A stretch of 60,740 nt of DNA, taken from positions 1 through 60,740 of IMG/VR virus record IMGVR_UViG_3300046004_001107, one strand, 5' to 3'. A program made the translations under genes and the position numbers. This document shows, piece by piece, positions 1-60,740 of this stretch (positions are counted from its first letter, which is position 1; each line of letters begins with the position of its first letter). Origin of the DNA: a virus. The notes under the pieces are model-generated. The model made no database searches and was not told the DNA's origin. It saw only the letters and a list, made by a program, of their open reading frames with translations.

Positions 1-2
1 GA

Positions 3-194
3 CAGATTGGTCTTATGCCTTGGATGATGTATAGTAAGGCATCATTAGGAATTACTATTCCTAATACCTTTATTGCGTTTACTGTTGAACCTTTGGATGA
101 ACTTAAAAATCAATATGATAGTAGTTTGAATAAGGGTATTATTACTTCCACGGGTAGTGTCAGTGGACCAAGTGGATTAAAACTTACTACCTAA
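3..194 (+). CDS. C-terminal end of an unidentified protein (5' truncated)
   Basis: An open frame enters from the left edge and ends at a TAA at 192-194, giving 63 residues of a C-terminus. The tail is rich in Gly, Ser and Thr and looks like the end of a structural protein, but I do not recognise the family. It is followed after three bases by the deaminase-like gene, so the two are probably co-transcribed. The true start lies outside the window. Confidence 0.6.
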   Translation, partial: QIGLMPWMMYSKASLGITIPNTFIAFTVEPLDELKNQYDSSLNKGIITSTGSVSGPSGLKLTT

Positions 195-197
195 TGA

Positions 198-578
198 ATG
201 AATATTGATAATGTTATTTTAAATTATCTTCCTGTTGCCAAACCCCTATCGATGGCAATGGAAAGACAAAAAAAACATATATCATTAATAATATATAAAC
301 GTAAAATTATCGCGGTGGGTCAGAATGTATTTAAGACCCACCCCGATACTTTTCGTTTGGGATATCGTGGTTCTGATATGCATTCGGAACTAGATGCATA
401 TCGTAAAATATCAAAGTCATTAAGAGGAGAAAAACTAATTCTTCTTAATTTTCGTTTTAATAGGTTTGGTGATTTTAGAAATTCTAAACCATGCTCGATC
501 TGTTCTAAATGGTGTAAAGAAATATTTCATTCAATATATTACACTAATGACGATGGCATACAGCCATATAAATATTAG
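198..578 (+). CDS. Cytidine/deoxycytidylate deaminase-like zinc protein
   Basis: This 126-residue protein carries the two zinc-site motifs of the cytidine deaminase superfamily: an HxE motif (His62-Ser-Glu64, within MHSELDAYRK) and a PCxxC motif (Pro98-Cys99 to Cys102, followed by Cys106). In that superfamily the His and two Cys hold the zinc and the Glu shuttles protons during deamination of a cytosine base or nucleotide. It is shorter than typical dCMP deaminases and the substrate cannot be told. Free cytidine, dCMP and an RNA base are all possible. The ATG at 198 lies three bases after the previous stop and has no convincing Shine-Dalgarno, so translation may be coupled to the upstream gene. 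Confidence 0.6.
   Translation: MNIDNVILNYLPVAKPLSMAMERQKKHISLIIYKRKIIAVGQNVFKTHPDTFRLGYRGSDMHSELDAYRKISKSLRGEKLILLNFRFNRFGDFRNSKPCSICSKWCKEIFHSIYYTNDDGIQPYKY
567..574 (+). promoter_or_regulatory. T4-type late promoter octamer TATAAATA
   Basis: An exact T4 late-promoter core lies inside the 3' end of the deaminase-like gene, 16 bases before the ATG of the Cys-rich gene, with AGAAGGA between them as ribosome binding site. T4 late promoters have this octamer at about -13 to -6, so transcription would begin near 580. Confidence 0.6.
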
Positions 579-590
579 AAGGATATACTG

Positions 591-1937
591 ATGCCAAGAA
601 AAGCATGTTGTTGTACAACAATTCCACCAGAACTAGGAAGTTGCTGTCGTCCAATATATAATGGTTGTGTTGGCAAAGAATATACATTTACTTTTAGATT
701 TTCTGCAAAATATCCATGTATGAATTTAAATGGAACCCCAGCAATTTATCAATGTGATAATAATTCAAGTATATCATATAATATTCCAGGAAATTTTGAA
801 ACTTTTGAAGTTACTTGTGCATATTTAATTAATTCTCCTGCAGAAATAAGAGCAGAACCAGCCTGTATTGGTCCAGGTAATTCCAATTTAACTTCTAACT
901 GTGGTAATTGGGGATGTCAGGGTTCAGGGTTTAATCCAATGGTTCCTAGTACATGGAAATACTGTTCAAATTCTATTTTTTCATGTTTAAAATGTAATTG
1001 TTATACAAATCCTAATTATTCCTATTGTAACTTTGATGGAGATAAATTAAAAACATCTTGTAATTGTTTTACAGGATTTATACCCTTTATTTACAATTGT
1101 ACGCTTGAAGGAAATAATGTATTTCAACTTGATGGTACCAATCCAGCACCATGTGGTGAAGATGGTTTTGGAAATATTAGACCGTTTACATTAATTCAAG
1201 AAGGAAATTCACAATTAATTGATCTTTGGAGTGCTTGTTATAGATCTTATATATTAAAAGAAAATGATTTTGGATTTTCAGATTTAGGATGTGGTTGTAC
1301 ATTTGATCCAGGATCAGATAATTTATTAGATTCATATACTGTACAGTTTATACCAGATCCAAATATTCCTGAACAAAATGATATTAATTATATACCTAAA
1401 ATTAAATTAGATTTAATTAAATTTAATTTTAATTGTAGTCAAGATGGTAATAGCACGTCATTCATACTTCCAGGATATAATATAAATTTATCATTGGGTA
1501 TTGGTTATGACGCAGAATTTAATTGTGGTACTGTTAATAATCCTATATCAGAATATCTTACCATACCATTTCAAATTTGTGAGGATACTTTTTTTGGTGG
1601 TATTTATTATGATGGTTTATACGTAGAAGGAAATTACAACAGATCAAGTTTTACAACAGATCCTTTTGATTTGTGTATTCCTCCCAGTACAACAAATCAC
1701 ATAAAAGATAATTCTGGTGGAAGATGTAACATAGAAGTATTTTATAGTGATGGCTATTTTGGTGATTCAGGTGGTCTTATAGGTAATGCTGGAATTCCTT
1801 CAAATGATTTTGGATCGGTTGTACCACAACCCAATTTACCAACTTTTTGTAAATATAGTTTTGATCCAAGTTTACCAGACAGTTTATACTGTGATTATCT
1901 TAGATTTTCAAATAAAATTTTAGTAAGTGAGGTTTAA
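591..1937 (+). CDS. Cysteine-rich virion-associated protein, unknown function
   Basis: This 448-residue protein has about 31 cysteines spread along its length, including a CCC cluster at residues 6-8 and closely spaced pairs such as GCGC and KCNC. It is also rich in Asn, Gly, Pro and aromatic residues, as expected of a disulfide- or metal-stabilised extracellular beta protein. No signal peptide or transmembrane segment is visible. The start is supported by AGAAGGA and by a late-promoter octamer at 567, which suggests production with virion proteins. A receptor-binding or decoration role is possible but is inference; I do not recognise the family. Confidence 0.7.
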   Translation: MPRKACCCTTIPPELGSCCRPIYNGCVGKEYTFTFRFSAKYPCMNLNGTPAIYQCDNNSSISYNIPGNFETFEVTCAYLINSPAEIRAEPACIGPGNSNLTSNCGNWGCQGSGFNPMVPSTWKYCSNSIFSCLKCNCYTNPNYSYCNFDGDKLKTSCNCFTGFIPFIYNCTLEGNNVFQLDGTNPAPCGEDGFGNIRPFTLIQEGNSQLIDLWSACYRSYILKENDFGFSDLGCGCTFDPGSDNLLDSYTVQFIPDPNIPEQNDINYIPKIKLDLIKFNFNCSQDGNSTSFILPGYNINLSLGIGYDAEFNCGTVNNPISEYLTIPFQICEDTFFGGIYYDGLYVEGNYNRSSFTTDPFDLCIPPSTTNHIKDNSGGRCNIEVFYSDGYFGDSGGLIGNAGIPSNDFGSVVPQPNLPTFCKYSFDPSLPDSLYCDYLRFSNKILVSEV

Positions 1938-1938
1938 T

Positions 1939-2253
1939 ATGCGTACAATTAAAGTTACATATTATGGAAATACAAATAATAAAAAAATAGCAAATTTTCA
2001 AATTAAAGAAAATGATATTTTAGAACTTATTGATACTGTAGATTATAAAAGCCCATATACTTCAGAAAAAGCTTATATTGAACATAATAAAAATAAAGTA
2101 AATCTATCTAAAAAAGGATTTGGTGAAGTAGTAGCATCATTTACTAAATTATTTGGATTTAAAACTTGTGCTCCGTGTAATAAAAGAAGACATTATTTAA
2201 ATAAAATTACTCCATTATGGATTTCAAAGATTATTACCAAATTTTATAAATAG
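1939..2253 (+). CDS. Small phage protein with C-terminal CxxC motif
   Basis: The 104-residue product starts at the ATG at 1939, which has AAGTGAGG just upstream. An in-frame GTG at 1927 is less likely because it overlaps that ribosome binding site and the previous gene. The C-terminal half has a short amphipathic helix followed by KTCAPCNKRRHYLN, a CxxC plus basic pattern of the type seen at the C-termini of various phage structural proteins. The N-terminal half resembles a small beta domain. Function unknown. It is probably co-transcribed with the Cys-rich gene. Confidence 0.6.
   Translation: MRTIKVTYYGNTNNKKIANFQIKENDILELIDTVDYKSPYTSEKAYIEHNKNKVNLSKKGFGEVVASFTKLFGFKTCAPCNKRRHYLNKITPLWISKIITKFYK
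2245..2252 (+). promoter_or_regulatory. T4-type late promoter octamer TATAAATA
   Basis: An exact octamer lies 7 bases before the ATG at 2260. With T4 geometry transcription would begin about 1-2 bases before the start codon, and no Shine-Dalgarno is present, so the mRNA would be nearly leaderless. Confidence 0.6.
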
Positions 2254-2259
2254 TATACT

Positions 2260-2622
2260 ATGGCATGCATTAAAACAATTTTAAATTTTCAAAATGAATT
2301 ACGCCTCCATCACTGGGGAACTAAATCATATTCCGCACATAAAGCTTTAGGTAAAGCCTATGTGGGTATTGATGGTTTATTAGATACTTTTGCAGAAACT
2401 TATATGGGTACTTTTGGTAAAGATGATTTAAAAGAGATTAATGAATTAAATTTAAACGGACCACACAAAACAACTGCTATGCAAGTGTTAAGTTCTTTTG
2501 AAGATTATTTAACTCAAGAAGTATCAAAAGATCTTGGTGCAGATCAAACTGCATTGTTAAATATAAGGGATGAGATGCTTGCTTTGGTACAACAAACCAA
2601 GTACTTACTAACCTTGTCCTAG
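2260..2622 (+). CDS. Dps/ferritin-like phage protein (DUF5856-like)
   Basis: The 120-residue all-helical protein contains LRLHHWGTKSYSAHKALG near the N-terminus. This His-Trp plus spaced His pattern resembles the metal-binding helix of Dps-like four-helix bundles, and small proteins of this kind recur in T4-like cyanophages (I recall them as DUF5856). An acidic second helix and a C-terminal helix complete the expected layout. Binding of iron is inference. It is preceded by an exact late-promoter octamer, suggesting late expression with virion genes, and is followed closely by the next gene. Confidence 0.55.
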   Translation: MACIKTILNFQNELRLHHWGTKSYSAHKALGKAYVGIDGLLDTFAETYMGTFGKDDLKEINELNLNGPHKTTAMQVLSSFEDYLTQEVSKDLGADQTALLNIRDEMLALVQQTKYLLTLS

Positions 2623-2630
2623 GAGTTAAT

Positions 2631-2996
2631 ATGAAAATTTCAGAACTAGTTTACGAAGTCCGAAAACTAGCACGCAAAGAAGAAGATCCTATCAACAAGG
2701 ATCTTTTTTATCAATGTGCTAAATCATTAGAAATTCTTGGAAATCTTGCAAAGATATCCGATCTTGCAGTTGCAGAACATAACGCAGCAGAAGAACCATC
2801 AATTGATTACGGTGGTGAACTTAAATGGAATGTAGATGATGTAACTCTATCAATGATGGATGAACATATCGATGACCTAATTCAATATGGATTTATGGAT
2901 CCAATTGATCGTTGGCCCTATGGCGAGCAACCTTTTACTAAATTTGTTGCCAAATACGCTCAACGTCATTTCATCAAAGATTCTAAAACAGAATAG
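2631..2996 (+). CDS. Hypothetical acidic phage protein
   Basis: The 121-residue acidic protein has a clear ribosome binding site (TAGGAG, 7 bases before the ATG). The first two thirds are predicted helical, with KISELVYEVRKLARKEEDP at the start, and the rest is rich in Asp and aromatic residues. I do not recognise a family. It lies 8 bases after the Dps-like gene and probably shares its transcript. Its last 31 bases overlap the convergent zincin gene. Confidence 0.65.
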   Translation: MKISELVYEVRKLARKEEDPINKDLFYQCAKSLEILGNLAKISDLAVAEHNAAEEPSIDYGGELKWNVDDVTLSMMDEHIDDLIQYGFMDPIDRWPYGEQPFTKFVAKYAQRHFIKDSKTE

Positions 2997-3565
2997 ACCT
3001 TTGATGGAATCGATACATGGCTCAAAACAGCCATATTAGATGGCATGATGCGTAGAACACATTTGCTATAATATGGATCTTGTTTGAAAGAATAAAACTT
3101 TCGTGATTTTTCCATCATGAAGTGACTATAAATGTATACATGAGCCCGTTTTGAATACATTTTTGTATCAATTTTTAATTTAAATTCATTAATTAAGCGA
3201 ACTGCTCGTTTTTCACAGTCTCTTTCCATTGATCTTACAATAAAAAATGCTCTTTTAACATCTTTAGCAGCATAATTTTTACCTTTTAGCCATCCATCTA
3301 CAATATTTGAGGCTTTATATGACTTTTCATATATTTTACTGCTATTGATATATTGTAAAAAATGACAATATTCATGAACTAGCACATGTAAAAATTGATT
3401 ACATTGTCTGGCAATACGAATGGCCTTTCCAGACTCATCAAAACACCCAGAACATCGAAAACCGTCTACATTGACGCATTTACCACGTCCAATAATAAGT
3501 TTCATATTATATTGGGCAAGATGCTGACGTACAAATTTTATAAACTGATGACTCATCTGTTCCAT
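2966..3565 (-). CDS. Putative zinc metalloprotease-like protein (HExxH)
   Basis: The 199-residue protein contains HEYCH (His64, Glu65, His68), the zincin HExxH signature, in a helix preceded by FLHVLV as in many small phage and bacterial metallopeptidases. A Cys-rich stretch lies just before it (Cys30, Cys38, Cys41). A strong Shine-Dalgarno (GAGGAGG) and an upstream TATAAATA octamer on the same strand support the start and point to late expression. The third zinc ligand is not obvious, so an inactive zincin fold is possible. It is convergent with, and overlaps, the preceding plus-strand gene. Confidence 0.6.
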   Translation of the reverse strand: MEQMSHQFIKFVRQHLAQYNMKLIIGRGKCVNVDGFRCSGCFDESGKAIRIARQCNQFLHVLVHEYCHFLQYINSSKIYEKSYKASNIVDGWLKGKNYAAKDVKRAFFIVRSMERDCEKRAVRLINEFKLKIDTKMYSKRAHVYIYSHFMMEKSRKFYSFKQDPYYSKCVLRIMPSNMAVLSHVSIPSKVYSVLESLMK

Positions 3566-3586
3566 AAAGTCCTCCTCAGTCAGTAT

Positions 3587-3594
3587 TATTTATA
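3587..3594 (-). promoter_or_regulatory. T4-type late promoter octamer TATAAATA (minus strand)
   Basis: An exact octamer on the minus strand lies 21 bases before the ATG of the zincin gene, with a GAGGAGG ribosome binding site in the leader. Confidence 0.6.
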
Positions 3595-3602
3595 ATAATC
3601 AC

Positions 3603-3630
3603 TTGACAGGTCAAATCTAGGGTGTATAGT
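3603..3630 (+). promoter_or_regulatory. Sigma70-type promoter for the HTH gene
   Basis: TTGACA at 3603-3608 and TATAGT at 3625-3630 are separated by 16 bases. The start codon is 31 bases further on, with AAGGAAAG in the leader. This looks like a host-polymerase early promoter, divergent from the zincin late promoter. Confidence 0.65.
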
Positions 3631-3661
3631 GTAGTAACTTCTTATAAGAAAGGAAAGTTTT

Positions 3662-3898
3662 ATGGATATTACTACTGTTGACCGTCCGACTAAGATTCAG
3701 AGAGTGTTTGATTATATGCGAAATGGCACTCCTCTGAATGCATGTGAAGCCCGTAAGCGTTTTAAGGTTGCAAATATGCGCGCAACTATGAGCAATCTTC
3801 GTGAGGCTTTTGATCGTATGGATCTCAAGTATACTGTAGTTCGTGAGACCGTTAAGGGTCGTGCACACTACCGAGTTGTTCGCTCTCGTAGTCGGTAA
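3662..3898 (+). CDS. Small helix-turn-helix DNA-binding protein
   Basis: This 78-residue basic protein has a winged-HTH look. After KIQRVFDYMRNG comes ACEARKRFKVANMRATMSNL, a typical helix-turn-recognition-helix. A short beta wing then contains GRAHYRV, and the protein ends in Arg/Ser. It stands alone between a sigma70-type promoter and a hairpin terminator, so it is a monocistronic, probably early gene. A role as transcriptional regulator is inferred from the fold; the target is unknown. Its codon use is less AT-biased than the accessory genes around it. Confidence 0.7.
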   Translation: MDITTVDRPTKIQRVFDYMRNGTPLNACEARKRFKVANMRATMSNLREAFDRMDLKYTVVRETVKGRAHYRVVRSRSR

Positions 3899-3925
3899 AA
3901 TTTGTAAAATTTTTGTAAGGGACCT

Positions 3926-3950
3926 AGACCTCCAGTAATGGGGGTCTTAT
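3926..3950. terminator. Hairpin terminator between convergent genes
   Basis: AGACCTCC (3926-3933) can pair with GGGGGTCT (3940-3947) across a 6-base loop, with one G-U pair. It lies between the HTH gene and the convergent 424-residue gene, whose stop codon it touches, so it may serve both strands. The trailing T-tract is weak. Confidence 0.5.
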
Positions 3951-5221
3951 CCTATTTGAACATTTAGTTCTAAGGTCACGGGTCCAACAAAATCAATATA
4001 AAGATTTCGTGGAGAATTTGCTTGTTTAAGATATATTACACTTGCTTGATCAAATCCGGGAGTACCAAGGTAATATAAATTAGTAGATACTAAATTTGTT
4101 TTAGTAATTTCTGAATAAACAAATACCGAATATCCTTTTAATGATGGGTGACTTAAATCTAATTTAAATCCATTATTAATAGCAATTGATATTGCACTTG
4201 ATGCACGCAACACATAACTTGTAGGATAATTTAATAAAAGTGTTGCAGTTGGATTCCCGTTGGTATCAACTGACTGATCTATTTGTGCAAATATTGCTGC
4301 ATCAAATACAAATGTTTTATCTCCACTTGCCGCATTATAAGAACTATCAGAAAGTCTAGAACATGAATCACATACAATCCACTGTGTGCTGCATGTGGCT
4401 CCCTCATACTGACTTCTTAAGAATGCTTGTAATTCATTTTGTTTTTCAAAACAATTTACTTGATTACCATCACCATTATAAACAACATAACACCCAGTTG
4501 TTTTTGTACTCTTAGATAAAATATCGGGATTAGAATTTCCACGAATAAATTGAGTTAGTGTTTTAAATGATGAAGATACATTTTCATTCGTAAGTGTTAC
4601 ACCACAGTAGATTAGTTCTTTTTTATCTTTTAATTGTATTGCACCAGAAACTAAAAGCTTACCAGAATTTAAAGTTGATCCTGAAATTTCAACATATTCT
4701 TGTTTTGAAAATACAGATCCTAAAATTCCTTTATTTAATACCGACTTAAATTTAGAATCATTTAAATTATTTTTAATCCAATTAGAATTAGTTGCACCAA
4801 TATACGTTGTTGAATACTGTGGTGGTTTTACAAAATTATTTTTTATATAATACGTGTATGTATTATCATATGTAAAACCGGAAACAATCCCACCTATAAT
4901 GAGTTTATTATCTCCAGTTAATGCCTGTAAACTAAAAACACCAGATATATCTCTACGTAGTTCTACATCAGCATCATAATAATCACCATTGCTTAATGCA
5001 AAGGTTGTACCAGGTGGTGTATTTTGAAACATTTTAACAAGTGTTGTTCTATCCGAATTATCATAACACTCTGAATAATCAATAAAACAACTTAACCCAG
5101 TAATAGATACATTTGGTGTAGAATTTATATATCCTTTTGTAAATACTGGATCATATGTAGATCCAGCTATTTCAAAACCATAATTTTGTATTACCTGGGA
5201 TGCAGTGAGGAAAAATGACAT
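3947..5221 (-). CDS. Putative virion structural protein
   Basis: The 424-residue protein is rich in Ser, Thr, Asn, Gly and Tyr and has few charged residues, the composition of a beta-rich tail or fibre-associated protein. It contains several dispersed cysteines (for example FIDYSECYD and IVCDSCSRL). No enzymatic motif is visible. It starts one base after the stop of the upstream structural gene on the same strand, with no good Shine-Dalgarno, so it is probably translated by coupling from a shared late transcript. Family not recognised. Confidence 0.6.
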   Translation of the reverse strand: MSFFLTASQVIQNYGFEIAGSTYDPVFTKGYINSTPNVSITGLSCFIDYSECYDNSDRTTLVKMFQNTPPGTTFALSNGDYYDADVELRRDISGVFSLQALTGDNKLIIGGIVSGFTYDNTYTYYIKNNFVKPPQYSTTYIGATNSNWIKNNLNDSKFKSVLNKGILGSVFSKQEYVEISGSTLNSGKLLVSGAIQLKDKKELIYCGVTLTNENVSSSFKTLTQFIRGNSNPDILSKSTKTTGCYVVYNGDGNQVNCFEKQNELQAFLRSQYEGATCSTQWIVCDSCSRLSDSSYNAASGDKTFVFDAAIFAQIDQSVDTNGNPTATLLLNYPTSYVLRASSAISIAINNGFKLDLSHPSLKGYSVFVYSEITKTNLVSTNLYYLGTPGFDQASVIYLKQANSPRNLYIDFVGPVTLELNVQIG

Positions 5222-5222
5222 A

Positions 5223-6146
5223 TTATGATGCTAGATATGTAATTACTTGTGTTCCAGTATTAGATATTGCATAAATTTTATTTGTGTTAATAACATTCAG
5301 AGAAACACTTTCACCTGGATCTAGAGCATATCCAAATGATGAGCCAATCAATCCAGCTGTATTTCCGATATATACAAAATCTGTATTTGTGGAAAGTGCT
5401 TTAATATTAATTTCAGAAGTTGTTGTATATCCAGCTGAATCTAATTGTCCAACTGAAACTGAAGTAGTAGATAATCTTCCAGTTTTAAATGTAGATGGTC
5501 TGCCTACTCCCAAAGATGTAAAATCACTTCTCAATCCAACTACTTCATTATATATTGCAGTCATACCACCTAAAAGGTTAGTATCGTTTATAGATAGTGG
5601 ATATCCACCAGAAAATCCTTGGACGGCTAAAGTTGTACCTATAGTTGCATTTATTGCTGCACCAGAAATACTAACTTTTAATGCATCACCCGAGATTCCT
5701 AGAGCAGATCCACTAGAATCTACTAAATTAACATAAACATAGGTCAAACCGCTTGGACCAAATACAGAAACTGAATCGGTATTTCGTGATAATGATCTAC
5801 CACCAGTTACTTCAATTCTTGTGCCGGATTGAGTTGAGACATATACAGGAGATCCACTGAGTCCAATAGCACTAACTGTGCCACTAACAACTACAGGGCC
5901 TGCTGCAGGTCCCTGTACAGCGATTGTACCAGTAAACCCAGAAATGGTAGCAGTCATTCCACCAGCAACGGTTACAGGAAATGGTGTTGCTGCTGATACA
6001 ATTGTTGCAGAGCCAGTTACACCATATGCTAATTTCATTACTTGAAAATGTGCAGTGATGCCTCCAAATCTAGCTACATCAGTAGCAACAGCAGCTGTAA
6101 GACCGGAAGTTTCAATAATAAGATTTGTGTCGTTGTCTACTGCCAT
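5223..6146 (-). CDS. Gly/Ser/Val-rich virion structural protein
   Basis: The 307-residue protein is almost entirely made of short beta-prone segments rich in Gly, Ser, Thr and Val, typical of phage fibres and decoration proteins. The last 60 residues (around VYIGNTAG, GYALDPGESV and KIYAISNTG) resemble a small beta domain found at the end of many phage structural proteins. GAGGAAA lies 6 bases before the ATG, and a late-promoter octamer is 25 bases upstream. It is the first gene of a two-gene minus-strand unit. Exact role unknown. Confidence 0.65.
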   Translation of the reverse strand: MAVDNDTNLIIETSGLTAAVATDVARFGGITAHFQVMKLAYGVTGSATIVSAATPFPVTVAGGMTATISGFTGTIAVQGPAAGPVVVSGTVSAIGLSGSPVYVSTQSGTRIEVTGGRSLSRNTDSVSVFGPSGLTYVYVNLVDSSGSALGISGDALKVSISGAAINATIGTTLAVQGFSGGYPLSINDTNLLGGMTAIYNEVVGLRSDFTSLGVGRPSTFKTGRLSTTSVSVGQLDSAGYTTTSEINIKALSTNTDFVYIGNTAGLIGSSFGYALDPGESVSLNVINTNKIYAISNTGTQVITYLAS

Positions 6147-6171
6147 GGTTTCCTCTAAATAGTTCTAGCAA

Positions 6172-6179
6172 TATTTAGG
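6172..6179 (-). promoter_or_regulatory. Late promoter octamer CCTAAATA (minus strand)
   Basis: The octamer matches the NNTAAATA pattern and lies 25 bases before the 307-residue structural gene, whose leader carries GAGGAAA. Confidence 0.45.
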
Positions 6180-6191
6180 TGTATTAAATTA

Positions 6192-6219
6192 TTGGATAAT
6201 CAATAATCGGTGATATAAT
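6192..6219 (+). promoter_or_regulatory. Sigma70-type extended -10 promoter for gp33
   Basis: TTGGAT (6192-6197) and TATAAT (6214-6219) are spaced by 16 bases, and the -10 box is extended as TGATATAAT. The gp33 ATG begins 6 bases after the -10 box, about where transcription should start, and there is no Shine-Dalgarno, so the mRNA would be leaderless. Confidence 0.65.
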
Positions 6220-6225
6220 AGTATT

Positions 6226-6462
6226 ATGTATATAGACGAAGCCGCAAAAGAAAAATTTTCTTCCCAAATAATAGATAGAGTAAAGGTTACAAAATTACCC
6301 TTTATCGATTGTGTTTTAGAATTAGCCAATGAAATGGGTATAGATCCCAGTTCTGCTGGAAAATTACTAACTAAACCAATTATTGAAAAAATTGAAGTTG
6401 AAGCAAAATTGCTTCATTTTATAAAAGAAAAAAATAAAAAAAATAAACTACCAGTTGACTAA
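6226..6462 (+). CDS. 33: Late-transcription co-activator gp33
   Basis: The 78-residue helical protein matches the T4 gp33 co-activator family, with a helical core (LPFIDCVLELANEMGID) followed by SAGKLLTKPIIEKIEVEAKL. In T4, gp33 binds the RNA polymerase flap and links it to the sliding clamp gp45, allowing gp55-driven late transcription. It is shorter than T4 gp33 (112 residues), as in marine relatives. It lies directly upstream of gp32, close to the T4 gene order. A sigma70-type promoter ends 6 bases before the ATG, so its mRNA is probably leaderless. Confidence 0.8.
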   Translation: MYIDEAAKEKFSSQIIDRVKVTKLPFIDCVLELANEMGIDPSSAGKLLTKPIIEKIEVEAKLLHFIKEKNKKNKLPVD

Positions 6463-6482
6463 TTGATTTCTAGGGGTATAAT
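6455..6482 (+). promoter_or_regulatory. Sigma70-type promoter for gp32
   Basis: TTGACT (6455-6460) and TATAAT (6477-6482) are 16 bases apart, overlapping the end of gp33. The predicted transcript has a leader of about 33 bases before the gp32 ATG. Confidence 0.7.
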
Positions 6483-6495
6483 AAACACAGAAAGG

Positions 6496-6512
6496 CCGAG
6501 GTAGATCCTCGG
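6496..6512 (+). promoter_or_regulatory. Hairpin in the gp32 mRNA leader
   Basis: CCGAGG (6496-6501) and CCTCGG (6507-6512) form a perfect 6-bp stem with loop TAGAT. The stem holds the only GAGG in the leader, and no separate Shine-Dalgarno precedes the ATG at 6522. In T4, gp32 represses its own translation by binding a structured leader. This hairpin could be the counterpart, although I see no clear pseudoknot. Confidence 0.5.
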
Positions 6513-6521
6513 GCAAATACA

Positions 6522-7379
6522 ATGGCAAATTTTTCAGATTTCAAGAAGAAGAGTAAGAACTCAGTCGCATCCCTAACCGAGCGTATGGATAAGCTAACCT
6601 CAAAGGAGAGTTACAAAGATGATCGTCTTTGGAAGCCTGGTATTGACAAGGCTGGAAACGGTTATGCAGTAATTAGATTCCTTCCTGAAATTGAAGGAGA
6701 AGATAGTCCCTTTGTTTCAGTTTACAGCCATGCCTTCAAGGGTAAGGGTGGTTGGTTGTTTGAAAACTGCCCAACTACTCTTGGAGAAAAGTGCCCAGTT
6801 TGTGAAGCAAACACGGAACTCTGGAATAGTGGAATTGAGGATGATAAGAATATTGCACGCAATCGTAAGCGTAAGTTGACTTACATTTCAAACATTCTTG
6901 TTGTTGAAGATCCAGCAAATCCAGAAAATAAAGGAAAGGTTTTTCTTTATCAGTATGGTACCAAAATCTTCCAGAAGATTCAAGCACTTGCTCATCCAGA
7001 ATTTAAAGATGAGACAGCAATTGATCCATTCAACTTTTGGACTGGTGCAGACTTTAAGATCAAGATTCGCAATGTGGGTGGGTATGTAAATTATGATCGT
7101 TCAGAGTTTGCTGCTCCTGCTCCTCTTCTTGGTGGAGATGATAAAAAGTTAGAGGAACTTTGGAAGAAGCAATATGCTCTTAAGGAGTTTACTGACAAGA
7201 GTCAGTTCAAAAGTTATGATGAACTCAAGGCTCGACTAAAGAAGGCAACTGGTGATGACATTCGTGCCCAGTTTACTGAGTCAAAGAGTGTTGAAGATGA
7301 TGTCACTAATACGATAGTTAGTGAAGACATTGAGGAAAAAGATCCTCTAAAGTACTTCTCCGAAATGGAGAATGATTGA
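6522..7379 (+). CDS. 32: Single-stranded DNA-binding protein gp32
   Basis: The 285-residue protein matches T4 gp32 (301 residues). It has a basic N-terminal arm (DFKKKSKNSVASL), a central OB-fold core with the gp32 zinc site (His70, Cys83, Cys91, Cys94), and an acidic C-terminal tail (SEDIEEKDPLKYFSEMEND) of the kind that contacts replication and recombination partners. It coats single-stranded DNA in replication, recombination and repair. Codon use is richer in G+C-ending codons than in neighbouring accessory genes, as expected of a highly expressed gene. It has its own sigma70-type promoter, a leader hairpin and a strong terminator. Confidence 0.95.
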   Translation: MANFSDFKKKSKNSVASLTERMDKLTSKESYKDDRLWKPGIDKAGNGYAVIRFLPEIEGEDSPFVSVYSHAFKGKGGWLFENCPTTLGEKCPVCEANTELWNSGIEDDKNIARNRKRKLTYISNILVVEDPANPENKGKVFLYQYGTKIFQKIQALAHPEFKDETAIDPFNFWTGADFKIKIRNVGGYVNYDRSEFAAPAPLLGGDDKKLEELWKKQYALKEFTDKSQFKSYDELKARLKKATGDDIRAQFTESKSVEDDVTNTIVSEDIEEKDPLKYFSEMEND

Positions 7380-7380
7380 G

Positions 7381-7405
7381 AAAAGCCCCGCAAGGGGCTT
7401 TTTTT
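7381..7405. terminator. Rho-independent terminator after gp32
   Basis: GCCCC (7385-7389) and GGGGC (7394-7398) pair around a GCAA tetraloop and are followed by seven T (7399-7405). A-T pairs extend the stem, and the AAAA on the 5' side could serve the convergent minus-strand gene, whose stop codon lies at 7404-7406. Confidence 0.9.
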
Positions 7406-7895
7406 ATCCCCAAGAAGGACGAGATGATGCTTTTGTTAATCGATCAAAGAACATAACATTTTTTTGCATATTTGCTGTTCGTGCTTCTGTTTTACCCTGG
7501 TCATTACTAACTAAATCTTGTTTCATACCAATTTTAGAATTTAATTCGTGCATAGCACTATACATTCCATTCATTTGATTATATATTTCTTCTTGCCCAG
7601 ATGCTCTATTAAGCATTCCTGATTGAATTGTCTCAGCACTTTCTACTATAGGTGTATTTAATGAGACATATGATGCCATACTAGATTCCATAGGAGTTAT
7701 AACTTCTCTATCTGGAATACGTGGTGACTGTGATGTAAATGAAATAACATTGTTTTCTGGTTGTTTAATTTCATCCATTTCAAATACATATGATCTTTGT
7801 TCTGAATTGGTTGAAGTATTTAATGCTTGATCAAAATTTGATTGTTCAGCTTTTAAATCTAAATCAAAAGTGTTTTGGTTTATATTTGGATTCAT
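7404..7895 (-). CDS. Hypothetical protein of the baseplate-hub cluster
   Basis: The 163-residue protein is rich in Asn, Gln, Ser and Met with little hydrophobic content, so it is probably largely disordered or a coiled helix (IYNQMNGMYSAMHELNSKIG near residues 105-125). It is the last gene of the minus-strand unit gp4, tube-like, gp26, gp51-like. Its ATG overlaps the stop of the gp51-like frame (ATGA), so translation is probably coupled. In T4 this position holds hub genes such as 28 and 29, but similarity is not visible. Function unknown. Confidence 0.6.
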   Translation of the reverse strand: MNPNINQNTFDLDLKAEQSNFDQALNTSTNSEQRSYVFEMDEIKQPENNVISFTSQSPRIPDREVITPMESSMASYVSLNTPIVESAETIQSGMLNRASGQEEIYNQMNGMYSAMHELNSKIGMKQDLVSNDQGKTEARTANMQKNVMFFDRLTKASSRPSWG

Positions 7896-8095
7896 TGATT
7901 AATTATATTAAATGGGTTATTATTTGATTGTGACGAATTTTGTGTTTGCAAATTTTCTAATAATAAATTAATATAAATTTCTCTTTCCCATACCATCATG
8001 TTTTCTATTTCTGTAATACTCCAAGAAAACGTATTTATTAATTTAAAATTTGATTTATAATAATCGGTAAGATCAAAGTATCTTACCGAAAGATA
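7892..8095 (-). CDS. gp51-like hub assembly domain, read by -1 frameshift from gp26
   Basis: A 67-codon frame in the -1 phase of gp26 runs from the T-run at 8095-8101 to a TGA at 7892-7894. It encodes YLSVRYFDLTDYYKSNFKLI, then SWSITEIENMMVWEREIYI, which looks coding and resembles small gp51-type hub-assembly or tail-chaperone proteins of T4-like marine phages. No ATG, GTG or TTG precedes the conserved part; the first ATG is only 35 codons from the end. The frame can be reached by slippage at T_TTT_TTT at the end of gp26, giving a 285-residue gp26 fusion. An ATT start about 10 bases after AAGGAGG is the alternative. Confidence 0.6.
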   Translation of the reverse strand, partial: YLSVRYFDLTDYYKSNFKLINTFSWSITEIENMMVWEREIYINLLLENLQTQNSSQSNNNPFNIINQ

Positions 8096-8101
8096 AAAAA
8101 A
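8064..8101 (-). other. Candidate programmed -1 ribosomal frameshift signal
   Basis: On the minus strand, seven T (8101-8095) sit in phase as T_TTT_TTT in gp26. A 5-base spacer (ATCTT) follows, then a perfect 10-bp inverted repeat TCGGTAAGAT / ATCTTACCGA with a 6-base loop (8089-8064). The gp26 stop codon lies inside the stem. Slippery heptamer, short spacer and stable stem are the standard parts of a -1 frameshift site. Confidence 0.65.
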
Positions 8102-8748
8102 TCTAATACCCCATTTACCTCCTTTTCAGAACCGTCTAGTAATTTGATTGTGGCTGTAAGTCTAGGTTGATTTGATAAAAAGTTATCAAATTCTTTTAAC
8201 ACTGATATTGGAAGGTTGTTTATTATTTCTTTAATTTCATCTGGTACAAATTTATTAAAGTCATAAATTTCTTTTTGAACAATTATTTTTTTAATACAAA
8301 CTTTATAAAAATCATTAGTTTCAAAAGAATTTAATTTAAGAAGATCAGAAAAAATAGGTGACTCTAATTCAATTAAAATATTATTGTTTATATTAACAAT
8401 TTTTTTATTTAATGAATTTACACAAACTATATCTGATATATTTAATTCATATTTGTTTTTTTCAAATATAACTGAGATATGTTCATCTACACTTTTTGAT
8501 CTAATGTGTAAAAACAAATATTCTGCATCTGCAATACATAATTCATTAATATCAATATTATTTGTATTATTTTTTATAATCTCATAAAGAGCAATCAGAG
8601 CTAATTTTTTATTATTTTCTTGTAAAATAATAGAAAGATTCTTAGCATCCTTTACTTTAAATGGTGTAAATGATACTTTTAATTTACTTACAGGTAATAC
8701 TACTTCGTACTTTGGAAAATATACATTCAATTCATCTAATAAATTCAT
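8083..8748 (-). CDS. 26: Baseplate hub subunit gp26 (T4_baseplate family)
   Basis: The 221-residue protein has the N-terminal pattern of the T4 gp26 family (VSFTPFKVKDAKNL near residues 25-38, then ALYEIIKN) and a length close to T4 gp26 (208 residues). In T4 it takes part in assembling the central baseplate hub. The gene lies between a tail-tube-like gene and the gp51-like frame, matching the T4 26-51 order. Its last codons carry a run of seven T and a strong stem-loop, so part of the product may be extended by a -1 frameshift. AAGGAGG inside its 3' end may also serve a downstream start. Confidence 0.75.
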   Translation of the reverse strand: MNLLDELNVYFPKYEVVLPVSKLKVSFTPFKVKDAKNLSIILQENNKKLALIALYEIIKNNTNNIDINELCIADAEYLFLHIRSKSVDEHISVIFEKNKYELNISDIVCVNSLNKKIVNINNNILIELESPIFSDLLKLNSFETNDFYKVCIKKIIVQKEIYDFNKFVPDEIKEIINNLPISVLKEFDNFLSNQPRLTATIKLLDGSEKEVNGVLDFFIFR

Positions 8749-8753
8749 AATAA

Positions 8754-9320
8754 TTATAATCTTTCGTTTTTATAATCTCTATAGTTAAACACTACTGTGT
8801 AACGCAAATATGGATCTGGTGCAACGCTACTAACCCTGAGTGGAGTTGTTTCAACAGGAAACACTTCATTAAAGGTATATCTAGAAACTATGTTTCCATT
8901 TAAATCTAATAAATTTAATATTACTTTACAGTTTTTTACAATATCATCATAGTAAGCCAATTTAAATGGTGTATTATAACTTCCTACAGAATACCCACCA
9001 CTATAGATAGAATTAAACCAATCGTTAAAAAACAATAACGTTCTATTATCACCAGTTACTGGAAATGTAATAGCAAACCCGTTAGCAAAACTTTGACTTC
9101 TTGGAATTAATCGTCCAACGCCATAGCCAGATAAATCATCTGCAACATGATCAATTGCTCTTTGATTTAATAAAAATTCATCTACAACATATTCTGGATC
9201 TAAGAATGAAGAACTTGGTGTATTAAAAAATGATATTGAATATCTGTTAGGTCGTTGAATACCTTTATGTTGTGTAAAGTAATTTTTTAAACTTGATATG
9301 GTGTTATCTAAATTAGGCAT
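8754..9320 (-). CDS. Tail-tube-like baseplate protein (gp54/gp48/gp19 type)
   Basis: The 188-residue protein has the layout of a phage tail-tube fold. A beta-rich body contains AITFPVTGDNRTLLFFNDWF, a helix with FFNDWFNSIYSGG, and a C-terminal strand pair ending in RYTVVFNYRDYKN. T4 uses such folds for the tube (gp19), tube initiator (gp54) and cap (gp48). Being in the hub cluster next to gp4 and gp26 favours an initiator-type protein over the main tube. Its start overlaps the end of gp4 by 8 bases, so translation is probably coupled. Confidence 0.55.
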   Translation of the reverse strand: MPNLDNTISSLKNYFTQHKGIQRPNRYSISFFNTPSSSFLDPEYVVDEFLLNQRAIDHVADDLSGYGVGRLIPRSQSFANGFAITFPVTGDNRTLLFFNDWFNSIYSGGYSVGSYNTPFKLAYYDDIVKNCKVILNLLDLNGNIVSRYTFNEVFPVETTPLRVSSVAPDPYLRYTVVFNYRDYKNERL

Positions 9321-9732
9321 TGGAGAATAATTCTTTTTCTGTTAAAAGTTTAAACACAAAATTGTGTTTTTGGCAGTACAATTCTGCTGCTTTCCATTTG
9401 GCAACATTGACTATCCATGTTAATTTTTCTTTTTTTGATGCATTTTCTTTTAACATGGTTTGTTTTTTTGGTTTTACTTCAATCATCCAAGATTCAAGTT
9501 TGTCGTTATTTTTAATTTGAACAAGAAAATCAGGAATATAGTTTCTGATCTTATTATCTACTGGATTATGATAAGGAACCATAATTTCTTCAAAAGACCA
9601 TTTTATAATATTTTCATTTCCATCACAAAATTTGCATACACTTCTTTCCCATAGAGAACGGCAATTGATAGAATCTGGATTTCCCACATATTTTTTTTGA
9701 TTTAAGGGAACATATTTAGTTCTATACGCCAT
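9313..9732 (-). CDS. 4: Head completion protein gp4 (nuclease-like)
   Basis: The 139-residue product matches T4 gp4/50. It begins MAYRTKYVPLNQKKYVG, has RSLWERSVCKFCD, and contains PDFLVQIKN, then MIEVKPKKQT, the PD-(D/E)xK-like core that ends in EVKPKK. In T4 it is needed to finish filled heads before tail joining. I chose the ATG at 9732 over one seven codons upstream (9753) because the family starts with MAY and because GATAAATA ends 5 bases before it on the minus strand. It is the first gene of the minus-strand hub unit and is divergent from the tube-cap gene. Confidence 0.85.
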   Translation of the reverse strand: MAYRTKYVPLNQKKYVGNPDSINCRSLWERSVCKFCDGNENIIKWSFEEIMVPYHNPVDNKIRNYIPDFLVQIKNNDKLESWMIEVKPKKQTMLKENASKKEKLTWIVNVAKWKAAELYCQKHNFVFKLLTEKELFSNA

Positions 9733-9737
9733 TAAAA

Positions 9738-9745
9738 TATTTATC
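9738..9745 (-). promoter_or_regulatory. Late promoter octamer GATAAATA for gp4 (minus strand)
   Basis: The octamer ends 5 bases before the ATG at 9732. With T4 geometry the start codon would be the first transcribed base, and there is no Shine-Dalgarno. Confidence 0.6.
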
Positions 9746-9750
9746 AAAAT

Positions 9751-9758
9751 CATAAATA
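9751..9758 (+). promoter_or_regulatory. Late promoter octamer CATAAATA
   Basis: The octamer lies 8 bases before the ATG at 9767 and is back to back with the gp4 promoter; the two octamers are separated by 5 bases. No Shine-Dalgarno is present. Confidence 0.55.
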
Positions 9759-9766
9759 TTATTAAT

Positions 9767-10570
9767 ATGGCATACTTTGCACAATACCCATTAGGATCCT
9801 ATGCTGCAGAACAACCTTTATGGATTAACTTTTATACAGCACCATATTCTTTGAAAAATTTTGAAAGAACCAGGTCTGGTATTGTTAATCGGAGTTTTGG
9901 AAGAATAAGGCTACCTTTACCCAAAGAACCTGGATATTCAGCAAATCATGATTTTGCTCAATCTGACAATCCAGTAGGACCTGTTTTAAGCATGGCAGGG
10001 GTAGCAAACTCCGGTGGATTTGGTAGATTTGACACATTATTTGATCGTACACTGCAACCAGCACAATTTTATTCCGAAAAGCAGTTTGCAACATCAACAT
10101 ATAGACGATTTTCAAATATTACTGAACTATCTATGATCAGTGAAGCAAGAAAAACTTATCAGTTTGATTATATCTTTGCTCCCCATAATGCTAATGAAAG
10201 TGTAGCCGTAGAAAACATTGTAGCTTCTTTTAGAAAATGGTCTTATCCAGCAATTGCTGACTTTCCTGAAAGAACATATCCACAAAATTTATGGACTATT
10301 GTAGTTACTAAGGGATCACAGCCATCTTCATTTGAAAACTTGACTGAAGTATGGCTTGGAGAACCATTGCCGTGTGTATTACAAAGTGTAACAGTTAAAA
10401 AGAATGATAGAGTTGATCCTATTGTAAGATTTTTACCAAACGGTGCTTCTTCATATACCTTAATGTCTTTGGTTTTTATAGAGTTTGAAACTGGCACATT
10501 CGTACCATCAGCAAATTATATTTGGTCTAAATCAGAAGTCTCATATAATACTTTTGGATATGCCCAATAA
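9767..10570 (+). CDS. Baseplate tail-tube cap/initiator (gp48/gp54-like)
   Basis: The 267-residue protein resembles the T4 tail-tube assembly family. It has an N-terminal arm rich in Gly, Pro and aromatics, a helix SEARKTYQFDYIFAP, then a pattern seen in gp48/gp54 relatives (FRKWSYPAIADFPE, PQNLWTIVV, PCVLQSVTVKKND, and SLVFIEFET near the end). These proteins cap the hub and start tube polymerisation. It opens the plus-strand baseplate operon and is divergent from gp4. I cannot decide between gp48 and gp54. Confidence 0.6.
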   Translation: MAYFAQYPLGSYAAEQPLWINFYTAPYSLKNFERTRSGIVNRSFGRIRLPLPKEPGYSANHDFAQSDNPVGPVLSMAGVANSGGFGRFDTLFDRTLQPAQFYSEKQFATSTYRRFSNITELSMISEARKTYQFDYIFAPHNANESVAVENIVASFRKWSYPAIADFPERTYPQNLWTIVVTKGSQPSSFENLTEVWLGEPLPCVLQSVTVKKNDRVDPIVRFLPNGASSYTLMSLVFIEFETGTFVPSANYIWSKSEVSYNTFGYAQ

Positions 10571-10586
10571 TTAAATTGAGTTTAAT

Positions 10587-11444
10587 ATGAAATTTTTTAC
10601 TAACTTACCAAAAAGAGCATATAATACTCCAATAGGAACAATTAATCTTTGTGATTTTTATAGTTTTTATAATAAAAAATTAGATAATAAACGACAGATC
10701 ACAACTGTTATTGATAATCAAACTACTTTAATCGAAACATCATTATCTACATTTAATGATCCAGATTCATTGTGGGTTTTCTTACATTCAAATAATAAAA
10801 TAAATCCCTTTGACTTAACTAAAGAAAATGCCACAACGTATATTACAGAGAATGAAGTTAAAACATCATTTAACCCTGTAACGATTACATCAACTAGTTT
10901 TTCTCCTTCAGGTATTACATTTAATCCTCCAGCAGGAAGTATCTTAACAGAATATGTTGGTGCAACATCTGGAAATCCATGGGAATACTCATATGTTGGT
11001 AATTTTAATTTAAATGGAAGTTTTGCTCTTGTAGAAAAATCAAATTCGTATAATACATCTGTCACAGTAAAACCAAGTTATGTGTCGTCAGGAGAAGAAT
11101 TTATATATCCGTCTGCTTCTCCTGTAACTAATTTGACATTTTTATATAGTGGAGATACATATTTTTCTATTAAAAATAATGTCACTGCTAATCGTAGTAT
11201 TAAATATACAGATAGTATAGAAAAACAATTTAGTTCTACAAAAGATAAAGAAATTATTACTAAAGGTGGTGGAGAAAAACTTGATACAATAGATAAATTT
11301 TTACCCGAAGCTCTAACAGGTAGTAATGACATTACATTAAATCAAATTGTTACCAGTGAAACGAAACAAATTAATGTTATATCTTCTTTAGATTTACCTT
11401 CCTCATTATCTACTCTAGTGACACCTAAATATTCTGGTATATGA
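10587..11444 (+). CDS. 53: Baseplate wedge protein gp53-like
   Basis: The 285-residue protein has the N-terminal pattern of T4-type gp53: an F-x-x-L-P start, a hydrophobic NLCDFYSFYNKKLDN, then DPDSLWVFLHSNNKINPFDLT, which corresponds to the conserved Leu-Trp stretch where gp53 contacts the wedge. The second half is a Ser/Thr/Asn-rich beta region longer than in T4 gp53 (196 residues). In T4, gp53 joins wedge sectors around the hub. It lies one gene from gp4, as in T4, where 4 and 53 are neighbours. Its end overlaps the next gene by 4 bases. Confidence 0.6.
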   Translation: MKFFTNLPKRAYNTPIGTINLCDFYSFYNKKLDNKRQITTVIDNQTTLIETSLSTFNDPDSLWVFLHSNNKINPFDLTKENATTYITENEVKTSFNPVTITSTSFSPSGITFNPPAGSILTEYVGATSGNPWEYSYVGNFNLNGSFALVEKSNSYNTSVTVKPSYVSSGEEFIYPSASPVTNLTFLYSGDTYFSIKNNVTANRSIKYTDSIEKQFSSTKDKEIITKGGGEKLDTIDKFLPEALTGSNDITLNQIVTSETKQINVISSLDLPSSLSTLVTPKYSGI

Positions 11445-13384
11445 ATCCTAAATCAAATCCTTTTAATTCCCCTTTAGTTGGGATATTTTTACAAAATAAT
11501 GATGAAACAATATCATTAAACATATTAACAAATAATGAAGAATGTGAATACCATAGACTAGAATTAACAGAAAGCATGTTTGATGCTTTTCCTTCTGGTG
11601 TCTTAATTGTTAGAGACAAAGGTGATTTTATTTCTAGAGTTAATCAATATAATATCAATTATGTAAAATTTGTTTATGAGAGTGGTGGAACTGATACATT
11701 TAGATTTCACTCCGTTGCTAATTTAAATAATGCAGCATCTGCTACCGAAGAATCATATGTTTCTATGCAGTTTAGTAATCAATTTTACTTTTATTGTCAA
11801 GAAAATAGTTTAACTTCAGTTTTAAATAATCCAAAATCTAAAGTATTTCAAATAGATAAGTTTTTTGAAGAAATTATGTCAAGTGTTGGAGAGCCCTATC
11901 TACAAAAAATTTTTGCAAATAGACCAGTTCCCACAGATAACTATGTTTGCTACAGACCTTTAAATCCTAAATTAGATGGTACTGAAGTAGCATCTGGTAA
12001 TATTGCAGAATATTTAAATTATATTACTAACTATGCAGTTCCATTAATTGGAGGTGTATATGCAGCTTATGCTGATAAACCAAGATATGTGTATTGGAGT
12101 AATTGGGGAAATTATATTACTTTAAAATATATATCTTCTGTTGATGAAGATAGAGATGGGAATGAGGCTTTAAATAATTATAATTTAAGATATGCAATTT
12201 ATTCGGGTGATCAAGCACAACAACCCATGAATGGTAATATATATAAAAAAATATACAATTACAGTACTAATCAAGGTTTACAATTTATTACTAAACAATA
12301 TTATTATGTTAGAAAAACTCCAAAAATTTTAGATATTCCAGGTGCTTCTGGTGGAAACACCTATAGTGAATTGGCATATCAATTTTTAGATGATGGTTCA
12401 AAATACAATATACAAATAGTTGGAAATACAGCAGGAATAAATGCTTTTGCTAAAGGTGCCGAAGAATTAGAATATTCAGGAAGTTGGGGTTATCCAAACG
12501 ATAATACTATACCTAATAGTTCATCTGTATCTACGCACATGTCACATCAATACGGTTTAGGAAAAAGTTATAATCAATTTAATCTTGCTGGGATTACAGG
12601 AGCATATGAATTTATTGATAACAGTGAAATGTGGAAAAATGTGTTTGATCTAACACCCATTGATCCATATTATCCTACTGTAATAGCAACACAAGCAAAT
12701 CCAAGTTCTAGTAATTTACAAAAAGTATTAGATATAAAATATAATTCTTTAGTTAAACTTGCTGGATCTACTGCAAACAATCAATTAGAATTAATAAGAA
12801 AAATAGAATTACAAAATTTTGTCATGTACTCGTTATGTTGTATGGGTGAAGATTCTGATGATTCTTTTTTTGCCGTATTGACATCATATAATCAAAATAC
12901 AGTAATAGATAGCCAAGCTTCCAATATTAAATGGGTTTATGGTTGGAATAAAATTAATTTTTCTCCTGTTACTCCTAGTTCTAATCCAAATCAAATATAT
13001 TCAGATAAAGATGTAATGGAGTTATCTCATTGGGTATTAGATGCAAATGTAAAATCTGCAGCAACGCCCGATGCTACTGGAGTTAATACTTTTGCAATCA
13101 ACTTAAATGAATCAAACAATACTGTAGGTGGTCAAACTCCAACGTATGCTCCTGGTTGGAATTCTCCACCATCTGGATTTTCTTATAGACCTATTGGATT
13201 AAAATCTACTCAAGTAGTCAATGCTACTGGTACAATAAATCATGTTGTAAAAATGTATAAAAAATCATGGAAAAATGTTTTTAATACATCTGGAATAACA
13301 TTATCTAATTGGAATTCATCATACGATAATAAATATTTGTATTATTTTACTGCAGAAAACGTTTTAGATGGAACCTGTCCATAA
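11441..13384 (+). CDS. Large baseplate hub protein (gp27-like N-terminal part?)
   Basis: The 647-residue protein has a beta-rich N-terminal domain (ESMFDAFPSGVLIVRDKGDF near residues 44-63, then VNQYNINYVKFVYES) that resembles the first tube-like domain of gp27-type hubs. A long middle rich in Tyr and Asn follows. It overlaps gp53 by the ATGA motif and is followed 9 bases later by a gene whose C-terminal half looks like the last hub domain, so the hub may be built from two polypeptides. Assignment rests on order and these patterns, not on a strong motif. Confidence 0.5.
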   Translation: MNPKSNPFNSPLVGIFLQNNDETISLNILTNNEECEYHRLELTESMFDAFPSGVLIVRDKGDFISRVNQYNINYVKFVYESGGTDTFRFHSVANLNNAASATEESYVSMQFSNQFYFYCQENSLTSVLNNPKSKVFQIDKFFEEIMSSVGEPYLQKIFANRPVPTDNYVCYRPLNPKLDGTEVASGNIAEYLNYITNYAVPLIGGVYAAYADKPRYVYWSNWGNYITLKYISSVDEDRDGNEALNNYNLRYAIYSGDQAQQPMNGNIYKKIYNYSTNQGLQFITKQYYYVRKTPKILDIPGASGGNTYSELAYQFLDDGSKYNIQIVGNTAGINAFAKGAEELEYSGSWGYPNDNTIPNSSSVSTHMSHQYGLGKSYNQFNLAGITGAYEFIDNSEMWKNVFDLTPIDPYYPTVIATQANPSSSNLQKVLDIKYNSLVKLAGSTANNQLELIRKIELQNFVMYSLCCMGEDSDDSFFAVLTSYNQNTVIDSQASNIKWVYGWNKINFSPVTPSSNPNQIYSDKDVMELSHWVLDANVKSAATPDATGVNTFAINLNESNNTVGGQTPTYAPGWNSPPSGFSYRPIGLKSTQVVNATGTINHVVKMYKKSWKNVFNTSGITLSNWNSSYDNKYLYYFTAENVLDGTCP

Positions 13385-13393
13385 TATTATATT

Positions 13394-14101
13394 ATGTCAA
13401 ATACAAATCAAATAAAAATTTATCCGTATACTATTGCAAAACATGCAATTACTCCTGTAACTTCACGGGATAGTTACGAATGTGCAAATTCGGAAATAAC
13501 TCGTGGTTTAACATCTTCTCCAGATTCTTTACAGGGGTGTTTTGATTCATTCCCAGCAATTAAAAAAATTGCAGAAGGTTTGGATGTTTTACCATCAAAT
13601 TTATGGACAGGATCTACAGGAAGTGTTCCTCCAAAAGGAATATTGGTTATAAGAGATTTGTTAACTGGATTAACAGGAGGAGAATGTGACGAGGTTCAAT
13701 CATCTTTGGGTCCTTCTTGGTTGGGTTGTTTATGGGGAACACCAGAAGCACCTTTTAGTTGTGTTTGTCCAGAGGTTGGTGACAATTACGCTGCATATTT
13801 AAAACACAGATTAAATGTTGCAACTTTTTGGAAAACTTCTGTTAAAGTTCCTGTAGATAGAAGAGAATTTTTAGATGGTTTAAAATACCAAACAAAAATA
13901 GATTTAACGGTTGCAGGTGATTATAATATTAGACCAGGGTTTATAATTGAACTTTTAGTCGATCACCCAACTAGAACCCCTATCAATACTGGTAAGTCAA
14001 TCTTTTCGGGGTTATATATGATAATTTCTGTTAAACATATCTTAAATAGTGGTGGAACACATGAAACCGCTTTAACTGTAACTCAGATTCCTGATAAATA
14101 A
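13394..14101 (+). CDS. Baseplate hub C-terminal-domain-like protein
   Basis: The 235-residue protein has a Cys-containing first half (CANSE, GCFDS, GECDE, GCLWG, CVCPE) and a second half that looks like the last beta domain of gp27-type hubs: YLKHRLNVATFWKTSVKVPV, KIDLTVAGDYNIRPGFIIEL, then MIISVKHILNSGGTHETALT. The final Gly-Thr-His-Glu-Thr pattern is typical of hub and spike-anchoring domains in contractile tails. Position between the large hub protein and gp25 supports a hub role. Confidence 0.55.
   Translation: MSNTNQIKIYPYTIAKHAITPVTSRDSYECANSEITRGLTSSPDSLQGCFDSFPAIKKIAEGLDVLPSNLWTGSTGSVPPKGILVIRDLLTGLTGGECDEVQSSLGPSWLGCLWGTPEAPFSCVCPEVGDNYAAYLKHRLNVATFWKTSVKVPVDRREFLDGLKYQTKIDLTVAGDYNIRPGFIIELLVDHPTRTPINTGKSIFSGLYMIISVKHILNSGGTHETALTVTQIPDK
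14093..14100 (+). promoter_or_regulatory. Late promoter octamer GATAAATA for gp25
   Basis: The octamer overlaps the stop codon of the previous gene and ends 6 bases before the gp25 ATG. There is no Shine-Dalgarno, so a near-leaderless transcript is predicted. Confidence 0.5.
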
Positions 14102-14106
14102 TTTTA

Positions 14107-14487
14107 ATGCAGAACACAGATTTTTCAATACTCCTTGAAAAAATACCATCTACTAATAGTAATACGGATATTGCTATGGTAAGTGGGTACAATAGTATTG
14201 TACAAAAAATATCCCATTTGTTTAATACAAATAAAGGAGAACTAACATCTGATAAAAATTTTGGTTCAGATTATTATGTTTATATATTTGATCCAATTAG
14301 TAATAAATCTTTATTAGAAAATACCATGTCACACTATATTCAAGCATCAATTCAGGGTGTCACAGATGTTACTGTAGAGTTATTTTCATATACTCAAAGT
14401 ATATTACAGTTTAAAGTTAAATTTGGTTATTTTGATGGAATAAAATTACAAAGCAATATTTATTGCAATATTGAGGTAAATCTATAA
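14107..14487 (+). CDS. 25: Baseplate wedge protein gp25
   Basis: The 126-residue protein is a GPW/gp25 family member. It shows YNSIVQKISHLFNTNKGEL followed by NFGSDYYVYIFDPIS, the conserved segment where gp25 packs against the sheath, and a beta C-terminus. Length is close to T4 gp25 (132 residues). In T4 it links the wedge to the first sheath ring. Its TAA overlaps the ATG of gp6 (TAATG), matching the usual gp25-gp6 pairing. Confidence 0.85.
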   Translation: MQNTDFSILLEKIPSTNSNTDIAMVSGYNSIVQKISHLFNTNKGELTSDKNFGSDYYVYIFDPISNKSLLENTMSHYIQASIQGVTDVTVELFSYTQSILQFKVKFGYFDGIKLQSNIYCNIEVNL

Positions 14488-15557
14488 TGGCGTATAATAC
14501 AAAAGATCTGAATGTTTCTTCTTTAGACTTTACTGATATAGTAAATTCTTTAACCCGTTTCTTGTCAGCACAGCCAAGTTTATCCGGTATTGATTTTAAG
14601 AATTCATCAAGTGCAGCCAATATGTTTATTAATATATTAGCTACAGCTACTGCATATAATGGTGCATATAGTTATTTTGGATTTAATGAATCATTTAAGG
14701 TTTCTGCACAAAACTTAGAATCTTTTTCTGGATTGGCTGCAAATGAATCTATTGTATTACCATTTACTCAATCAGCTACCACAGATATAACATTAGAAGC
14801 CTCCGCAGTTATTCCTGCTTATACTTCATTTACATCACAAGCAATAGATGGAACTAATATATTATTTTTTAATATTCAAGATATTGCTATAGGTACCAAT
14901 TCATATAAATTATATTCTGGCACACAGGCTGTAAGTTATACTGATTATAATTTTGAGGGTCAATATATAATAATTCCTTTAACAGTGGATCCGCGTACAA
15001 TTACTTTTGTTACTACTAATGTTATAACTGGTGCAGAAACTGTTTACACAAGAGTTGATAGAGGTGCAGAAGCAACTACTTCTGGTAATTATTTTACAGT
15101 AATTAATGGACCGAGTGGATACATGGTTACTAATAATTTTATTAATTCTACTGCAATTGATTTAAATGTACGTGTTGAAATTATTGGTTTGACTACAAAT
15201 GGTAGTAAAGGTAATGGTGCAGCAATAACTCCGCTAAGTTCTACAATATTTGTAAGTTCATTAACCCCATCTGGTGGATATGATAATTTAAGTGTAGAAC
15301 GTGCTAGGGCAACAGTGTTATTTAATGGTAATGGTAGAAAACGTTGGGTTACACTAAATGATCTTAAATATGCTGTAATGTCTTCTGGAATTTCTGGAAC
15401 AGATGATGAAACTGTAATTACGGTTTCTAATGGAGCAAGCCCATATACTGTAAATGTTTATGTAAATGCTTCATTATCAGCTTCTGATCAAACTTTATTA
15501 TTAACATTTTTATCTTCGACAGGTCCAGCTGGAATATCAATTAATTACACATTATGA
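14487..15557 (+). CDS. 6: Baseplate wedge protein gp6 (J-like), short form
   Basis: The 356-residue protein begins with a gp6-type segment (DFTDIVNSLTRFLSAQPSLS, then SSSAANMFINILATATAYNG) and continues with a baseplate J-like beta domain (LSVERARATVLFNGNGRKRW). T4 gp6 has about 660 residues, so this copy is roughly half length, as in simpler contractile tails. Gp6 forms the ring that ties wedges together. It overlaps gp25 and the following gene by 1 and 4 bases, so the three are translationally coupled. Confidence 0.75.
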   Translation: MAYNTKDLNVSSLDFTDIVNSLTRFLSAQPSLSGIDFKNSSSAANMFINILATATAYNGAYSYFGFNESFKVSAQNLESFSGLAANESIVLPFTQSATTDITLEASAVIPAYTSFTSQAIDGTNILFFNIQDIAIGTNSYKLYSGTQAVSYTDYNFEGQYIIIPLTVDPRTITFVTTNVITGAETVYTRVDRGAEATTSGNYFTVINGPSGYMVTNNFINSTAIDLNVRVEIIGLTTNGSKGNGAAITPLSSTIFVSSLTPSGGYDNLSVERARATVLFNGNGRKRWVTLNDLKYAVMSSGISGTDDETVITVSNGASPYTVNVYVNASLSASDQTLLLTFLSSTGPAGISINYTL

Positions 15558-16174
15558 TTTTATTATTTCACCATCTTCCAGTATCTTTAGAAGTAAAAGT
15601 TAATAAATTTGTTGATATTGTTAGTAATTACTATGGATCTGAATTTCGCAATATTCAAGGAGAATATTGGTTTGGTGATAAACTTACTATCAAGTCTTTA
15701 TTTCCATCGTGGATTATTAAAGAATATGATAATAATACGGATAATGTATTAGTTATTCCATTATTTAAAAATTATCTTAGATGGCTGTTTAGTCTTAAAT
15801 ATGGATATGGTGCCCAATTAGATTGGGAAAATATTCGTTGTGGTATGAGTATTGATTATAAACTATTACAAGGTATTGCCGAAAGTTATTTTCCTAGTGC
15901 TGATTTTTCAAGTGATAATTTATCTGATATATTACCAAATATAAGAAGATTTTCTATTCAAGTACAGGGTTCATATTTTGATATAAAAGGAACCAATAAG
16001 GCGATCAAATATGTTTTGACAACTTTATTAAATATGCCTTACTCAACAACTCAAGTCTATACTTCTGCTCCGGGAGTAATAAATATAAAGGCTAATGTTT
16101 TAGATAAACACAAATTATTTTTGTCTGAACATGTTATTCCAGCAGGAATGACTATAGTTTATGAAAGTGTATAA
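15554..16174 (+). CDS. Putative baseplate wedge protein (gp7/tail protein I-like)
   Basis: The 206-residue protein follows gp6 with an ATGA overlap, the position of gp7 in T4 and of tail protein I in simpler myophages. It has the segment IRRFSIQVQGSYFDIKGTNK followed by YVLTTLLNMP, resembling the helix-turn of tail-protein-I-type wedge proteins that bind gp6/J. It is far shorter than T4 gp7 (1032 residues). The assignment comes from position and pattern; a gp8-like role cannot be excluded. Confidence 0.5.
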   Translation: MILLFHHLPVSLEVKVNKFVDIVSNYYGSEFRNIQGEYWFGDKLTIKSLFPSWIIKEYDNNTDNVLVIPLFKNYLRWLFSLKYGYGAQLDWENIRCGMSIDYKLLQGIAESYFPSADFSSDNLSDILPNIRRFSIQVQGSYFDIKGTNKAIKYVLTTLLNMPYSTTQVYTSAPGVINIKANVLDKHKLFLSEHVIPAGMTIVYESV

Positions 16175-16176
16175 GA

Positions 16177-16617
16177 ATGTTTAAAAAGATGATTTCATTG
16201 GCGATGGCTCTAGCCAGCCGTGGTTTAACAAATAATAAAATTGATTTAATCACTAAAAAAATTAGAACAGTTTCTTGTTTTGGTCATGGAGATATTTCTC
16301 CTTGTCATAATTTAAGAAAAAGTAACAATTCTGAATATTTCTATTGTGGTGGATGTGGTTGTGGTGATAATACTAATACTTGGTTAATAAAAGCTGATGG
16401 TGAATATGCTAAATTAGATTATCCCAGTTTAAATTGTCCACTTCAATTGCCTGGGTTTACCAATTATGATCCAAATTCCAATCTTTCTCCAGAAAGAAAA
16501 GAACAAATTGAAAATTTTGACCCTGAATTATTGAATTTAATACAAGTAACTGTTGGTAGATCTGAAGAAAAAGAAAATATAATAGCTGAAGTAAATAAAA
16601 TTATAGAGAATTCATAA
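16177..16617 (+). CDS. Small zinc-ribbon-like protein in the baseplate operon
   Basis: The 146-residue protein starts with a basic helix (MFKKMISLAMALASR) and contains SCFGHGDISPCHNL, then YFYCGGCGCGD, a four-cysteine-plus-histidine pattern like a small zinc ribbon. The C-terminal third is acidic and helical. It lies 2 bases after the wedge gene and ends before the gp13 promoter, so it belongs to the structural operon. Whether it is a virion part or an assembly factor cannot be told. Confidence 0.6.
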   Translation: MFKKMISLAMALASRGLTNNKIDLITKKIRTVSCFGHGDISPCHNLRKSNNSEYFYCGGCGCGDNTNTWLIKADGEYAKLDYPSLNCPLQLPGFTNYDPNSNLSPERKEQIENFDPELLNLIQVTVGRSEEKENIIAEVNKIIENS

Positions 16618-16620
16618 ATA
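16613..16620 (+). promoter_or_regulatory. Late promoter octamer CATAAATA for gp13
   Basis: The octamer overlaps the stop of the previous gene and ends 8 bases before the gp13 ATG, the same spacing as at 9751. No Shine-Dalgarno is present. Confidence 0.5.
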
Positions 16621-16628
16621 TTTGTATA

Positions 16629-17459
16629 ATGGCGAAACCTACTACAAGACAAGAATTTATCAACTATTGTTTTAGATCTCTTGGAGCTCCTGTATTACAG
16701 ATCAATATAGACCCCCAACAAGCCGAAGATAGATTAGATGAAGCCTTAGAATATATGTTTGAACGTCATTTTGACTTCAATCAACGAGCTCTTTACGTAT
16801 ATCCTATTACGGAAGAAGATATTGCTACCAAATCTTTTAATACTACTACTTTTGGAAATGCATTAGGGGCTAAAATAAAAACCAATGAAGATGGTTCTAC
16901 TGGATACTGGCCTGCTGCAACAGATATAAGAACAATAACTAAAGTTTTTACACCAACTAGTCAAGTTGGTGATTATATGTTTGATTTAAGATATCAAATG
17001 ACTTTATTTGATTTCTTTGGTCTTTATAATAGCCAGTCGGCTACTCCATCGGGACCTATGGCAGCATATATGGAAGCTATGAGTTATATTAAGCTAATAA
17101 ATGATGTCTTTAATTATCCCGTATCTTACACATATACCCGTACAACTGATACTTTATTTTTAGATACTGATTATTCATCATTATCAAATGGAAAGTACTT
17201 AATGGTTGAAGCATATGTTCAGATTGATCCATATAAGTATGAAAAAGTTTGGACTGATAGAATATTTAAAAGATATTTTACTGCTCTTTTAAAGAAACAA
17301 TGGGGTCAAAATTTAATTAAATTTGCAGGAGTTCCTTTACCTGGTGGAGCCATGTTAAATGCTGCAGCAATATTAAATGAAGCTGTATCAGAACTTAAAG
17401 AAATTGAACTTACCTTACTAAAAACACAAGAACTACCAGTCGACCCTATGATTGGATAA
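16629..17459 (+). CDS. 13: Neck protein gp13
   Basis: The 276-residue protein matches T4-type gp13. It starts with TTRQEFINYCFRSLGAPV, followed by INIDPQQAEDRLDEALEYMF, which is the family hallmark, and later has KYFTALLKKQWGQNLIKFAG-type helices (seen as RYFTALLKKQWGQNLIKF) and GGAMLNAAAILNEA. In T4, gp13 and gp14 form the neck that seals the filled head and accepts the tail. T4 gp13 has 309 residues. It lies directly upstream of gp14, as in T4. Confidence 0.85.
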   Translation: MAKPTTRQEFINYCFRSLGAPVLQINIDPQQAEDRLDEALEYMFERHFDFNQRALYVYPITEEDIATKSFNTTTFGNALGAKIKTNEDGSTGYWPAATDIRTITKVFTPTSQVGDYMFDLRYQMTLFDFFGLYNSQSATPSGPMAAYMEAMSYIKLINDVFNYPVSYTYTRTTDTLFLDTDYSSLSNGKYLMVEAYVQIDPYKYEKVWTDRIFKRYFTALLKKQWGQNLIKFAGVPLPGGAMLNAAAILNEAVSELKEIELTLLKTQELPVDPMIG

Positions 17460-17461
17460 CC

Positions 17462-18121
17462 ATGGCAACCAATCCTTATTTTTATAATTACGGGAATGAA
17501 CAAAATCTTGTTGAAGATATTACTATTGAAATTATAAAAGCAACCGGACAAGATTGTTTATATATTCCAAGAAAATATTTTAATATAGATAAATTATTTG
17601 GTGAAAATCCTGCATCGTCATTTAGTAAAACTTATACATTGGAAATGTATCTACAATCTTATAAAGGCTTTGAAGGTACTGATATAATTTCTCAATTTGG
17701 TATTGAAATCAAAGATAAAGTTACTTTAGTATTTGCAAGAAAAAGATTTAAAGATGAAATAACGATTAATGATACGTCAATTACAAGACCACGTGAAGGT
17801 GATCTTATATATTTTCCTCTATCAAAATCTTTATTTGAAATTAATTTTGTAGAACATGAAAATCCATTTTATCCATTGGGAAAATTATATTCATATTATA
17901 TAACAGCTGAACTCTTTACATACAGTTATGAAAAGATTGATACTGGTGTTGATGTATTGGATGAAGTTTCTTCTGGTACAAAGCAAATAGATTATGAAAA
18001 TTCTTTACTTGTTTTAAATGGAAGTGGAGATTTTGCTGTAGAAGATGTTATTGAATTATACTATTCATCAAATGATCAACAAACTTTGTTTCCACCAGTT
18101 TATAATATGTTGGAACAATAA
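17462..18121 (+). CDS. 14: Neck protein gp14
   Basis: The 219-residue protein follows gp13 after two bases and matches T4-type gp14 (256 residues). It has an N-terminal NPYFYNYGNEQNLVEDITIE, then GQDCLYIPRKYFNIDKLFGE, and a beta-rich middle containing GDLIYFPLSKSLFEINFVEH. Gp14 builds the neck ring with gp13 and gives the tail its docking surface. It is the last standard neck gene before the inserted 3-kb propeller-protease gene. Confidence 0.85.
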   Translation: MATNPYFYNYGNEQNLVEDITIEIIKATGQDCLYIPRKYFNIDKLFGENPASSFSKTYTLEMYLQSYKGFEGTDIISQFGIEIKDKVTLVFARKRFKDEITINDTSITRPREGDLIYFPLSKSLFEINFVEHENPFYPLGKLYSYYITAELFTYSYEKIDTGVDVLDEVSSGTKQIDYENSLLVLNGSGDFAVEDVIELYYSSNDQQTLFPPVYNMLEQ

Positions 18122-18138
18122 TATAATTAAGGAATATA

Positions 18139-21100
18139 ATGGGAGTAATATACAATTCATTTAAACAAGAGCCTTTTGAGCCAACTCACATAACTGCATG
18201 GGGAAAAATAGGTGGAATTACTAGCTGGGCAACAAGTGTCGCGCCGTCAGTGTCAGATATTGATATTAAATTATCACAGAGACAAAGGTTTTTTGAACCT
18301 TTATTTTCTATGTGGACCAATGGTCCTCGACCTATAACAAATCCTTCAAATCGTAGAACCAATATATCTATTTCTACTGCGTGTTTTAACAATTTAGCAG
18401 TTTTTAATGAAATTGGATATGGTATTGGTAATAAAATATATGGGAATTTGAGTTATTATGAAGTAGATCCTATTTTTCCTTTTCTACCAGAATATTATGA
18501 AATGACTTTAAATGGTAGTGAAATATTTGAAGAAGTTGCTCGTCCAACTATATTTTATCAACAAGATAATTTAAAATATATTAATGAAAATATAATGGCA
18601 TGTGGATCTAATCATGTTTTGGTTATGTATACTAATTTAAACGGTAGTACATTATATGCTTGGGGAAAAAATGGTAGCAAACAATGTAATATTCCAACAA
18701 CTTTAAATGTATCAAATGTTAAAATGGTTACTGCTGGGAATAGACATTCTGTTGCTTTAGAAAATAATGGAAATATAACTGTATGGGGATTAACGTCATC
18801 TGGGCAAAATAATATACCAGTTGGTATAACTGCAGATTATGTTACTAGTGGATTAAATCATATACTTGCTTTAAGTAAAGATGGTACCGTATATGCATGG
18901 GGTGATAACTTTTATGGACAAGCTACTGTACCTTTTGGTTTGACAGGATGTATTGCAATAGGTGCTGGACATAAACACTCTATGGCAATAAGAGAAAATG
19001 GTTCTGTTGTTTGTTGGGGTATGAATGATAATGGTCAATGTAATGTTCCCGTTAGTGTTGGTACAGGTGGATTGCAGATTGCAGGGGGATTAGAACATAC
19101 TGCACTACTAAAAAAAGATGGAACAGTAATATGTTGGGGGAATAATACTTATAGACAAGCAAGTATACCCGGATTTCCTGATTCATTAGCATTATCAAAT
19201 TTTGTTATGGACGAAACTTTAAGAATGTCATATCCAACAGTAGGTGTTCCGGGTTCGACAAAAAAAGTTTTTTGTACAAAATATGGAACTATTGCTTTAT
19301 GTACTGCTAGAAAAACTATAAACGAAATATATTCATCTATATATGAATCTTTTCAAACAAGATCACTAATACCAAATCCTAACTTAGGAGAGCCAAAATA
19401 TGTACCCGGTCCAATGATAGGAAATCAAACAGCAAATATGACTCTATGGGGTATAACTAATTCACAGGCTTTACATGGTCTATCATTTTGGGGTAGGCAT
19501 ATGGGATATAATCCAATTAGACATGATTACTACGAATATCCAAGTGAAATAGTAAATCCCACGGATTCCGTTTTACCAACAGGTATAAACACAGCTTGGT
19601 GGAAAACCAGTGGTGATAAAAAATTAGATAAATGTTGGATTGCTGGGTATCAAAGTACACCTTATACTGTTATTGATGGTATTAGTTATTATATAAAAGC
19701 ATATGACAGTTTTTCTCCTCCAGATTTAAGTGGATGTTCTATCAGAGCAAGATCTTTTGGTAAACCATGGATCAATCCTGTTCCGGATTTAATTAATATT
19801 CAAGTAAATACTCCATTTCCCGCTAGTGCCCAAGGGTTCGAACCAACAGCAGGAAATGTAGGAAGTGATAGATTTGGTACTGCAAGATATCATAGTTTTA
19901 TAAATGGTGTACCAAATAATTGGAATCTTTGGAATTCTGGTTTTTGGACAAATATTTTAATTACCAAAAAACATGCATTGGCAGTTAAACATTTTGCGGG
20001 ACCAAATAATATATTATATAACGTACAGTGGATAAGAAGAGATGGAGTAATAGTTACAAGAACCCTAACTAGAATTCACACATTTGAAGATTGGAGATAT
20101 CCCACCCCAGGTGCTTCAAACGGATCATTAATAGATCCTGTAGATTTGTATTTATATGAATTGGATTCAGAATTAACACAAGATGATTTAAATAATATGA
20201 GTGTTTATAATGTCTGGCCCACAGTGTCTGGGTTTACTGGTGCTAAATTAATTGATACACAAGCATATATCCGTAAAGGTTTTACAGGAGAACGTGATAA
20301 TATTAATTATAATGATGCTAAGTTTATGTCACAAGTTGGTAGAAAAGTATATGCATTAGATGGTCAAGATAGAGTATATTGTAAAAGAATTTCAAAAGTT
20401 ATGGATTTAACAAATCCAACTCAATTCCGATCTTCGTTACCACTTTCCTATGCTAGAAGTGAAATTTTTATATCACATAAATTTTCTTTAATTGAGCCAT
20501 TTCCCCATAATATGGAACCAGATAATATTGCATGTAGTCTACATGTGGGTGATAGTGGAACACCATATTTTATAACTGGATCAGCTGCTAACTTAAATAC
20601 TACAACCGGGGCACAGGCAGAATATTTTGTAGGACAAGGAATTACTGTTGGCAGAACTATGTTTCTAGGAACTTTAGAAATGAATCATATTTTTACAACA
20701 GACTTTACAGATAAATTAAATAATCTATTGTTAACAAGAGGATTGAATATAGAAGAATGTATTAGCCGTGCAGAAATTGATATAGATGGTCCGGGTTTCT
20801 TATGGGCTGTACCAGTTGCTGGTGGAATAACATCTGATGTTGGATTAATTCCAGATTATAGTGGTGCAAATAATTATCTTTCATCTTCGTTATTTTCTTC
20901 TGAACTAAGCCCTTTACAAACTACAAGTTTTTATGGTTCAGCAACAGTTACAAACTGGGATAGTACTAAAAAATTACTAACAGTAAAAGGTGTTACTGGT
21001 AGTGTCGTAACTCCCGGAGGATCTACCGGGTATTCTTTAATAAATACAAATGAAGATAGAAGTAAGACATTATATACTAATTCACATCCATATGTTATTG

Positions 21101-21195
21101 CTTTGAATAATAATTTAGGAACTACTGCCGGAATAAATGATGTTATAGATGATGAAGCAATATTATTTAATATTGATAAAAATGAACCATGCTAA
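18139..21195 (+). CDS. RCC1-type propeller plus trypsin-like protease-domain virion protein
   Basis: The 1018-residue protein lies between gp14 and gp15. Residues about 145-350 hold at least four RCC1/BLIP-II-type repeats with alternating VTAGNRHSVAL, VYAWGDNFYGQ, IGAGHKHSMAI and VVCWGMNDNGQ motifs, forming a beta-propeller. Residues about 600-850 look like a chymotrypsin-fold domain. ILITKKHALAVKHF gives His618 in the place of the family's TAAHC His, DLYLYEL gives Asp669, and VGDSGTPYF gives Ser806 in the GDSGxP motif. A beta-rich tail follows. An AAGGAA ribosome binding site lies 7 bases upstream. Protease activity is inferred from the triad pattern. The position suggests a neck or collar appendage. 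Confidence 0.7.
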   Translation: MGVIYNSFKQEPFEPTHITAWGKIGGITSWATSVAPSVSDIDIKLSQRQRFFEPLFSMWTNGPRPITNPSNRRTNISISTACFNNLAVFNEIGYGIGNKIYGNLSYYEVDPIFPFLPEYYEMTLNGSEIFEEVARPTIFYQQDNLKYINENIMACGSNHVLVMYTNLNGSTLYAWGKNGSKQCNIPTTLNVSNVKMVTAGNRHSVALENNGNITVWGLTSSGQNNIPVGITADYVTSGLNHILALSKDGTVYAWGDNFYGQATVPFGLTGCIAIGAGHKHSMAIRENGSVVCWGMNDNGQCNVPVSVGTGGLQIAGGLEHTALLKKDGTVICWGNNTYRQASIPGFPDSLALSNFVMDETLRMSYPTVGVPGSTKKVFCTKYGTIALCTARKTINEIYSSIYESFQTRSLIPNPNLGEPKYVPGPMIGNQTANMTLWGITNSQALHGLSFWGRHMGYNPIRHDYYEYPSEIVNPTDSVLPTGINTAWWKTSGDKKLDKCWIAGYQSTPYTVIDGISYYIKAYDSFSPPDLSGCSIRARSFGKPWINPVPDLINIQVNTPFPASAQGFEPTAGNVGSDRFGTARYHSFINGVPNNWNLWNSGFWTNILITKKHALAVKHFAGPNNILYNVQWIRRDGVIVTRTLTRIHTFEDWRYPTPGASNGSLIDPVDLYLYELDSELTQDDLNNMSVYNVWPTVSGFTGAKLIDTQAYIRKGFTGERDNINYNDAKFMSQVGRKVYALDGQDRVYCKRISKVMDLTNPTQFRSSLPLSYARSEIFISHKFSLIEPFPHNMEPDNIACSLHVGDSGTPYFITGSAANLNTTTGAQAEYFVGQGITVGRTMFLGTLEMNHIFTTDFTDKLNNLLLTRGLNIEECISRAEIDIDGPGFLWAVPVAGGITSDVGLIPDYSGANNYLSSSLFSSELSPLQTTSFYGSATVTNWDSTKKLLTVKGVTGSVVTPGGSTGYSLINTNEDRSKTLYTNSHPYVIALNNNLGTTAGINDVIDDEAILFNIDKNEPC

Positions 21196-21206
21196 TAGGA
21201 AATTAA

Positions 21207-21890
21207 ATGTTTAATTACTTCTATAATCAAAATTTAAGAAAATTAGTAGTTGGATTTGGATCATTGTTTAGCAATATCAATGTTCAACATGACAATCCTG
21301 AAGATACTGTTTCTCCATTAATAATTCGTGTTCCAATTACATATGCTCCACAAGAAAAATTTATTAGACGCTTGTTAGAAACATCTTCTATTAATGATGG
21401 TACCCGCATTGAAAATCAATTACCTAGATTAAGTTATATGATGTCATCAGTTACACCTGATCCATCTAGAAGAAGAAATAAATCAAATACCAGTAAAACA
21501 ATGGTAGGTTCGCCTGGGAATTGTACTGGGTCTAGTGCAAATTTTATTACAGAAGAAGTTCCAGTTAATGTTTCTTTTTCATTATTTGTCTATACGAGAC
21601 ATTTAGATGATACGTTACAAATTGTAGAACAAATTATTCCATATTTCAATCCAGATCATATTATAACAATTGACATGAATAGTGCACAAAGTGATGTTAG
21701 AATTCCTATAACTATGCTAAGTAATAATATAAGTGAACGATATGATGGTGATTTTGGAAACCGTAGAGTAAATATTTCAAGTTTTAGTTTTGTTGCCAAA
21801 TCATATATCTTTGGTAAGATTGAAACACAGAATGTAATTTCATCTGTAGGTCCTCCAGGAATATCATTTGATTTAAATTGGAATTATTAA
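21207..21890 (+). CDS. 15: Tail sheath stabiliser / tail completion protein gp15
   Basis: The 227-residue protein matches T4-type gp15. It starts with MFNYFYNQNLRKLVVGFGSL and continues with the conserved RVPITYAPQEKFIRRLLE, then LPRLSYMM and a beta C-terminal half. In T4, gp15 caps the tail and stabilises the contracted or extended sheath end, contacting gp3 and gp18. T4 gp15 has 272 residues. TAGGAAA lies upstream as ribosome binding site. It returns to T4 order after the inserted propeller gene. Confidence 0.85.
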   Translation: MFNYFYNQNLRKLVVGFGSLFSNINVQHDNPEDTVSPLIIRVPITYAPQEKFIRRLLETSSINDGTRIENQLPRLSYMMSSVTPDPSRRRNKSNTSKTMVGSPGNCTGSSANFITEEVPVNVSFSLFVYTRHLDDTLQIVEQIIPYFNPDHIITIDMNSAQSDVRIPITMLSNNISERYDGDFGNRRVNISSFSFVAKSYIFGKIETQNVISSVGPPGISFDLNWNY

Positions 21891-21908
21891 TAATATTGAT
21901 TGAGTGAT

Positions 21909-22355
21909 ATGAATATAAATAAAAATCTGTCTAATTTTTTTAATGTTTCCGAACCTCAGGAAAAACCAATAGTAGAAAAAAATACTACTGGTGGTACTTT
22001 TGATAATAACAATTTTCAAAAGGATTATGAATTAGCACAGTCCAATTATAAAGATTTATTAGGTTCGGGTACTATAGCACTTGAAAGTGCTCTTAAAGTT
22101 GCAACTGAATCAGATTCTCCACGAGCATTTGAAGTTGTTGCAATTTTACTTAAAACTATGTCTGATTTAAATAACAATATGTTAGATATACATAAAAAAG
22201 CTAAAGATACTACTTCACAAAAAGTTCAATTGAATCAAACCAATAATTCAGTATTTGTTGGTTCTACAAAAGATCTTCAAAATTTATTAAATAAAGATCG
22301 TAGTACTGAAAAACTTATAGAAGCTGAAATAGTAAATAAAGATGAGCTTAAATAA
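21909..22355 (+). CDS. 16: Small terminase subunit gp16
   Basis: The 148-residue product from the ATG at 21909 (a TTG three codons upstream is an alternative) matches T4-type gp16. A disordered N-terminus is followed by QKDYELAQSNYKDLLGSGTI and DSPRAFEVVAILLKTMSDLN, the central coiled-coil that oligomerises into the packaging regulator ring. It recognises concatemeric DNA and stimulates gp17. The last 14 bases overlap the start of gp17, as expected for a coupled terminase pair. Confidence 0.75.
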   Translation: MNINKNLSNFFNVSEPQEKPIVEKNTTGGTFDNNNFQKDYELAQSNYKDLLGSGTIALESALKVATESDSPRAFEVVAILLKTMSDLNNNMLDIHKKAKDTTSQKVQLNQTNNSVFVGSTKDLQNLLNKDRSTEKLIEAEIVNKDELK

Positions 22356-23997
22356 TAAAAATCAAGGGTATAGAAATAACCCAAAACTAAAACCTCCTGG
22401 TATAGAATTACAATATACTAAAGAGCAATTAGATGAATATATAAAGTGTGCTAAAGACCCTGTATATTTTTGTACCAAATATGTAAAAGTCAAAACACTT
22501 GATAAAGGTATTATGCCTTTTAAGTTATATGATTACCAGGAAAAATTTGTTCAATCCATTCATGATAATAGATTCACTATCTCTAAATGGCCTCGCCAGT
22601 CCGGTAAATCAACTTCAGTTATTGGTTATATTGCTCATTACGTTACATTTAATCAATCTGTCAGTTGTGCTATTCTTGCCAATAAATTGAAGACAGCAAA
22701 AGATGAATTATTTGCCAAACTTCAATTAGCATATGAAAATCTACCACATTTTCTACAACAGGGAGTAGTAGAATGGAATAAGACGAGTTTTAAATTAGAA
22801 AACGGGTCTAGAGTGGTTTGTGATGCAACATCGTCCTCAGCGATCCGTGGTGGCTCGTATAACCTATTGTTGTTAGATGAGTATGCCTTCTTACCGTCAC
22901 ATATTGCAGAAGAATTCTATTCTTCAACCTATCCGACCATTTCAGCTGGTTTAACTACCAAATTAATAATTGTTTCTACTCCAAATGGTATGAACCATTT
23001 TCATAAACTTTGGGTAGATGCTAACCGCCCAGCTGGTCATAAACTTAAAAATAGATTTGTACCTATTGAAGTTGATTGGACTCAGGTTCCCATTACTCCA
23101 GGTGGACCACGAAGAAATGCTGAATGGGCAGAAGAGCAGATTGCAAACACAAGCCAAGAACAGTTTAACCAGGAATATGGTTGTAGTTTCTTGGGATCTT
23201 CTAATACTTTAATCTCATCAACAAAATTAAATTTATTAGCAGCAGAAGAATTTTTATCTGAAAATGCAGAAGGTTTACGAATTTTTGAAGAACCTATAAA
23301 AGATAAAATATACTTTTTACAAGCAGATGTATCAAGAGGACAGGGTGCTGATTATTCTGCATTTTCAGTTATAGAAGGGTCTGAGAGTCCTTATAAAGTT
23401 GTTGCCACATATAAAAATAATACCATTAGTCCTTTTAATTTTCCTCAATTAATAAAATCTGCTGGTGAAAAATATAACAATGCTTATGTATTGATTGAAA
23501 CCAATGATTTGGGAGCCCAAGTTTCTCATGTACTGTACAATGAACTTGGCTATGAAAATTTACTTATGACAAAAGTTATGGGTAGAAAAGGTCAGGTTCT
23601 ATCTCAAGGATTTGGGGGAGTTGGAAAAAATGAAATGGGAATTCGCACCACAGCACAAACCAAAAAGCTCGGATGTGCAATATTAAAACGTTTGGTAGAA
23701 GAAGATAAACTTTTATTAAATGATGATAGAATTATTCAAGAATTGATGTCATTTATTTCTCGATCTAATACATATAAAGCAGAAGAAGGTCAACATGATG
23801 ATTTGGTTATGACCTTAGTCTTCTTTTCTTGGCTATCTAGACAGGAATATTATAACGATTTGATTGAAAGTGCTAAATTTTCCTATGCTAAACCTGAAAA
23901 TGTAAATGACGATAATGTGCTTTTTATGGAAAATAGTGAGCGTGCAGATGATAAAGAACAATTTTCAGATGGTGAGGTAATTTGGTATCCTATTTAA
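22342..23997 (+). CDS. 17: Large terminase subunit gp17
   Basis: The 551-residue protein is the packaging motor. The N-terminal ATPase has a Walker A variant WPRQSGKST (Lys89) and Walker B LLLLDEYAF (Asp179, Glu180). The C-terminal RNase-H-like nuclease begins with LQADVSRGQGADYSAFSVI (Asp329), then ETNDLG and QHDDLVMTL carry further acidic residues. Gp17 cuts concatemers and drives DNA through the portal gp20. Length is close to T4 gp17 (610). Gene order 16-17-18-19-20 is kept. Confidence 0.97.
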   Translation: MSLNNKNQGYRNNPKLKPPGIELQYTKEQLDEYIKCAKDPVYFCTKYVKVKTLDKGIMPFKLYDYQEKFVQSIHDNRFTISKWPRQSGKSTSVIGYIAHYVTFNQSVSCAILANKLKTAKDELFAKLQLAYENLPHFLQQGVVEWNKTSFKLENGSRVVCDATSSSAIRGGSYNLLLLDEYAFLPSHIAEEFYSSTYPTISAGLTTKLIIVSTPNGMNHFHKLWVDANRPAGHKLKNRFVPIEVDWTQVPITPGGPRRNAEWAEEQIANTSQEQFNQEYGCSFLGSSNTLISSTKLNLLAAEEFLSENAEGLRIFEEPIKDKIYFLQADVSRGQGADYSAFSVIEGSESPYKVVATYKNNTISPFNFPQLIKSAGEKYNNAYVLIETNDLGAQVSHVLYNELGYENLLMTKVMGRKGQVLSQGFGGVGKNEMGIRTTAQTKKLGCAILKRLVEEDKLLLNDDRIIQELMSFISRSNTYKAEEGQHDDLVMTLVFFSWLSRQEYYNDLIESAKFSYAKPENVNDDNVLFMENSERADDKEQFSDGEVIWYPI

Positions 23998-24003
23998 AAA
24001 AAG

Positions 24004-24011
24004 TATAAATA
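24004..24011 (+). promoter_or_regulatory. T4-type late promoter octamer TATAAATA for gp18
   Basis: An exact octamer lies 22 bases before the tail sheath ATG, with AAGG in the leader. T4 gene 18 also has a late promoter. Confidence 0.65.
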
Positions 24012-24033
24012 TTTCTAATAGATAAGGTACCCT

Positions 24034-25344
24034 ATGCCCAACGCAATTCCGACTTTAGGATCATTTTTAAATTCAAGCCAATATAATACCAATTTAACTT
24101 CTGGTAATCCATTGGAAGCCGCAATTGTAGCTGGCTCGACATTTAATCTTCCCGCATTTACAAGTACGGTACCAGGTGGCGTTGGATCAGCAGAAAAAGA
24201 TCCCGGTGGATTATTTGGTTGGTTGATATATGCAAGAAATTATAAATCAACACCAATTTTAGGAAGTACTTCTGATCAATATATTGTTTATAATAATCCA
24301 GGATCTTTTGTTGGAGATTTAAATAAACTTTCGGGTGTTACAAATGCTCTTGTAGCGTTTACTGGGAGTGGTGGTACTTGGGGTTTGTTTCAACAAACTA
24401 ATACAACAACTATCACAACAAGAAAACCACAAGGAAATGATTTCTTACATTGTATGCATTATCTTGCTTACGGTGGTAAATTGGTTATCAGTGGCACAAC
24501 TTCTGGTTTAGAAGCATACGAAACTGCTAATAATACAAGTCTTGAAGTACTTATTGGAAATACTGCTAATGGAGATCTAGCAAAATATATTGAAAATAAA
24601 CCAGCTATGATTGGAATATTTCCATCAGGTAATGATGGAAATGGTATTACAGCTGCAGATTTTGCAGCATATTTTAGTACTCCAGCAAATGTCAATTTTA
24701 TATCTGGAGCCACAGTTGCTGATAGAATCTTTAACATTTATGGAGTTAATGGAACTACATACTCTGCAACAACTTTATCAACTGGAACCGAATTAAATTA
24801 TCAAATTCCAGCTGTAGCAGATGTTGCTGGTGCATTTAATTCAGCAAAAAATTTAGATCAAATATTTTTAACTGTGGGTGGTTTAGATCGATCTACTGTT
24901 CTTAATAGAGGTATTATAAATTCAATTAATTGGAGTGATACAATAAAAACAACACTAAGAACAAATCGTGTTAATTTTTATGTAAATTATACTCCTAAAT
25001 TCTTAGGTTCTGATTTAGTTGGTGCTACTGGATCTACTTCTGCTGTTACTGTTTCTGAAAGGTTTGGAGCAGCATATTTAAAAAGAATTTTAACTCAACA
25101 AGTAACTAACATTGGAATTAAATATCTTTTTGAATTAAATATTCAATCAACAAGAGATTCTGTTATATCTGAAGTAACTAGTATTTTAGATCAATATTCT
25201 TATGCAATGGTAAGGTCTGCAGCACAAGTTATATGTGATTCATCAAATAATACCGATTATGCTACTACATTAAATATTAGTTTAATCATACAACCACTGT
25301 TAGGTGTTGATCAGTTTGTAATAAATGTAACACTAACGAGTTAA
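24034..25344 (+). CDS. 18: Tail sheath protein gp18
   Basis: The 436-residue protein sits between gp17 and gp19 and has the sheath C-terminal domain: ERFGAAYLKRILTQQVTNIG followed by a long helix and IIQPLLGVDQFVINVTLTS, the last strand that is exchanged between subunits. Before it, VADVAGAFNSAKNLDQIFL and INWSDTIKTTLRTNRVNFYV match the usual sheath core. It is shorter than T4 gp18 (659 residues), lacking much of the outer decoration domains, as in simpler contractile tails. It polymerises around gp19 and contracts during infection. Confidence 0.8.
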   Translation: MPNAIPTLGSFLNSSQYNTNLTSGNPLEAAIVAGSTFNLPAFTSTVPGGVGSAEKDPGGLFGWLIYARNYKSTPILGSTSDQYIVYNNPGSFVGDLNKLSGVTNALVAFTGSGGTWGLFQQTNTTTITTRKPQGNDFLHCMHYLAYGGKLVISGTTSGLEAYETANNTSLEVLIGNTANGDLAKYIENKPAMIGIFPSGNDGNGITAADFAAYFSTPANVNFISGATVADRIFNIYGVNGTTYSATTLSTGTELNYQIPAVADVAGAFNSAKNLDQIFLTVGGLDRSTVLNRGIINSINWSDTIKTTLRTNRVNFYVNYTPKFLGSDLVGATGSTSAVTVSERFGAAYLKRILTQQVTNIGIKYLFELNIQSTRDSVISEVTSILDQYSYAMVRSAAQVICDSSNNTDYATTLNISLIIQPLLGVDQFVINVTLTS

Positions 25345-25349
25345 CATAA

Positions 25350-25886
25350 ATGGCCAATAATTCAATATTAGATTTTAAAAATGGATTTAATGGTGGTACC
25401 CGAGCTAACCGCTTTCAAGTAAATGGTTTTTGGCCATCTGGAGTACTTAGACCCAATAATAAAGATCTTAATGTTAAAATATTTGCATCATCTTTTCCAA
25501 GATCAGAAGTGGGAACTATTTCTATACCTTATCGAGGAAGAGCATACTACTTACCAGGAGATCGTCAATATCCTAATTGGTCTGTAGACGTGTTTGATGA
25601 TAGTGGGGATAGAAATATATGGAGAGCCTTTAATAAGTGGAAAGAACTATTAGACGGTCACCAAACCCATAGAGTATATAATAATGACTATGCTTATAAT
25701 AATTTGCAAACTACATGGAATATTCAACAACTTGATTTAAATGGAAACCAACTTAGAAAAATTATTTTATATAAATGTTGGCCAAGTGAAATTGGAGCTT
25801 TAACAATGGATATGGGTTCGACTGAACCTTCCGTATTTCGTGTTACTTTAACCTTTGATTACTTAAACATTGTAAATATAAACTAA
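25350..25886 (+). CDS. 19: Tail tube protein gp19 (copy A)
   Basis: The 178-residue protein matches T4 gp19 (163 residues). It shows FKNGFNGGTRANRFQVNG, IPYRGRAYYLPGDRQYPNWS, a helix WRAFNKWKELLDGHQ, and C-terminal strands RVTLTFDYLNI. It forms the inner tube through which DNA passes. Its stop codon overlaps the start of a clear paralogue. Confidence 0.9.
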   Translation: MANNSILDFKNGFNGGTRANRFQVNGFWPSGVLRPNNKDLNVKIFASSFPRSEVGTISIPYRGRAYYLPGDRQYPNWSVDVFDDSGDRNIWRAFNKWKELLDGHQTHRVYNNDYAYNNLQTTWNIQQLDLNGNQLRKIILYKCWPSEIGALTMDMGSTEPSVFRVTLTFDYLNIVNIN

Positions 25887-26416
25887 TGCTAAATGATTTT
25901 AAACAAAATTTCAAAGGTGGAGCCAGACTAAACAGATTTTTTGTTACAGGAAGTATTCCATTTTCTGGACAAAGTGCATCCAGATTTCATATACGTGCTT
26001 CTGCTATTCCACAGCTTCAAACACAGACTTTAAGTTATGATTATAGAGGTAGAAAATCACACTATCCAGGAGAAAAGCAATATCCTGTTTGGTCTATAAC
26101 TGTATTAGATGATAGTGCTCCTGGTGATCTATGGACTGGGTTTCAAAAATGGCAAAATGCTTTAAATAATCATGATGCTAATTCAGTAAATAATTCAGTT
26201 TTAAGACACCAAACACAAACTTTTAAATCTACTTGGACTATTAATCACATGAATCTAAATGGGGACGAAGATACACCATTGAAAAAAATTACTTTGTTTG
26301 GTTGCTGGCCCAAGGCTATTAATCCTATTAATTTTAATATGAATAGACCAAATGCTTTAAATGTGTTTGATGTTGTGATGGTTTACGACTACATAAATAT
26401 ACAGAACGTGACATAA
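25886..26416 (+). CDS. Tail tube protein gp19 paralogue (copy B)
   Basis: The 176-residue protein is a tandem paralogue of the preceding tube protein, with the same framework: FKQNFKGGARLNRFFVTG, YDYRGRKSHYPGEKQYPVWS, WTGFQKWQNALNNHD, and DVVMVYDYINIQNV at the end. Divergence is high outside these motifs, so the duplication is old. It may form part of the same tube, a tube end or a separate ring. Start and previous stop share a base (TAATG), so translation is coupled. Confidence 0.85.
   Translation: MLNDFKQNFKGGARLNRFFVTGSIPFSGQSASRFHIRASAIPQLQTQTLSYDYRGRKSHYPGEKQYPVWSITVLDDSAPGDLWTGFQKWQNALNNHDANSVNNSVLRHQTQTFKSTWTINHMNLNGDEDTPLKKITLFGCWPKAINPINFNMNRPNALNVFDVVMVYDYINIQNVT
26392..26399 (+). 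promoter_or_regulatory. Late promoter octamer CATAAATA for gp20
   Basis: The octamer lies inside the end of the second tube gene, 27 bases before the portal ATG, with AAGGA in the leader. Confidence 0.5.
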
Positions 26417-26426
26417 AAAGGACTAC

Positions 26427-27998
26427 ATGGAACTTGACATTTTTGGATTTCAATTCGGTAAAAAAGAACCATCTAAACAAAAAAAAGAAGATAAGCTTCT
26501 TCAATCGTTTACGGTTCCCGAGATGTTTGATGGAACTGTAACTGTAGAAGCAGGGGGATTTTTTGGTACTGCTCTTGATTATGGTGTAAATCTTCGTGAT
26601 GAAAATACTTCTGTAATTCAATATAGAAATATGTCAGTTTTTCCAGAAATTGACAATGCTGTTGATGAAATTGTAAACGCATCAATTGTATTTGGTACAG
26701 ATCGTAAAGTTGTTAAAATTGATTTAAAAGAAGTACCTCTTCCAGAACCTATCAAAATAAAAATATATAAAGAATTTGATAGAGTAGTCCATTTGATGGA
26801 TTTTAACAATAAAGCGTATGAAATCTTTAGACGTTGGTATATTGACTCTCGTATTTTTTATAATATTGTAATTGATAGAGATTTACCGGGTGATGGTATT
26901 AAAGAAATTATTCCTATTGATCCTCTGAAAATTAAAAAAATAAGAAAAGTCAAGAAAGAAATGGAACGAGTAGAAAATCAATCTGTTTCTGTTGTGAAAG
27001 ATATTGAAGAATATTATCTTTATACGAATACAGAAAAAGATACATTTCTTTCAACTGGTCCCAGTGGTTTACATTTATCTATTGATAGTGTTGTTTATTG
27101 CCCATCTGGTATCGTAGACCTTAATACTAAAAGAGTATTGGGTTATCTCCATAAAGCAATTAGACCACTAAACATGCTTCGTCAACTCGAAGATGCTCTG
27201 TTAGTTTATCGTGTAGCACGTGCACCAGAACGCAGAGTATTTTATGTGGATGTTGGTCAATTACCAAAACAAAAAGCTGAACAGTATATGCGAGATATGA
27301 TGAGCAGATTTAGAAATAAGCTCACATATAACCAGTCTACCGGTGAAGTTCGTGATGAACGTAACCATCTATCGGTTCTAGAAGATTATTGGTTGCCACG
27401 TCGAGAAGGTTCAAGAGGAACCGAAATTACCACTCTTCCCGGTGGTAATGCCATGTCACAAATTGAAGACGTAGATTACTTTAAAAAGAAACTTTACGCA
27501 TCTTTAAATGTACCATTGAGTCGTTTAGCAGCTGATCAGTCTGGGTTTAATTTAGGTCGTTCTGTTGAAATTACACGTGAAGAAGTAAAATTCTATAAAT
27601 TTATTGAAAGAATTCGTCATCAATTTGTTAAGATGTTTTGTGATTTTTTACGTGTTCAATTGATTTTAAAAGGTGTTGTTACTGAAAGTGATTGGAATGA
27701 GTTAAAGAAAGATATTAAATTTGTATTTAATAGTGACAATTATTTCTGGGATCTAAAAGAAGCAGAAATTTTGGGTGAACGAATGAAAACTCTGTCTTTC
27801 ATAGAACCATATGTTGGTAAATATTTTTCAGTTGACTATGTAAGAACTAAGATTTTACGACAAACTGAAGAAGAGATTAAAGCAATTGATACTCAAATGG
27901 CAGCAGATAAACAGAAGTTACAGGCTGAACAGGCTGCACTTGCCGCACAACAACAACAATTAGGACTAGTACCTGATCAAGAAGAAGAACAAAAATGA
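26427..27998 (+). CDS. 20: Portal protein gp20
   Basis: The 523-residue protein matches T4 gp20 (524 residues). It contains RNMSVFPEIDNAVDEIVNA, IRPLNMLRQLEDALLVYRVA, RAPERRVFYVDVGQLPKQKA and RREGSRGTEITTLPGG, all strongly conserved portal segments, and a Gln-rich C-terminus. Twelve copies form the vertex ring through which gp17 packages DNA. AAGGA lies 8 bases before the ATG. Its stop overlaps the next start by 4 bases. Confidence 0.97.
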   Translation: MELDIFGFQFGKKEPSKQKKEDKLLQSFTVPEMFDGTVTVEAGGFFGTALDYGVNLRDENTSVIQYRNMSVFPEIDNAVDEIVNASIVFGTDRKVVKIDLKEVPLPEPIKIKIYKEFDRVVHLMDFNNKAYEIFRRWYIDSRIFYNIVIDRDLPGDGIKEIIPIDPLKIKKIRKVKKEMERVENQSVSVVKDIEEYYLYTNTEKDTFLSTGPSGLHLSIDSVVYCPSGIVDLNTKRVLGYLHKAIRPLNMLRQLEDALLVYRVARAPERRVFYVDVGQLPKQKAEQYMRDMMSRFRNKLTYNQSTGEVRDERNHLSVLEDYWLPRREGSRGTEITTLPGGNAMSQIEDVDYFKKKLYASLNVPLSRLAADQSGFNLGRSVEITREEVKFYKFIERIRHQFVKMFCDFLRVQLILKGVVTESDWNELKKDIKFVFNSDNYFWDLKEAEILGERMKTLSFIEPYVGKYFSVDYVRTKILRQTEEEIKAIDTQMAADKQKLQAEQAALAAQQQQLGLVPDQEEEQK

Positions 27999-28405
27999 CA
28001 GACATTTCCTATAAACTTTTAAAAAATGGTATTCAGGCTCTTTTAGAAAGAGAAGAGGATTATTTTAAAAAGAATATAGTTCAAAGTTTATCAATTAAAC
28101 TAAATGCTGCCATTTCTGGTGTTTTAGAAGAAACTAATAAAAATCTTTTTTTAACTCATGAATCAATAGAAAATTCTAAAGATCTTCAATATTTTTTAAA
28201 TATTCTAGAAACTAAAGATAAACTTCAACTAAAAGATGGAAGTATTATAAATATTACAGAAAATGATATTACTTCACTAAAACGATTGTTTGATAATTTG
28301 AATACAGAAAGTAGAAAACAAATGATAACTTCTATTTTTGAATCTTCAAATAATTTTAAACAACATATAGATTTTTACAATACCGCTAAAGGACTTTTCA
28401 GATGA
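27995..28405 (+). CDS. Putative prohead core protein (gp67/gp68 position)
   Basis: The 136-residue helical protein lies between gp20 and gp21, where T4 has the small prohead core genes 67 and 68. It is charged and Asn/Lys/Glu-rich, with helix-prone segments (KNGIQALLEREEDYFKKNIV, ITSLKRLFDNLNTESRKQM). It overlaps the portal stop (ATGA) and the next gene by 4 bases, so it belongs to the head operon. The core-protein role is inferred from position; sequence similarity to T4 proteins is not evident. Confidence 0.55.
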   Translation: MTDISYKLLKNGIQALLEREEDYFKKNIVQSLSIKLNAAISGVLEETNKNLFLTHESIENSKDLQYFLNILETKDKLQLKDGSIINITENDITSLKRLFDNLNTESRKQMITSIFESSNNFKQHIDFYNTAKGLFR

Positions 28406-28596
28406 AAAATACAGTAAGAGAAATGATTAAAGATGTAATTGAAGAAAATGCCGTTTCATTTAAAGAAACGACATCACGAGTACTTTTAAATAAAGTTGGA
28501 AATGTTTTAAGTGAAAAGTATGTTGAAATTTCAAAAAAATTATTTGAAGAGATGGATGATCGTACTCCAGACGTTCAATGTATTCCTCCCCAATAA
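28402..28596 (+). CDS. Small helical prohead-core-like protein
   Basis: This 64-residue, mostly helical, charged protein starts by ATGA overlap with the previous gene. It reads as one amphipathic helix (VREMIKDVIEENAVSFKE) followed by a second (VGNVLSEKYVEISKKLFEEM). Its place just before gp21 fits a minor scaffold or core peptide such as T4 gp67/gp68, both of which are cut by gp21. No cleavage site or family motif can be claimed. Confidence 0.5.
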   Translation: MKNTVREMIKDVIEENAVSFKETTSRVLLNKVGNVLSEKYVEISKKLFEEMDDRTPDVQCIPPQ

Positions 28597-28621
28597 TTTA
28601 TTTTAATAAAGAACCAAAACA

Positions 28622-29266
28622 ATGAAATTAATTACAGAACTAACTGAAGACATAAAATATATTAAAGAAAATGTTGGCAATGGAGATAAGAATTATTTCA
28701 TTGAAGGTGTCTTTATGCAATCTGATACCAAAAACCGCAATGGTAGAATTTATCCGACATCTACTCTAGCCAAAGAAACCAACCGATATATTACTGAATA
28801 TGTCAATAAAGGAAGAGCATTAGGAGAATTAAACCATCCAACTGGTCCTACTGTCAATCTTGATAGAGTATCTCATATTGTTAAAGAACTCCATGAAAAT
28901 GGAAAAAGTATCTATGGCAAGGCAAAAGTTCTTGATACACCAATGGGAAAGATTGTAAAAAATCTCATTGACGAGGGTGCACAATTAGGTGTATCTACTC
29001 GTGGTATGGGATCTCTCAAAGCAAAGAATGGTTATCAAGAAGTTCAAGAAGACTTTATGTTGGCTGCAATTGATATTGTAGCCGATCCTTCAGCCCCAAA
29101 TGCTTTTGTAAATGGAATCATGGAAGGCAGAGAATGGATTATGGAAAATGGTATGTGGTCTGAACACCAAATTGCAAATGCAAGACGTATTGTAAAAAAT
29201 TCTTCTTCCAGAAATCTTAATAAAAATGTTGTAAAAATCTTTGAAGATTTTTTCAAGAACATCTAA
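28622..29266 (+). CDS. 21: Prohead protease gp21
   Basis: The 214-residue protein matches T4 gp21 (212 residues). The catalytic set of the family is visible: His72 in LGELNHPTGP, Ser125 in LGVSTRGMGS and Asp155 in DIVADPSAP. It processes scaffold, core and capsid precursors during head maturation and then itself. It lies between the core genes and the scaffold gene, as in T4. There is no clear Shine-Dalgarno before the ATG. Confidence 0.95.
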   Translation: MKLITELTEDIKYIKENVGNGDKNYFIEGVFMQSDTKNRNGRIYPTSTLAKETNRYITEYVNKGRALGELNHPTGPTVNLDRVSHIVKELHENGKSIYGKAKVLDTPMGKIVKNLIDEGAQLGVSTRGMGSLKAKNGYQEVQEDFMLAAIDIVADPSAPNAFVNGIMEGREWIMENGMWSEHQIANARRIVKNSSSRNLNKNVVKIFEDFFKNI

Positions 29267-29267
29267 A

Positions 29268-29864
29268 ATGTACTTAAACCAAAATACAAAAGATTTTTTA
29301 CTTTACACTCTTAGAGAAAATACTTCTGGGGGTGGTGGTGTTGGAATGACTCCAGGTTATGGATCAACTATTGCAGATTATGATCCATCTGATACTGAAA
29401 TAGATCCAGTTACAGGGAAAACTAAGAAAAAGAAAAAGCAATCAGAAGCGTCATATTACAAAAGTGCTTTACAAACCGCTCTTGGTTCTGATATTGATTT
29501 AGATAAAGAAACTTCTGGTCAACCAAGTTTAGGTTTTCTGGGGGCACTTGGAACTCTCAAAAGACGAATGGGATATAAATTAGATCCTAATGCAGAGACA
29601 GGAATGCGTGGTGGAACTGGCTTGGTTAAAGGTGCTATATCTGGAGTAGCTGGAGCTGGTCTTGCATCTACAGCCTTAGCTTTTATGGGACCACTTGGTC
29701 AAAGTATAGCAGGAAAATTACCATACCTAACAGCCATGGGTGTAGATCCATTAGATTATGCAACGAAAGTTATGGGAGTTGATTACGTTTCTGATCAACT
29801 ATCAAAATTAGGAAAACGTCAGACAAAACAGATAACATCTGGTGCTGGAAATATTAAACTATAA
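29268..29864 (+). CDS. Hypothetical head-cluster protein with Gly/Ala-rich segment
   Basis: The 198-residue product starts at the ATG at 29268, two bases after the gp21 stop; an upstream in-frame ATG (29241) inside gp21 is less likely. It has a Gly-rich N-terminus (GGGGVGMTPGYG), a basic run KTKKKKK, and a Gly/Ala-rich hydrophobic stretch near residues 118-150 (GAISGVAGAGLASTALAFMG). That stretch could be a membrane-active helix or a packed core helix. T4 has no gene between 21 and 22. Unknown function; an internal head protein is one possibility. Confidence 0.55.
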   Translation: MYLNQNTKDFLLYTLRENTSGGGGVGMTPGYGSTIADYDPSDTEIDPVTGKTKKKKKQSEASYYKSALQTALGSDIDLDKETSGQPSLGFLGALGTLKRRMGYKLDPNAETGMRGGTGLVKGAISGVAGAGLASTALAFMGPLGQSIAGKLPYLTAMGVDPLDYATKVMGVDYVSDQLSKLGKRQTKQITSGAGNIKL

Positions 29865-29870
29865 ACAATT

Positions 29871-29878
29871 TATAAATA
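29871..29878 (+). promoter_or_regulatory. T4-type late promoter octamer TATAAATA for gp22
   Basis: An exact octamer lies 24 bases before the scaffold ATG; AAAGGTCAGGAA follows in the leader. Confidence 0.65.
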
Positions 29879-29902
29879 ATTAAAGGTCAGGAATATATTG
29901 AT

Positions 29903-31084
29903 ATGAAACAAAACAACAAAAAATCATTAAAGCAAACAATTCAACATATGGCTCAATCAATGTCGAGTCAACCACCCATGGGTCAACCACAAATGAGTGC
30001 ACAATCAATGGATAAACCACAGGGAAACCAACCACAAGTAGGTGTACCAGAAAAGGGTAGACCAGAAATAATGGGTGTGCAACAAATGGGTATGCAAACA
30101 GGTGCAGCTAACGGTGAAGTATATATGCCCGATGGAAAGACAGCTATGTTTCCTTCTCCGGTTGATACCAACATGATGAATCGTGGAACCTCACAGACTC
30201 CTCTTCGTGGTGCTGTTGACGCAAGATCTGCATATAGTTCTGGTTTTAATTCTGGTATGCAACAACCCCAACCACCAGAAGAAGAATTTGATGAGTATGA
30301 AGAAGAAGAAGAGGAAGAGGATGATGCAGGAGAAGGTATGGCTGAAGGTTATAAATCACAATTCCGTGATTCAATCATCAGTCTTCTTGGTGACTCCAAC
30401 GTATCTTCTAGCCTTGTCGAACAACTCGAAGGTGTATTTGAAGCAGCTGTTCAAGACCGTGTAGAAAAGAATGTTGCTATCGTCTTAGAAGAAGTTGACC
30501 AAAATGTCAAAACATATCTTTCAAACGTAACAAATAATTTGGTTGAAAAAGTTGACGATTATTTGGAGTATGTTGTTGAAGAGTGGATGACTGATAATGC
30601 AGTTGCTGTTGAACAAGGTATCAAAACCCAAATCGCAGAAAACTTTATTACTGGTTTGAAGAATCTTTTCGAGAACCATTACATCGATGTTCCTGCTGAA
30701 AAATATAATGTCCTTGATGAATTATATGCTCAGAATAAGGGCTTGCATGAACAACTCAATCAAAGAATGAATGATAACATTAACCTCAAGAAAGAAGTTG
30801 CACTAACTGAATGTGCAGGAATTTTTGTAGCTGAGACCAAAGATCTTGCAGATACACAAGTTGCCAAACTTCAAGCCTTGATGGAAAACGTCTCTTTTGG
30901 TGGACCAGAAGAATATCGAAACAAATTAAGTGCAATTAAAGATAGTTACTTGAATAATGCAAGACAATACTCTGCACCAAGAATTATGCACGAAGAACAA
31001 ACTTTTTCCAAGGTTAAAGAAGTCCCAACGACTTTGGTAGAAGGATACGCATCTGCGTTGGGACGCATTAACAAGAAAGTTTAA
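29903..31084 (+). CDS. 22: Prohead scaffolding core protein gp22
   Basis: The 393-residue protein has a Gln/Pro/Met-rich N-terminal third, an acidic run (EEEFDEYEEEEEEEDD) near residues 130-145, then a long helical region with VQDRVEKNVAIVLEEVDQNV and a C-terminal part typical of gp22 (YRNKLSAIKDSYLNNA, then EEQTFSKVKEVPTTLVEGYA). It forms the internal scaffold on which gp23 assembles and is degraded by gp21. T4 gp22 has 269 residues; the N-terminal Gln/Pro extension is extra. It lies directly before gp23, as in T4. Confidence 0.85.
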   Translation: MKQNNKKSLKQTIQHMAQSMSSQPPMGQPQMSAQSMDKPQGNQPQVGVPEKGRPEIMGVQQMGMQTGAANGEVYMPDGKTAMFPSPVDTNMMNRGTSQTPLRGAVDARSAYSSGFNSGMQQPQPPEEEFDEYEEEEEEEDDAGEGMAEGYKSQFRDSIISLLGDSNVSSSLVEQLEGVFEAAVQDRVEKNVAIVLEEVDQNVKTYLSNVTNNLVEKVDDYLEYVVEEWMTDNAVAVEQGIKTQIAENFITGLKNLFENHYIDVPAEKYNVLDELYAQNKGLHEQLNQRMNDNINLKKEVALTECAGIFVAETKDLADTQVAKLQALMENVSFGGPEEYRNKLSAIKDSYLNNARQYSAPRIMHEEQTFSKVKEVPTTLVEGYASALGRINKKV

Positions 31085-31088
31085 AATT

Positions 31089-31096
31089 ACTAAATA
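31089..31096 (+). promoter_or_regulatory. Late promoter-like octamer ACTAAATA for gp23
   Basis: This weaker NNTAAATA octamer lies 27 bases before the capsid ATG. AGGAGATA in the leader is a strong ribosome binding site, fitting a highly expressed gene. Confidence 0.45.
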
Positions 31097-31123
31097 ATTT
31101 TAATTACAGGAGATACTAATAAA

Positions 31124-32533
31124 ATGAATTTTCAAGACCAAACCCCTTATGACATCTTAACTGAGAAGTGGAATCCGGTTCTAAACCATGATGCACTTCC
31201 AACAATTAAAGATGAATACCGTCGTAAAGTGACTGCCGTTCTTCTCGAAAACGAAGAACAAGCAATCCGTTCGCAACATCTTAGCGAAGACATGACTTCC
31301 AATAATCTTGGAATGCCTTCTTCGTTCACCAACACTGGTGCAGTTTCTGGTTATGACCCAGTACTCATCAGCTTGGTTCGCCGTGCAATGCCAAATCTAA
31401 TGGCCTATGATATCTGTGGCGTTCAACCAATGACCGCTCCAACAGGTCTTATCTTTGCCATGCGTGCACAATATCAAACTGGTGGAACATACGGTGCAGG
31501 TTCAAGCTATATGGAAGCTATGTTCCAAGAGCCAAGTCCATCGTGGAGTGGTTCTGGTTATACCTTGAGTGCACAAGAGAGAGCTCTTAGAGGTCTTTGC
31601 GGTACTTCGGGTGGTTCTGACCCAACGCAAATTCGTGCAGGTAATCCAGCACTATCAACTTACCGTGGTATGCTTACCAATAACGGTGAAGGTCTTGGTG
31701 GCGGTGCAAATGCTCTTGATCCGTATAAAACCTATAATCAAATGGCTTTCTCAATTGACCGTGTGGCTGTTCAAGCTAAGACTCGTGCTCTTAGCAGCAA
31801 TTACACAATTGAGTTGGCACAAGATCTTAAGGCTGTTCACGGTCTAGACGCTGAAGCCGAACTCGCAAATCTTCTCAGCACTGAAATTCTTGCTGAAATC
31901 AATCGCGAAATCGTAAGAAGCATCTATTATGTTGCTCGTGCTGGTTCACAACAAAAAGATCTTGCTAGTCCTGGATTCTACGATCTTGACCAAGATTCTG
32001 ATGGTCGTTGGTCTGCGGAACGTTTCCGTGGTCTTAGCTTCCAAATCGAGCGTGAATGCAATGCAATCGCCAAGGAAACTCGTCGTGGTCGCGGTAACTT
32101 CATCATCACTGATAGTGATACTGCAGCTGCCCTTGCTATGTCAGGTTTCATGAGTCTCAGTCCTGCTATTTCTCCTCAACTAAACGTTGATGACACACAA
32201 AGCACCTTTGCTGGTGTACTAAGTGGCAAGATTAAGGTTTATATCGATCCATATAGCCCAGCCGGAGTAAACTTCTTTGTCTGTGGATATAAGGGTGAGT
32301 CTCCATATGATGCAGGTCTGTTCTACTGCCCATACGTTCCGCTCCAAATGGTTCGAGCTGTTGATCCTAATACGTTCCAACCACGTATTGCCTTTAAGAC
32401 TCGTTATGGTGTTGTTGCTAACCCATACGTTCTTAATGGTGCTACCCCCGATGGTGATAGCCTAACTGCTGGTCTTAATCAGTACTACCGTTTCACTGCT
32501 GTAACAAATCTACATGGTAATACTCAGTTCTAA
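31124..32533 (+). CDS. 23: Major capsid protein gp23
   Basis: The 469-residue protein matches T4-type gp23. Conserved segments include VSGYDPVLISLVRRAMPNLM, AYDICGVQPMTAPTGLIFAM, AVHGLDAEAELANLLSTEIL and KETRRGRGNFIITDS, and it ends with the usual C-terminal strands. It is shorter than T4 gp23 (521 residues). The N-terminal propeptide region before about residue 60 is expected to be cut by gp21. Codon use is distinctly richer in C-ending codons than that of neighbours, and a strong ribosome binding site and terminator bracket the gene. Confidence 0.97.
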   Translation: MNFQDQTPYDILTEKWNPVLNHDALPTIKDEYRRKVTAVLLENEEQAIRSQHLSEDMTSNNLGMPSSFTNTGAVSGYDPVLISLVRRAMPNLMAYDICGVQPMTAPTGLIFAMRAQYQTGGTYGAGSSYMEAMFQEPSPSWSGSGYTLSAQERALRGLCGTSGGSDPTQIRAGNPALSTYRGMLTNNGEGLGGGANALDPYKTYNQMAFSIDRVAVQAKTRALSSNYTIELAQDLKAVHGLDAEAELANLLSTEILAEINREIVRSIYYVARAGSQQKDLASPGFYDLDQDSDGRWSAERFRGLSFQIERECNAIAKETRRGRGNFIITDSDTAAALAMSGFMSLSPAISPQLNVDDTQSTFAGVLSGKIKVYIDPYSPAGVNFFVCGYKGESPYDAGLFYCPYVPLQMVRAVDPNTFQPRIAFKTRYGVVANPYVLNGATPDGDSLTAGLNQYYRFTAVTNLHGNTQF

Positions 32534-32559
32534 AAACTGACCATGTATAAGTAACACGA

Positions 32560-32592
32560 AGACCTCCCCAGAAATGGGGAGGTCTTTCATTT
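32560..32592 (+). terminator. Rho-independent terminator after gp23
   Basis: GACCTCCCC (32561-32569) and GGGGAGGTC (32576-32584) form a perfect 9-bp stem with a 6-base loop, extended by an A-T pair and followed by TTTCATTTT. Confidence 0.9.
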
Positions 32593-32598
32593 TAAATA
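32591..32598 (+). promoter_or_regulatory. Late promoter-like octamer TTTAAATA
   Basis: The octamer lies 9 bases before the ATG at 32608, immediately after the gp23 terminator, with no Shine-Dalgarno between. A second TAAATA overlaps it. Confidence 0.4.
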
Positions 32599-32607
32599 AA
32601 TAATTTT

Positions 32608-33138
32608 ATGACAGTATGTAAAAATAATATAAACCCACTTTATAACAACTATTTCAGATTAACTTTTTCCAGAGGAACAAGTCAATTTGAACTTATGTGT
32701 CAACGTGTAACATTACCAGGTCTGAGTATTGGTGAAACTAAACAACCCACTACTCTTGGTACAACTATTCCTATTCCAACTCTAGCAGCAAACTTTGAAC
32801 CTTTGAAAGTTGACTTTATAGTTGATAATGATTTGACTAACTGGAAAAGTATATATTCATGGATAAGAAATATATCAAATATTGATGATGATAACAATAA
32901 CAATCTTACATATCAAAAATGGCATATTAAAGCAGTCTTAGATATTTTAAATCCAATCAACTGTAATACTGTAGATTTAAGTTTTACATTCCACAATGTT
33001 ATACCAACCAGTTTAGGTGGATTGGCTTTCCAGACTGATAACAGTGATGTAAATTTGGTAAAATGTAATGCATCTTTTGCGTACTCTTATTATAGTATGA
33101 TTCCTGATGCTGAGTCTAATTTATTGAATCAAATTTAA
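32608..33138 (+). CDS. Tail-tube-fold virion protein
   Basis: The 176-residue protein resembles tube-fold proteins common in marine T4-like phages: NYFRLTFSRGTSQFELMCQR, then LPGLSIGETKQPTTLGTTIP, FEPLKVDFIVDNDLTNWKSI and YSWIRNIS. The last segment matches a conserved Val-Asp-x-Asp-Leu-x-x-(Trp/Tyr) pattern of that group. Annotation elsewhere varies between tube, completion and general structural protein. It is alone between the gp23 terminator and a convergent gene, with its own late-promoter-like octamer. Confidence 0.6.
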   Translation: MTVCKNNINPLYNNYFRLTFSRGTSQFELMCQRVTLPGLSIGETKQPTTLGTTIPIPTLAANFEPLKVDFIVDNDLTNWKSIYSWIRNISNIDDDNNNNLTYQKWHIKAVLDILNPINCNTVDLSFTFHNVIPTSLGGLAFQTDNSDVNLVKCNASFAYSYYSMIPDAESNLLNQI

Positions 33139-33813
33139 TTAAAAGTACTCAGAAGGGTCATCTGACCAACTTTCAGCTTTATTTGGGTCGCCATCTGGTT
33201 TATAAGGTAGTTTCTTCGTCTCAGGATTCATTGTGCGGCGTTTTATTGGCTTAGGTGGCTTCGGAGACTCCTCGATCAACAAATCCTCTACAGAGGGTTC
33301 CTGCTTCTCAGCTTCTTCTATTTCTTCTCCATCATCATCAACATCTATCATAATTTCAGCACCTTCATAGGTGTCGATCATATCGTTGACAAAATTTACA
33401 AAATCTTCATTATTGAAGAGTTCATTTAGCATCATAAGTCCAGTCTCTGGACCAACCACAATATCTTCACTAATATTGTTCATTATTGACTTTGGGTCTG
33501 TTTGCATTGCTTGAAAAAATATATCATACATCTTAGAAAGATCATCAGCAGGAGTTCCAGTATATAATATAGAAGTTCTATTGATTGAAATTTCAGATAA
33601 TTGTAGATTAGCTGCGTAGTTAGTTAATTTAAAATATTCAATTAGCTCACCATTTTCATCACGTGATAATGCAGTTTCAATTTTGGCTGGAAATGAGATT
33701 AAAATTTTATCTAATTGTGCGTCTCGAACTAAACCAATTAGTTCATCGCCATTGATAAGTTTAACAACTCGAACAATACCACCAAAGGGAGTTTCTTGTA
33801 CTTCGTCAGACAT
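33139..33813 (-). CDS. LSm-like phage protein with acidic C-terminal tail
   Basis: The 224-residue protein opens with a segment like small LSm/SH3-type barrels (IVRVVKLINGDELIGLVRDA) that recurs in hypothetical proteins of T4-like cyanophages. A helical middle follows, then an acidic linker (DVDDDGEEIEEAEKQE) and a Pro/Lys/Asp-rich disordered tail. An RNA- or protein-binding role is suggested by the barrel only. AGGAGG lies 7 bases before the ATG, and GATAAATA overlaps the uvsW stop upstream. Its stop codon abuts that of the convergent tube-fold gene with no base between. Confidence 0.6.
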   Translation of the reverse strand: MSDEVQETPFGGIVRVVKLINGDELIGLVRDAQLDKILISFPAKIETALSRDENGELIEYFKLTNYAANLQLSEISINRTSILYTGTPADDLSKMYDIFFQAMQTDPKSIMNNISEDIVVGPETGLMMLNELFNNEDFVNFVNDMIDTYEGAEIMIDVDDDGEEIEEAEKQEPSVEDLLIEESPKPPKPIKRRTMNPETKKLPYKPDGDPNKAESWSDDPSEYF

Positions 33814-33828
33814 AGTAACCCTCCTAAT

Positions 33829-35331
33829 TTATTTATCATCGGAAGGTAGTGGCATGGACATTATTCTGTAATCAAATTTTTCTTTTTTATAAATTTTGAT
33901 TCGTTCTTCAAAATGCCTATAAACATGGTTCTTGTATGACTTGTAACAAAGGTCATCAACAATGTCATAAACTTTCAAAGTTTTCTTTTTAGAAGATACT
34001 CGTAAACCTCTACCAATACTCTGTAGTAAACGAATTACAGATTTCGTAGGAGAGGCGAGTATAAGATTATCAATGTTGACAATGTTAATCCCAGTACTAG
34101 TAGTACCGTAACTCGCAACCAATATGGCATTAGTTTGTGTATCCACGATACGTCGGATAGATTCTCGGGCTTCACTTTCTGTCTTTCCGTGAATAAGATA
34201 TACTTTCTTATCCGTTCCTGCTGCATCAATGAGAGCGTGGAGAGGTTTCCCGTGTCCTTCGACGTAGTTGAAAAGGATGAGTGTATTGCCTTTGGTATGA
34301 ATTGCGAGTTCTTTGACAAATTCATTCCTCCTACTGTTACTTATTATAGTTTTGATTTCATCAGGATATTTTTGTTTCTTCATATCCTGTTTTTCTTGAT
34401 CTGTGTACTTGAGTACAATACAGTCAACAGCAAGAGTAGCAAGCAATCCTTTGTTCATTAGACTCTTTGTCTGTATAAATTGTATAGCAGGTCCTAGAAT
34501 GCCTTCTATGCTCAGACGATGTGCTTGTGTTTGATCTAGGGTGCCCGTAGTGCCAATACGAAACCACGCTTTGGTTAACTTCTGACCAATTAAGTTAATT
34601 GATTCTGCCTTGGCTTGGTGACACTCATCAAAGAAGATAGCATCAAACTGATCAAACCATTCTCGTGGTAACTTGTATATAGACTGCCAAGTAGAAACAA
34701 TTACTTGTTTGTTGGTATCTTTTTCAAGCCCTGCACTAATTTTATGAATATATTTTCTTGATAGCCAGGAAGGATCTGTCTTTGAGTAATCAAAGAAGTC
34801 GGTTTCCATCTGTGTAACCAACCCTACGGTTGGAACCAAAACTAAAATCTTTCTGTCTGATTTTATTACGGATAGCAGATAGCGGAGCAAGACGTAAATT
34901 ATTAAACTTTTTCCAGAACCTGTCGGAGATATTATTACACACCGGTGAGAGTTGATAGCGTGAAGAATTGCTTGGCTTTGGTGAGGGTGCATTTTTACCC
35001 GCTGTTTCTTTACAGAAACTTTCAGCGTATCGTAAAAGTCCAGAAGTTTCTCCTCCGTTATGCATAGGGGATTCTTGCTTTCTTTAATATTTAAAGTGTA
35101 TTGGCGGTCTTTACAAAACTTACTCAGGTAAGATTTAAGACCCCTTGGTAGGGTGGAAGATAGAATATCAAATAATCTTATCTTACCATCCCATATACGC
35201 CGTTTAAACAATGGCATATACTCAGCACCAGGAATCATGAACGAGAAATAATCTCTCAGTTCTTGTTTGACTCCCTTTTCTGTTTTTATATAGTAACGAA
35301 CTTCGTCTACAGATTCAACTTCTACATCCAC
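33829..35331 (-). CDS. uvsW: UvsW-type helicase
   Basis: The 500-residue protein matches T4 UvsW (503 residues). A small N-terminal domain (LFKRRIWDGKIRLFD) is followed by superfamily-2 helicase motifs: Walker A SPTGSGKS (residues 135-142), DECHQ (235-239) in place of DEAH, and a C-terminal helicase domain with LLQSIGRGLR. UvsW unwinds branched DNA and R-loops and moves recombination forks, helping the switch from origin- to recombination-dependent replication. The start is GTG at 35331. It follows uvsY on the same strand, as expected for recombination genes. Confidence 0.92.
   Translation of the reverse strand: MDVEVESVDEVRYYIKTEKGVKQELRDYFSFMIPGAEYMPLFKRRIWDGKIRLFDILSSTLPRGLKSYLSKFCKDRQYTLNIKESKNPLCITEEKLLDFYDTLKVSVKKQRVKMHPHQSQAILHAINSHRCVIISPTGSGKSLIIYVLLRYLLSVIKSDRKILVLVPTVGLVTQMETDFFDYSKTDPSWLSRKYIHKISAGLEKDTNKQVIVSTWQSIYKLPREWFDQFDAIFFDECHQAKAESINLIGQKLTKAWFRIGTTGTLDQTQAHRLSIEGILGPAIQFIQTKSLMNKGLLATLAVDCIVLKYTDQEKQDMKKQKYPDEIKTIISNSRRNEFVKELAIHTKGNTLILFNYVEGHGKPLHALIDAAGTDKKVYLIHGKTESEARESIRRIVDTQTNAILVASYGTTSTGINIVNIDNLILASPTKSVIRLLQSIGRGLRVSSKKKTLKVYDIVDDLCYKSYKNHVYRHFEERIKIYKKEKFDYRIMSMPLPSDDK
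33830..33837 (-). promoter_or_regulatory. Late promoter octamer GATAAATA (minus strand)
   Basis: The octamer lies 16 bases before the LSm-like gene, over the uvsW stop codon, with AGGAGG in the leader. Confidence 0.45.
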
Positions 35332-35335
35332 TCAA

Positions 35336-35343
35336 TATTTATG
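35336..35343 (-). promoter_or_regulatory. Possible late promoter octamer CATAAATA before uvsW
   Basis: The octamer ends 4 bases before the GTG of uvsW on the minus strand. T4 uvsW is expressed late, which fits, but the spacing is tighter than at other sites and the match may be chance. Confidence 0.35.
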
Positions 35344-35349
35344 GTAAGA

Positions 35350-35787
35350 TTAGACAATACCCTGTGTCATCTTAAACCAATCAATAGCGGACTTAATAGA
35401 GAAATTTCTATTATTGAGAACTTTTAAAAATTCTTCAACCATCTTAACCTTAACTTCAATAACAGCAATCTTTAATTTTAGTTCAATAACTTTTGGATCT
35501 GCCTCTATGAACTTTTCTACATCAGTCTTTAGTAGAGTTAGTCCATTTGGATCCTCTCCCCAGGCTTCCAACTCTTCACGACTAGCCTTACCAGTAAAGA
35601 TCTTCCACTTACGGAGTTTAAGAATTGCTAGATCGTTTACCTGCTTGCAGAGAATTAATTTAAAATCTGCATGAAGACATAGGTATTTACTGTGCAGTTG
35701 AGGAGTTTTAATAGCCTCATTTCCTAGTTCTGAGGAGTCAACAGAAGCATCTTTGGAAATATTGAGTTTAAGTTCTTCTAGATTCAT
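35350..35787 (-). CDS. uvsY: Recombination mediator UvsY
   Basis: The 145-residue helical, charged protein matches T4 UvsY (137 residues). It has an N-terminal MNLEELKLNISKDASVDSSE, a central QLHSKYLCLHADFKLIL helix, RKWKIFTGKASREEL, and a C-terminal FLKVLNNRNFSIKSAIDWFK. UvsY helps the recombinase UvsX displace gp32 from single-stranded DNA; uvsX itself is not in this window. A sigma70-type promoter ends 6 bases before the ATG, so the message is probably leaderless. Confidence 0.85.
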   Translation of the reverse strand: MNLEELKLNISKDASVDSSELGNEAIKTPQLHSKYLCLHADFKLILCKQVNDLAILKLRKWKIFTGKASREELEAWGEDPNGLTLLKTDVEKFIEADPKVIELKLKIAVIEVKVKMVEEFLKVLNNRNFSIKSAIDWFKMTQGIV

Positions 35788-35793
35788 AAAGAC

Positions 35794-35821
35794 ATTATAA
35801 TATAAGTCAAGAAAATGTCAA
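35794..35821 (-). promoter_or_regulatory. Sigma70-type promoter for uvsY (minus strand)
   Basis: On the minus strand TTGACA (35821-35816) and TATAAT (35799-35794) are 16 bases apart. The uvsY ATG begins 6 bases after the -10 box and has no Shine-Dalgarno. Confidence 0.75.
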
Positions 35822-35830
35822 CTAAATAAC

Positions 35831-35858
35831 TTGACATCTTTATAAGTTGTATTATATT
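35831..35858 (+). promoter_or_regulatory. Sigma70-type promoter of the glycosylation island
   Basis: TTGACA (35831-35836) and TATATT (35853-35858) are 16 bases apart, divergent from the uvsY promoter. CGAGG follows before the ATG at 35873. It probably drives the first glycosyltransferase genes. Confidence 0.7.
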
Positions 35859-35872
35859 TAACACGAGGTTAT

Positions 35873-36505
35873 ATGATTATTGATTTACGAGAAATACCAG
35901 TCGTATGGATTAATTTAGATTCAGCAACTAAAAATGCTGAGATTATGCAAAACAGATTAGAAAAATATGGGTTTAAAAATACTCATAGAAAATCTGGTTT
36001 AATTATTCCGCCCCCAGAAGGAACACCAAGAGAAATATACCATTTTATGGGATGTGGACAATCTCATATTGATATACTTGAATCTCTACAATATACTACA
36101 CCGGTTCTAATTTTAGAAGATGATGTTGAGTTTGCTGAAGATTTTAATCCTATTATTGATATTCCGGAAGATAGTGATGGAATATATCTTGGTGTATCTA
36201 TTGGAAACAGATATTATGCTTCTAAAAGATATGATGAAAATTATTTAAGAATTGGTGGAATTCTTGCTGCACATGCAATTTTATATGTTACTGATACATA
36301 TCGACAAAATATGGCTGATGTAGGTAATCATTGTCTTCATAGATTACACCAACCATGGGATATGGGTACTGCACAAATTCAATTTTCTCATAAAGTTTAT
36401 GCAACAAATAAACCCCTATTTTATCAATCAAATGATAGAGAAAACGCCAATAAGTGGCAGGGATTGACTGATTGCAGTTTAGAAGATAGAAATTTTAATT
36501 TTTAA
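35873..36505 (+). CDS. Glycosyltransferase, family 25-like
   Basis: The 210-residue protein has the GT25 layout: an opening strand IPVVWINLDSATKNAEIMQN, then CGQSHIDILESL, then the metal-binding PVLILEDDVEFAEDF motif around residues 82-96. GT25 enzymes transfer galactose or glucose in LPS or protein glycan synthesis; the donor and acceptor here are unknown. It is the first gene of the island, with its own promoter and CGAGG ribosome binding site, and it abuts the next gene (TAATG). Confidence 0.75.
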   Translation: MIIDLREIPVVWINLDSATKNAEIMQNRLEKYGFKNTHRKSGLIIPPPEGTPREIYHFMGCGQSHIDILESLQYTTPVLILEDDVEFAEDFNPIIDIPEDSDGIYLGVSIGNRYYASKRYDENYLRIGGILAAHAILYVTDTYRQNMADVGNHCLHRLHQPWDMGTAQIQFSHKVYATNKPLFYQSNDRENANKWQGLTDCSLEDRNFNF

Positions 36506-37293
36506 TGATTACTTTTAATAGACTTGGTAATTATGGGCGTATGGGAAATCAGATGTTTCAGTATGCAACGTTATTTGCGATTGCTAAAACTAGAGGATAC
36601 GAATATGGTATTCCATATAAATCTAAATCAAATAATCCATATTTAAATTTTTGTTTAGATGATGCTTTTTTAAATTTAACTGCAAAAGATAGTTCAGAAA
36701 TTAAAAATATTAATAGAGCCCAAGAACATAATTTTACATATAATGCTGGTATATTTGGTATATCTGACAATACTGATATTGTTGGATATTTTCAAAGTGA
36801 AAAATATTTTATTGATTATAGACAAGATTTATTAAAAGAATTTGAATTTACTCCACATATTAAAACTCAAGCAGAGATAATACGGCAAATTGGTAAAAAA
36901 TTAGCAGTTGCCCTGCATATACGGTTAGGAGATTATATAAATTTAACAGATAAACATCCTATATGTACTATGCAATATTATGAAGAAGCATTAAACAATA
37001 TTCCAGAAAATGCTTTTCTTTATATTATTAGTGATGATAATGAAAAGGCTGCAGAACTTTTTAAAGATTTAAAAAGACCTTTTTGTATTCCAGATACAAA
37101 AAATCAAAATATTGATATGTGTTTAATGACTATGTGTGATTATCATATAATTGCAAATAGTTCTTTTAGTTGGTGGGGAGCATGGCTCAGTGAAAGTAAA
37201 AAAGTGATTGCACCAAGTCAGTGGTTTGGTGCTGCACAAGGAATGCCAAAAAATTGGTCTGATATTTATTGCAAAAATTGGATCATTATATGA
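36505..37293 (+). CDS. Alpha-1,2-fucosyltransferase, family 11
   Basis: The 262-residue protein carries the GT11 signatures: GRMGNQMFQYA (residues 11-21), HIRLGDY (138-144), the GDP-fucose site with the conserved HxRxGDY, and SSFSWWGAWL (219-228). GT11 enzymes move L-fucose from GDP-fucose to a galactose 2-OH in LPS or host-like glycans. GDP-mannose 4,6-dehydratase in the same island could supply the donor. Full length for the family. Its stop overlaps the next start. Confidence 0.9.
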   Translation: MITFNRLGNYGRMGNQMFQYATLFAIAKTRGYEYGIPYKSKSNNPYLNFCLDDAFLNLTAKDSSEIKNINRAQEHNFTYNAGIFGISDNTDIVGYFQSEKYFIDYRQDLLKEFEFTPHIKTQAEIIRQIGKKLAVALHIRLGDYINLTDKHPICTMQYYEEALNNIPENAFLYIISDDNEKAAELFKDLKRPFCIPDTKNQNIDMCLMTMCDYHIIANSSFSWWGAWLSESKKVIAPSQWFGAAQGMPKNWSDIYCKNWIII

Positions 37294-38120
37294 ATAAATT
37301 ACATATTTTTACTGAAGCTTTTACTGGTGGGTCGTGTTTAAATAATCCACCAAAAACTTTTGAATGGATTTTTAATTCTTATCCCAATGATAATTCACCA
37401 GTTGTTTATTTTGATAATTCTATTTTTAGATATATGAATGATGCCTATAGTGGACCAAAATATGGCTGGTTAGGTGAATCATCAGAAATAATTCCACAAC
37501 TATTGATGGGAATTACAACTAATAAAGATGTTTTAAAATCAAAATATAAAAATATTTTTACCAATGATCATAGAATAATAAGTATTGATCCAGATTTTTT
37601 TAAATATAATCCACCTGCATCAAATATGCCATGGATTAAAAATCCTCATATATTTGAAAAAACACAATTATGTTCGTATATAACAAGTTTTAAAAATTTT
37701 ACATCTGGTCATATTAAAAGAATGGAATTATTTGAACAATTAAAAAATAATCCACAAATAAAAGATCACATTTATGGAAGAGATTATAAGTTTATTCCTG
37801 ATAAATTAGATGGATTAAAAAATTATATGTTTTCTATTGTTGTAGAAAATAGTATATATCCAAAGTATTATACTGAAAAAATAACAGATTGTTTTGCTAC
37901 TGGTACCATCCCTATATACTATGGTGATAAATCCATAGGTGAGGATTTTGATTTAAATGGAATTATTTTTATTGAAGAACTTGAGTCTTTTGATTTATTG
38001 AATTCATATCTTTATAATTCAATGACTGAAGCTGTAAAAATTAATTTTGATCGTGTCTGTCAATTAAACAGCGCAGATGATATGATTTATAGGAGTATTT
38101 GTGATTCGATTAAGTATTAA
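37290..38120 (+). CDS. Fucosyltransferase, family 10-like (first copy)
   Basis: The 276-residue product from the ATG at 37290 (ATGA overlap; an upstream TTG is less likely) has the GT10 donor motif near residues 182-212: FSIVVENS, YYTEKITDCFATGTIPIYYG. GT10 enzymes add fucose alpha-1,3 or alpha-1,4 to N-acetylglucosamine or glucose. The N-terminal acceptor domain is divergent. It overlaps a second GT10 gene at its 3' end by 20 bases. Confidence 0.85.
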   Translation: MNKLHIFTEAFTGGSCLNNPPKTFEWIFNSYPNDNSPVVYFDNSIFRYMNDAYSGPKYGWLGESSEIIPQLLMGITTNKDVLKSKYKNIFTNDHRIISIDPDFFKYNPPASNMPWIKNPHIFEKTQLCSYITSFKNFTSGHIKRMELFEQLKNNPQIKDHIYGRDYKFIPDKLDGLKNYMFSIVVENSIYPKYYTEKITDCFATGTIPIYYGDKSIGEDFDLNGIIFIEELESFDLLNSYLYNSMTEAVKINFDRVCQLNSADDMIYRSICDSIKY

Positions 38121-38967
38121 CAATTTTTGGCCTGATTTTAATTATGAAGAAAATCTTTTATTATGTTTATTAAAAGACATATATGGTGATGATTTAGTAT
38201 TAACAAATAATATACATGATTGTAATTTATGTTTAGTTGCAGAAAATTATGTTCCAAAAGAGATAGATCGATCTAAAACTAAAATATTAACATGCATGCC
38301 AGAACCAAAAGAGGTTCAATATAAAGATGGTGATTATCATTTATCTTTTGACCCATTCAGATACGATTTAAAAAATGTTAGATTTCCTATTTGGTATTTT
38401 TATATTAATTTTTATAATTTACAAAATCAAAAAAACCCGATACCAGTTCTAACCCCAAGTGAACTTGATAACAATAAATGGTTACACGCACCAAAAGATG
38501 AATTTTGTATAGCTCCTTTTTCTGCTATTCACAATAATAGAGTTAAATTTCTTCAACTACTTAATACACACAAACCAACAGCTGGATTTGGTTTACCATT
38601 TGGTAATGGTGACGCACAAAGAAACGAACAAACAAAATATGATGCTATATGTAAATATAGATTTTCTATGGCGTTTGAAAATACACATAAAATAGGATAT
38701 GTTACTGAAAAGTTTTTACATGCAAAAACAGCAGGATGTATTCCAATTTATTGGGGTGATGAATATGTTCTTCATGATTTTAATCCAGATTGTTTTATTT
38801 ACGCAAATCATTTTAAATCATTTGAAGAATGTTTAGAATATGTAAAATATATTGATTCAAACGAAGATTTATATCTTAAAATGAAAAATGCACCACTATT
38901 CAATTATGATGTTATTGAATCTTTGAATAATATTAAAAAACAATTAAAGGATGTTATATCATTATAA
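38101..38967 (+). CDS. Fucosyltransferase, family 10-like (second copy)
   Basis: The 288-residue protein carries the GT10 donor motif at residues 187-220: FSMAFENTHKIGYVTEKFLH, then AKTAGCIPIYWGD. The N-terminal half is only distantly like the preceding GT10, so the acceptor may differ. The start is GTG at 38101 with AGGAG about 6 bases upstream. Transfer of fucose or a related 6-deoxysugar is inferred from the family. Confidence 0.85.
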   Translation: MIRLSINNFWPDFNYEENLLLCLLKDIYGDDLVLTNNIHDCNLCLVAENYVPKEIDRSKTKILTCMPEPKEVQYKDGDYHLSFDPFRYDLKNVRFPIWYFYINFYNLQNQKNPIPVLTPSELDNNKWLHAPKDEFCIAPFSAIHNNRVKFLQLLNTHKPTAGFGLPFGNGDAQRNEQTKYDAICKYRFSMAFENTHKIGYVTEKFLHAKTAGCIPIYWGDEYVLHDFNPDCFIYANHFKSFEECLEYVKYIDSNEDLYLKMKNAPLFNYDVIESLNNIKKQLKDVISL

Positions 38968-39725
38968 AAACTAAAATAATTTCGTTACCAGGTGCCACAG
39001 AACGGCAAGAAAAAATTAAAACAAATTTTAAAAATATAGATTATGATTTGGTAATGGGGGTATCTCCAAATGATATAGTATTTTATCAAGCGAATCTTCC
39101 ATATTATGTATTTGATAATTTATCCTTTTTTATCAATAAAACTAATATGATGAAGTATACAAATCGAACATGGGTTAGATTTGGAGAAATAGCCGCACTT
39201 ATGGCTCATTACAGACTATGGAAAGAGATAGCCAAAGAAGTTGATGAAATGGTATATTTAATATGTGAAGATGATTGTTTACCATCTGATACATTTAAAA
39301 TGAAAAATTTAAAAACTTTTGATTATACTAAAATTGATTTTTTATATCTACAGGCAATCACAGCACATTATCAAACTAAAACTGATGTTTTAAATAAATT
39401 AGATTATACTAACTGGGATCAAAATTTAAAACATATTAATAAATTTAAAAATTATATGTGTGAAGGTTTAGCAGCATATTGTATTACAAAAACTGGAGCT
39501 CAAAAGTTGTGTGCATATATTGAAAAAAATGGTTATGATGGTCCGGTAGATAATATAATAGTACGCTTAGAAAATTTTGAATGTGTCTGTCCAACAAAAT
39601 TAGAAGATTATTTTAATTTAGATGATACATCAAAATATTCTTATACACATACTGGTACATTTAACAAAATATATGATCTAAATGGTATAGAACTTCAATC
39701 AAATAAAGAATTGCAACTAATTTAA
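38961..39725 (+). CDS. Glycosyltransferase, family 25-like, non-ATG start
   Basis: The frame encodes KIISLPGATERQEKIKTNF then IDYDLVMGV, the standard GT25 N-terminus, followed by YLICEDDCLP and, near the end, a Gly-Pro-Val-Asp stretch typical of GT25. No ATG, GTG or TTG lies before this conserved part. The frame opens after a TAA at 38934, and AAAGGA sits 9 bases before an ATT at 38961, my chosen start (254 residues). An ATC at 38958 is possible; a TTG at 39048 would remove the conserved N-terminus. The gene overlaps the GT10 gene by 7 bases. Confidence 0.65.
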   Translation: MIKTKIISLPGATERQEKIKTNFKNIDYDLVMGVSPNDIVFYQANLPYYVFDNLSFFINKTNMMKYTNRTWVRFGEIAALMAHYRLWKEIAKEVDEMVYLICEDDCLPSDTFKMKNLKTFDYTKIDFLYLQAITAHYQTKTDVLNKLDYTNWDQNLKHINKFKNYMCEGLAAYCITKTGAQKLCAYIEKNGYDGPVDNIIVRLENFECVCPTKLEDYFNLDDTSKYSYTHTGTFNKIYDLNGIELQSNKELQLI

Positions 39726-39753
39726 TTGCATATTACATAATACACGATATAAT
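39726..39753 (+). promoter_or_regulatory. Sigma70-type promoter for the RfbH-like gene
   Basis: TTGCAT (39726-39731) and TATAAT (39748-39753) are 16 bases apart. The start codon is 12 bases after the -10 box, leaving a leader of about 6 bases and no Shine-Dalgarno. Confidence 0.6.
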
Positions 39754-39765
39754 ATTGAGACTTAT

Positions 39766-41073
39766 ATGAATGATATATTAAAAGCTGTAGAAAATTATAT
39801 TAATCACAAACCAAAGAAGATATGGATTCCAGGTCACGATTGGGTTCAGTATGCTGGACCTTATTTTGATTCAGAAGAATATGTTGAAGCCATATCAGCT
39901 TTATTGCAAGGGTGGTTAGTTTTAGGGCAAAATGGTATTAAATTTGAAAATACATTTCCAGATCTTTTTAATAAAAAATTTGGTATTTTAACAAATAGTG
40001 GAAGTAGTTCCAATTTGTTAATGTTATCAGCATTAACATCAAAAAGATTATATAATCTTCCCAAAGGAACAAAAGTAATCACACCGATTGCTGGATTTCC
40101 CACAACTATTAATCCTATATTTCAAGTTGGATTTGAACCAGTTTTTGTTGATATTGATTTAGATACATTAAATTTAAATTTAGATCAAGTAGAACAAAAA
40201 GCAAAAGAAGGATGTAAAGTACTTATTTTTGCACACGTATTAGGAAATCCACCTAATATGGATAGACTAATGGATATAGTTAATAAGTACAATTTAATTC
40301 TTTTAGAAGATTGTTGTGATGCTTTAGGTTCATCATATAGAGGAAACCCATTAGGTTCATTTGGTATTATGTCTAGTTGCTCGTTCTATCCTGCTCACCA
40401 TATGACAATGGGTGAAGGTGGCTTTATTGCATGTAATACACAAGAACAAGAAACTGTAATTAGAAGTTTTCGTGAATGGGGAAGAGGTTGCTTTTGCGTT
40501 GGTCAAAAAGCAAATACACTAAAGAATGGATGTTGTGGAAAAAGATTTTCAAATTGGTTGCCATCACTACCAGATGAGATCTTTGATCATAAGTATGTTT
40601 ATGATGAAATTGGTTATAATCTAAAACCAATCGAATTGCAAGCAGCCATTGGACTTGCTCAAATGAAAAAGCTTCCTAAGATACATGAACTTAGAAAAGC
40701 TAATCATAAAAGATTATATAATATATTTTCAAAATATGAAGAATATTTTATTTTACCAGAAGCAACTGAACATTCTGATCCTAGTTGGTTTGCATTTGCT
40801 ATAACTATAAAGGATAATAATAGATTTAAGAGAAAAGATATTATCAATTATTTTGAGGATCATAAAATACAAACAAGACCATACTTTGCAGGAAATATTA
40901 TGTTACAACCTGCATATGAGAATATTATGGATACTCAAGATGTTATAAATAATTACCCCAATGCTCGAAAGGTTACTACAGATACATTCTTCTTAGGAAC
41001 TAGTCCAGTTATAACAATAGAGCAATTGAATTACATTGAAGTGACGTTAAATAATTTTTTTAAACTAATATAA
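39766..41073 (+). CDS. rfbH: RfbH/E1-type sugar 3-dehydrase (PMP and [2Fe-2S])
   Basis: The 435-residue protein belongs to the DegT/DnrJ/StrS aminotransferase fold but has SFYPAHHMTMGEGG, with His211 where aminotransferases have the PLP lysine. This is the hallmark of CDP-4-keto-6-deoxyglucose 3-dehydrase (E1, RfbH). Cysteines at 184, 242, 244 and 256/257 fit the E1 [2Fe-2S] pattern: C184-X57-C242-X-C244 is exact and the last gap is longer than the usual seven. E1 removes the C3 hydroxyl with a reductase partner (E3), which is not seen here. The nucleotide carrier is unknown. Confidence 0.85.
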   Translation: MNDILKAVENYINHKPKKIWIPGHDWVQYAGPYFDSEEYVEAISALLQGWLVLGQNGIKFENTFPDLFNKKFGILTNSGSSSNLLMLSALTSKRLYNLPKGTKVITPIAGFPTTINPIFQVGFEPVFVDIDLDTLNLNLDQVEQKAKEGCKVLIFAHVLGNPPNMDRLMDIVNKYNLILLEDCCDALGSSYRGNPLGSFGIMSSCSFYPAHHMTMGEGGFIACNTQEQETVIRSFREWGRGCFCVGQKANTLKNGCCGKRFSNWLPSLPDEIFDHKYVYDEIGYNLKPIELQAAIGLAQMKKLPKIHELRKANHKRLYNIFSKYEEYFILPEATEHSDPSWFAFAITIKDNNRFKRKDIINYFEDHKIQTRPYFAGNIMLQPAYENIMDTQDVINNYPNARKVTTDTFFLGTSPVITIEQLNYIEVTLNNFFKLI

Positions 41074-41081
41074 GGATAAAA

Positions 41082-41711
41082 ATGACTACAAGAACTGAAC
41101 AATTAAAAAATACTGTTTTTAAAGCTTTGAATAATGAAACCCCAGCAAATATTACTGATAAAATCTTAGAAATTAAAGGTTTTTCTGGAAAGGATTATAA
41201 AAGATTTGCCAATCGCCTTTTATCGGATCAATTAATTAAAAATTACTTAGAGATTGGTGTATGGCATGGGTCAACTGCTATAGCCGCTTTACACGGAAAT
41301 ACAGATAAATTAAATTATTCACTTGTAGATAATTTTTCTCAATTTGGCTCACCAAAGCAAGAGTTTTTAAATAATTGGAAAGATAATATTGGAACTGATC
41401 CAAATTTAATTGATGAGGATTGTTTTCAAATAAATCTCCAACAAAAAAATATTAAAGATATAGATGCATATTTTTATGATGGAGATCATGAAGAACTAGA
41501 TCATTATTTGGCACTGCAATATTATTATTTAAGTATGTCAAAATCATTTATCTATATGGTAGATGATTGGTGTTGGCCAAAAGTTCAGATGGGTACAATA
41601 CGTGCAATTAAAGAACTTAATTTAAAAATATCTTTACAAGTAAGCTTTTATGGTGAAGAAGACGCAGAAGGTTGGTGGAATGGATGTAGTATTTTTGTAT
41701 TTGAAAAATAA
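41082..41711 (+). CDS. Class I methyltransferase-like protein
   Basis: The 209-residue protein has a Rossmann-type SAM site (NYLEIGVWHGSTAIAALHG, motif I) and DAYFYDGDHEELDHY, the Asp-Gly-Asp-His pattern of Methyltransf_24-type proteins in sugar gene clusters, followed by VDDWCWPKVQMGT. It may methylate a sugar or act on a nucleotide-sugar product; the target is unknown. AAGGATAAAA precedes the ATG. It lies between RfbH and more glycosyltransferases. Confidence 0.65.
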   Translation: MTTRTEQLKNTVFKALNNETPANITDKILEIKGFSGKDYKRFANRLLSDQLIKNYLEIGVWHGSTAIAALHGNTDKLNYSLVDNFSQFGSPKQEFLNNWKDNIGTDPNLIDEDCFQINLQQKNIKDIDAYFYDGDHEELDHYLALQYYYLSMSKSFIYMVDDWCWPKVQMGTIRAIKELNLKISLQVSFYGEEDAEGWWNGCSIFVFEK

Positions 41712-41713
41712 TT

Positions 41714-42406
41714 ATGAAACGAACATTAATAATAACAGGGTATACTGATTCAGTAAGATCTATAGATTCTACTGATAACACAATGGAAGAAGTATTTGAT
41801 ATAACTCTTCCATCTAAAATAAAGTATGCTAAAAAACATGGATATGATTTTTTAGCAATGCAATCTTTTGGTAGTGATAAATCTGGAAACTATAAAGATA
41901 CTGATATTGGGTTTTTAAGAGCATTAAGAACATTTGAAATGTTAGAATCTTATGATACTGTTATGTGGATTGATGCTGATTCTTTAATTACAAATTTAAA
42001 TTATAAAATTGAAGATTTTTTAGTTCCTTCAGAATATGCATTTTATGCATCTTATGATTGGTTAGGTACTAATAGTTTAAGTGGTGGAAATTTTATTATA
42101 CAAAATAATGAATCAACAAAAGACTTTTTAAAAAGTTTTTATGAATTATCTAAACATTACAACGAAGAACAAACTACATTAAATGTTATGTATTTTAATA
42201 TGATAAATAAAAATTATATTAAAATATTAGAACATAAATTTTTAGGTTCTGTTCCATCTATTGATGATTATACAACAGAAATATGGGGCAAAAGACCATC
42301 TCCTCCATATCCATGGACACCAGAATCTTTTTTAGTTCATTTAACGGGTATAGCTAATAAAGAAAGAATACATATGTTATCTACGATATATAAAGATTAT
42401 CTATGA
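41714..42406 (+). CDS. Glycosyltransferase, family 34-like (DxD)
   Basis: The 230-residue protein has a GT-A layout with the DxD metal motif in TVMWIDADSLITN near residues 83-95 and GGNFIIQNNESTKDFLKSFY later, the pattern of the GMA12/MNN10 and related families, and FLVHLTG near the C-terminus. Such enzymes use nucleotide sugars such as UDP-galactose or GDP-mannose. Donor and acceptor are unknown. It overlaps the next gene by 4 bases. Confidence 0.65.
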   Translation: MKRTLIITGYTDSVRSIDSTDNTMEEVFDITLPSKIKYAKKHGYDFLAMQSFGSDKSGNYKDTDIGFLRALRTFEMLESYDTVMWIDADSLITNLNYKIEDFLVPSEYAFYASYDWLGTNSLSGGNFIIQNNESTKDFLKSFYELSKHYNEEQTTLNVMYFNMINKNYIKILEHKFLGSVPSIDDYTTEIWGKRPSPPYPWTPESFLVHLTGIANKERIHMLSTIYKDYL

Positions 42407-43080
42407 ATAAATTGAATCTTAAAAATATTACTCTCTATTCTTTAAATTGTGTTAACCCAGTTAATAGTATAAAAGCTTTATTGTATAGTTCCAAAGATAT
42501 TGATTTTGCTGAATTGGTTTTAATAAGTAATAAAAAACCAGAAAATCTTCCAAGTAATATAAAATTTGTTTATACAAGTTATACAACACATAAAGAAAGT
42601 TCATTATTTACTTATACCACTTTACCAGATTTAATTGAAACTGATTATTGTCTTGGAATTCATGATGATGGGTTTGTAATAAATCCAACTCTATGGGATT
42701 CAAATTTTTTAAACTATGATTATATTGGAGCTCCATGGAAGTGGGAAGGTAGAAGGAACAGAGTTGGAAATGGTGGATTTGTATTGAAAAGTAAAAAATT
42801 TATAAAACTTACCAAAAATTTAAAATCTTTGGGATATTGTGATGATGGTGAACTTACAAATATGTATTATGATTATTTTATTCAAAATGGATGTAAGTAT
42901 GCTCCGGTAGAGGTTGCTATGAAATTTGCTTTAGAATCAAAAATACCAGAATGTGAATTTAATTTAAATAATTGTTTTGGTTTTCATGGTCGGGGTAACC
43001 CAGATAGTGTAACAGTCCATGATGGTTTTTATCACCAATTTCAAGATAAAATAAAACTTTTAGAGACTATTGTTATATGA
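42403..43080 (+). CDS. DUF5672-type putative glycosyltransferase
   Basis: The 225-residue protein has the features of the DUF5672 family: TDYCLGIHDDGFVINP, YDYIGAPWKWEG, then RVGNGGFVLKSKKFIKL, and FGFHG near the end. Members occur in glycan clusters and are believed to be glycosyltransferases; HDDG would take the place of the DxD motif. Substrates are unknown. It is coupled by ATGA overlaps to the genes on both sides. Confidence 0.75.
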   Translation: MNKLNLKNITLYSLNCVNPVNSIKALLYSSKDIDFAELVLISNKKPENLPSNIKFVYTSYTTHKESSLFTYTTLPDLIETDYCLGIHDDGFVINPTLWDSNFLNYDYIGAPWKWEGRRNRVGNGGFVLKSKKFIKLTKNLKSLGYCDDGELTNMYYDYFIQNGCKYAPVEVAMKFALESKIPECEFNLNNCFGFHGRGNPDSVTVHDGFYHQFQDKIKLLETIVI

Positions 43081-43886
43081 TAAATGAAAAGTATTTAATT
43101 TTAAAACCAGAACACTATTGTGGTATGTGTGGATGTATATGGCAAGTTATTCGCGCCATATATCACAATCCAAATAAATTATATTATATTGATTTTAAGG
43201 ATAGTATCTATAATACGACTATTGATGGTAACGTATGGGATCTATTTTTTTACCAACCTCATATAGATCATTTTCCAGATCAAAGTAAGACTGAAGGTTT
43301 TGTTGGTCATATACCAGATCAATCTAGTAATTTTATCTGGATTGAAACTATTCCATATACATTAGAAGAAATACAAAATAGAAGAATTATTTTTAATAGT
43401 ATTATAAATAAGTATATTAAATTAAAACCAGAGATTTTAAATAAAGTAAATAATTTTGTAGAACAAGAATTTAAAAATAAAAATATTCTTGGTATCCATT
43501 TAAGAGGCACAGATCATCCATATAAAAAAAATATGGATGGGTATTTTGAAGTAATTGATAATTATGTAAATGATTATGATAAAATTTTTATATCTTCAGA
43601 TTCACAAGAAAGATTTGAAAAAGCAAAACAGCATTATGGTGATAAAGTAATAGCTTATGATGCACTGAGAAGTAATAATGACAGTACTCCATTACACATG
43701 CCAAAGTACGAAACTAGATGGAAAAGAAATGCTTCATCTGAGTACCAATATAAAATATGTGAAGACGTTATAGTTGAAGCATACTTGTTATCAAATGTAA
43801 ATTTTTTAATTTGTTGTCCGGGATCAAATGTTAGTTATTTTTCTAGAGCATTAAATCCAAATTTAAATGCAATAGAAATTTTTTAA
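43077..43886 (+). CDS. NodZ/GT23-like putative fucosyltransferase
   Basis: The 269-residue protein has KNILGIHLRGTDHPYKK near residues 135-151, the His-x-Arg-Gly-Thr-Asp variant of the GDP-fucose binding loop, and LICCPGSNVSYFSRAL at the C-terminus, like NodZ and related O- and N-fucosyltransferases. This would be a fourth fucosyltransferase-type enzyme in the island. The N-terminal part contains several Cys (HYCGMCGCIW). Substrates cannot be told. Confidence 0.65.
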   Translation: MINEKYLILKPEHYCGMCGCIWQVIRAIYHNPNKLYYIDFKDSIYNTTIDGNVWDLFFYQPHIDHFPDQSKTEGFVGHIPDQSSNFIWIETIPYTLEEIQNRRIIFNSIINKYIKLKPEILNKVNNFVEQEFKNKNILGIHLRGTDHPYKKNMDGYFEVIDNYVNDYDKIFISSDSQERFEKAKQHYGDKVIAYDALRSNNDSTPLHMPKYETRWKRNASSEYQYKICEDVIVEAYLLSNVNFLICCPGSNVSYFSRALNPNLNAIEIF

Positions 43887-43903
43887 AAAGGTGATATGTA
43901 TAA

Positions 43904-44860
43904 ATGAATATTAAAGTAGTATATGTAACAGGCTGTTTGGGTTTTATTGGATCGTATATAACCCGTGAATGTCTTAAAAAAGGATGGTATGTAAAAGGTG
44001 TAGATAAGATCACCTATGCAGCAAATGATCAACTTTTGCAAGAGTTTGAAGCCCATAAAAATTTTTCATTTGTTCATTGTGACATTAATGATTTGACATT
44101 TTTATATGATTGTGATTATGTAATTAATACTGCAGCAGAGACGCATGTTGGAAACTCTATTGTTAATAGTGATGATTTTATATCATCAAATATAAATGGT
44201 GTACACAATCTTTTAGAAATGATCAAAAACCACAGACAAGAAAATGGCAAGGTTCCAACTTTAGTACACTTTAGTACTGATGAAGTATACGGTGATATTG
44301 CTCAAGGAGCCCACACAGAAACAGATATTTTAAAGCCATCAAATCCATATTCTGCATCAAAAGCTGCCGCAGATATGTTAATAATGGCATGGTCAAGAAC
44401 GTATAACCTACCATATATAATTTTGCGTCCAACGAATAATTATGGTATTGGTCAATATGTAGAAAAATTAATACCAAAAACTTGTAAATATATTACTTTA
44501 GGAAGAAAAATTCCTCTTCATAATGGTGGAACGCCCGTTCGAAACTGGCTACATGCAAAAGATACTGCCAGAGCAGTTATTACTATAATTGAATCTAATG
44601 CAAAAAATGAAATTTTTAATATCTGTGGTGGTTATGAACAAACTAATATGGATACAATAAAAAAACTTTTAGCCTCATTGGGTATTCACGAAAATGATAT
44701 AGATAGTCACATAGATTATTCATATAGCCGTCCTGGTCAAGATGTTCGTTATGCGTTAGATGATTCTAAATTAACATCACTTGGATGGAAACCGGAAGAA
44801 AACTTTAATATGGAAATTCAAAGTATTGCAGAGTACTATAAAAACAATTTTATTTGGTAA
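43904..44860 (+). CDS. Nucleotide-sugar 4,6-dehydratase (RmlB-like)
   Basis: The 318-residue SDR has the Gly-rich NAD motif TGCLGFIGS (residues 9-17), VDKITYAAN, AAETHVGNSI, FSTDEVYGD (123-131, carrying the Thr-Asp-Glu catalytic set) and YSASKAAAD (Tyr149, Lys153). These match dTDP-glucose 4,6-dehydratase, which makes a 4-keto-6-deoxy sugar. It could feed the RfbH-like dehydrase, although E1 enzymes classically use CDP-sugars. AAAAGGTG precedes the ATG. It directly precedes the split transketolase. Confidence 0.85.
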   Translation: MNIKVVYVTGCLGFIGSYITRECLKKGWYVKGVDKITYAANDQLLQEFEAHKNFSFVHCDINDLTFLYDCDYVINTAAETHVGNSIVNSDDFISSNINGVHNLLEMIKNHRQENGKVPTLVHFSTDEVYGDIAQGAHTETDILKPSNPYSASKAAADMLIMAWSRTYNLPYIILRPTNNYGIGQYVEKLIPKTCKYITLGRKIPLHNGGTPVRNWLHAKDTARAVITIIESNAKNEIFNICGGYEQTNMDTIKKLLASLGIHENDIDSHIDYSYSRPGQDVRYALDDSKLTSLGWKPEENFNMEIQSIAEYYKNNFIW

Positions 44861-44868
44861 ATAATATA

Positions 44869-45492
44869 GTGATTAATCTAAAAAAAATAATACTTGATAT
44901 AGCGTATAAAAATAAATTGAGCCATTTAGGTAGTTATTTTTCTTCTATTGATATTATAGATTTAATCTATAGTAAAATGGCTAAGGATGATATATTTATT
45001 TTATCATCAGGTCATGCAGCATTAGCTTTATATGCTTGTCTTGAAAAATATCATAATATTAATGCTGAATCTATGTTTTTAAAACATGGAGGTCATCCCC
45101 ATAGGGATGAAGAAAATAAAATTTATTGTTCAACAGGAAGTTTGGGATTAGGTATTACCATCGCACTTGGAAGAGCAGTAGCAAATCCCAATAAAAAAGT
45201 TTATGTTCTTATTAGTGATGGTGAGTGTGCAGAGGGAAGTGTGTGGGAATCTTTAAAAACAATATACGAACATAAAATTAATAATATTGAAATTCATGTA
45301 AATGTAAATGGCTATGCAGCATATATGGAAGTTGACCAAGAGTATTTGATAACAAGATTAAAATCATTTCTTCCATCAGTTGTAATACACAAAACATCTG
45401 TAGAGCAATTTTCTTTTTTAAAGGGTTTGAATGCACATTATCATGTAATGAGCGAAGAGAATTATAATAAAGGACTTTTGGAACTACAATGA
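44869..45492 (+). CDS. Transketolase N-terminal (TPP-binding) subunit
   Basis: The 207-residue product from the GTG at 44869 (TTG at 44854 is an alternative) covers the pyrophosphate-binding domain of transketolase: LSHLGSYFSSIDIIDLIY, LSSGHAALALYACL, HGGHPHRDE, CSTGSLGLGITIALGRA, and SDGECAEGSVWESL, the ThDP/metal motif. It lacks the other two domains, as in split transketolase-like enzymes of bacterial sugar clusters, and the next gene supplies the second. It probably transfers a two-carbon ketol or acyl unit; acceptor unknown. Confidence 0.85.
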   Translation: MINLKKIILDIAYKNKLSHLGSYFSSIDIIDLIYSKMAKDDIFILSSGHAALALYACLEKYHNINAESMFLKHGGHPHRDEENKIYCSTGSLGLGITIALGRAVANPNKKVYVLISDGECAEGSVWESLKTIYEHKINNIEIHVNVNGYAAYMEVDQEYLITRLKSFLPSVVIHKTSVEQFSFLKGLNAHYHVMSEENYNKGLLELQ

Positions 45493-45965
45493 GAAAGAAT
45501 TTTGCAGAACGTTTACATAATGAAATGAAAGTGAATCAAAATATATATTTGATTACGGGTGATTTGGGATATGGTTTATGGGATAATATAAGAGATTCCT
45601 TTCAAGGAAGATTTTTTAATGTAGGCTCGTCAGAAATGGCTATGATGGGAATGGCAATTGGTTTAGCTATGGAAGGAAAAATTCCATTTGTTTATTCTAT
45701 AACTCCCTTTGCAATTTATCGTCCATTTGAGATGATTAGAAATTATTTGGATCATGAAAATATTCCCGTGAATATAATTGGTGGTGGGCGAGATAGAGAC
45801 TATGGATATCTTGGATTTTCACATTGGGCTGATGATGACAAAAAAATAATGGAATCATTTAAAAATATTAGAATTATGCATCCAACAAATATAGATGAAC
45901 TACAAATAAATTTTAATCAATTAATAAATGATCGTAAACCAACATATTTAAATCTTAAAAAATGA
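45489..45965 (+). CDS. Transketolase C-terminal (pyrimidine-binding) subunit
   Basis: The 158-residue protein is the pyrimidine-binding domain that partners the preceding gene. NIYLITGDLGYGLWDNI, then RFFNVGSSEMAMMGMAIGLA with Glu49 as the ThDP-activating glutamate, and VYSITPFAIYRPFEMIRNYL match the family. The third, C-terminal transketolase domain is absent. The ATGA overlaps with both neighbours indicate equimolar coupled synthesis. With RfbH and RmlB-like genes nearby, a role in a branched sugar is plausible. Confidence 0.85.
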   Translation: MRKNFAERLHNEMKVNQNIYLITGDLGYGLWDNIRDSFQGRFFNVGSSEMAMMGMAIGLAMEGKIPFVYSITPFAIYRPFEMIRNYLDHENIPVNIIGGGRDRDYGYLGFSHWADDDKKIMESFKNIRIMHPTNIDELQINFNQLINDRKPTYLNLKK

Positions 45966-46744
45966 ATATATTGATTACAGGTGCAAATGGCTATGTTGGT
46001 AAAAGTATTTATTGTGCATTAAAAAATGTATATAATATAACTTGTATTACTAGAAATGATTTTGATTTAACAAATTTAAATTGTTGTTCTGATTGGTTTT
46101 ATAACAAATCATTTGATGTTGTAATACACACAGCTGCAGTAGGTGGAAGTAGACTTATAAAAGATGATGAAAGTGTTTTGACAAAAAATATTAAAATATA
46201 TAATAATATTATATCTTGCAGAAAACATTTTAATAAAATGATATATTTTGGTTCTGGTGCAGAAATATTTCAACCAAATACTTTTTATGGAACTAGTAAA
46301 AAAGTTATATCAGAATTAATAAATGAAACGGAGTCTGTTTATAATTTAAGAATATTTGGCGTTTTTGATGAAAATGAATTAAATACTCGATTTATAAAAG
46401 CAAATATTCTTCGATATATTAATAAAGAACCAATGTTAATACAGTCAAACAAACTTATGGACTTTTTCTATATGAAAGATTTAATATCTTTAGTTCAATA
46501 TTATATTAAAAATGATACTTTGGATAAAACTATTAATTGTTCTTATGAAACAAAAAGTACATTGGTAAATATAGCAAATTTTATTAATACTTTATCTGAT
46601 TATAAAGTTTCTGTTAATATTGAACAAAAACATACTTTAGATTTTTATTGTGGTAATAGCTACTTACCTATAACTCCAATAGGATTAGAGCAAGGAATTT
46701 TAAATACATATAAAATACTTAAAAATAATAGTTGTATTATTTAA
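45962..46744 (+). CDS. NAD-dependent SDR, GDP-fucose-synthase-like
   Basis: The 260-residue SDR has TGANGYVG (residues 6-13), HTAAVGGSRLIKDDESV (56-72), FGSGAEIF with Ser98, and YGTSKK (Tyr109, Lys113). The Ala-Ala-Val-Gly-Gly stretch is reminiscent of GDP-L-fucose synthase. It could complete GDP-fucose synthesis with the GMD gene 0.6 kb away, or reduce the product of the split transketolase to which it is directly coupled. Sequence alone does not decide. Confidence 0.65.
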   Translation: MNILITGANGYVGKSIYCALKNVYNITCITRNDFDLTNLNCCSDWFYNKSFDVVIHTAAVGGSRLIKDDESVLTKNIKIYNNIISCRKHFNKMIYFGSGAEIFQPNTFYGTSKKVISELINETESVYNLRIFGVFDENELNTRFIKANILRYINKEPMLIQSNKLMDFFYMKDLISLVQYYIKNDTLDKTINCSYETKSTLVNIANFINTLSDYKVSVNIEQKHTLDFYCGNSYLPITPIGLEQGILNTYKILKNNSCII

Positions 46745-46760
46745 TATATGGTGGTATAAT
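46732..46760 (+). promoter_or_regulatory. Sigma70-type extended -10 promoter for gp55
   Basis: TTGTAT (46732-46737) and TATAAT (46755-46760) are 17 bases apart, with a TGG extension before the -10 box. The gp55 GTG begins 5 bases after it. Confidence 0.65.
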
Positions 46761-46765
46761 AAGCT

Positions 46766-47338
46766 GTGCAACAACCTAAAAAGAAAAGAAAAAACAAAGC
46801 AGCTTCAGATGCTGATTACGTGAGTAATCAGGATCTTTTAGATGCATTAATTGGATACAAACAAAAAAAGGAAGATGCAGAAAATATTGGTCGTAAAAAG
46901 CCAAAGATTCCAGATTTTATAGGGGAATGTATTTTAAAAATTGCTTCTAGGCTTTCATATCGCCCCAATTTTGCAAACTATCCATATAGAGAAGAAATGG
47001 TATCTGATGCAGTTTTAAACTGTGTTACCTATATTGATAACTTTGATCCAGAAAAGTCCAGCAGCCCTTTTGGTTATTTAACCCAAATCTGCTGGTTTTC
47101 TTTTGTTCGTATTATAAACAAAGAAAAACGAGAAAAGTATACCCAATACAAGTATGCCGAACAGCAGAATGATAAAGACTTTCATCATTGGTTCAATGAA
47201 ACCTATGCTGGTATTGATATAGGTCGTAGAGACTTTTTTGGTCTTACTGATCTTGATATGACTAGATTCGATGAAATGCTAACTCCCAAGAAAGCTAAAA
47301 GAACTCGCAAATCTAAAAAACCAACACTCGATATATGA
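46766..47338 (+). CDS. 55: Late-promoter sigma factor gp55
   Basis: The 190-residue protein matches T4 gp55 (185 residues). After a basic N-terminus come [20 protein letters not shown], the core [20 protein letters not shown] (sigma region 2-like) and [22 protein letters not shown]-type helices. Gp55 directs RNA polymerase to TATAAATA promoters together with gp33 and gp45, both also in this window. The start is GTG at 46766; the next possible in-frame start would cut into the conserved part. The -10 box is 5 bases upstream, so a leaderless mRNA is likely. Its end overlaps gmd by 4 bases. Confidence 0.88.
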
Positions 47339-48396
47339 AAAAAATAGCATTAATTACTGGAATTTCTGGACAAGACGGAAGTTATCTTACTGATTTTTTA
47401 TTATCTAAAGGATATGAAGTCCATGGATTAATTCGTCGAAGTTCTTCCTTCAATACCGGAAGACTAGAACATCATATTGAAAACCCAGAAGTTTACAATA
47501 AAACATTATTTCTTCATTATGGAGATATGAATGATTTTACAAGTATATACAATATTCTTTTAAAATATAATCCTACAGAACTTTATAATCTTGCAGCACA
47601 GAGCCATGTAAGGTTGTCTTTTGATATGCCAGTATATACTGGGGAGGTAGATGCTATAGGAACAACAAATGTATTAGAGGCTATAAGATCATACCAAGAT
47701 CATAGTGAAAATAAAATTCGTTACTATCAAGCATCAAGCAGTGAAATGTTTGGAAAGGTACAAGAAGTTCCTCAGAAAGAAACTACTCCCTTTTATCCTA
47801 GATCCCCATATGGTTGTGCCAAAGCATATAGTCACTATATGACAGTTAATTACCGCGAAAGTTACGATATGCATGCCTCGTGTGGTATTCTATTCAATCA
47901 TGAAAGCCCTCGTAGAGGGGAAACATTTGTAACTAGAAAAATTACCAGGGCTGTTGGTAGAATTTCTCAAGGACTTCAAAAAGAATTAAGATTGGGAAAT
48001 ATTGACTCACTAAGAGATTGGGGGTATGCTGGTGATTATGTTGAGGCAATGTGGATGATGCTTCAGCAAGATACACCAGATGATTATGTTATTGCTACCG
48101 GGCAGATGATTTCTGTTAGAGAATTTTGTGATTATGCTTTTGGATTGATTGGAAAAAATTATAAAGATTATGTAGTAATCGATCCAAAATATTATAGACC
48201 TACTGAAGTTGATCAGCTTCTTGGAGATTCAACTAAGGCTCAACGAGTACTAAACTGGAAACCAAAAGTATCTGTTTATGAACTTGCTAAGATGATGGTT
48301 GATCAGGATGTTGAGTTAGCAAAGAAAGAATTTTTAGTTCATCATTTAATTGAAAAGAAAGAAACTAGAAAGATATATGAAGGCAGTCATTCTTAA
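47335..48396 (+). CDS. gmd: GDP-mannose 4,6-dehydratase
   Basis: The 353-residue protein matches GMD. It has [20 protein letters not shown] (residues 8-27), [41 protein letters not shown], and [16 protein letters not shown] with the catalytic Tyr-x-x-x-Lys. It converts GDP-mannose to GDP-4-keto-6-deoxymannose, the precursor of GDP-fucose, GDP-rhamnose and colitose. The closest downstream candidate is the SDR at 45962. It overlaps gp55 upstream and gp47 downstream. Confidence 0.93.
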
Positions 48397-49423
48397 TGAT
48401 ACCCACTTTGGGTATAAAGCAGATTCCCCAATAGTATTGGAATACTTTCTGTCCTTCTTTGAGGGACAGTTATTTCCATATATTAAAGAGAACGATATCA
48501 AGACCATCTTTCATTTAGGTGATGTCTTTGATCGTAGAAAATATATTAATTTTAAGACTCTTCAACAAGTTCGTACAAGGTTCTTTGAACCTCTTCAAGA
48601 ACTTGGTGTAAAGTGTATTGCTATCTGCGGCAATCATGATACATATTACAAGAATAACAACACGGTAAATTCTTTACAAGAAATTGCACAACAGTATTCA
48701 AACTGGGAGATTCATTCAGAACCAACAGAGATTCAAACCTCTGCTGGTTGTGTGGCATTATTGCCTTGGATCAATCCAGAGAATGAAATTCAATCGGCAG
48801 AGTTTATTACCAACACCACGTGCTCTCTACTACTAGGACACTTAGAGTTGTGTGGCTTTCAAAGTATTCGTGGTATCTTTATTGAGCATGGCTATGACCC
48901 AAAACATTTTGACAAATTTGAATATGTGCTTACTGGTCATTATCACATTAAATCTAGTCGGGACAATATACATTACTTGGGATCACAGTACCAGATGGCT
49001 TTCTCAGACGTTTGGGAAGCCAAAGGATTTCATGTATTTGATTTTGCAGCAAGAACGCTTGAATTTATTGAGAATCCAAAAAGGCTTTTCTATACGTTTG
49101 ACTACGATGAAGCCAACCCAGAAAAGTTAGACTACTCAAAGTTTAAAGATACATATGTTAAGATCTTTATCAAGAATAGAACTAAGAGTCCCGCTTTTGA
49201 GAAGTACATGGATAAATTCTATGAAGCAGGAGTGGCAGAATTGTCTGTAACAGAAGATGTAACTGCAAATCCAGATCTAGTGGCTGTTGATATTCATAAA
49301 GATACTCTACAGTTACTTCATGAAGAGATTGATACAGTTACAGAAAAATCAATTAATAAAAATGTACTTGCTGATATTATAAACACAGCATATAATACAG
49401 CCATGTCAAAGGATGAAGATTGA
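48377..49423 (+). CDS. 47: Recombination endonuclease subunit gp47 (Mre11/SbcD-like)
   Basis: The 348-residue product from the ATG at 48377 (an in-frame ATG nine codons upstream is less likely since the family begins just before LNDTHFG) carries the calcineurin-like phosphoesterase motifs [24 protein letters not shown] and LTGHYH. With gp46 it resects DNA ends for recombination-dependent replication. Length is close to T4 gp47 (339). Its stop overlaps the gp46 TTG start. Confidence 0.93.
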
Positions 49424-51141
49424 TAGACTTTTTAACAGTTCGTTTTAAAAACTTTGGTTCATTTGGTAATAATTTTTCTGAGATCAAACTCGATAATTAT
49501 AAAACCACTTTAGTCACGGGTACTAATGGACACGGTAAGTCTTTTGCTCTATTAGACTCTTTGTGCTTTGGTTTGTTTGGAAAGCCATTCAGACCTATTA
49601 ATATTCCGCAACTCATTAATACAGTGAATGCCAAGCAGTGTGTTGTTGAAATTGAATTCAAGAAGTCTAACTGTCATTTCCTTGTTCGCCGCGGTCTTGC
49701 TCCCAAATTCTTTGAGATCTTCAAAGATGGACAAATGCTTGACCAAAACGCAAAGACTAAAGATTACCAAGAGATGTTTGAAGAAAATATTCTTGGATTT
49801 GACTACGCAGCATTTAAACAGGTAGTAATTCTTGGTAAGTCAAATTTTGTTCCTTTTATGCAATTGACTCCTTCTGAAAGAAGAAAGATCATTGAAGGAC
49901 TACTTAACCTTGATATTCTTGCGGATATGAATCTGTATGTTAAAGGACAACTATCAAGTCTTAAACAGTCTCTTGGTGAACAAGAAAGTTTATTAAAGAT
50001 TGTTCATGAAAAGATTAAGTCACAAAAAGAAGTCTTAGAAACAATTCAAACTACTGCAGTCGAAGAGATAAAGGCTATCGAATCTTCTATTCAAGATTAC
50101 ACATCTAAGATTTCAAATGATAATGTTCTGCAAGCAAAGCATGAAAAGAATCTGAAAGATGTATCAGCCAAACTGACCAAGAAGTTAACAAGCCTAAGTG
50201 CTCTAAAAGATGTTCCTGCAATGTTAACTAAGGCAGAGGTCTTAGAAACTACTTTAGTTGAAGAGATTGCATCGTTAAAAGAAAATGCATTATGTAAGTG
50301 CTGTGGTCAGAATCTACCAAAGTTTCAAAAAGAAAAACATATTCAAGATAAAGAATCTAAGTTAGCAGATTGCCGTAAGGCAATTGCCATTGCTACAAAG
50401 AAGAATGTAGAACTTTTAGAACTTCAAACTGAAGTAGAAGAACTAAAGACACTTAAACAAAAATATCAATCAGAAAATAACGATATTTCATATCAGATTA
50501 TCAGCAATCAATCTTCTCTTAGTTTTATGATTAAAGAAAAGAATAAAAAACTGGTAAATGAAAATGAAAACACATTATTGCAAAAAATTAAAGACGCAGA
50601 ACTAGAAAAGGCAAATGCTACTAGTCAATTGGACGCACTGATTACAACGCAAATACACCATGATATTGTCTATGATATACTTAAAGATGGCGGTCTTAAA
50701 AGCCGCATTATTGCACACTATGTTCCCATCATCAATGGACTCGTTAACAAGTTCCTCGGAAAGCTTAATCTCTATGTTGATTTCACCATCGACGAAGAGT
50801 TCAAGGAAACAATCAAATCACGATACCGAGATGCATTTTCCTACTCTTCCTTCTCAGAGGGTGAGAAACAACGAATTGATTTGGCAATCCTTTTAACTTG
50901 GCGTGAAGTTGCACGAATGAAGAATAGTCTTAATTGCAACCTATTGATCTTTGATGAGATTCTTGATTCATCTCTAGATGCTGCTGGTACTGAAGCCTTT
51001 ATGAAAATTTTGAATAAAATGACAAACAAATGCTCTATCTATATCATCAGTCACAAGGCAGATCAACTAGTAGATAAGTTTGATCAAAGTCTGCAGTTTG
51101 AAAAAAAGAATAATTTTTCAAAGATAAAGACAAATATCTAA
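49420..51141 (+). CDS. 46: Recombination endonuclease subunit gp46 (Rad50/SbcC-like)
   Basis: The 573-residue ATPase has Walker A TGTNGHGKS (residues 33-41), long coiled-coil arms with a zinc-hook-like CKCCGQ near residue 292, the ABC signature YSSFSEGEKQR and Walker B LLIFDEILDSSLD, followed by YIISHKA. T4 gp46 has 560 residues. It works with gp47 in end resection. The start is a TTG overlapping the gp47 stop (TTGA), with AAGGA about 9 bases upstream. Confidence 0.93.
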   Translation: MIDFLTVRFKNFGSFGNNFSEIKLDNYKTTLVTGTNGHGKSFALLDSLCFGLFGKPFRPINIPQLINTVNAKQCVVEIEFKKSNCHFLVRRGLAPKFFEIFKDGQMLDQNAKTKDYQEMFEENILGFDYAAFKQVVILGKSNFVPFMQLTPSERRKIIEGLLNLDILADMNLYVKGQLSSLKQSLGEQESLLKIVHEKIKSQKEVLETIQTTAVEEIKAIESSIQDYTSKISNDNVLQAKHEKNLKDVSAKLTKKLTSLSALKDVPAMLTKAEVLETTLVEEIASLKENALCKCCGQNLPKFQKEKHIQDKESKLADCRKAIAIATKKNVELLELQTEVEELKTLKQKYQSENNDISYQIISNQSSLSFMIKEKNKKLVNENENTLLQKIKDAELEKANATSQLDALITTQIHHDIVYDILKDGGLKSRIIAHYVPIINGLVNKFLGKLNLYVDFTIDEEFKETIKSRYRDAFSYSSFSEGEKQRIDLAILLTWREVARMKNSLNCNLLIFDEILDSSLDAAGTEAFMKILNKMTNKCSIYIISHKADQLVDKFDQSLQFEKKNNFSKIKTNI

Positions 51142-51144
51142 ATA
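51137..51144 (+). promoter_or_regulatory. Late promoter octamer TCTAAATA
   Basis: The octamer overlaps the gp46 stop and ends 6 bases before the ATG at 51151; no Shine-Dalgarno is present. Confidence 0.45.
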
Positions 51145-51150
51145 TTTAAA

Positions 51151-51435
51151 ATGTTTCGAGGTCAATTTCAATTCAAAAATTCAAATGGTACTCCCCAAAC
51201 TTATAAAAAGGGAGATGTTGTAGTTGACCAAGGTAGAATGTATTCGTGCAAACGAACTACACAAAAAAGCCCACAACAAGAAAAATCCAGTTGGATTAAT
51301 AGTGGTCTTACAGAGCCTTTTAGAGGAACAAATGCACCAATCAATCCCGTAGAAAATCAATTGTGGATTAATGATTTGGGCATAATGTATATTTGGTACA
51401 AAGATTCTAATGGATCTCAATGGATTTCAGTTTGA
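51151..51435 (+). CDS. Small virion-type protein with carbohydrate-binding-like module
   Basis: The 94-residue protein has two short modules. The first (TYKKGDVVVDQGRMYSCK, then SSWIN) resembles a CBM5/12-like fold with Gly-Asp-Val-Val and spaced aromatics. The second (PVENQLWINDLGIMYIWY, then QWISV) resembles a short strand motif frequent in phage fibres; a similar motif appears in the last fibre gene ([15 protein letters not shown]). It lies among replication genes but has its own late-type octamer, fitting a virion component. Sugar binding is inference. Confidence 0.6.
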   Translation: MFRGQFQFKNSNGTPQTYKKGDVVVDQGRMYSCKRTTQKSPQQEKSSWINSGLTEPFRGTNAPINPVENQLWINDLGIMYIWYKDSNGSQWISV

Positions 51436-51459
51436 CTATTTCAATACAGGAGATATACT
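51432..51459 (+). promoter_or_regulatory. Sigma70-type promoter before the small basic gene and gp45
   Basis: TTGACT (51432-51437) and TATACT (51454-51459) are 16 bases apart. The ATG at 51466 is 6 bases after the -10 box. AGGAG at 51448-51452 lies before the expected transcription start and so would not be in the mRNA. The promoter may also serve gp45, gp44 and gp62. Confidence 0.6.
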
Positions 51460-51465
51460 AGGGCT

Positions 51466-51618
51466 ATGAACGAGGAAAGTTTTCAGAAGTTTAGTAACCG
51501 AGGCAAGAATAAGCCATCCGGTTTGGGTAAGAAGCAACAGAAGAGAAGTAAACGTGGAGACCGCCACGAACAGAAGCAGCAACTTAACGATAGCGTTTAT
51601 CGTAAAGACCGTGAGTAA
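51466..51618 (+). CDS. Tiny very basic protein upstream of the sliding clamp
   Basis: This 50-residue frame encodes a highly charged Lys/Arg/Gln-rich protein (NRGKNKPSGLGKKQQKRSKR, then GDRHEQKQQLND) with no hydrophobic core, so it is probably disordered and may bind nucleic acid. Codon use resembles gp45 rather than the AT-rich accessory genes, which supports it as a real gene. It is preceded by a promoter whose -10 box ends 6 bases before the ATG and is followed 17 bases later by gp45. Family unknown. Confidence 0.6.
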   Translation: MNEESFQKFSNRGKNKPSGLGKKQQKRSKRGDRHEQKQQLNDSVYRKDRE

Positions 51619-51635
51619 TTTTTAGAAAGATTTAT

Positions 51636-52307
51636 ATGACAACTGTGACAAAAATGCGTTTCTCAAGAGATACCTATAACATTCTCAAGAATTTTGCGGC
51701 AATTAATTCAAATATTCTTATTTCACCAGGAAATGTCTTAAAGACCATTTCTCCTGGTAAGAATATTTACGCTGAGGCTACAATTTTTGAGGACTTTGAT
51801 GTTGAAGTTCCTATTTGGGATTTGAACAAGTTTTTGGGTGTTGTGAGTATGTTCTCAAACCCTGATTTAGAGTTCCACGATACCCATGTAGTCGTTTCTA
51901 ATGGTAGATCGAGTGTTACATACTATTACTCAGAACCAAGCCTCCTGACGGTTCCTACTAGAGAACTCAAGATGCCAAAGACCACAATTAAGTTTGATCT
52001 TGATGAAAAAGATCTAAATGAAATTTTGAAGGCAGCAAGCATTTTACAGGTAAGTGATCTTCGTATGAGCGGTGGAGATGGTTCATTCCGCATTATGGTT
52101 GATGATTCTAGTCAAAGTACGACCAATAGTTTTGAAATCGTTCTTGATGAAAATTATACTGGTAAAGATTTTGAAGGTACTTTGAATGTATCTGAGATTA
52201 AGTTTATTCCCGGTTCATACACAGTGGAATTGAGTGATACGATTATCTCTAAGTTTACTCATAAGAGTCTGGAACTTGCCTACTACATCGCTATCAAGCG
52301 GGGTTAA
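51636..52307 (+). CDS. 45: Sliding clamp gp45
   Basis: The 223-residue protein matches T4 gp45 (228 residues). It begins MTTVTKMRFSRDTYNILKNF, has AAINSNILISPGNVL and FDVEVPIWDLNKFLGVVSMF, and shows the repeated beta-alpha-beta clamp topology through to a C-terminal strand pair. As a trimeric ring it tethers the DNA polymerase, and in T4-like phages it also activates late transcription through gp33 and gp55. It is followed after two bases by the clamp loader. Confidence 0.93.
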   Translation: MTTVTKMRFSRDTYNILKNFAAINSNILISPGNVLKTISPGKNIYAEATIFEDFDVEVPIWDLNKFLGVVSMFSNPDLEFHDTHVVVSNGRSSVTYYYSEPSLLTVPTRELKMPKTTIKFDLDEKDLNEILKAASILQVSDLRMSGGDGSFRIMVDDSSQSTTNSFEIVLDENYTGKDFEGTLNVSEIKFIPGSYTVELSDTIISKFTHKSLELAYYIAIKRG

Positions 52308-52309
52308 TT

Positions 52310-53254
52310 GTGTCTGATATTAATAGTTTGCTTTGGGTTGAAAAATATCGACCCAAGTCATTATCTGATTGTATTCTTCCTATTGATCTTACCACTATTT
52401 TTAATGGTATGATCAAGGAAGGTACACTTCCAAATATGATGCTCTATGGCAAGGCGGGTACGGGAAAGACAACCGTAGCCCGTGCTCTTGCCAATGATAT
52501 TGGTGCTGAAAGTATTATTATTAACTGTTCTGAAGAGAACGGTATTGATACACTACGCACGAAGATTCGTAATTACGCCTCAACGGTTTCCCTAAGTGGA
52601 AATCTCAAGGTTGTAATTTTGGATGAGTTTGATTATGCTAATGCACAATCAATTCAACCTGCTCTTCGTGGAGCCATTGAAGAGTTTGCAAAGAACTGCA
52701 GATTCATCATGACTTGCAACTACAAGAATCGTATTATTGAACCTCTGCACTCTCGTTGCACTGGTATTGATTTTACGGTTCCTACTGCAGAGAAGGCTGC
52801 GGTTGCATCAGCAATGATGAAGCGTGTGGAATATATTCTTGCACAAGAAAACATTCCCTATGAAAAAACGGTAATTATAAATCTTGTAAAGAAGCATTTT
52901 CCTGATCTTCGCCGTATTATAAATGAACTACAGAGATATGCATCTGCAGGTAGTATTGATATCGGAGTTCTTGGTCAGGGTAGCAGTGAATCCTACAAGG
53001 AACTTCTTGGGTTTATGAAGAACAAGGACTTTGTATCATGCCGTAAGTGGGTGGTACAGAATCTAGATCTTAATACATCTGATTTTTATAAGCGTTTATA
53101 TACTGAACTATATACATCTCTTAAGAATCCTTCAGTGCCACAGGCTATTCTGATTATTGCTGAATACCAATATAAGTCTGCATTTGCCGCAGACCAAGAA
53201 ATTAATACTATGGCATTGATTGTTCAACTTATGATGGACTGCGAGTTTAACTGA
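52310..53254 (+). CDS. 44: Clamp loader large subunit gp44
   Basis: The 314-residue AAA+ protein begins LLWVEKYRPKSLSDCILP and has Walker A YGKAGTGKTT (residues 46-55), Walker B VVILDEFDYA (Asp105, Glu106) and the SRC arginine-finger motif (148-150). Length matches T4 gp44 (319). With gp62 it opens gp45 and loads it on primer-template DNA. The start is a GTG at 52310, two bases after gp45. Its stop shares bases with the gp62 start. Confidence 0.95.
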   Translation: MSDINSLLWVEKYRPKSLSDCILPIDLTTIFNGMIKEGTLPNMMLYGKAGTGKTTVARALANDIGAESIIINCSEENGIDTLRTKIRNYASTVSLSGNLKVVILDEFDYANAQSIQPALRGAIEEFAKNCRFIMTCNYKNRIIEPLHSRCTGIDFTVPTAEKAAVASAMMKRVEYILAQENIPYEKTVIINLVKKHFPDLRRIINELQRYASAGSIDIGVLGQGSSESYKELLGFMKNKDFVSCRKWVVQNLDLNTSDFYKRLYTELYTSLKNPSVPQAILIIAEYQYKSAFAADQEINTMALIVQLMMDCEFN

Positions 53255-53634
53255 TGCAATTAAAAGACTTTCTATCCAGTATTAATCATGACAAAAAGCC
53301 TCTTCTGGATATAGATGAGAGTGCAGTCAAGGCATATACACCGTTTGTAGTTAATCGGTGTTTGTCTTATTTTGCAGATACCTTATTTCATGCCAATGAG
53401 ATGAATTGTTCTCCTTGGCTAGACAACAAGAGTCAATTCGATTTCTACCGGCTTGCTGTTCGTAAAAAGAAGCGGTTTTCTCCTTGGTTGCGTAAAGATA
53501 CCGAAGAGAATGTGACTCTAATAAAGCAGGCATATGGATACACAGAATCCAAGGCTAGAGAAGTACTAAATATACTGAGTACTGAAGATTTGCAATCAAT
53601 ACGCAAAGCCCTTGATACTGGTGGTGTGAGATAA
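53254..53634 (+). CDS. 62: Clamp loader small subunit gp62
   Basis: The 126-residue protein follows gp44 as in T4 and shows the gp62 pattern: VNRCLSYFADTLFHANEMN, DFYRLAVRKKKRFSPWLRK, then a C-terminal helix KAREVLNILS. It is shorter than T4 gp62 (187 residues), as in cyanophage relatives. It completes the 4:1 clamp loader with gp44. TGATG overlap with gp44 implies coupled translation. Confidence 0.85.
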   Translation: MQLKDFLSSINHDKKPLLDIDESAVKAYTPFVVNRCLSYFADTLFHANEMNCSPWLDNKSQFDFYRLAVRKKKRFSPWLRKDTEENVTLIKQAYGYTESKAREVLNILSTEDLQSIRKALDTGGVR

Positions 53635-53651
53635 TTTAGTAAGGATTTGTT

Positions 53652-54077
53652 ATGTCTGATATATCTGATAAAACATTTAAAAATATTGGCATTCATATTA
53701 ATCTTTTTGATGAAGAAGATTTCATGGTTGTTCGTGAAACTCTTTCTCGAATTGGTGTTTCTCCAAAGGGAAAGAATGTTCTATATCAATCGTGTCACTT
53801 AATTCATAAAGATGAAGTATATATTATTGCACATTTTAAAGAACTTTTTGCATTAGATGATCTACCATCTAATGTATCAACTGAAGATTTACAAAGAAGA
53901 AATGCGATTGTAAAACTATTAGAAGATTGGAAATTGTTAGAAGTACTTGATAAAGATAAACTTAAAGATTGTATGCCTATCAATGGTATTAAAATCATTA
54001 AACACACAGAAAAAGATAATTGGGAATTGATTCCTAAATTTAATACCGGATCACTACGTAAATTTTTTAATTCATAA
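53652..54077 (+). CDS. regA: Translational repressor RegA
   Basis: The 141-residue protein matches T4 RegA (122 residues) with an N-terminal extension. Conserved segments include FMVVRETLSRIGVSPKGKNV, LYQSCHLIHKDEVYIIAHFK, AIVKLLEDWKLLEV and NWELIPKFNTGSL. RegA binds around start codons of early mRNAs and represses translation. It follows gp62 as in T4. AAGGA lies 9 bases before the ATG. Confidence 0.93.
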   Translation: MSDISDKTFKNIGIHINLFDEEDFMVVRETLSRIGVSPKGKNVLYQSCHLIHKDEVYIIAHFKELFALDDLPSNVSTEDLQRRNAIVKLLEDWKLLEVLDKDKLKDCMPINGIKIIKHTEKDNWELIPKFNTGSLRKFFNS

Positions 54078-54085
54078 GGATGACT

Positions 54086-55321
54086 ATGCATAAACTTACA
54101 TTAGCAATGATTGTGAAAAATGAAGCACCAAATATTTTGGAGTGCTTAGAGTCTGTCGCACCATATATCTGTTCTTATGTTATCGCTGATACAGGATCAA
54201 CAGATAATACTAAAGAAATTATTAAAAATTTCTTTGATTCAAAGAATATTCCTGGTGAAATTCTTGATCACCCATGGGAAGACTTTGGAACAAATCGATC
54301 CAAGGTATTGGCACACTGCCAAGGTAAAACAAAATGGGCATTGATGATTGATGCTGATGATTATATCAAGGGGACTCTACCATCTGTAGATACATTTGAT
54401 GATACATTAGATGGGTATGTTGTTAAAATTGTTCGTGAACCTATGGTATGGTATCGTGCACAAATTTTTAATCTTGCTAAGAAGCCATGGAGATATGAAG
54501 AACCATTACATGAATATGCGTGCTGTGAAGCCCCCATGGATGTGCAGAAGTTAGAAGGTGATTATGCTTGGCATGTAAGAACACAAGGATGTCGTTCACG
54601 ATCTTCTGGTAGTGATAGAGAAAAGTATGTTAAAGATTATTTCTTATTAAAAACATATTTGGACAAAGATCCAAATCAACCAAGAAAACAATTCTATGCT
54701 GCACAATCAGCATTTGATTCTCAACTTTATGAAGTTGCAGAAAAAGAATATATTAAACGAGCAGGCATGGAATCTTGGCCAGAAGAAGTATTTTATTCGT
54801 GGATGCGTGTAGGTATTTGTCGTGCTATTCAAGGTAAACCTTTGGAAGAGATTGCTGATGCGTTTTTAAAGTCCTATGAGGCACGTCCAAATAGAGCAGA
54901 ACCATTATATCAATTATCCTGCACATACCGTCAGTTTCAAAGACCTAAAGCAGCATTTCTCATGGCTGTTCAGGGGCTTGGAATGAATCCAGATGGTAAT
55001 GATATTTTATTCGTAGATCATTCTGTTTATCAATGGGGTATTTTGGATGAAATTGCTACAACTGCATTTTATGTACAAAAATATCATATGGGATTAGCAG
55101 CATGTGAAAAGCTTCTTTCTGAACCATATCTACCAGCTGAACATAGAGACAGAATTGTAAAAAATAAAGAAGTTTATGTAAAAATTATTGAAGATATTCA
55201 AAAACAACAACTTCAACCTGTTATAGAACAGCAAAAAAAGATTGATGAAACTATTAAGAAATTTGCTGATCAAACAACATTTTCTAAGAATTTGAGTAAA
55301 TTACAATCTGTAAAACTTTAA
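54086..55321 (+). CDS. Glycosyltransferase family 2 with C-terminal helical repeats
   Basis: The 411-residue product from the ATG at 54086 (AAGGA lies 6 bases before it; ATG at 54080 overlaps that site) is a GT2 enzyme. It has TLAMIVKNEAPNILECLESV, ADTGSTDNTKEII (donor loop, residues 34-46) and LMIDADDYI with the DxD motif (86-94), then RYEEPLHEY. The C-terminal half is helical with TPR-like spacing. GT2/TPR proteins of this kind glycosylate proteins or cell-wall polymers in bacteria. It is separated from the main island by replication genes and ends before a terminator. Confidence 0.85.
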   Translation: MHKLTLAMIVKNEAPNILECLESVAPYICSYVIADTGSTDNTKEIIKNFFDSKNIPGEILDHPWEDFGTNRSKVLAHCQGKTKWALMIDADDYIKGTLPSVDTFDDTLDGYVVKIVREPMVWYRAQIFNLAKKPWRYEEPLHEYACCEAPMDVQKLEGDYAWHVRTQGCRSRSSGSDREKYVKDYFLLKTYLDKDPNQPRKQFYAAQSAFDSQLYEVAEKEYIKRAGMESWPEEVFYSWMRVGICRAIQGKPLEEIADAFLKSYEARPNRAEPLYQLSCTYRQFQRPKAAFLMAVQGLGMNPDGNDILFVDHSVYQWGILDEIATTAFYVQKYHMGLAACEKLLSEPYLPAEHRDRIVKNKEVYVKIIEDIQKQQLQPVIEQQKKIDETIKKFADQTTFSKNLSKLQSVKL

Positions 55322-55333
55322 TAGTTAAAAACA

Positions 55334-55341
55334 TCTAAATA
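55334..55341 (+). promoter_or_regulatory. Late promoter octamer TCTAAATA of the fibre cassette
   Basis: The octamer lies 44 bases before the ATG at 55386. Transcription would start near 55347, inside the 5' arm of the hairpin at 55345-55371. Confidence 0.45.
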
Positions 55342-55344
55342 ATT

Positions 55345-55375
55345 AATAATAGCCTATTATGGGCTATTATTTTTT
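55345..55375 (+). terminator. Hairpin terminator / 5' stem-loop before the fibre cassette
   Basis: AATAATAGCC (55345-55354) and GGCTATTATT (55362-55371) form a perfect 10-bp stem with a 7-base loop, followed by further T to 55375. It can end transcription from the regA/glycosyltransferase side. It would also sit at the very 5' end of a transcript from the octamer at 55334. Confidence 0.75.
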
Positions 55376-55385
55376 GGAGAATATT

Positions 55386-58375
<2,990 letters not shown>

Positions 58376-58386
58376 TGAAATCGGAC

Positions 58387-58394
58387 CCTAAATA
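58387..58394 (+). promoter_or_regulatory. Late promoter octamer CCTAAATA of the last fibre gene
   Basis: The octamer lies just after the fibre stop codon and ends 6 bases before the ATG at 58401; no Shine-Dalgarno is present. Confidence 0.5.
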
Positions 58395-58400
58395 ATATAA

Positions 58401-60740
58401 ATGTTCTTCGGAAAGAACAAAACATCTTTAAAACTGGCAAAACAGCATTCAGAACTGCTGGAAGGCTGTGAATATTATATTGTTGAATATCTGACAAATC
58501 CAAAAGTTGTACGAGTTGGATCTGGTATATCACAGTTATATCTAAGAAATTCTGAAGGTGATGAATATTTAATTGAAGGTAATGCATCTAAGATTAAAGA
58601 ATTATTTGTTCCAGTAAAAACTTTTGAAGGACTTCAAGGAACTTCTTTCAAAGTTAAAAGACCTATTGGTTCTTTATTACAAAATCAAGTACTCAAAGAA
58701 ATTGCATCATGTCCGTATGATGAAAAGATGCAACTTGGTCACGGTATTAGTGAATATTATTTTATTCAAAAAGATACAAACAAAGTTATTAAATTTTATG
58801 GTAATTCTCATCAGATTAAAAATCTGTTTGAAGAAATTGTTGTACCCGTAAAATTACCAGAAGTAAAGCCAGTTGCACCAAAGACTAAAATTGAAATTAT
58901 AGAACGCACTATAATTAAAGAATCTACACCTGTTATGGGTGTTCAAGGTTTCAAGGGTGATGAAGGTATTCAAGGTAAGCAAGGAATTCAAGGTCTTCGT
59001 GGAGATCGTGGTATTCAAGGAGAAGTTGGTCCACAGGGTGAAATCGGTCCTCAAGGAGAAGTTGGTCCCCAAGGTCCAAAAGGTGATCATGGAGACATCG
59101 GTGCACGAGGAGTACAGGGGCTACAAGGTAAACAAGGAGACAAGGGTGATAAAGGCGATAAGGGCATTCAGGGATTGGTTGGTCCACAAGGTATTCCGGG
59201 TACACAAGGTAAGCAAGGTGGAGTTGGTCCTGAAGGTCCGATTGGACCTCAAGGCTCCGTTGGTCTGCAAGGTATTCGTGGTGAAAAAGGAGACAAAGGT
59301 GATAGAGGACCTATGGGCGTTCCGGGTTCTGATGGTGCAAAGGGCGAACGAGGTGACGATGGACTCGTAGGTCCTCAAGGTCCTGCTGGAGAATCTCCAG
59401 TAATTGAAGCAGAATTTCCTCTTGTATTAGACAATGGAGTGTTATCATTTCATTCAGAACATGTTACAAATATTCTGAATAAATTTAAAAATGATGATAT
59501 TCAAAAAGCGATAGATCGTATTGGTTTACTTTCAACACCTGGTGGCGGTGGTGGTGTTGATGTTAGTTTGAATGGTGCTAAGATTATTCGTAATCCTAAT
59601 ACTATTAATTTTGTTGGTGATAATGTTACAATCAATAAACGAAGAAAAAATATTGATATTAGTATTGCGGCTGGAGGTGGAGCAGGAATTTCTGGTCCGT
59701 ATGTTGCTTCAATTAATGGTTTAACTGGTGCTGTTAATTTAAAATCTCTTGCAGGTATTACATCTTCAATATCTGGAAACACATATTCTTTTGGTATAAA
59801 TTATCTTCGTGGTGGTGGTACGTTTTCTTCAGTTAAATATCCAGAGACTACTGATGTAATATTGTTACAGAAACCTTTATTGAGTGGTGGTTCTATGTAT
59901 ACCACAACTATAAAGAACCTTTTGTATTATGCATCTGGTATTGATACAAAAGTTTCTACTCTAAATTCTGAATATATTAAATTATTTACTGAAGTTGATG
60001 CTGATACTATTACTGAAAAATCAATAACTTTTTCTGATTTTAAGACGTTGTTAAGAGGAATTAGTTTTTCATATCAACTATCCTCTCCTGCTGGTGCTAC
60101 TCAAGGTGATCGGTGGATGTCTTCCGATACTGGTATTGAATATGTTTATGTGAATGATGGCAATAGTCCGCAATGGATTCAACCTACTAATGTAGGAGCC
60201 GTTGGTGCAACAGGTCCTCAAGGTAATACTGGTGCTACTGGTTCTCAAGGTGTAACTGGTAACAGTGGTGGTACTGGTCCTCAAGGTATTCAAGGTGTAA
60301 CTGGTAATACTGGTAACAATGGTACTACTGGTAACACTGGTGGTACTGGTCCACAAGGTATTCAAGGTGTAACTGGGAACACTGGTGGTACTGGTCCACA
60401 AGGTATTCAAGGTGTAACTGGTAATACTGGTAACAATGGTACTACTGGTAACACTGGTGGTACTGGTCCACAAGGTATTCAAGGTGTAACTGGGAACACT
60501 GGTGGTACTGGTCCACAAGGTATTCAAGGTGTAACTGGTAATACTGGTGGTACTGGTCCACAAGGTATTCAAGGTGTAACTGGGAACACTGGTGGTACTG
60601 GTCCACAAGGTATTCAAGGTGTAACTGGTAATACTGGTGGTACTGGTCCACAAGGTATTCAAGGTGTAACTGGTAATACTGGTGGTACTGGATCTCAAGG
60701 TATTCAAGGTGTAACTGGTAATACTGGTGGTACTGGATCT
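58401..60740 (+). CDS. Collagen-like tail fibre protein (3' truncated by window)
   Basis: The frame stays open for 780 codons from the ATG at 58401 to the window edge. An N-terminal region of about 170 residues ([20 protein letters not shown] start) is followed by a heterogeneous collagen segment of about 55 Gly-x-y triplets ([19 protein letters not shown] style). A beta-helical middle follows ([18 protein letters not shown]), then a small domain with [15 protein letters not shown], then a second repeat region of [15 protein letters not shown] units that runs off the end. The two collagen segments differ strongly in composition. The late-type octamer is 6 bases upstream. The receptor-binding end is not in the window. 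Confidence 0.9.
60203..60740 (+). repeat. Near-perfect 45-bp tandem repeats in the last fibre gene
   Basis: Units of 45 bases coding [15 protein letters not shown] recur many times, alternating with longer units that insert NNGTTGNTG. Copies differ mainly by GGG/GGT and AAC/AAT. The array continues past the window end. Confidence 0.85.

Follow-up and report, generated by a model that had tools for sequence, protein, structure and literature searches.

A predicted propeller-protease protein that carries the displaced gp14 tail at the neck genes of a T4-like phage

The window, by which we mean the whole 60,740-nucleotide stretch of viral DNA analyzed here, encodes between the neck genes gp14 and gp15 a protein of 1018 residues that combines an RCC1/BLIP-II-like propeller, a predicted chymotrypsin-fold protease domain and, at its very end, a tail that gp14 itself lacks. 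These features, which some uncultured T4-like phages share, suggest that the phage has built an appendage with an enzyme into its neck. The protein is probably a neck-mounted propeller-protease appendage of a T4-like phage, which would complete gp14 in trans and cut an external protein. We give an even chance to the more specific proposal that gp14 is split inside a domain, that the appendage supplies the missing half and that the head-tail joint contains the protease as an integral component in stoichiometric amount. To our knowledge, the neck of T4 is known for fibres and not for enzymes; if the proposal is true, every infecting particle would bring along a protease at a position where enzymes are not known to occur.

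The open reading frame of the propeller-protease (18139..21195, plus strand, as are gp14, gp15 and all segments of the protein described below) starts with an ATG that is preceded by a Shine-Dalgarno-like AAGGAA. Upstream lies gp14 (219 aa, 17462..18121; PF11649, E 3e-40) and downstream gp15 (21207..21890; PF16724, E 3e-52), the tail sheath stabiliser/terminator, which in T4 is the partner of the gp14 C-terminal region (PMC12270204). The surrounding gene order, with gp13 before gp14 and with gp16, gp17, sheath and gp23 after gp15, is that of T4-like phages. Stops in the upstream frame, relative frames that differ between loci and the protein's own ribosome-binding site speak against translational fusion of gp14 to the propeller-protease via read-through or frameshift, and we reject this reading. 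A 146-aa ORF (16177-16617) immediately before gp13 gives a zinc-ribbon match that is weak and below threshold; the ORF is conserved at 51-60% identity in L088, L091 and others. The gp15 of Pelagibacter phage Mosig (L082:8001-9599) has 532 aa and a long C-terminal extension that is missing from the window gp15. Elsewhere in the window, an 863-aa protein (55784-58375) contains collagen-like triple-helix repeats, and a cluster of sugar genes (36505-48396: GDP-mannose 4,6-dehydratase, epimerases, fucosyltransferase-like genes of GT10, GT11 and FUT8-like type, DegT aminotransferase) suggests phage-directed glycosylation of surface or virion.

The relation of the new protein to gp14 becomes clear upon comparison with phages that do not encode it. 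In these relatives, gp14 ends with a conserved C-terminal tail of ~33 residues (...IIPLNNILGTTAGINDxIDDEAxLFNVDKNEPC; in L005, for example, IIPLNNILGTTAGINDIIDDEADLFNVDKNEPC). Neither the window gp14 nor any complete gp14 from a cassette locus has this tail, which is found instead at the C-terminus of the propeller-protease. Residues 986-1018 of the window protein (21094..21192, ...NNNLGTTAGINDVIDDEAILFNIDKNEPC) align with the last 33 residues of the relatives' gp14, though they are only weakly similar to the end of T4 gp14; the gp14 tail here lies next to gp15 on a second polypeptide. The close relative L007 matches the window at 88-91% nucleotide identity as far as position 17944, in gp14 codon ~161, and the match resumes at 21097, in codon 987 of the propeller-protease. 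The exchangeable cassette between these borders (17945..21096), which occupies the place of 60 bp of the L007 gp14, begins inside gp14 and ends inside the propeller-protease, and so did not simply enter the space between two genes. The original prediction of a protein inserted between gp14 and gp15 is thus right in position, given the PF11649 and PF16724 flanks, but incomplete, as the left border of the cassette falls in gp14 itself and the gp14 tail terminates the ORF. The location in the virion neck that it proposed gains support, because the tail makes a stronger case for this assignment than gene order does.

The split falls within a small predicted beta domain. Its first half forms the end of the window gp14 (residues ~176-203, 17987..18070, IDYENSLLVLNGSGDFAVEDVIELYYSS) and matches the unsplit gp14s of L117 and L028, while its second half is found at residues ~931-985 of the propeller-protease (20929..21093, GSATVTNWDSTKKLLTVKGVTGS...) and matches the gp14s of L028 (E 4e-24), L117 (4e-12) and L153 (3e-8). 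The unsplit gp14s (L028, L117, L153, L157, L162), from loci with no cassette, are longer, at 287-297 aa, and contain the whole domain between core and tail, with the motif ..YxxxGSGxFxxGNxVxL..GxATVxSWDxxNxxLxVxGVSGxF... The split phages have the first part of the domain at the end of gp14 and the second in the propeller-protease, ahead of the tail. In BLAST comparisons of six split lineages, the two parts hit complementary stretches of unsplit gp14 (L028, L117, L153) in all six, with E values against the best unsplit partner from 3.5e-5 (window) to 5e-15 for the first halves and from 3e-22 to 1e-32 for the second halves with tail. For the window, the first-half match is weak (E 3.5e-5 to L117, 0.002 to L028); for L027 against L028, sisters on the gp15 tree, it reaches 5e-15. 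By their domain parts, the nearest further split/unsplit pairs are L071/L117 and L088/L153, and the three pairs of relatives render the route directly testable. Most simply, the two polypeptides would together make up one predicted domain, in trans. Enlarged forms of gp14 also occur as single polypeptides. In the gp14 of cyanophage S-SM2 (L084:4515-5957), a long insertion precedes an L028-like beta-domain motif and an NPFG tail. The gp14 of L063 (7479-9986, a single 836-aa ORF) keeps its own tail, followed by an unrelated extension of ~620 residues, which represents a different route to enlarging the same neck protein. The C-terminal part of gp14 looks like a general site for module addition.

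Homologues of the propeller-protease were collected from IMG/VR scans, and the alignment of 15 rows consists of IMG/VR contigs throughout. The homologues (L002, L004, L027, L030, L071, L072, L073/L074, L078, L079, L087, L088/L089, L090) are 31-77% identical to the window protein; a 4.6-kb contig (L001) is identical to the window across insert, gp15 and next ORF. A search for the same fusion beside gp14 and gp15 in related phages, which the original prediction had proposed as a check, found it between these genes in every homologue with both flanks present. The protein occurs once in each of the two longest contigs that encode it (126 and 137 kb). Of 83 loci that are distinct in gp15 and have both flanks, the cassette is present in 11 and a short-tailed gp14 in 63. 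Presence of the cassette requires seven changes on the gp15 tree, a quick tree with some long branches, and at least six of these are forced by well-supported branches, which leaves a single origin followed by vertical descent unsupported. Moreover, the flanks of L030 are 90-94% identical to L017 at the nucleotide level, while its insert shares 82-85% identity with the inserts of L071, L079 and L087, indicating transfer of the cassette between phages by recombination. Outside this set, residues 381-1018 gave no credible match in 50,697 phage records, nor did a tblastn search of the same records with the C-terminal parts of three homologues, and the genome contig collection contained no cellular homologues. 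The literature searched for a phage propeller-protease combination returned nothing relevant, and no virion-borne chymotrypsin-fold proteases were found in the phage collection or in the literature searched.

The N-terminal region of the protein (residues 1-140, 18139..18558), which is without known domain, is followed by the propeller at residues ~141-350 (18559..19188). Pfam assigns RCC1_2 (E 4e-37) and RCC1 (2e-5) to this region, and a phmmer search of the PDB matches it to BLIP-II (E 2e-36). In the full-length AlphaFold model, confidence is mainly in the propeller, with BLIP-II as best Foldseek match (TM 0.70 on target). RCC1_2 is matched by all 15 aligned rows. The RCC1-type repeats, anticipated at about residues 145-350, are hence confirmed, and they form a seven-bladed propeller. 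RCC1-like proteins of a jumbo coliphage have been reported without known function (PMC7247149).

The predicted protease domain covers residues ~575-870 (19861..20748). Its candidate catalytic residues, His618 (codon 19990..19992), Asp669 (20143..20145) and Ser806 within GDSGTP (20554..20556), are invariant in 15/15 aligned rows together with K611, D635 and the GDSG motif, even though the homologues are as little as 31% identical. The second His of the first motif, H612, is Phe in L088/L089, which rules it out as the catalytic residue and leaves H618 as the candidate. The order His618-Asp669-Ser806 with GDSG is chymotrypsin-like, as originally predicted; the residue numbering was correct, and loss of the triad from close homologues, named in advance as an argument against it, was not observed in any row. 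When all PDB sequences were searched with a profile of residues 590-880, the single match was an S1 serine protease (E 0.022), whose own His, Asp and Ser motifs all line up with those of the profile. The structural model of residues 515-885 is of low confidence (pTM 0.68, mean pLDDT 61), and the stretch preceding the Ser is poorly modelled. Its secondary-structure elements follow the chymotrypsin order, with a short helix at His618, one strand directly behind Asp669, another behind Ser806 and a helix at the C-terminus. The best 50 Foldseek matches of this model in the PDB belong without exception to the chymotrypsin-type serine proteases and homologues of these (probability up to 0.98, E 0.003-0.015, TM on target <=0.46); against viral models, only weak matches to RNA-virus polyproteins were obtained. 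A chymotrypsin fold for residues ~575-870 is therefore likely but unproven. The designation as trypsin-like should be confined to fold and triad and not extended to specificity. The residue six positions before Ser806, which we take to correspond to position 189 of trypsin, is Ser800 in the window rather than Asp and varies among D, N, T and A in the homologues; Arg/Lys specificity is thus not implied.

Two alternatives concern the nature of this domain. The triad might be coincidental and residues 575-870 might adopt another fold, as no family model was matched in Pfam and PHROG scans of the protease region, PF00089 had no match in the window, and a direct phmmer search of the PDB with residues 381-1018 returned one irrelevant hit (E 1). 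Likewise, profile-profile alignment (hhalign) to two trypsins paired the GDSG stretch alone, at a probability of 6%. We nevertheless consider coincidence very improbable, since all three residues are invariant, the S1 profile match holds them in register, the Foldseek result is unanimous and the secondary structure around each residue is chymotrypsin-like. Alternatively, the fold could serve as an adhesin that binds without catalysis, in the manner of a pseudoprotease. The low confidence of the model would leave room for such a module, and rapid evolution of the domain would suit an adhesin. Pseudoproteases, however, usually lack one of His, Asp or GDSG, and retention of all three in every row, in homologues down to 31% identity, makes a purely binding role quite unlikely.

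Substitution rates differ strongly along the protein. Comparison of the window with L002 gives 98-99% amino acid identity for gp15 and gp17 but 76% for the propeller-protease. In comparisons with L002 and L004, dN/dS is 0.11-0.17 for the propeller and 0.32-0.40 for the protease. It amounts to 0.36-0.64, calculated over residues 351-520, for the fast-evolving linker at residues 351-514 (19189..19680; 64-73% aa identity to L002/L004) and to 0.9-1.3 for the weakly constrained linker at residues 871-930 (20749..20928). In one pair, L078/L090, linker and protease taken together show pN > pS (p 0.03, uncorrected), and the propeller shows the opposite (p 3e-5). The propeller is the most constrained part and linker and protease are the most variable, which is the reverse of what would be expected for a variable receptor-binding propeller and lends no support to the proposed binding of a surface ligand by it. 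A scaffold under constraint combined with an enzyme part that diversifies fits a host-variable target, and on this thin ground we prefer a host-surface protein as candidate substrate.

These rates also bear on the possibility that the enzyme acts during assembly or maturation, cutting a virion protein or itself, for instance to free the propeller part from the gp14-derived tail. Fusion to a structural tail would place the enzyme next to virion substrates, and the weakly constrained linker between protease and tail could be cleaved. A conserved cleavage motif was not seen in this linker, though, and protease and linker evolve fast (dN/dS 0.3-0.6, and the one pair with pN > pS) while the presumed virion partners are conserved. 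In addition, the closest relatives, with flanks of 90-94% nucleotide identity, do without the protein, meaning that assembly has no general need for it. We regard a role in assembly as unlikely. The patchy presence of the cassette, with its at least six changes on the gp15 tree, could also be taken to indicate accidental cargo, that is, a moron gene that landed in gene 14 and whose product, with a vestigial terminal tail, stays outside the virion. Against this, every split lineage sampled has retained both the shortened gp14 and the transferred tail, no sampled locus has restored a full gp14 beside the propeller-protease, and tail and second half of the beta domain are conserved (91-97% aa identity, dN/dS 0.08-0.36). 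Accidental cargo is improbable in our judgement.

The preferred reading of a functional neck appendage can be set against the known structure of the T4 neck. A cryo-EM study reports that residues 178-256 of T4 gp14, a hexamer, lack order until the tail is joined and thereafter contact residues 203-245 of gp15 extensively; it also describes the whiskers as trimeric fibres attached to gp13 (PMC12270204). We propose that recombination in conserved gp14/gp15 sequence exchanged the cassette into the 3' part of gene 14, so that gp14 would now stop inside the small beta domain, with the second half and the C-terminal tail ending the new protein. Completion of the split gp14 domain in trans would anchor the propeller-protease at the head-tail joint. 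Given its homology to the gp14 C-terminus and the T4 gp14-gp15 contacts, its tail is expected to dock onto gp15, as the T4 gp14 C-terminal region does. As gp14 is hexameric in T4, up to six copies, one per gp14, might display propeller and protease at the joint. For the propeller, the most likely role would be that of a conserved scaffold or a platform for protein binding; the protease, connected by variable linkers, would most likely cut a protein outside the virion (host envelope or surface-layer) around adsorption. The locus thus offers a testable example of module addition to an essential joint, by exchange at conserved borders and with the essential tail carried on the new protein.

Comparison with known systems places the protein at some distance from each of them. 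T4 gp14 (PF11649; PDB 9mkb, 9lu4) shares the core, the position between gp13 and gp15 and the C-terminal region with the window gp14, whose C-terminal tail, in contrast, sits on a second polypeptide with propeller and protease. The S-SM2 gp14 (481 aa) is enlarged towards its C-terminus, where it has a motif resembling that of the beta domain and a similar tail, but is one polypeptide without propeller or protease. T4 fibritin/whiskers (gp wac) and collar are likewise appendages attached to the neck. The window protein differs from whiskers as a propeller-protease tied to gp14/gp15: the Pfam scan shows no fibritin family match, coiled-coil trimer or foldon domain, and the predicted secondary structure consists mostly of strands, without a long helix. 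BLIP-II and RCC1-like propellers (PDB 1jtd, 3qhy) are of the same seven-bladed RCC1 type (27-29% identity, TM 0.70), but BLIP-II is a stand-alone beta-lactamase inhibitor protein, whereas the propeller here is one domain within a phage protein. The RCC1-annotated proteins of the isolate phages Marinobacter PS6, Synechococcus S-SRM01 and phAPEC6 match it in the repeats only. With S1/PA-clan serine proteases, it shares the His-Asp-Ser order, the KHxLAxxH, DLYLYEL and GDSGTP motifs and the predicted fold; it differs from them in that no family model matches it, in a variable equivalent of residue 189 and in a longer Asp-Ser spacing of 137 residues.
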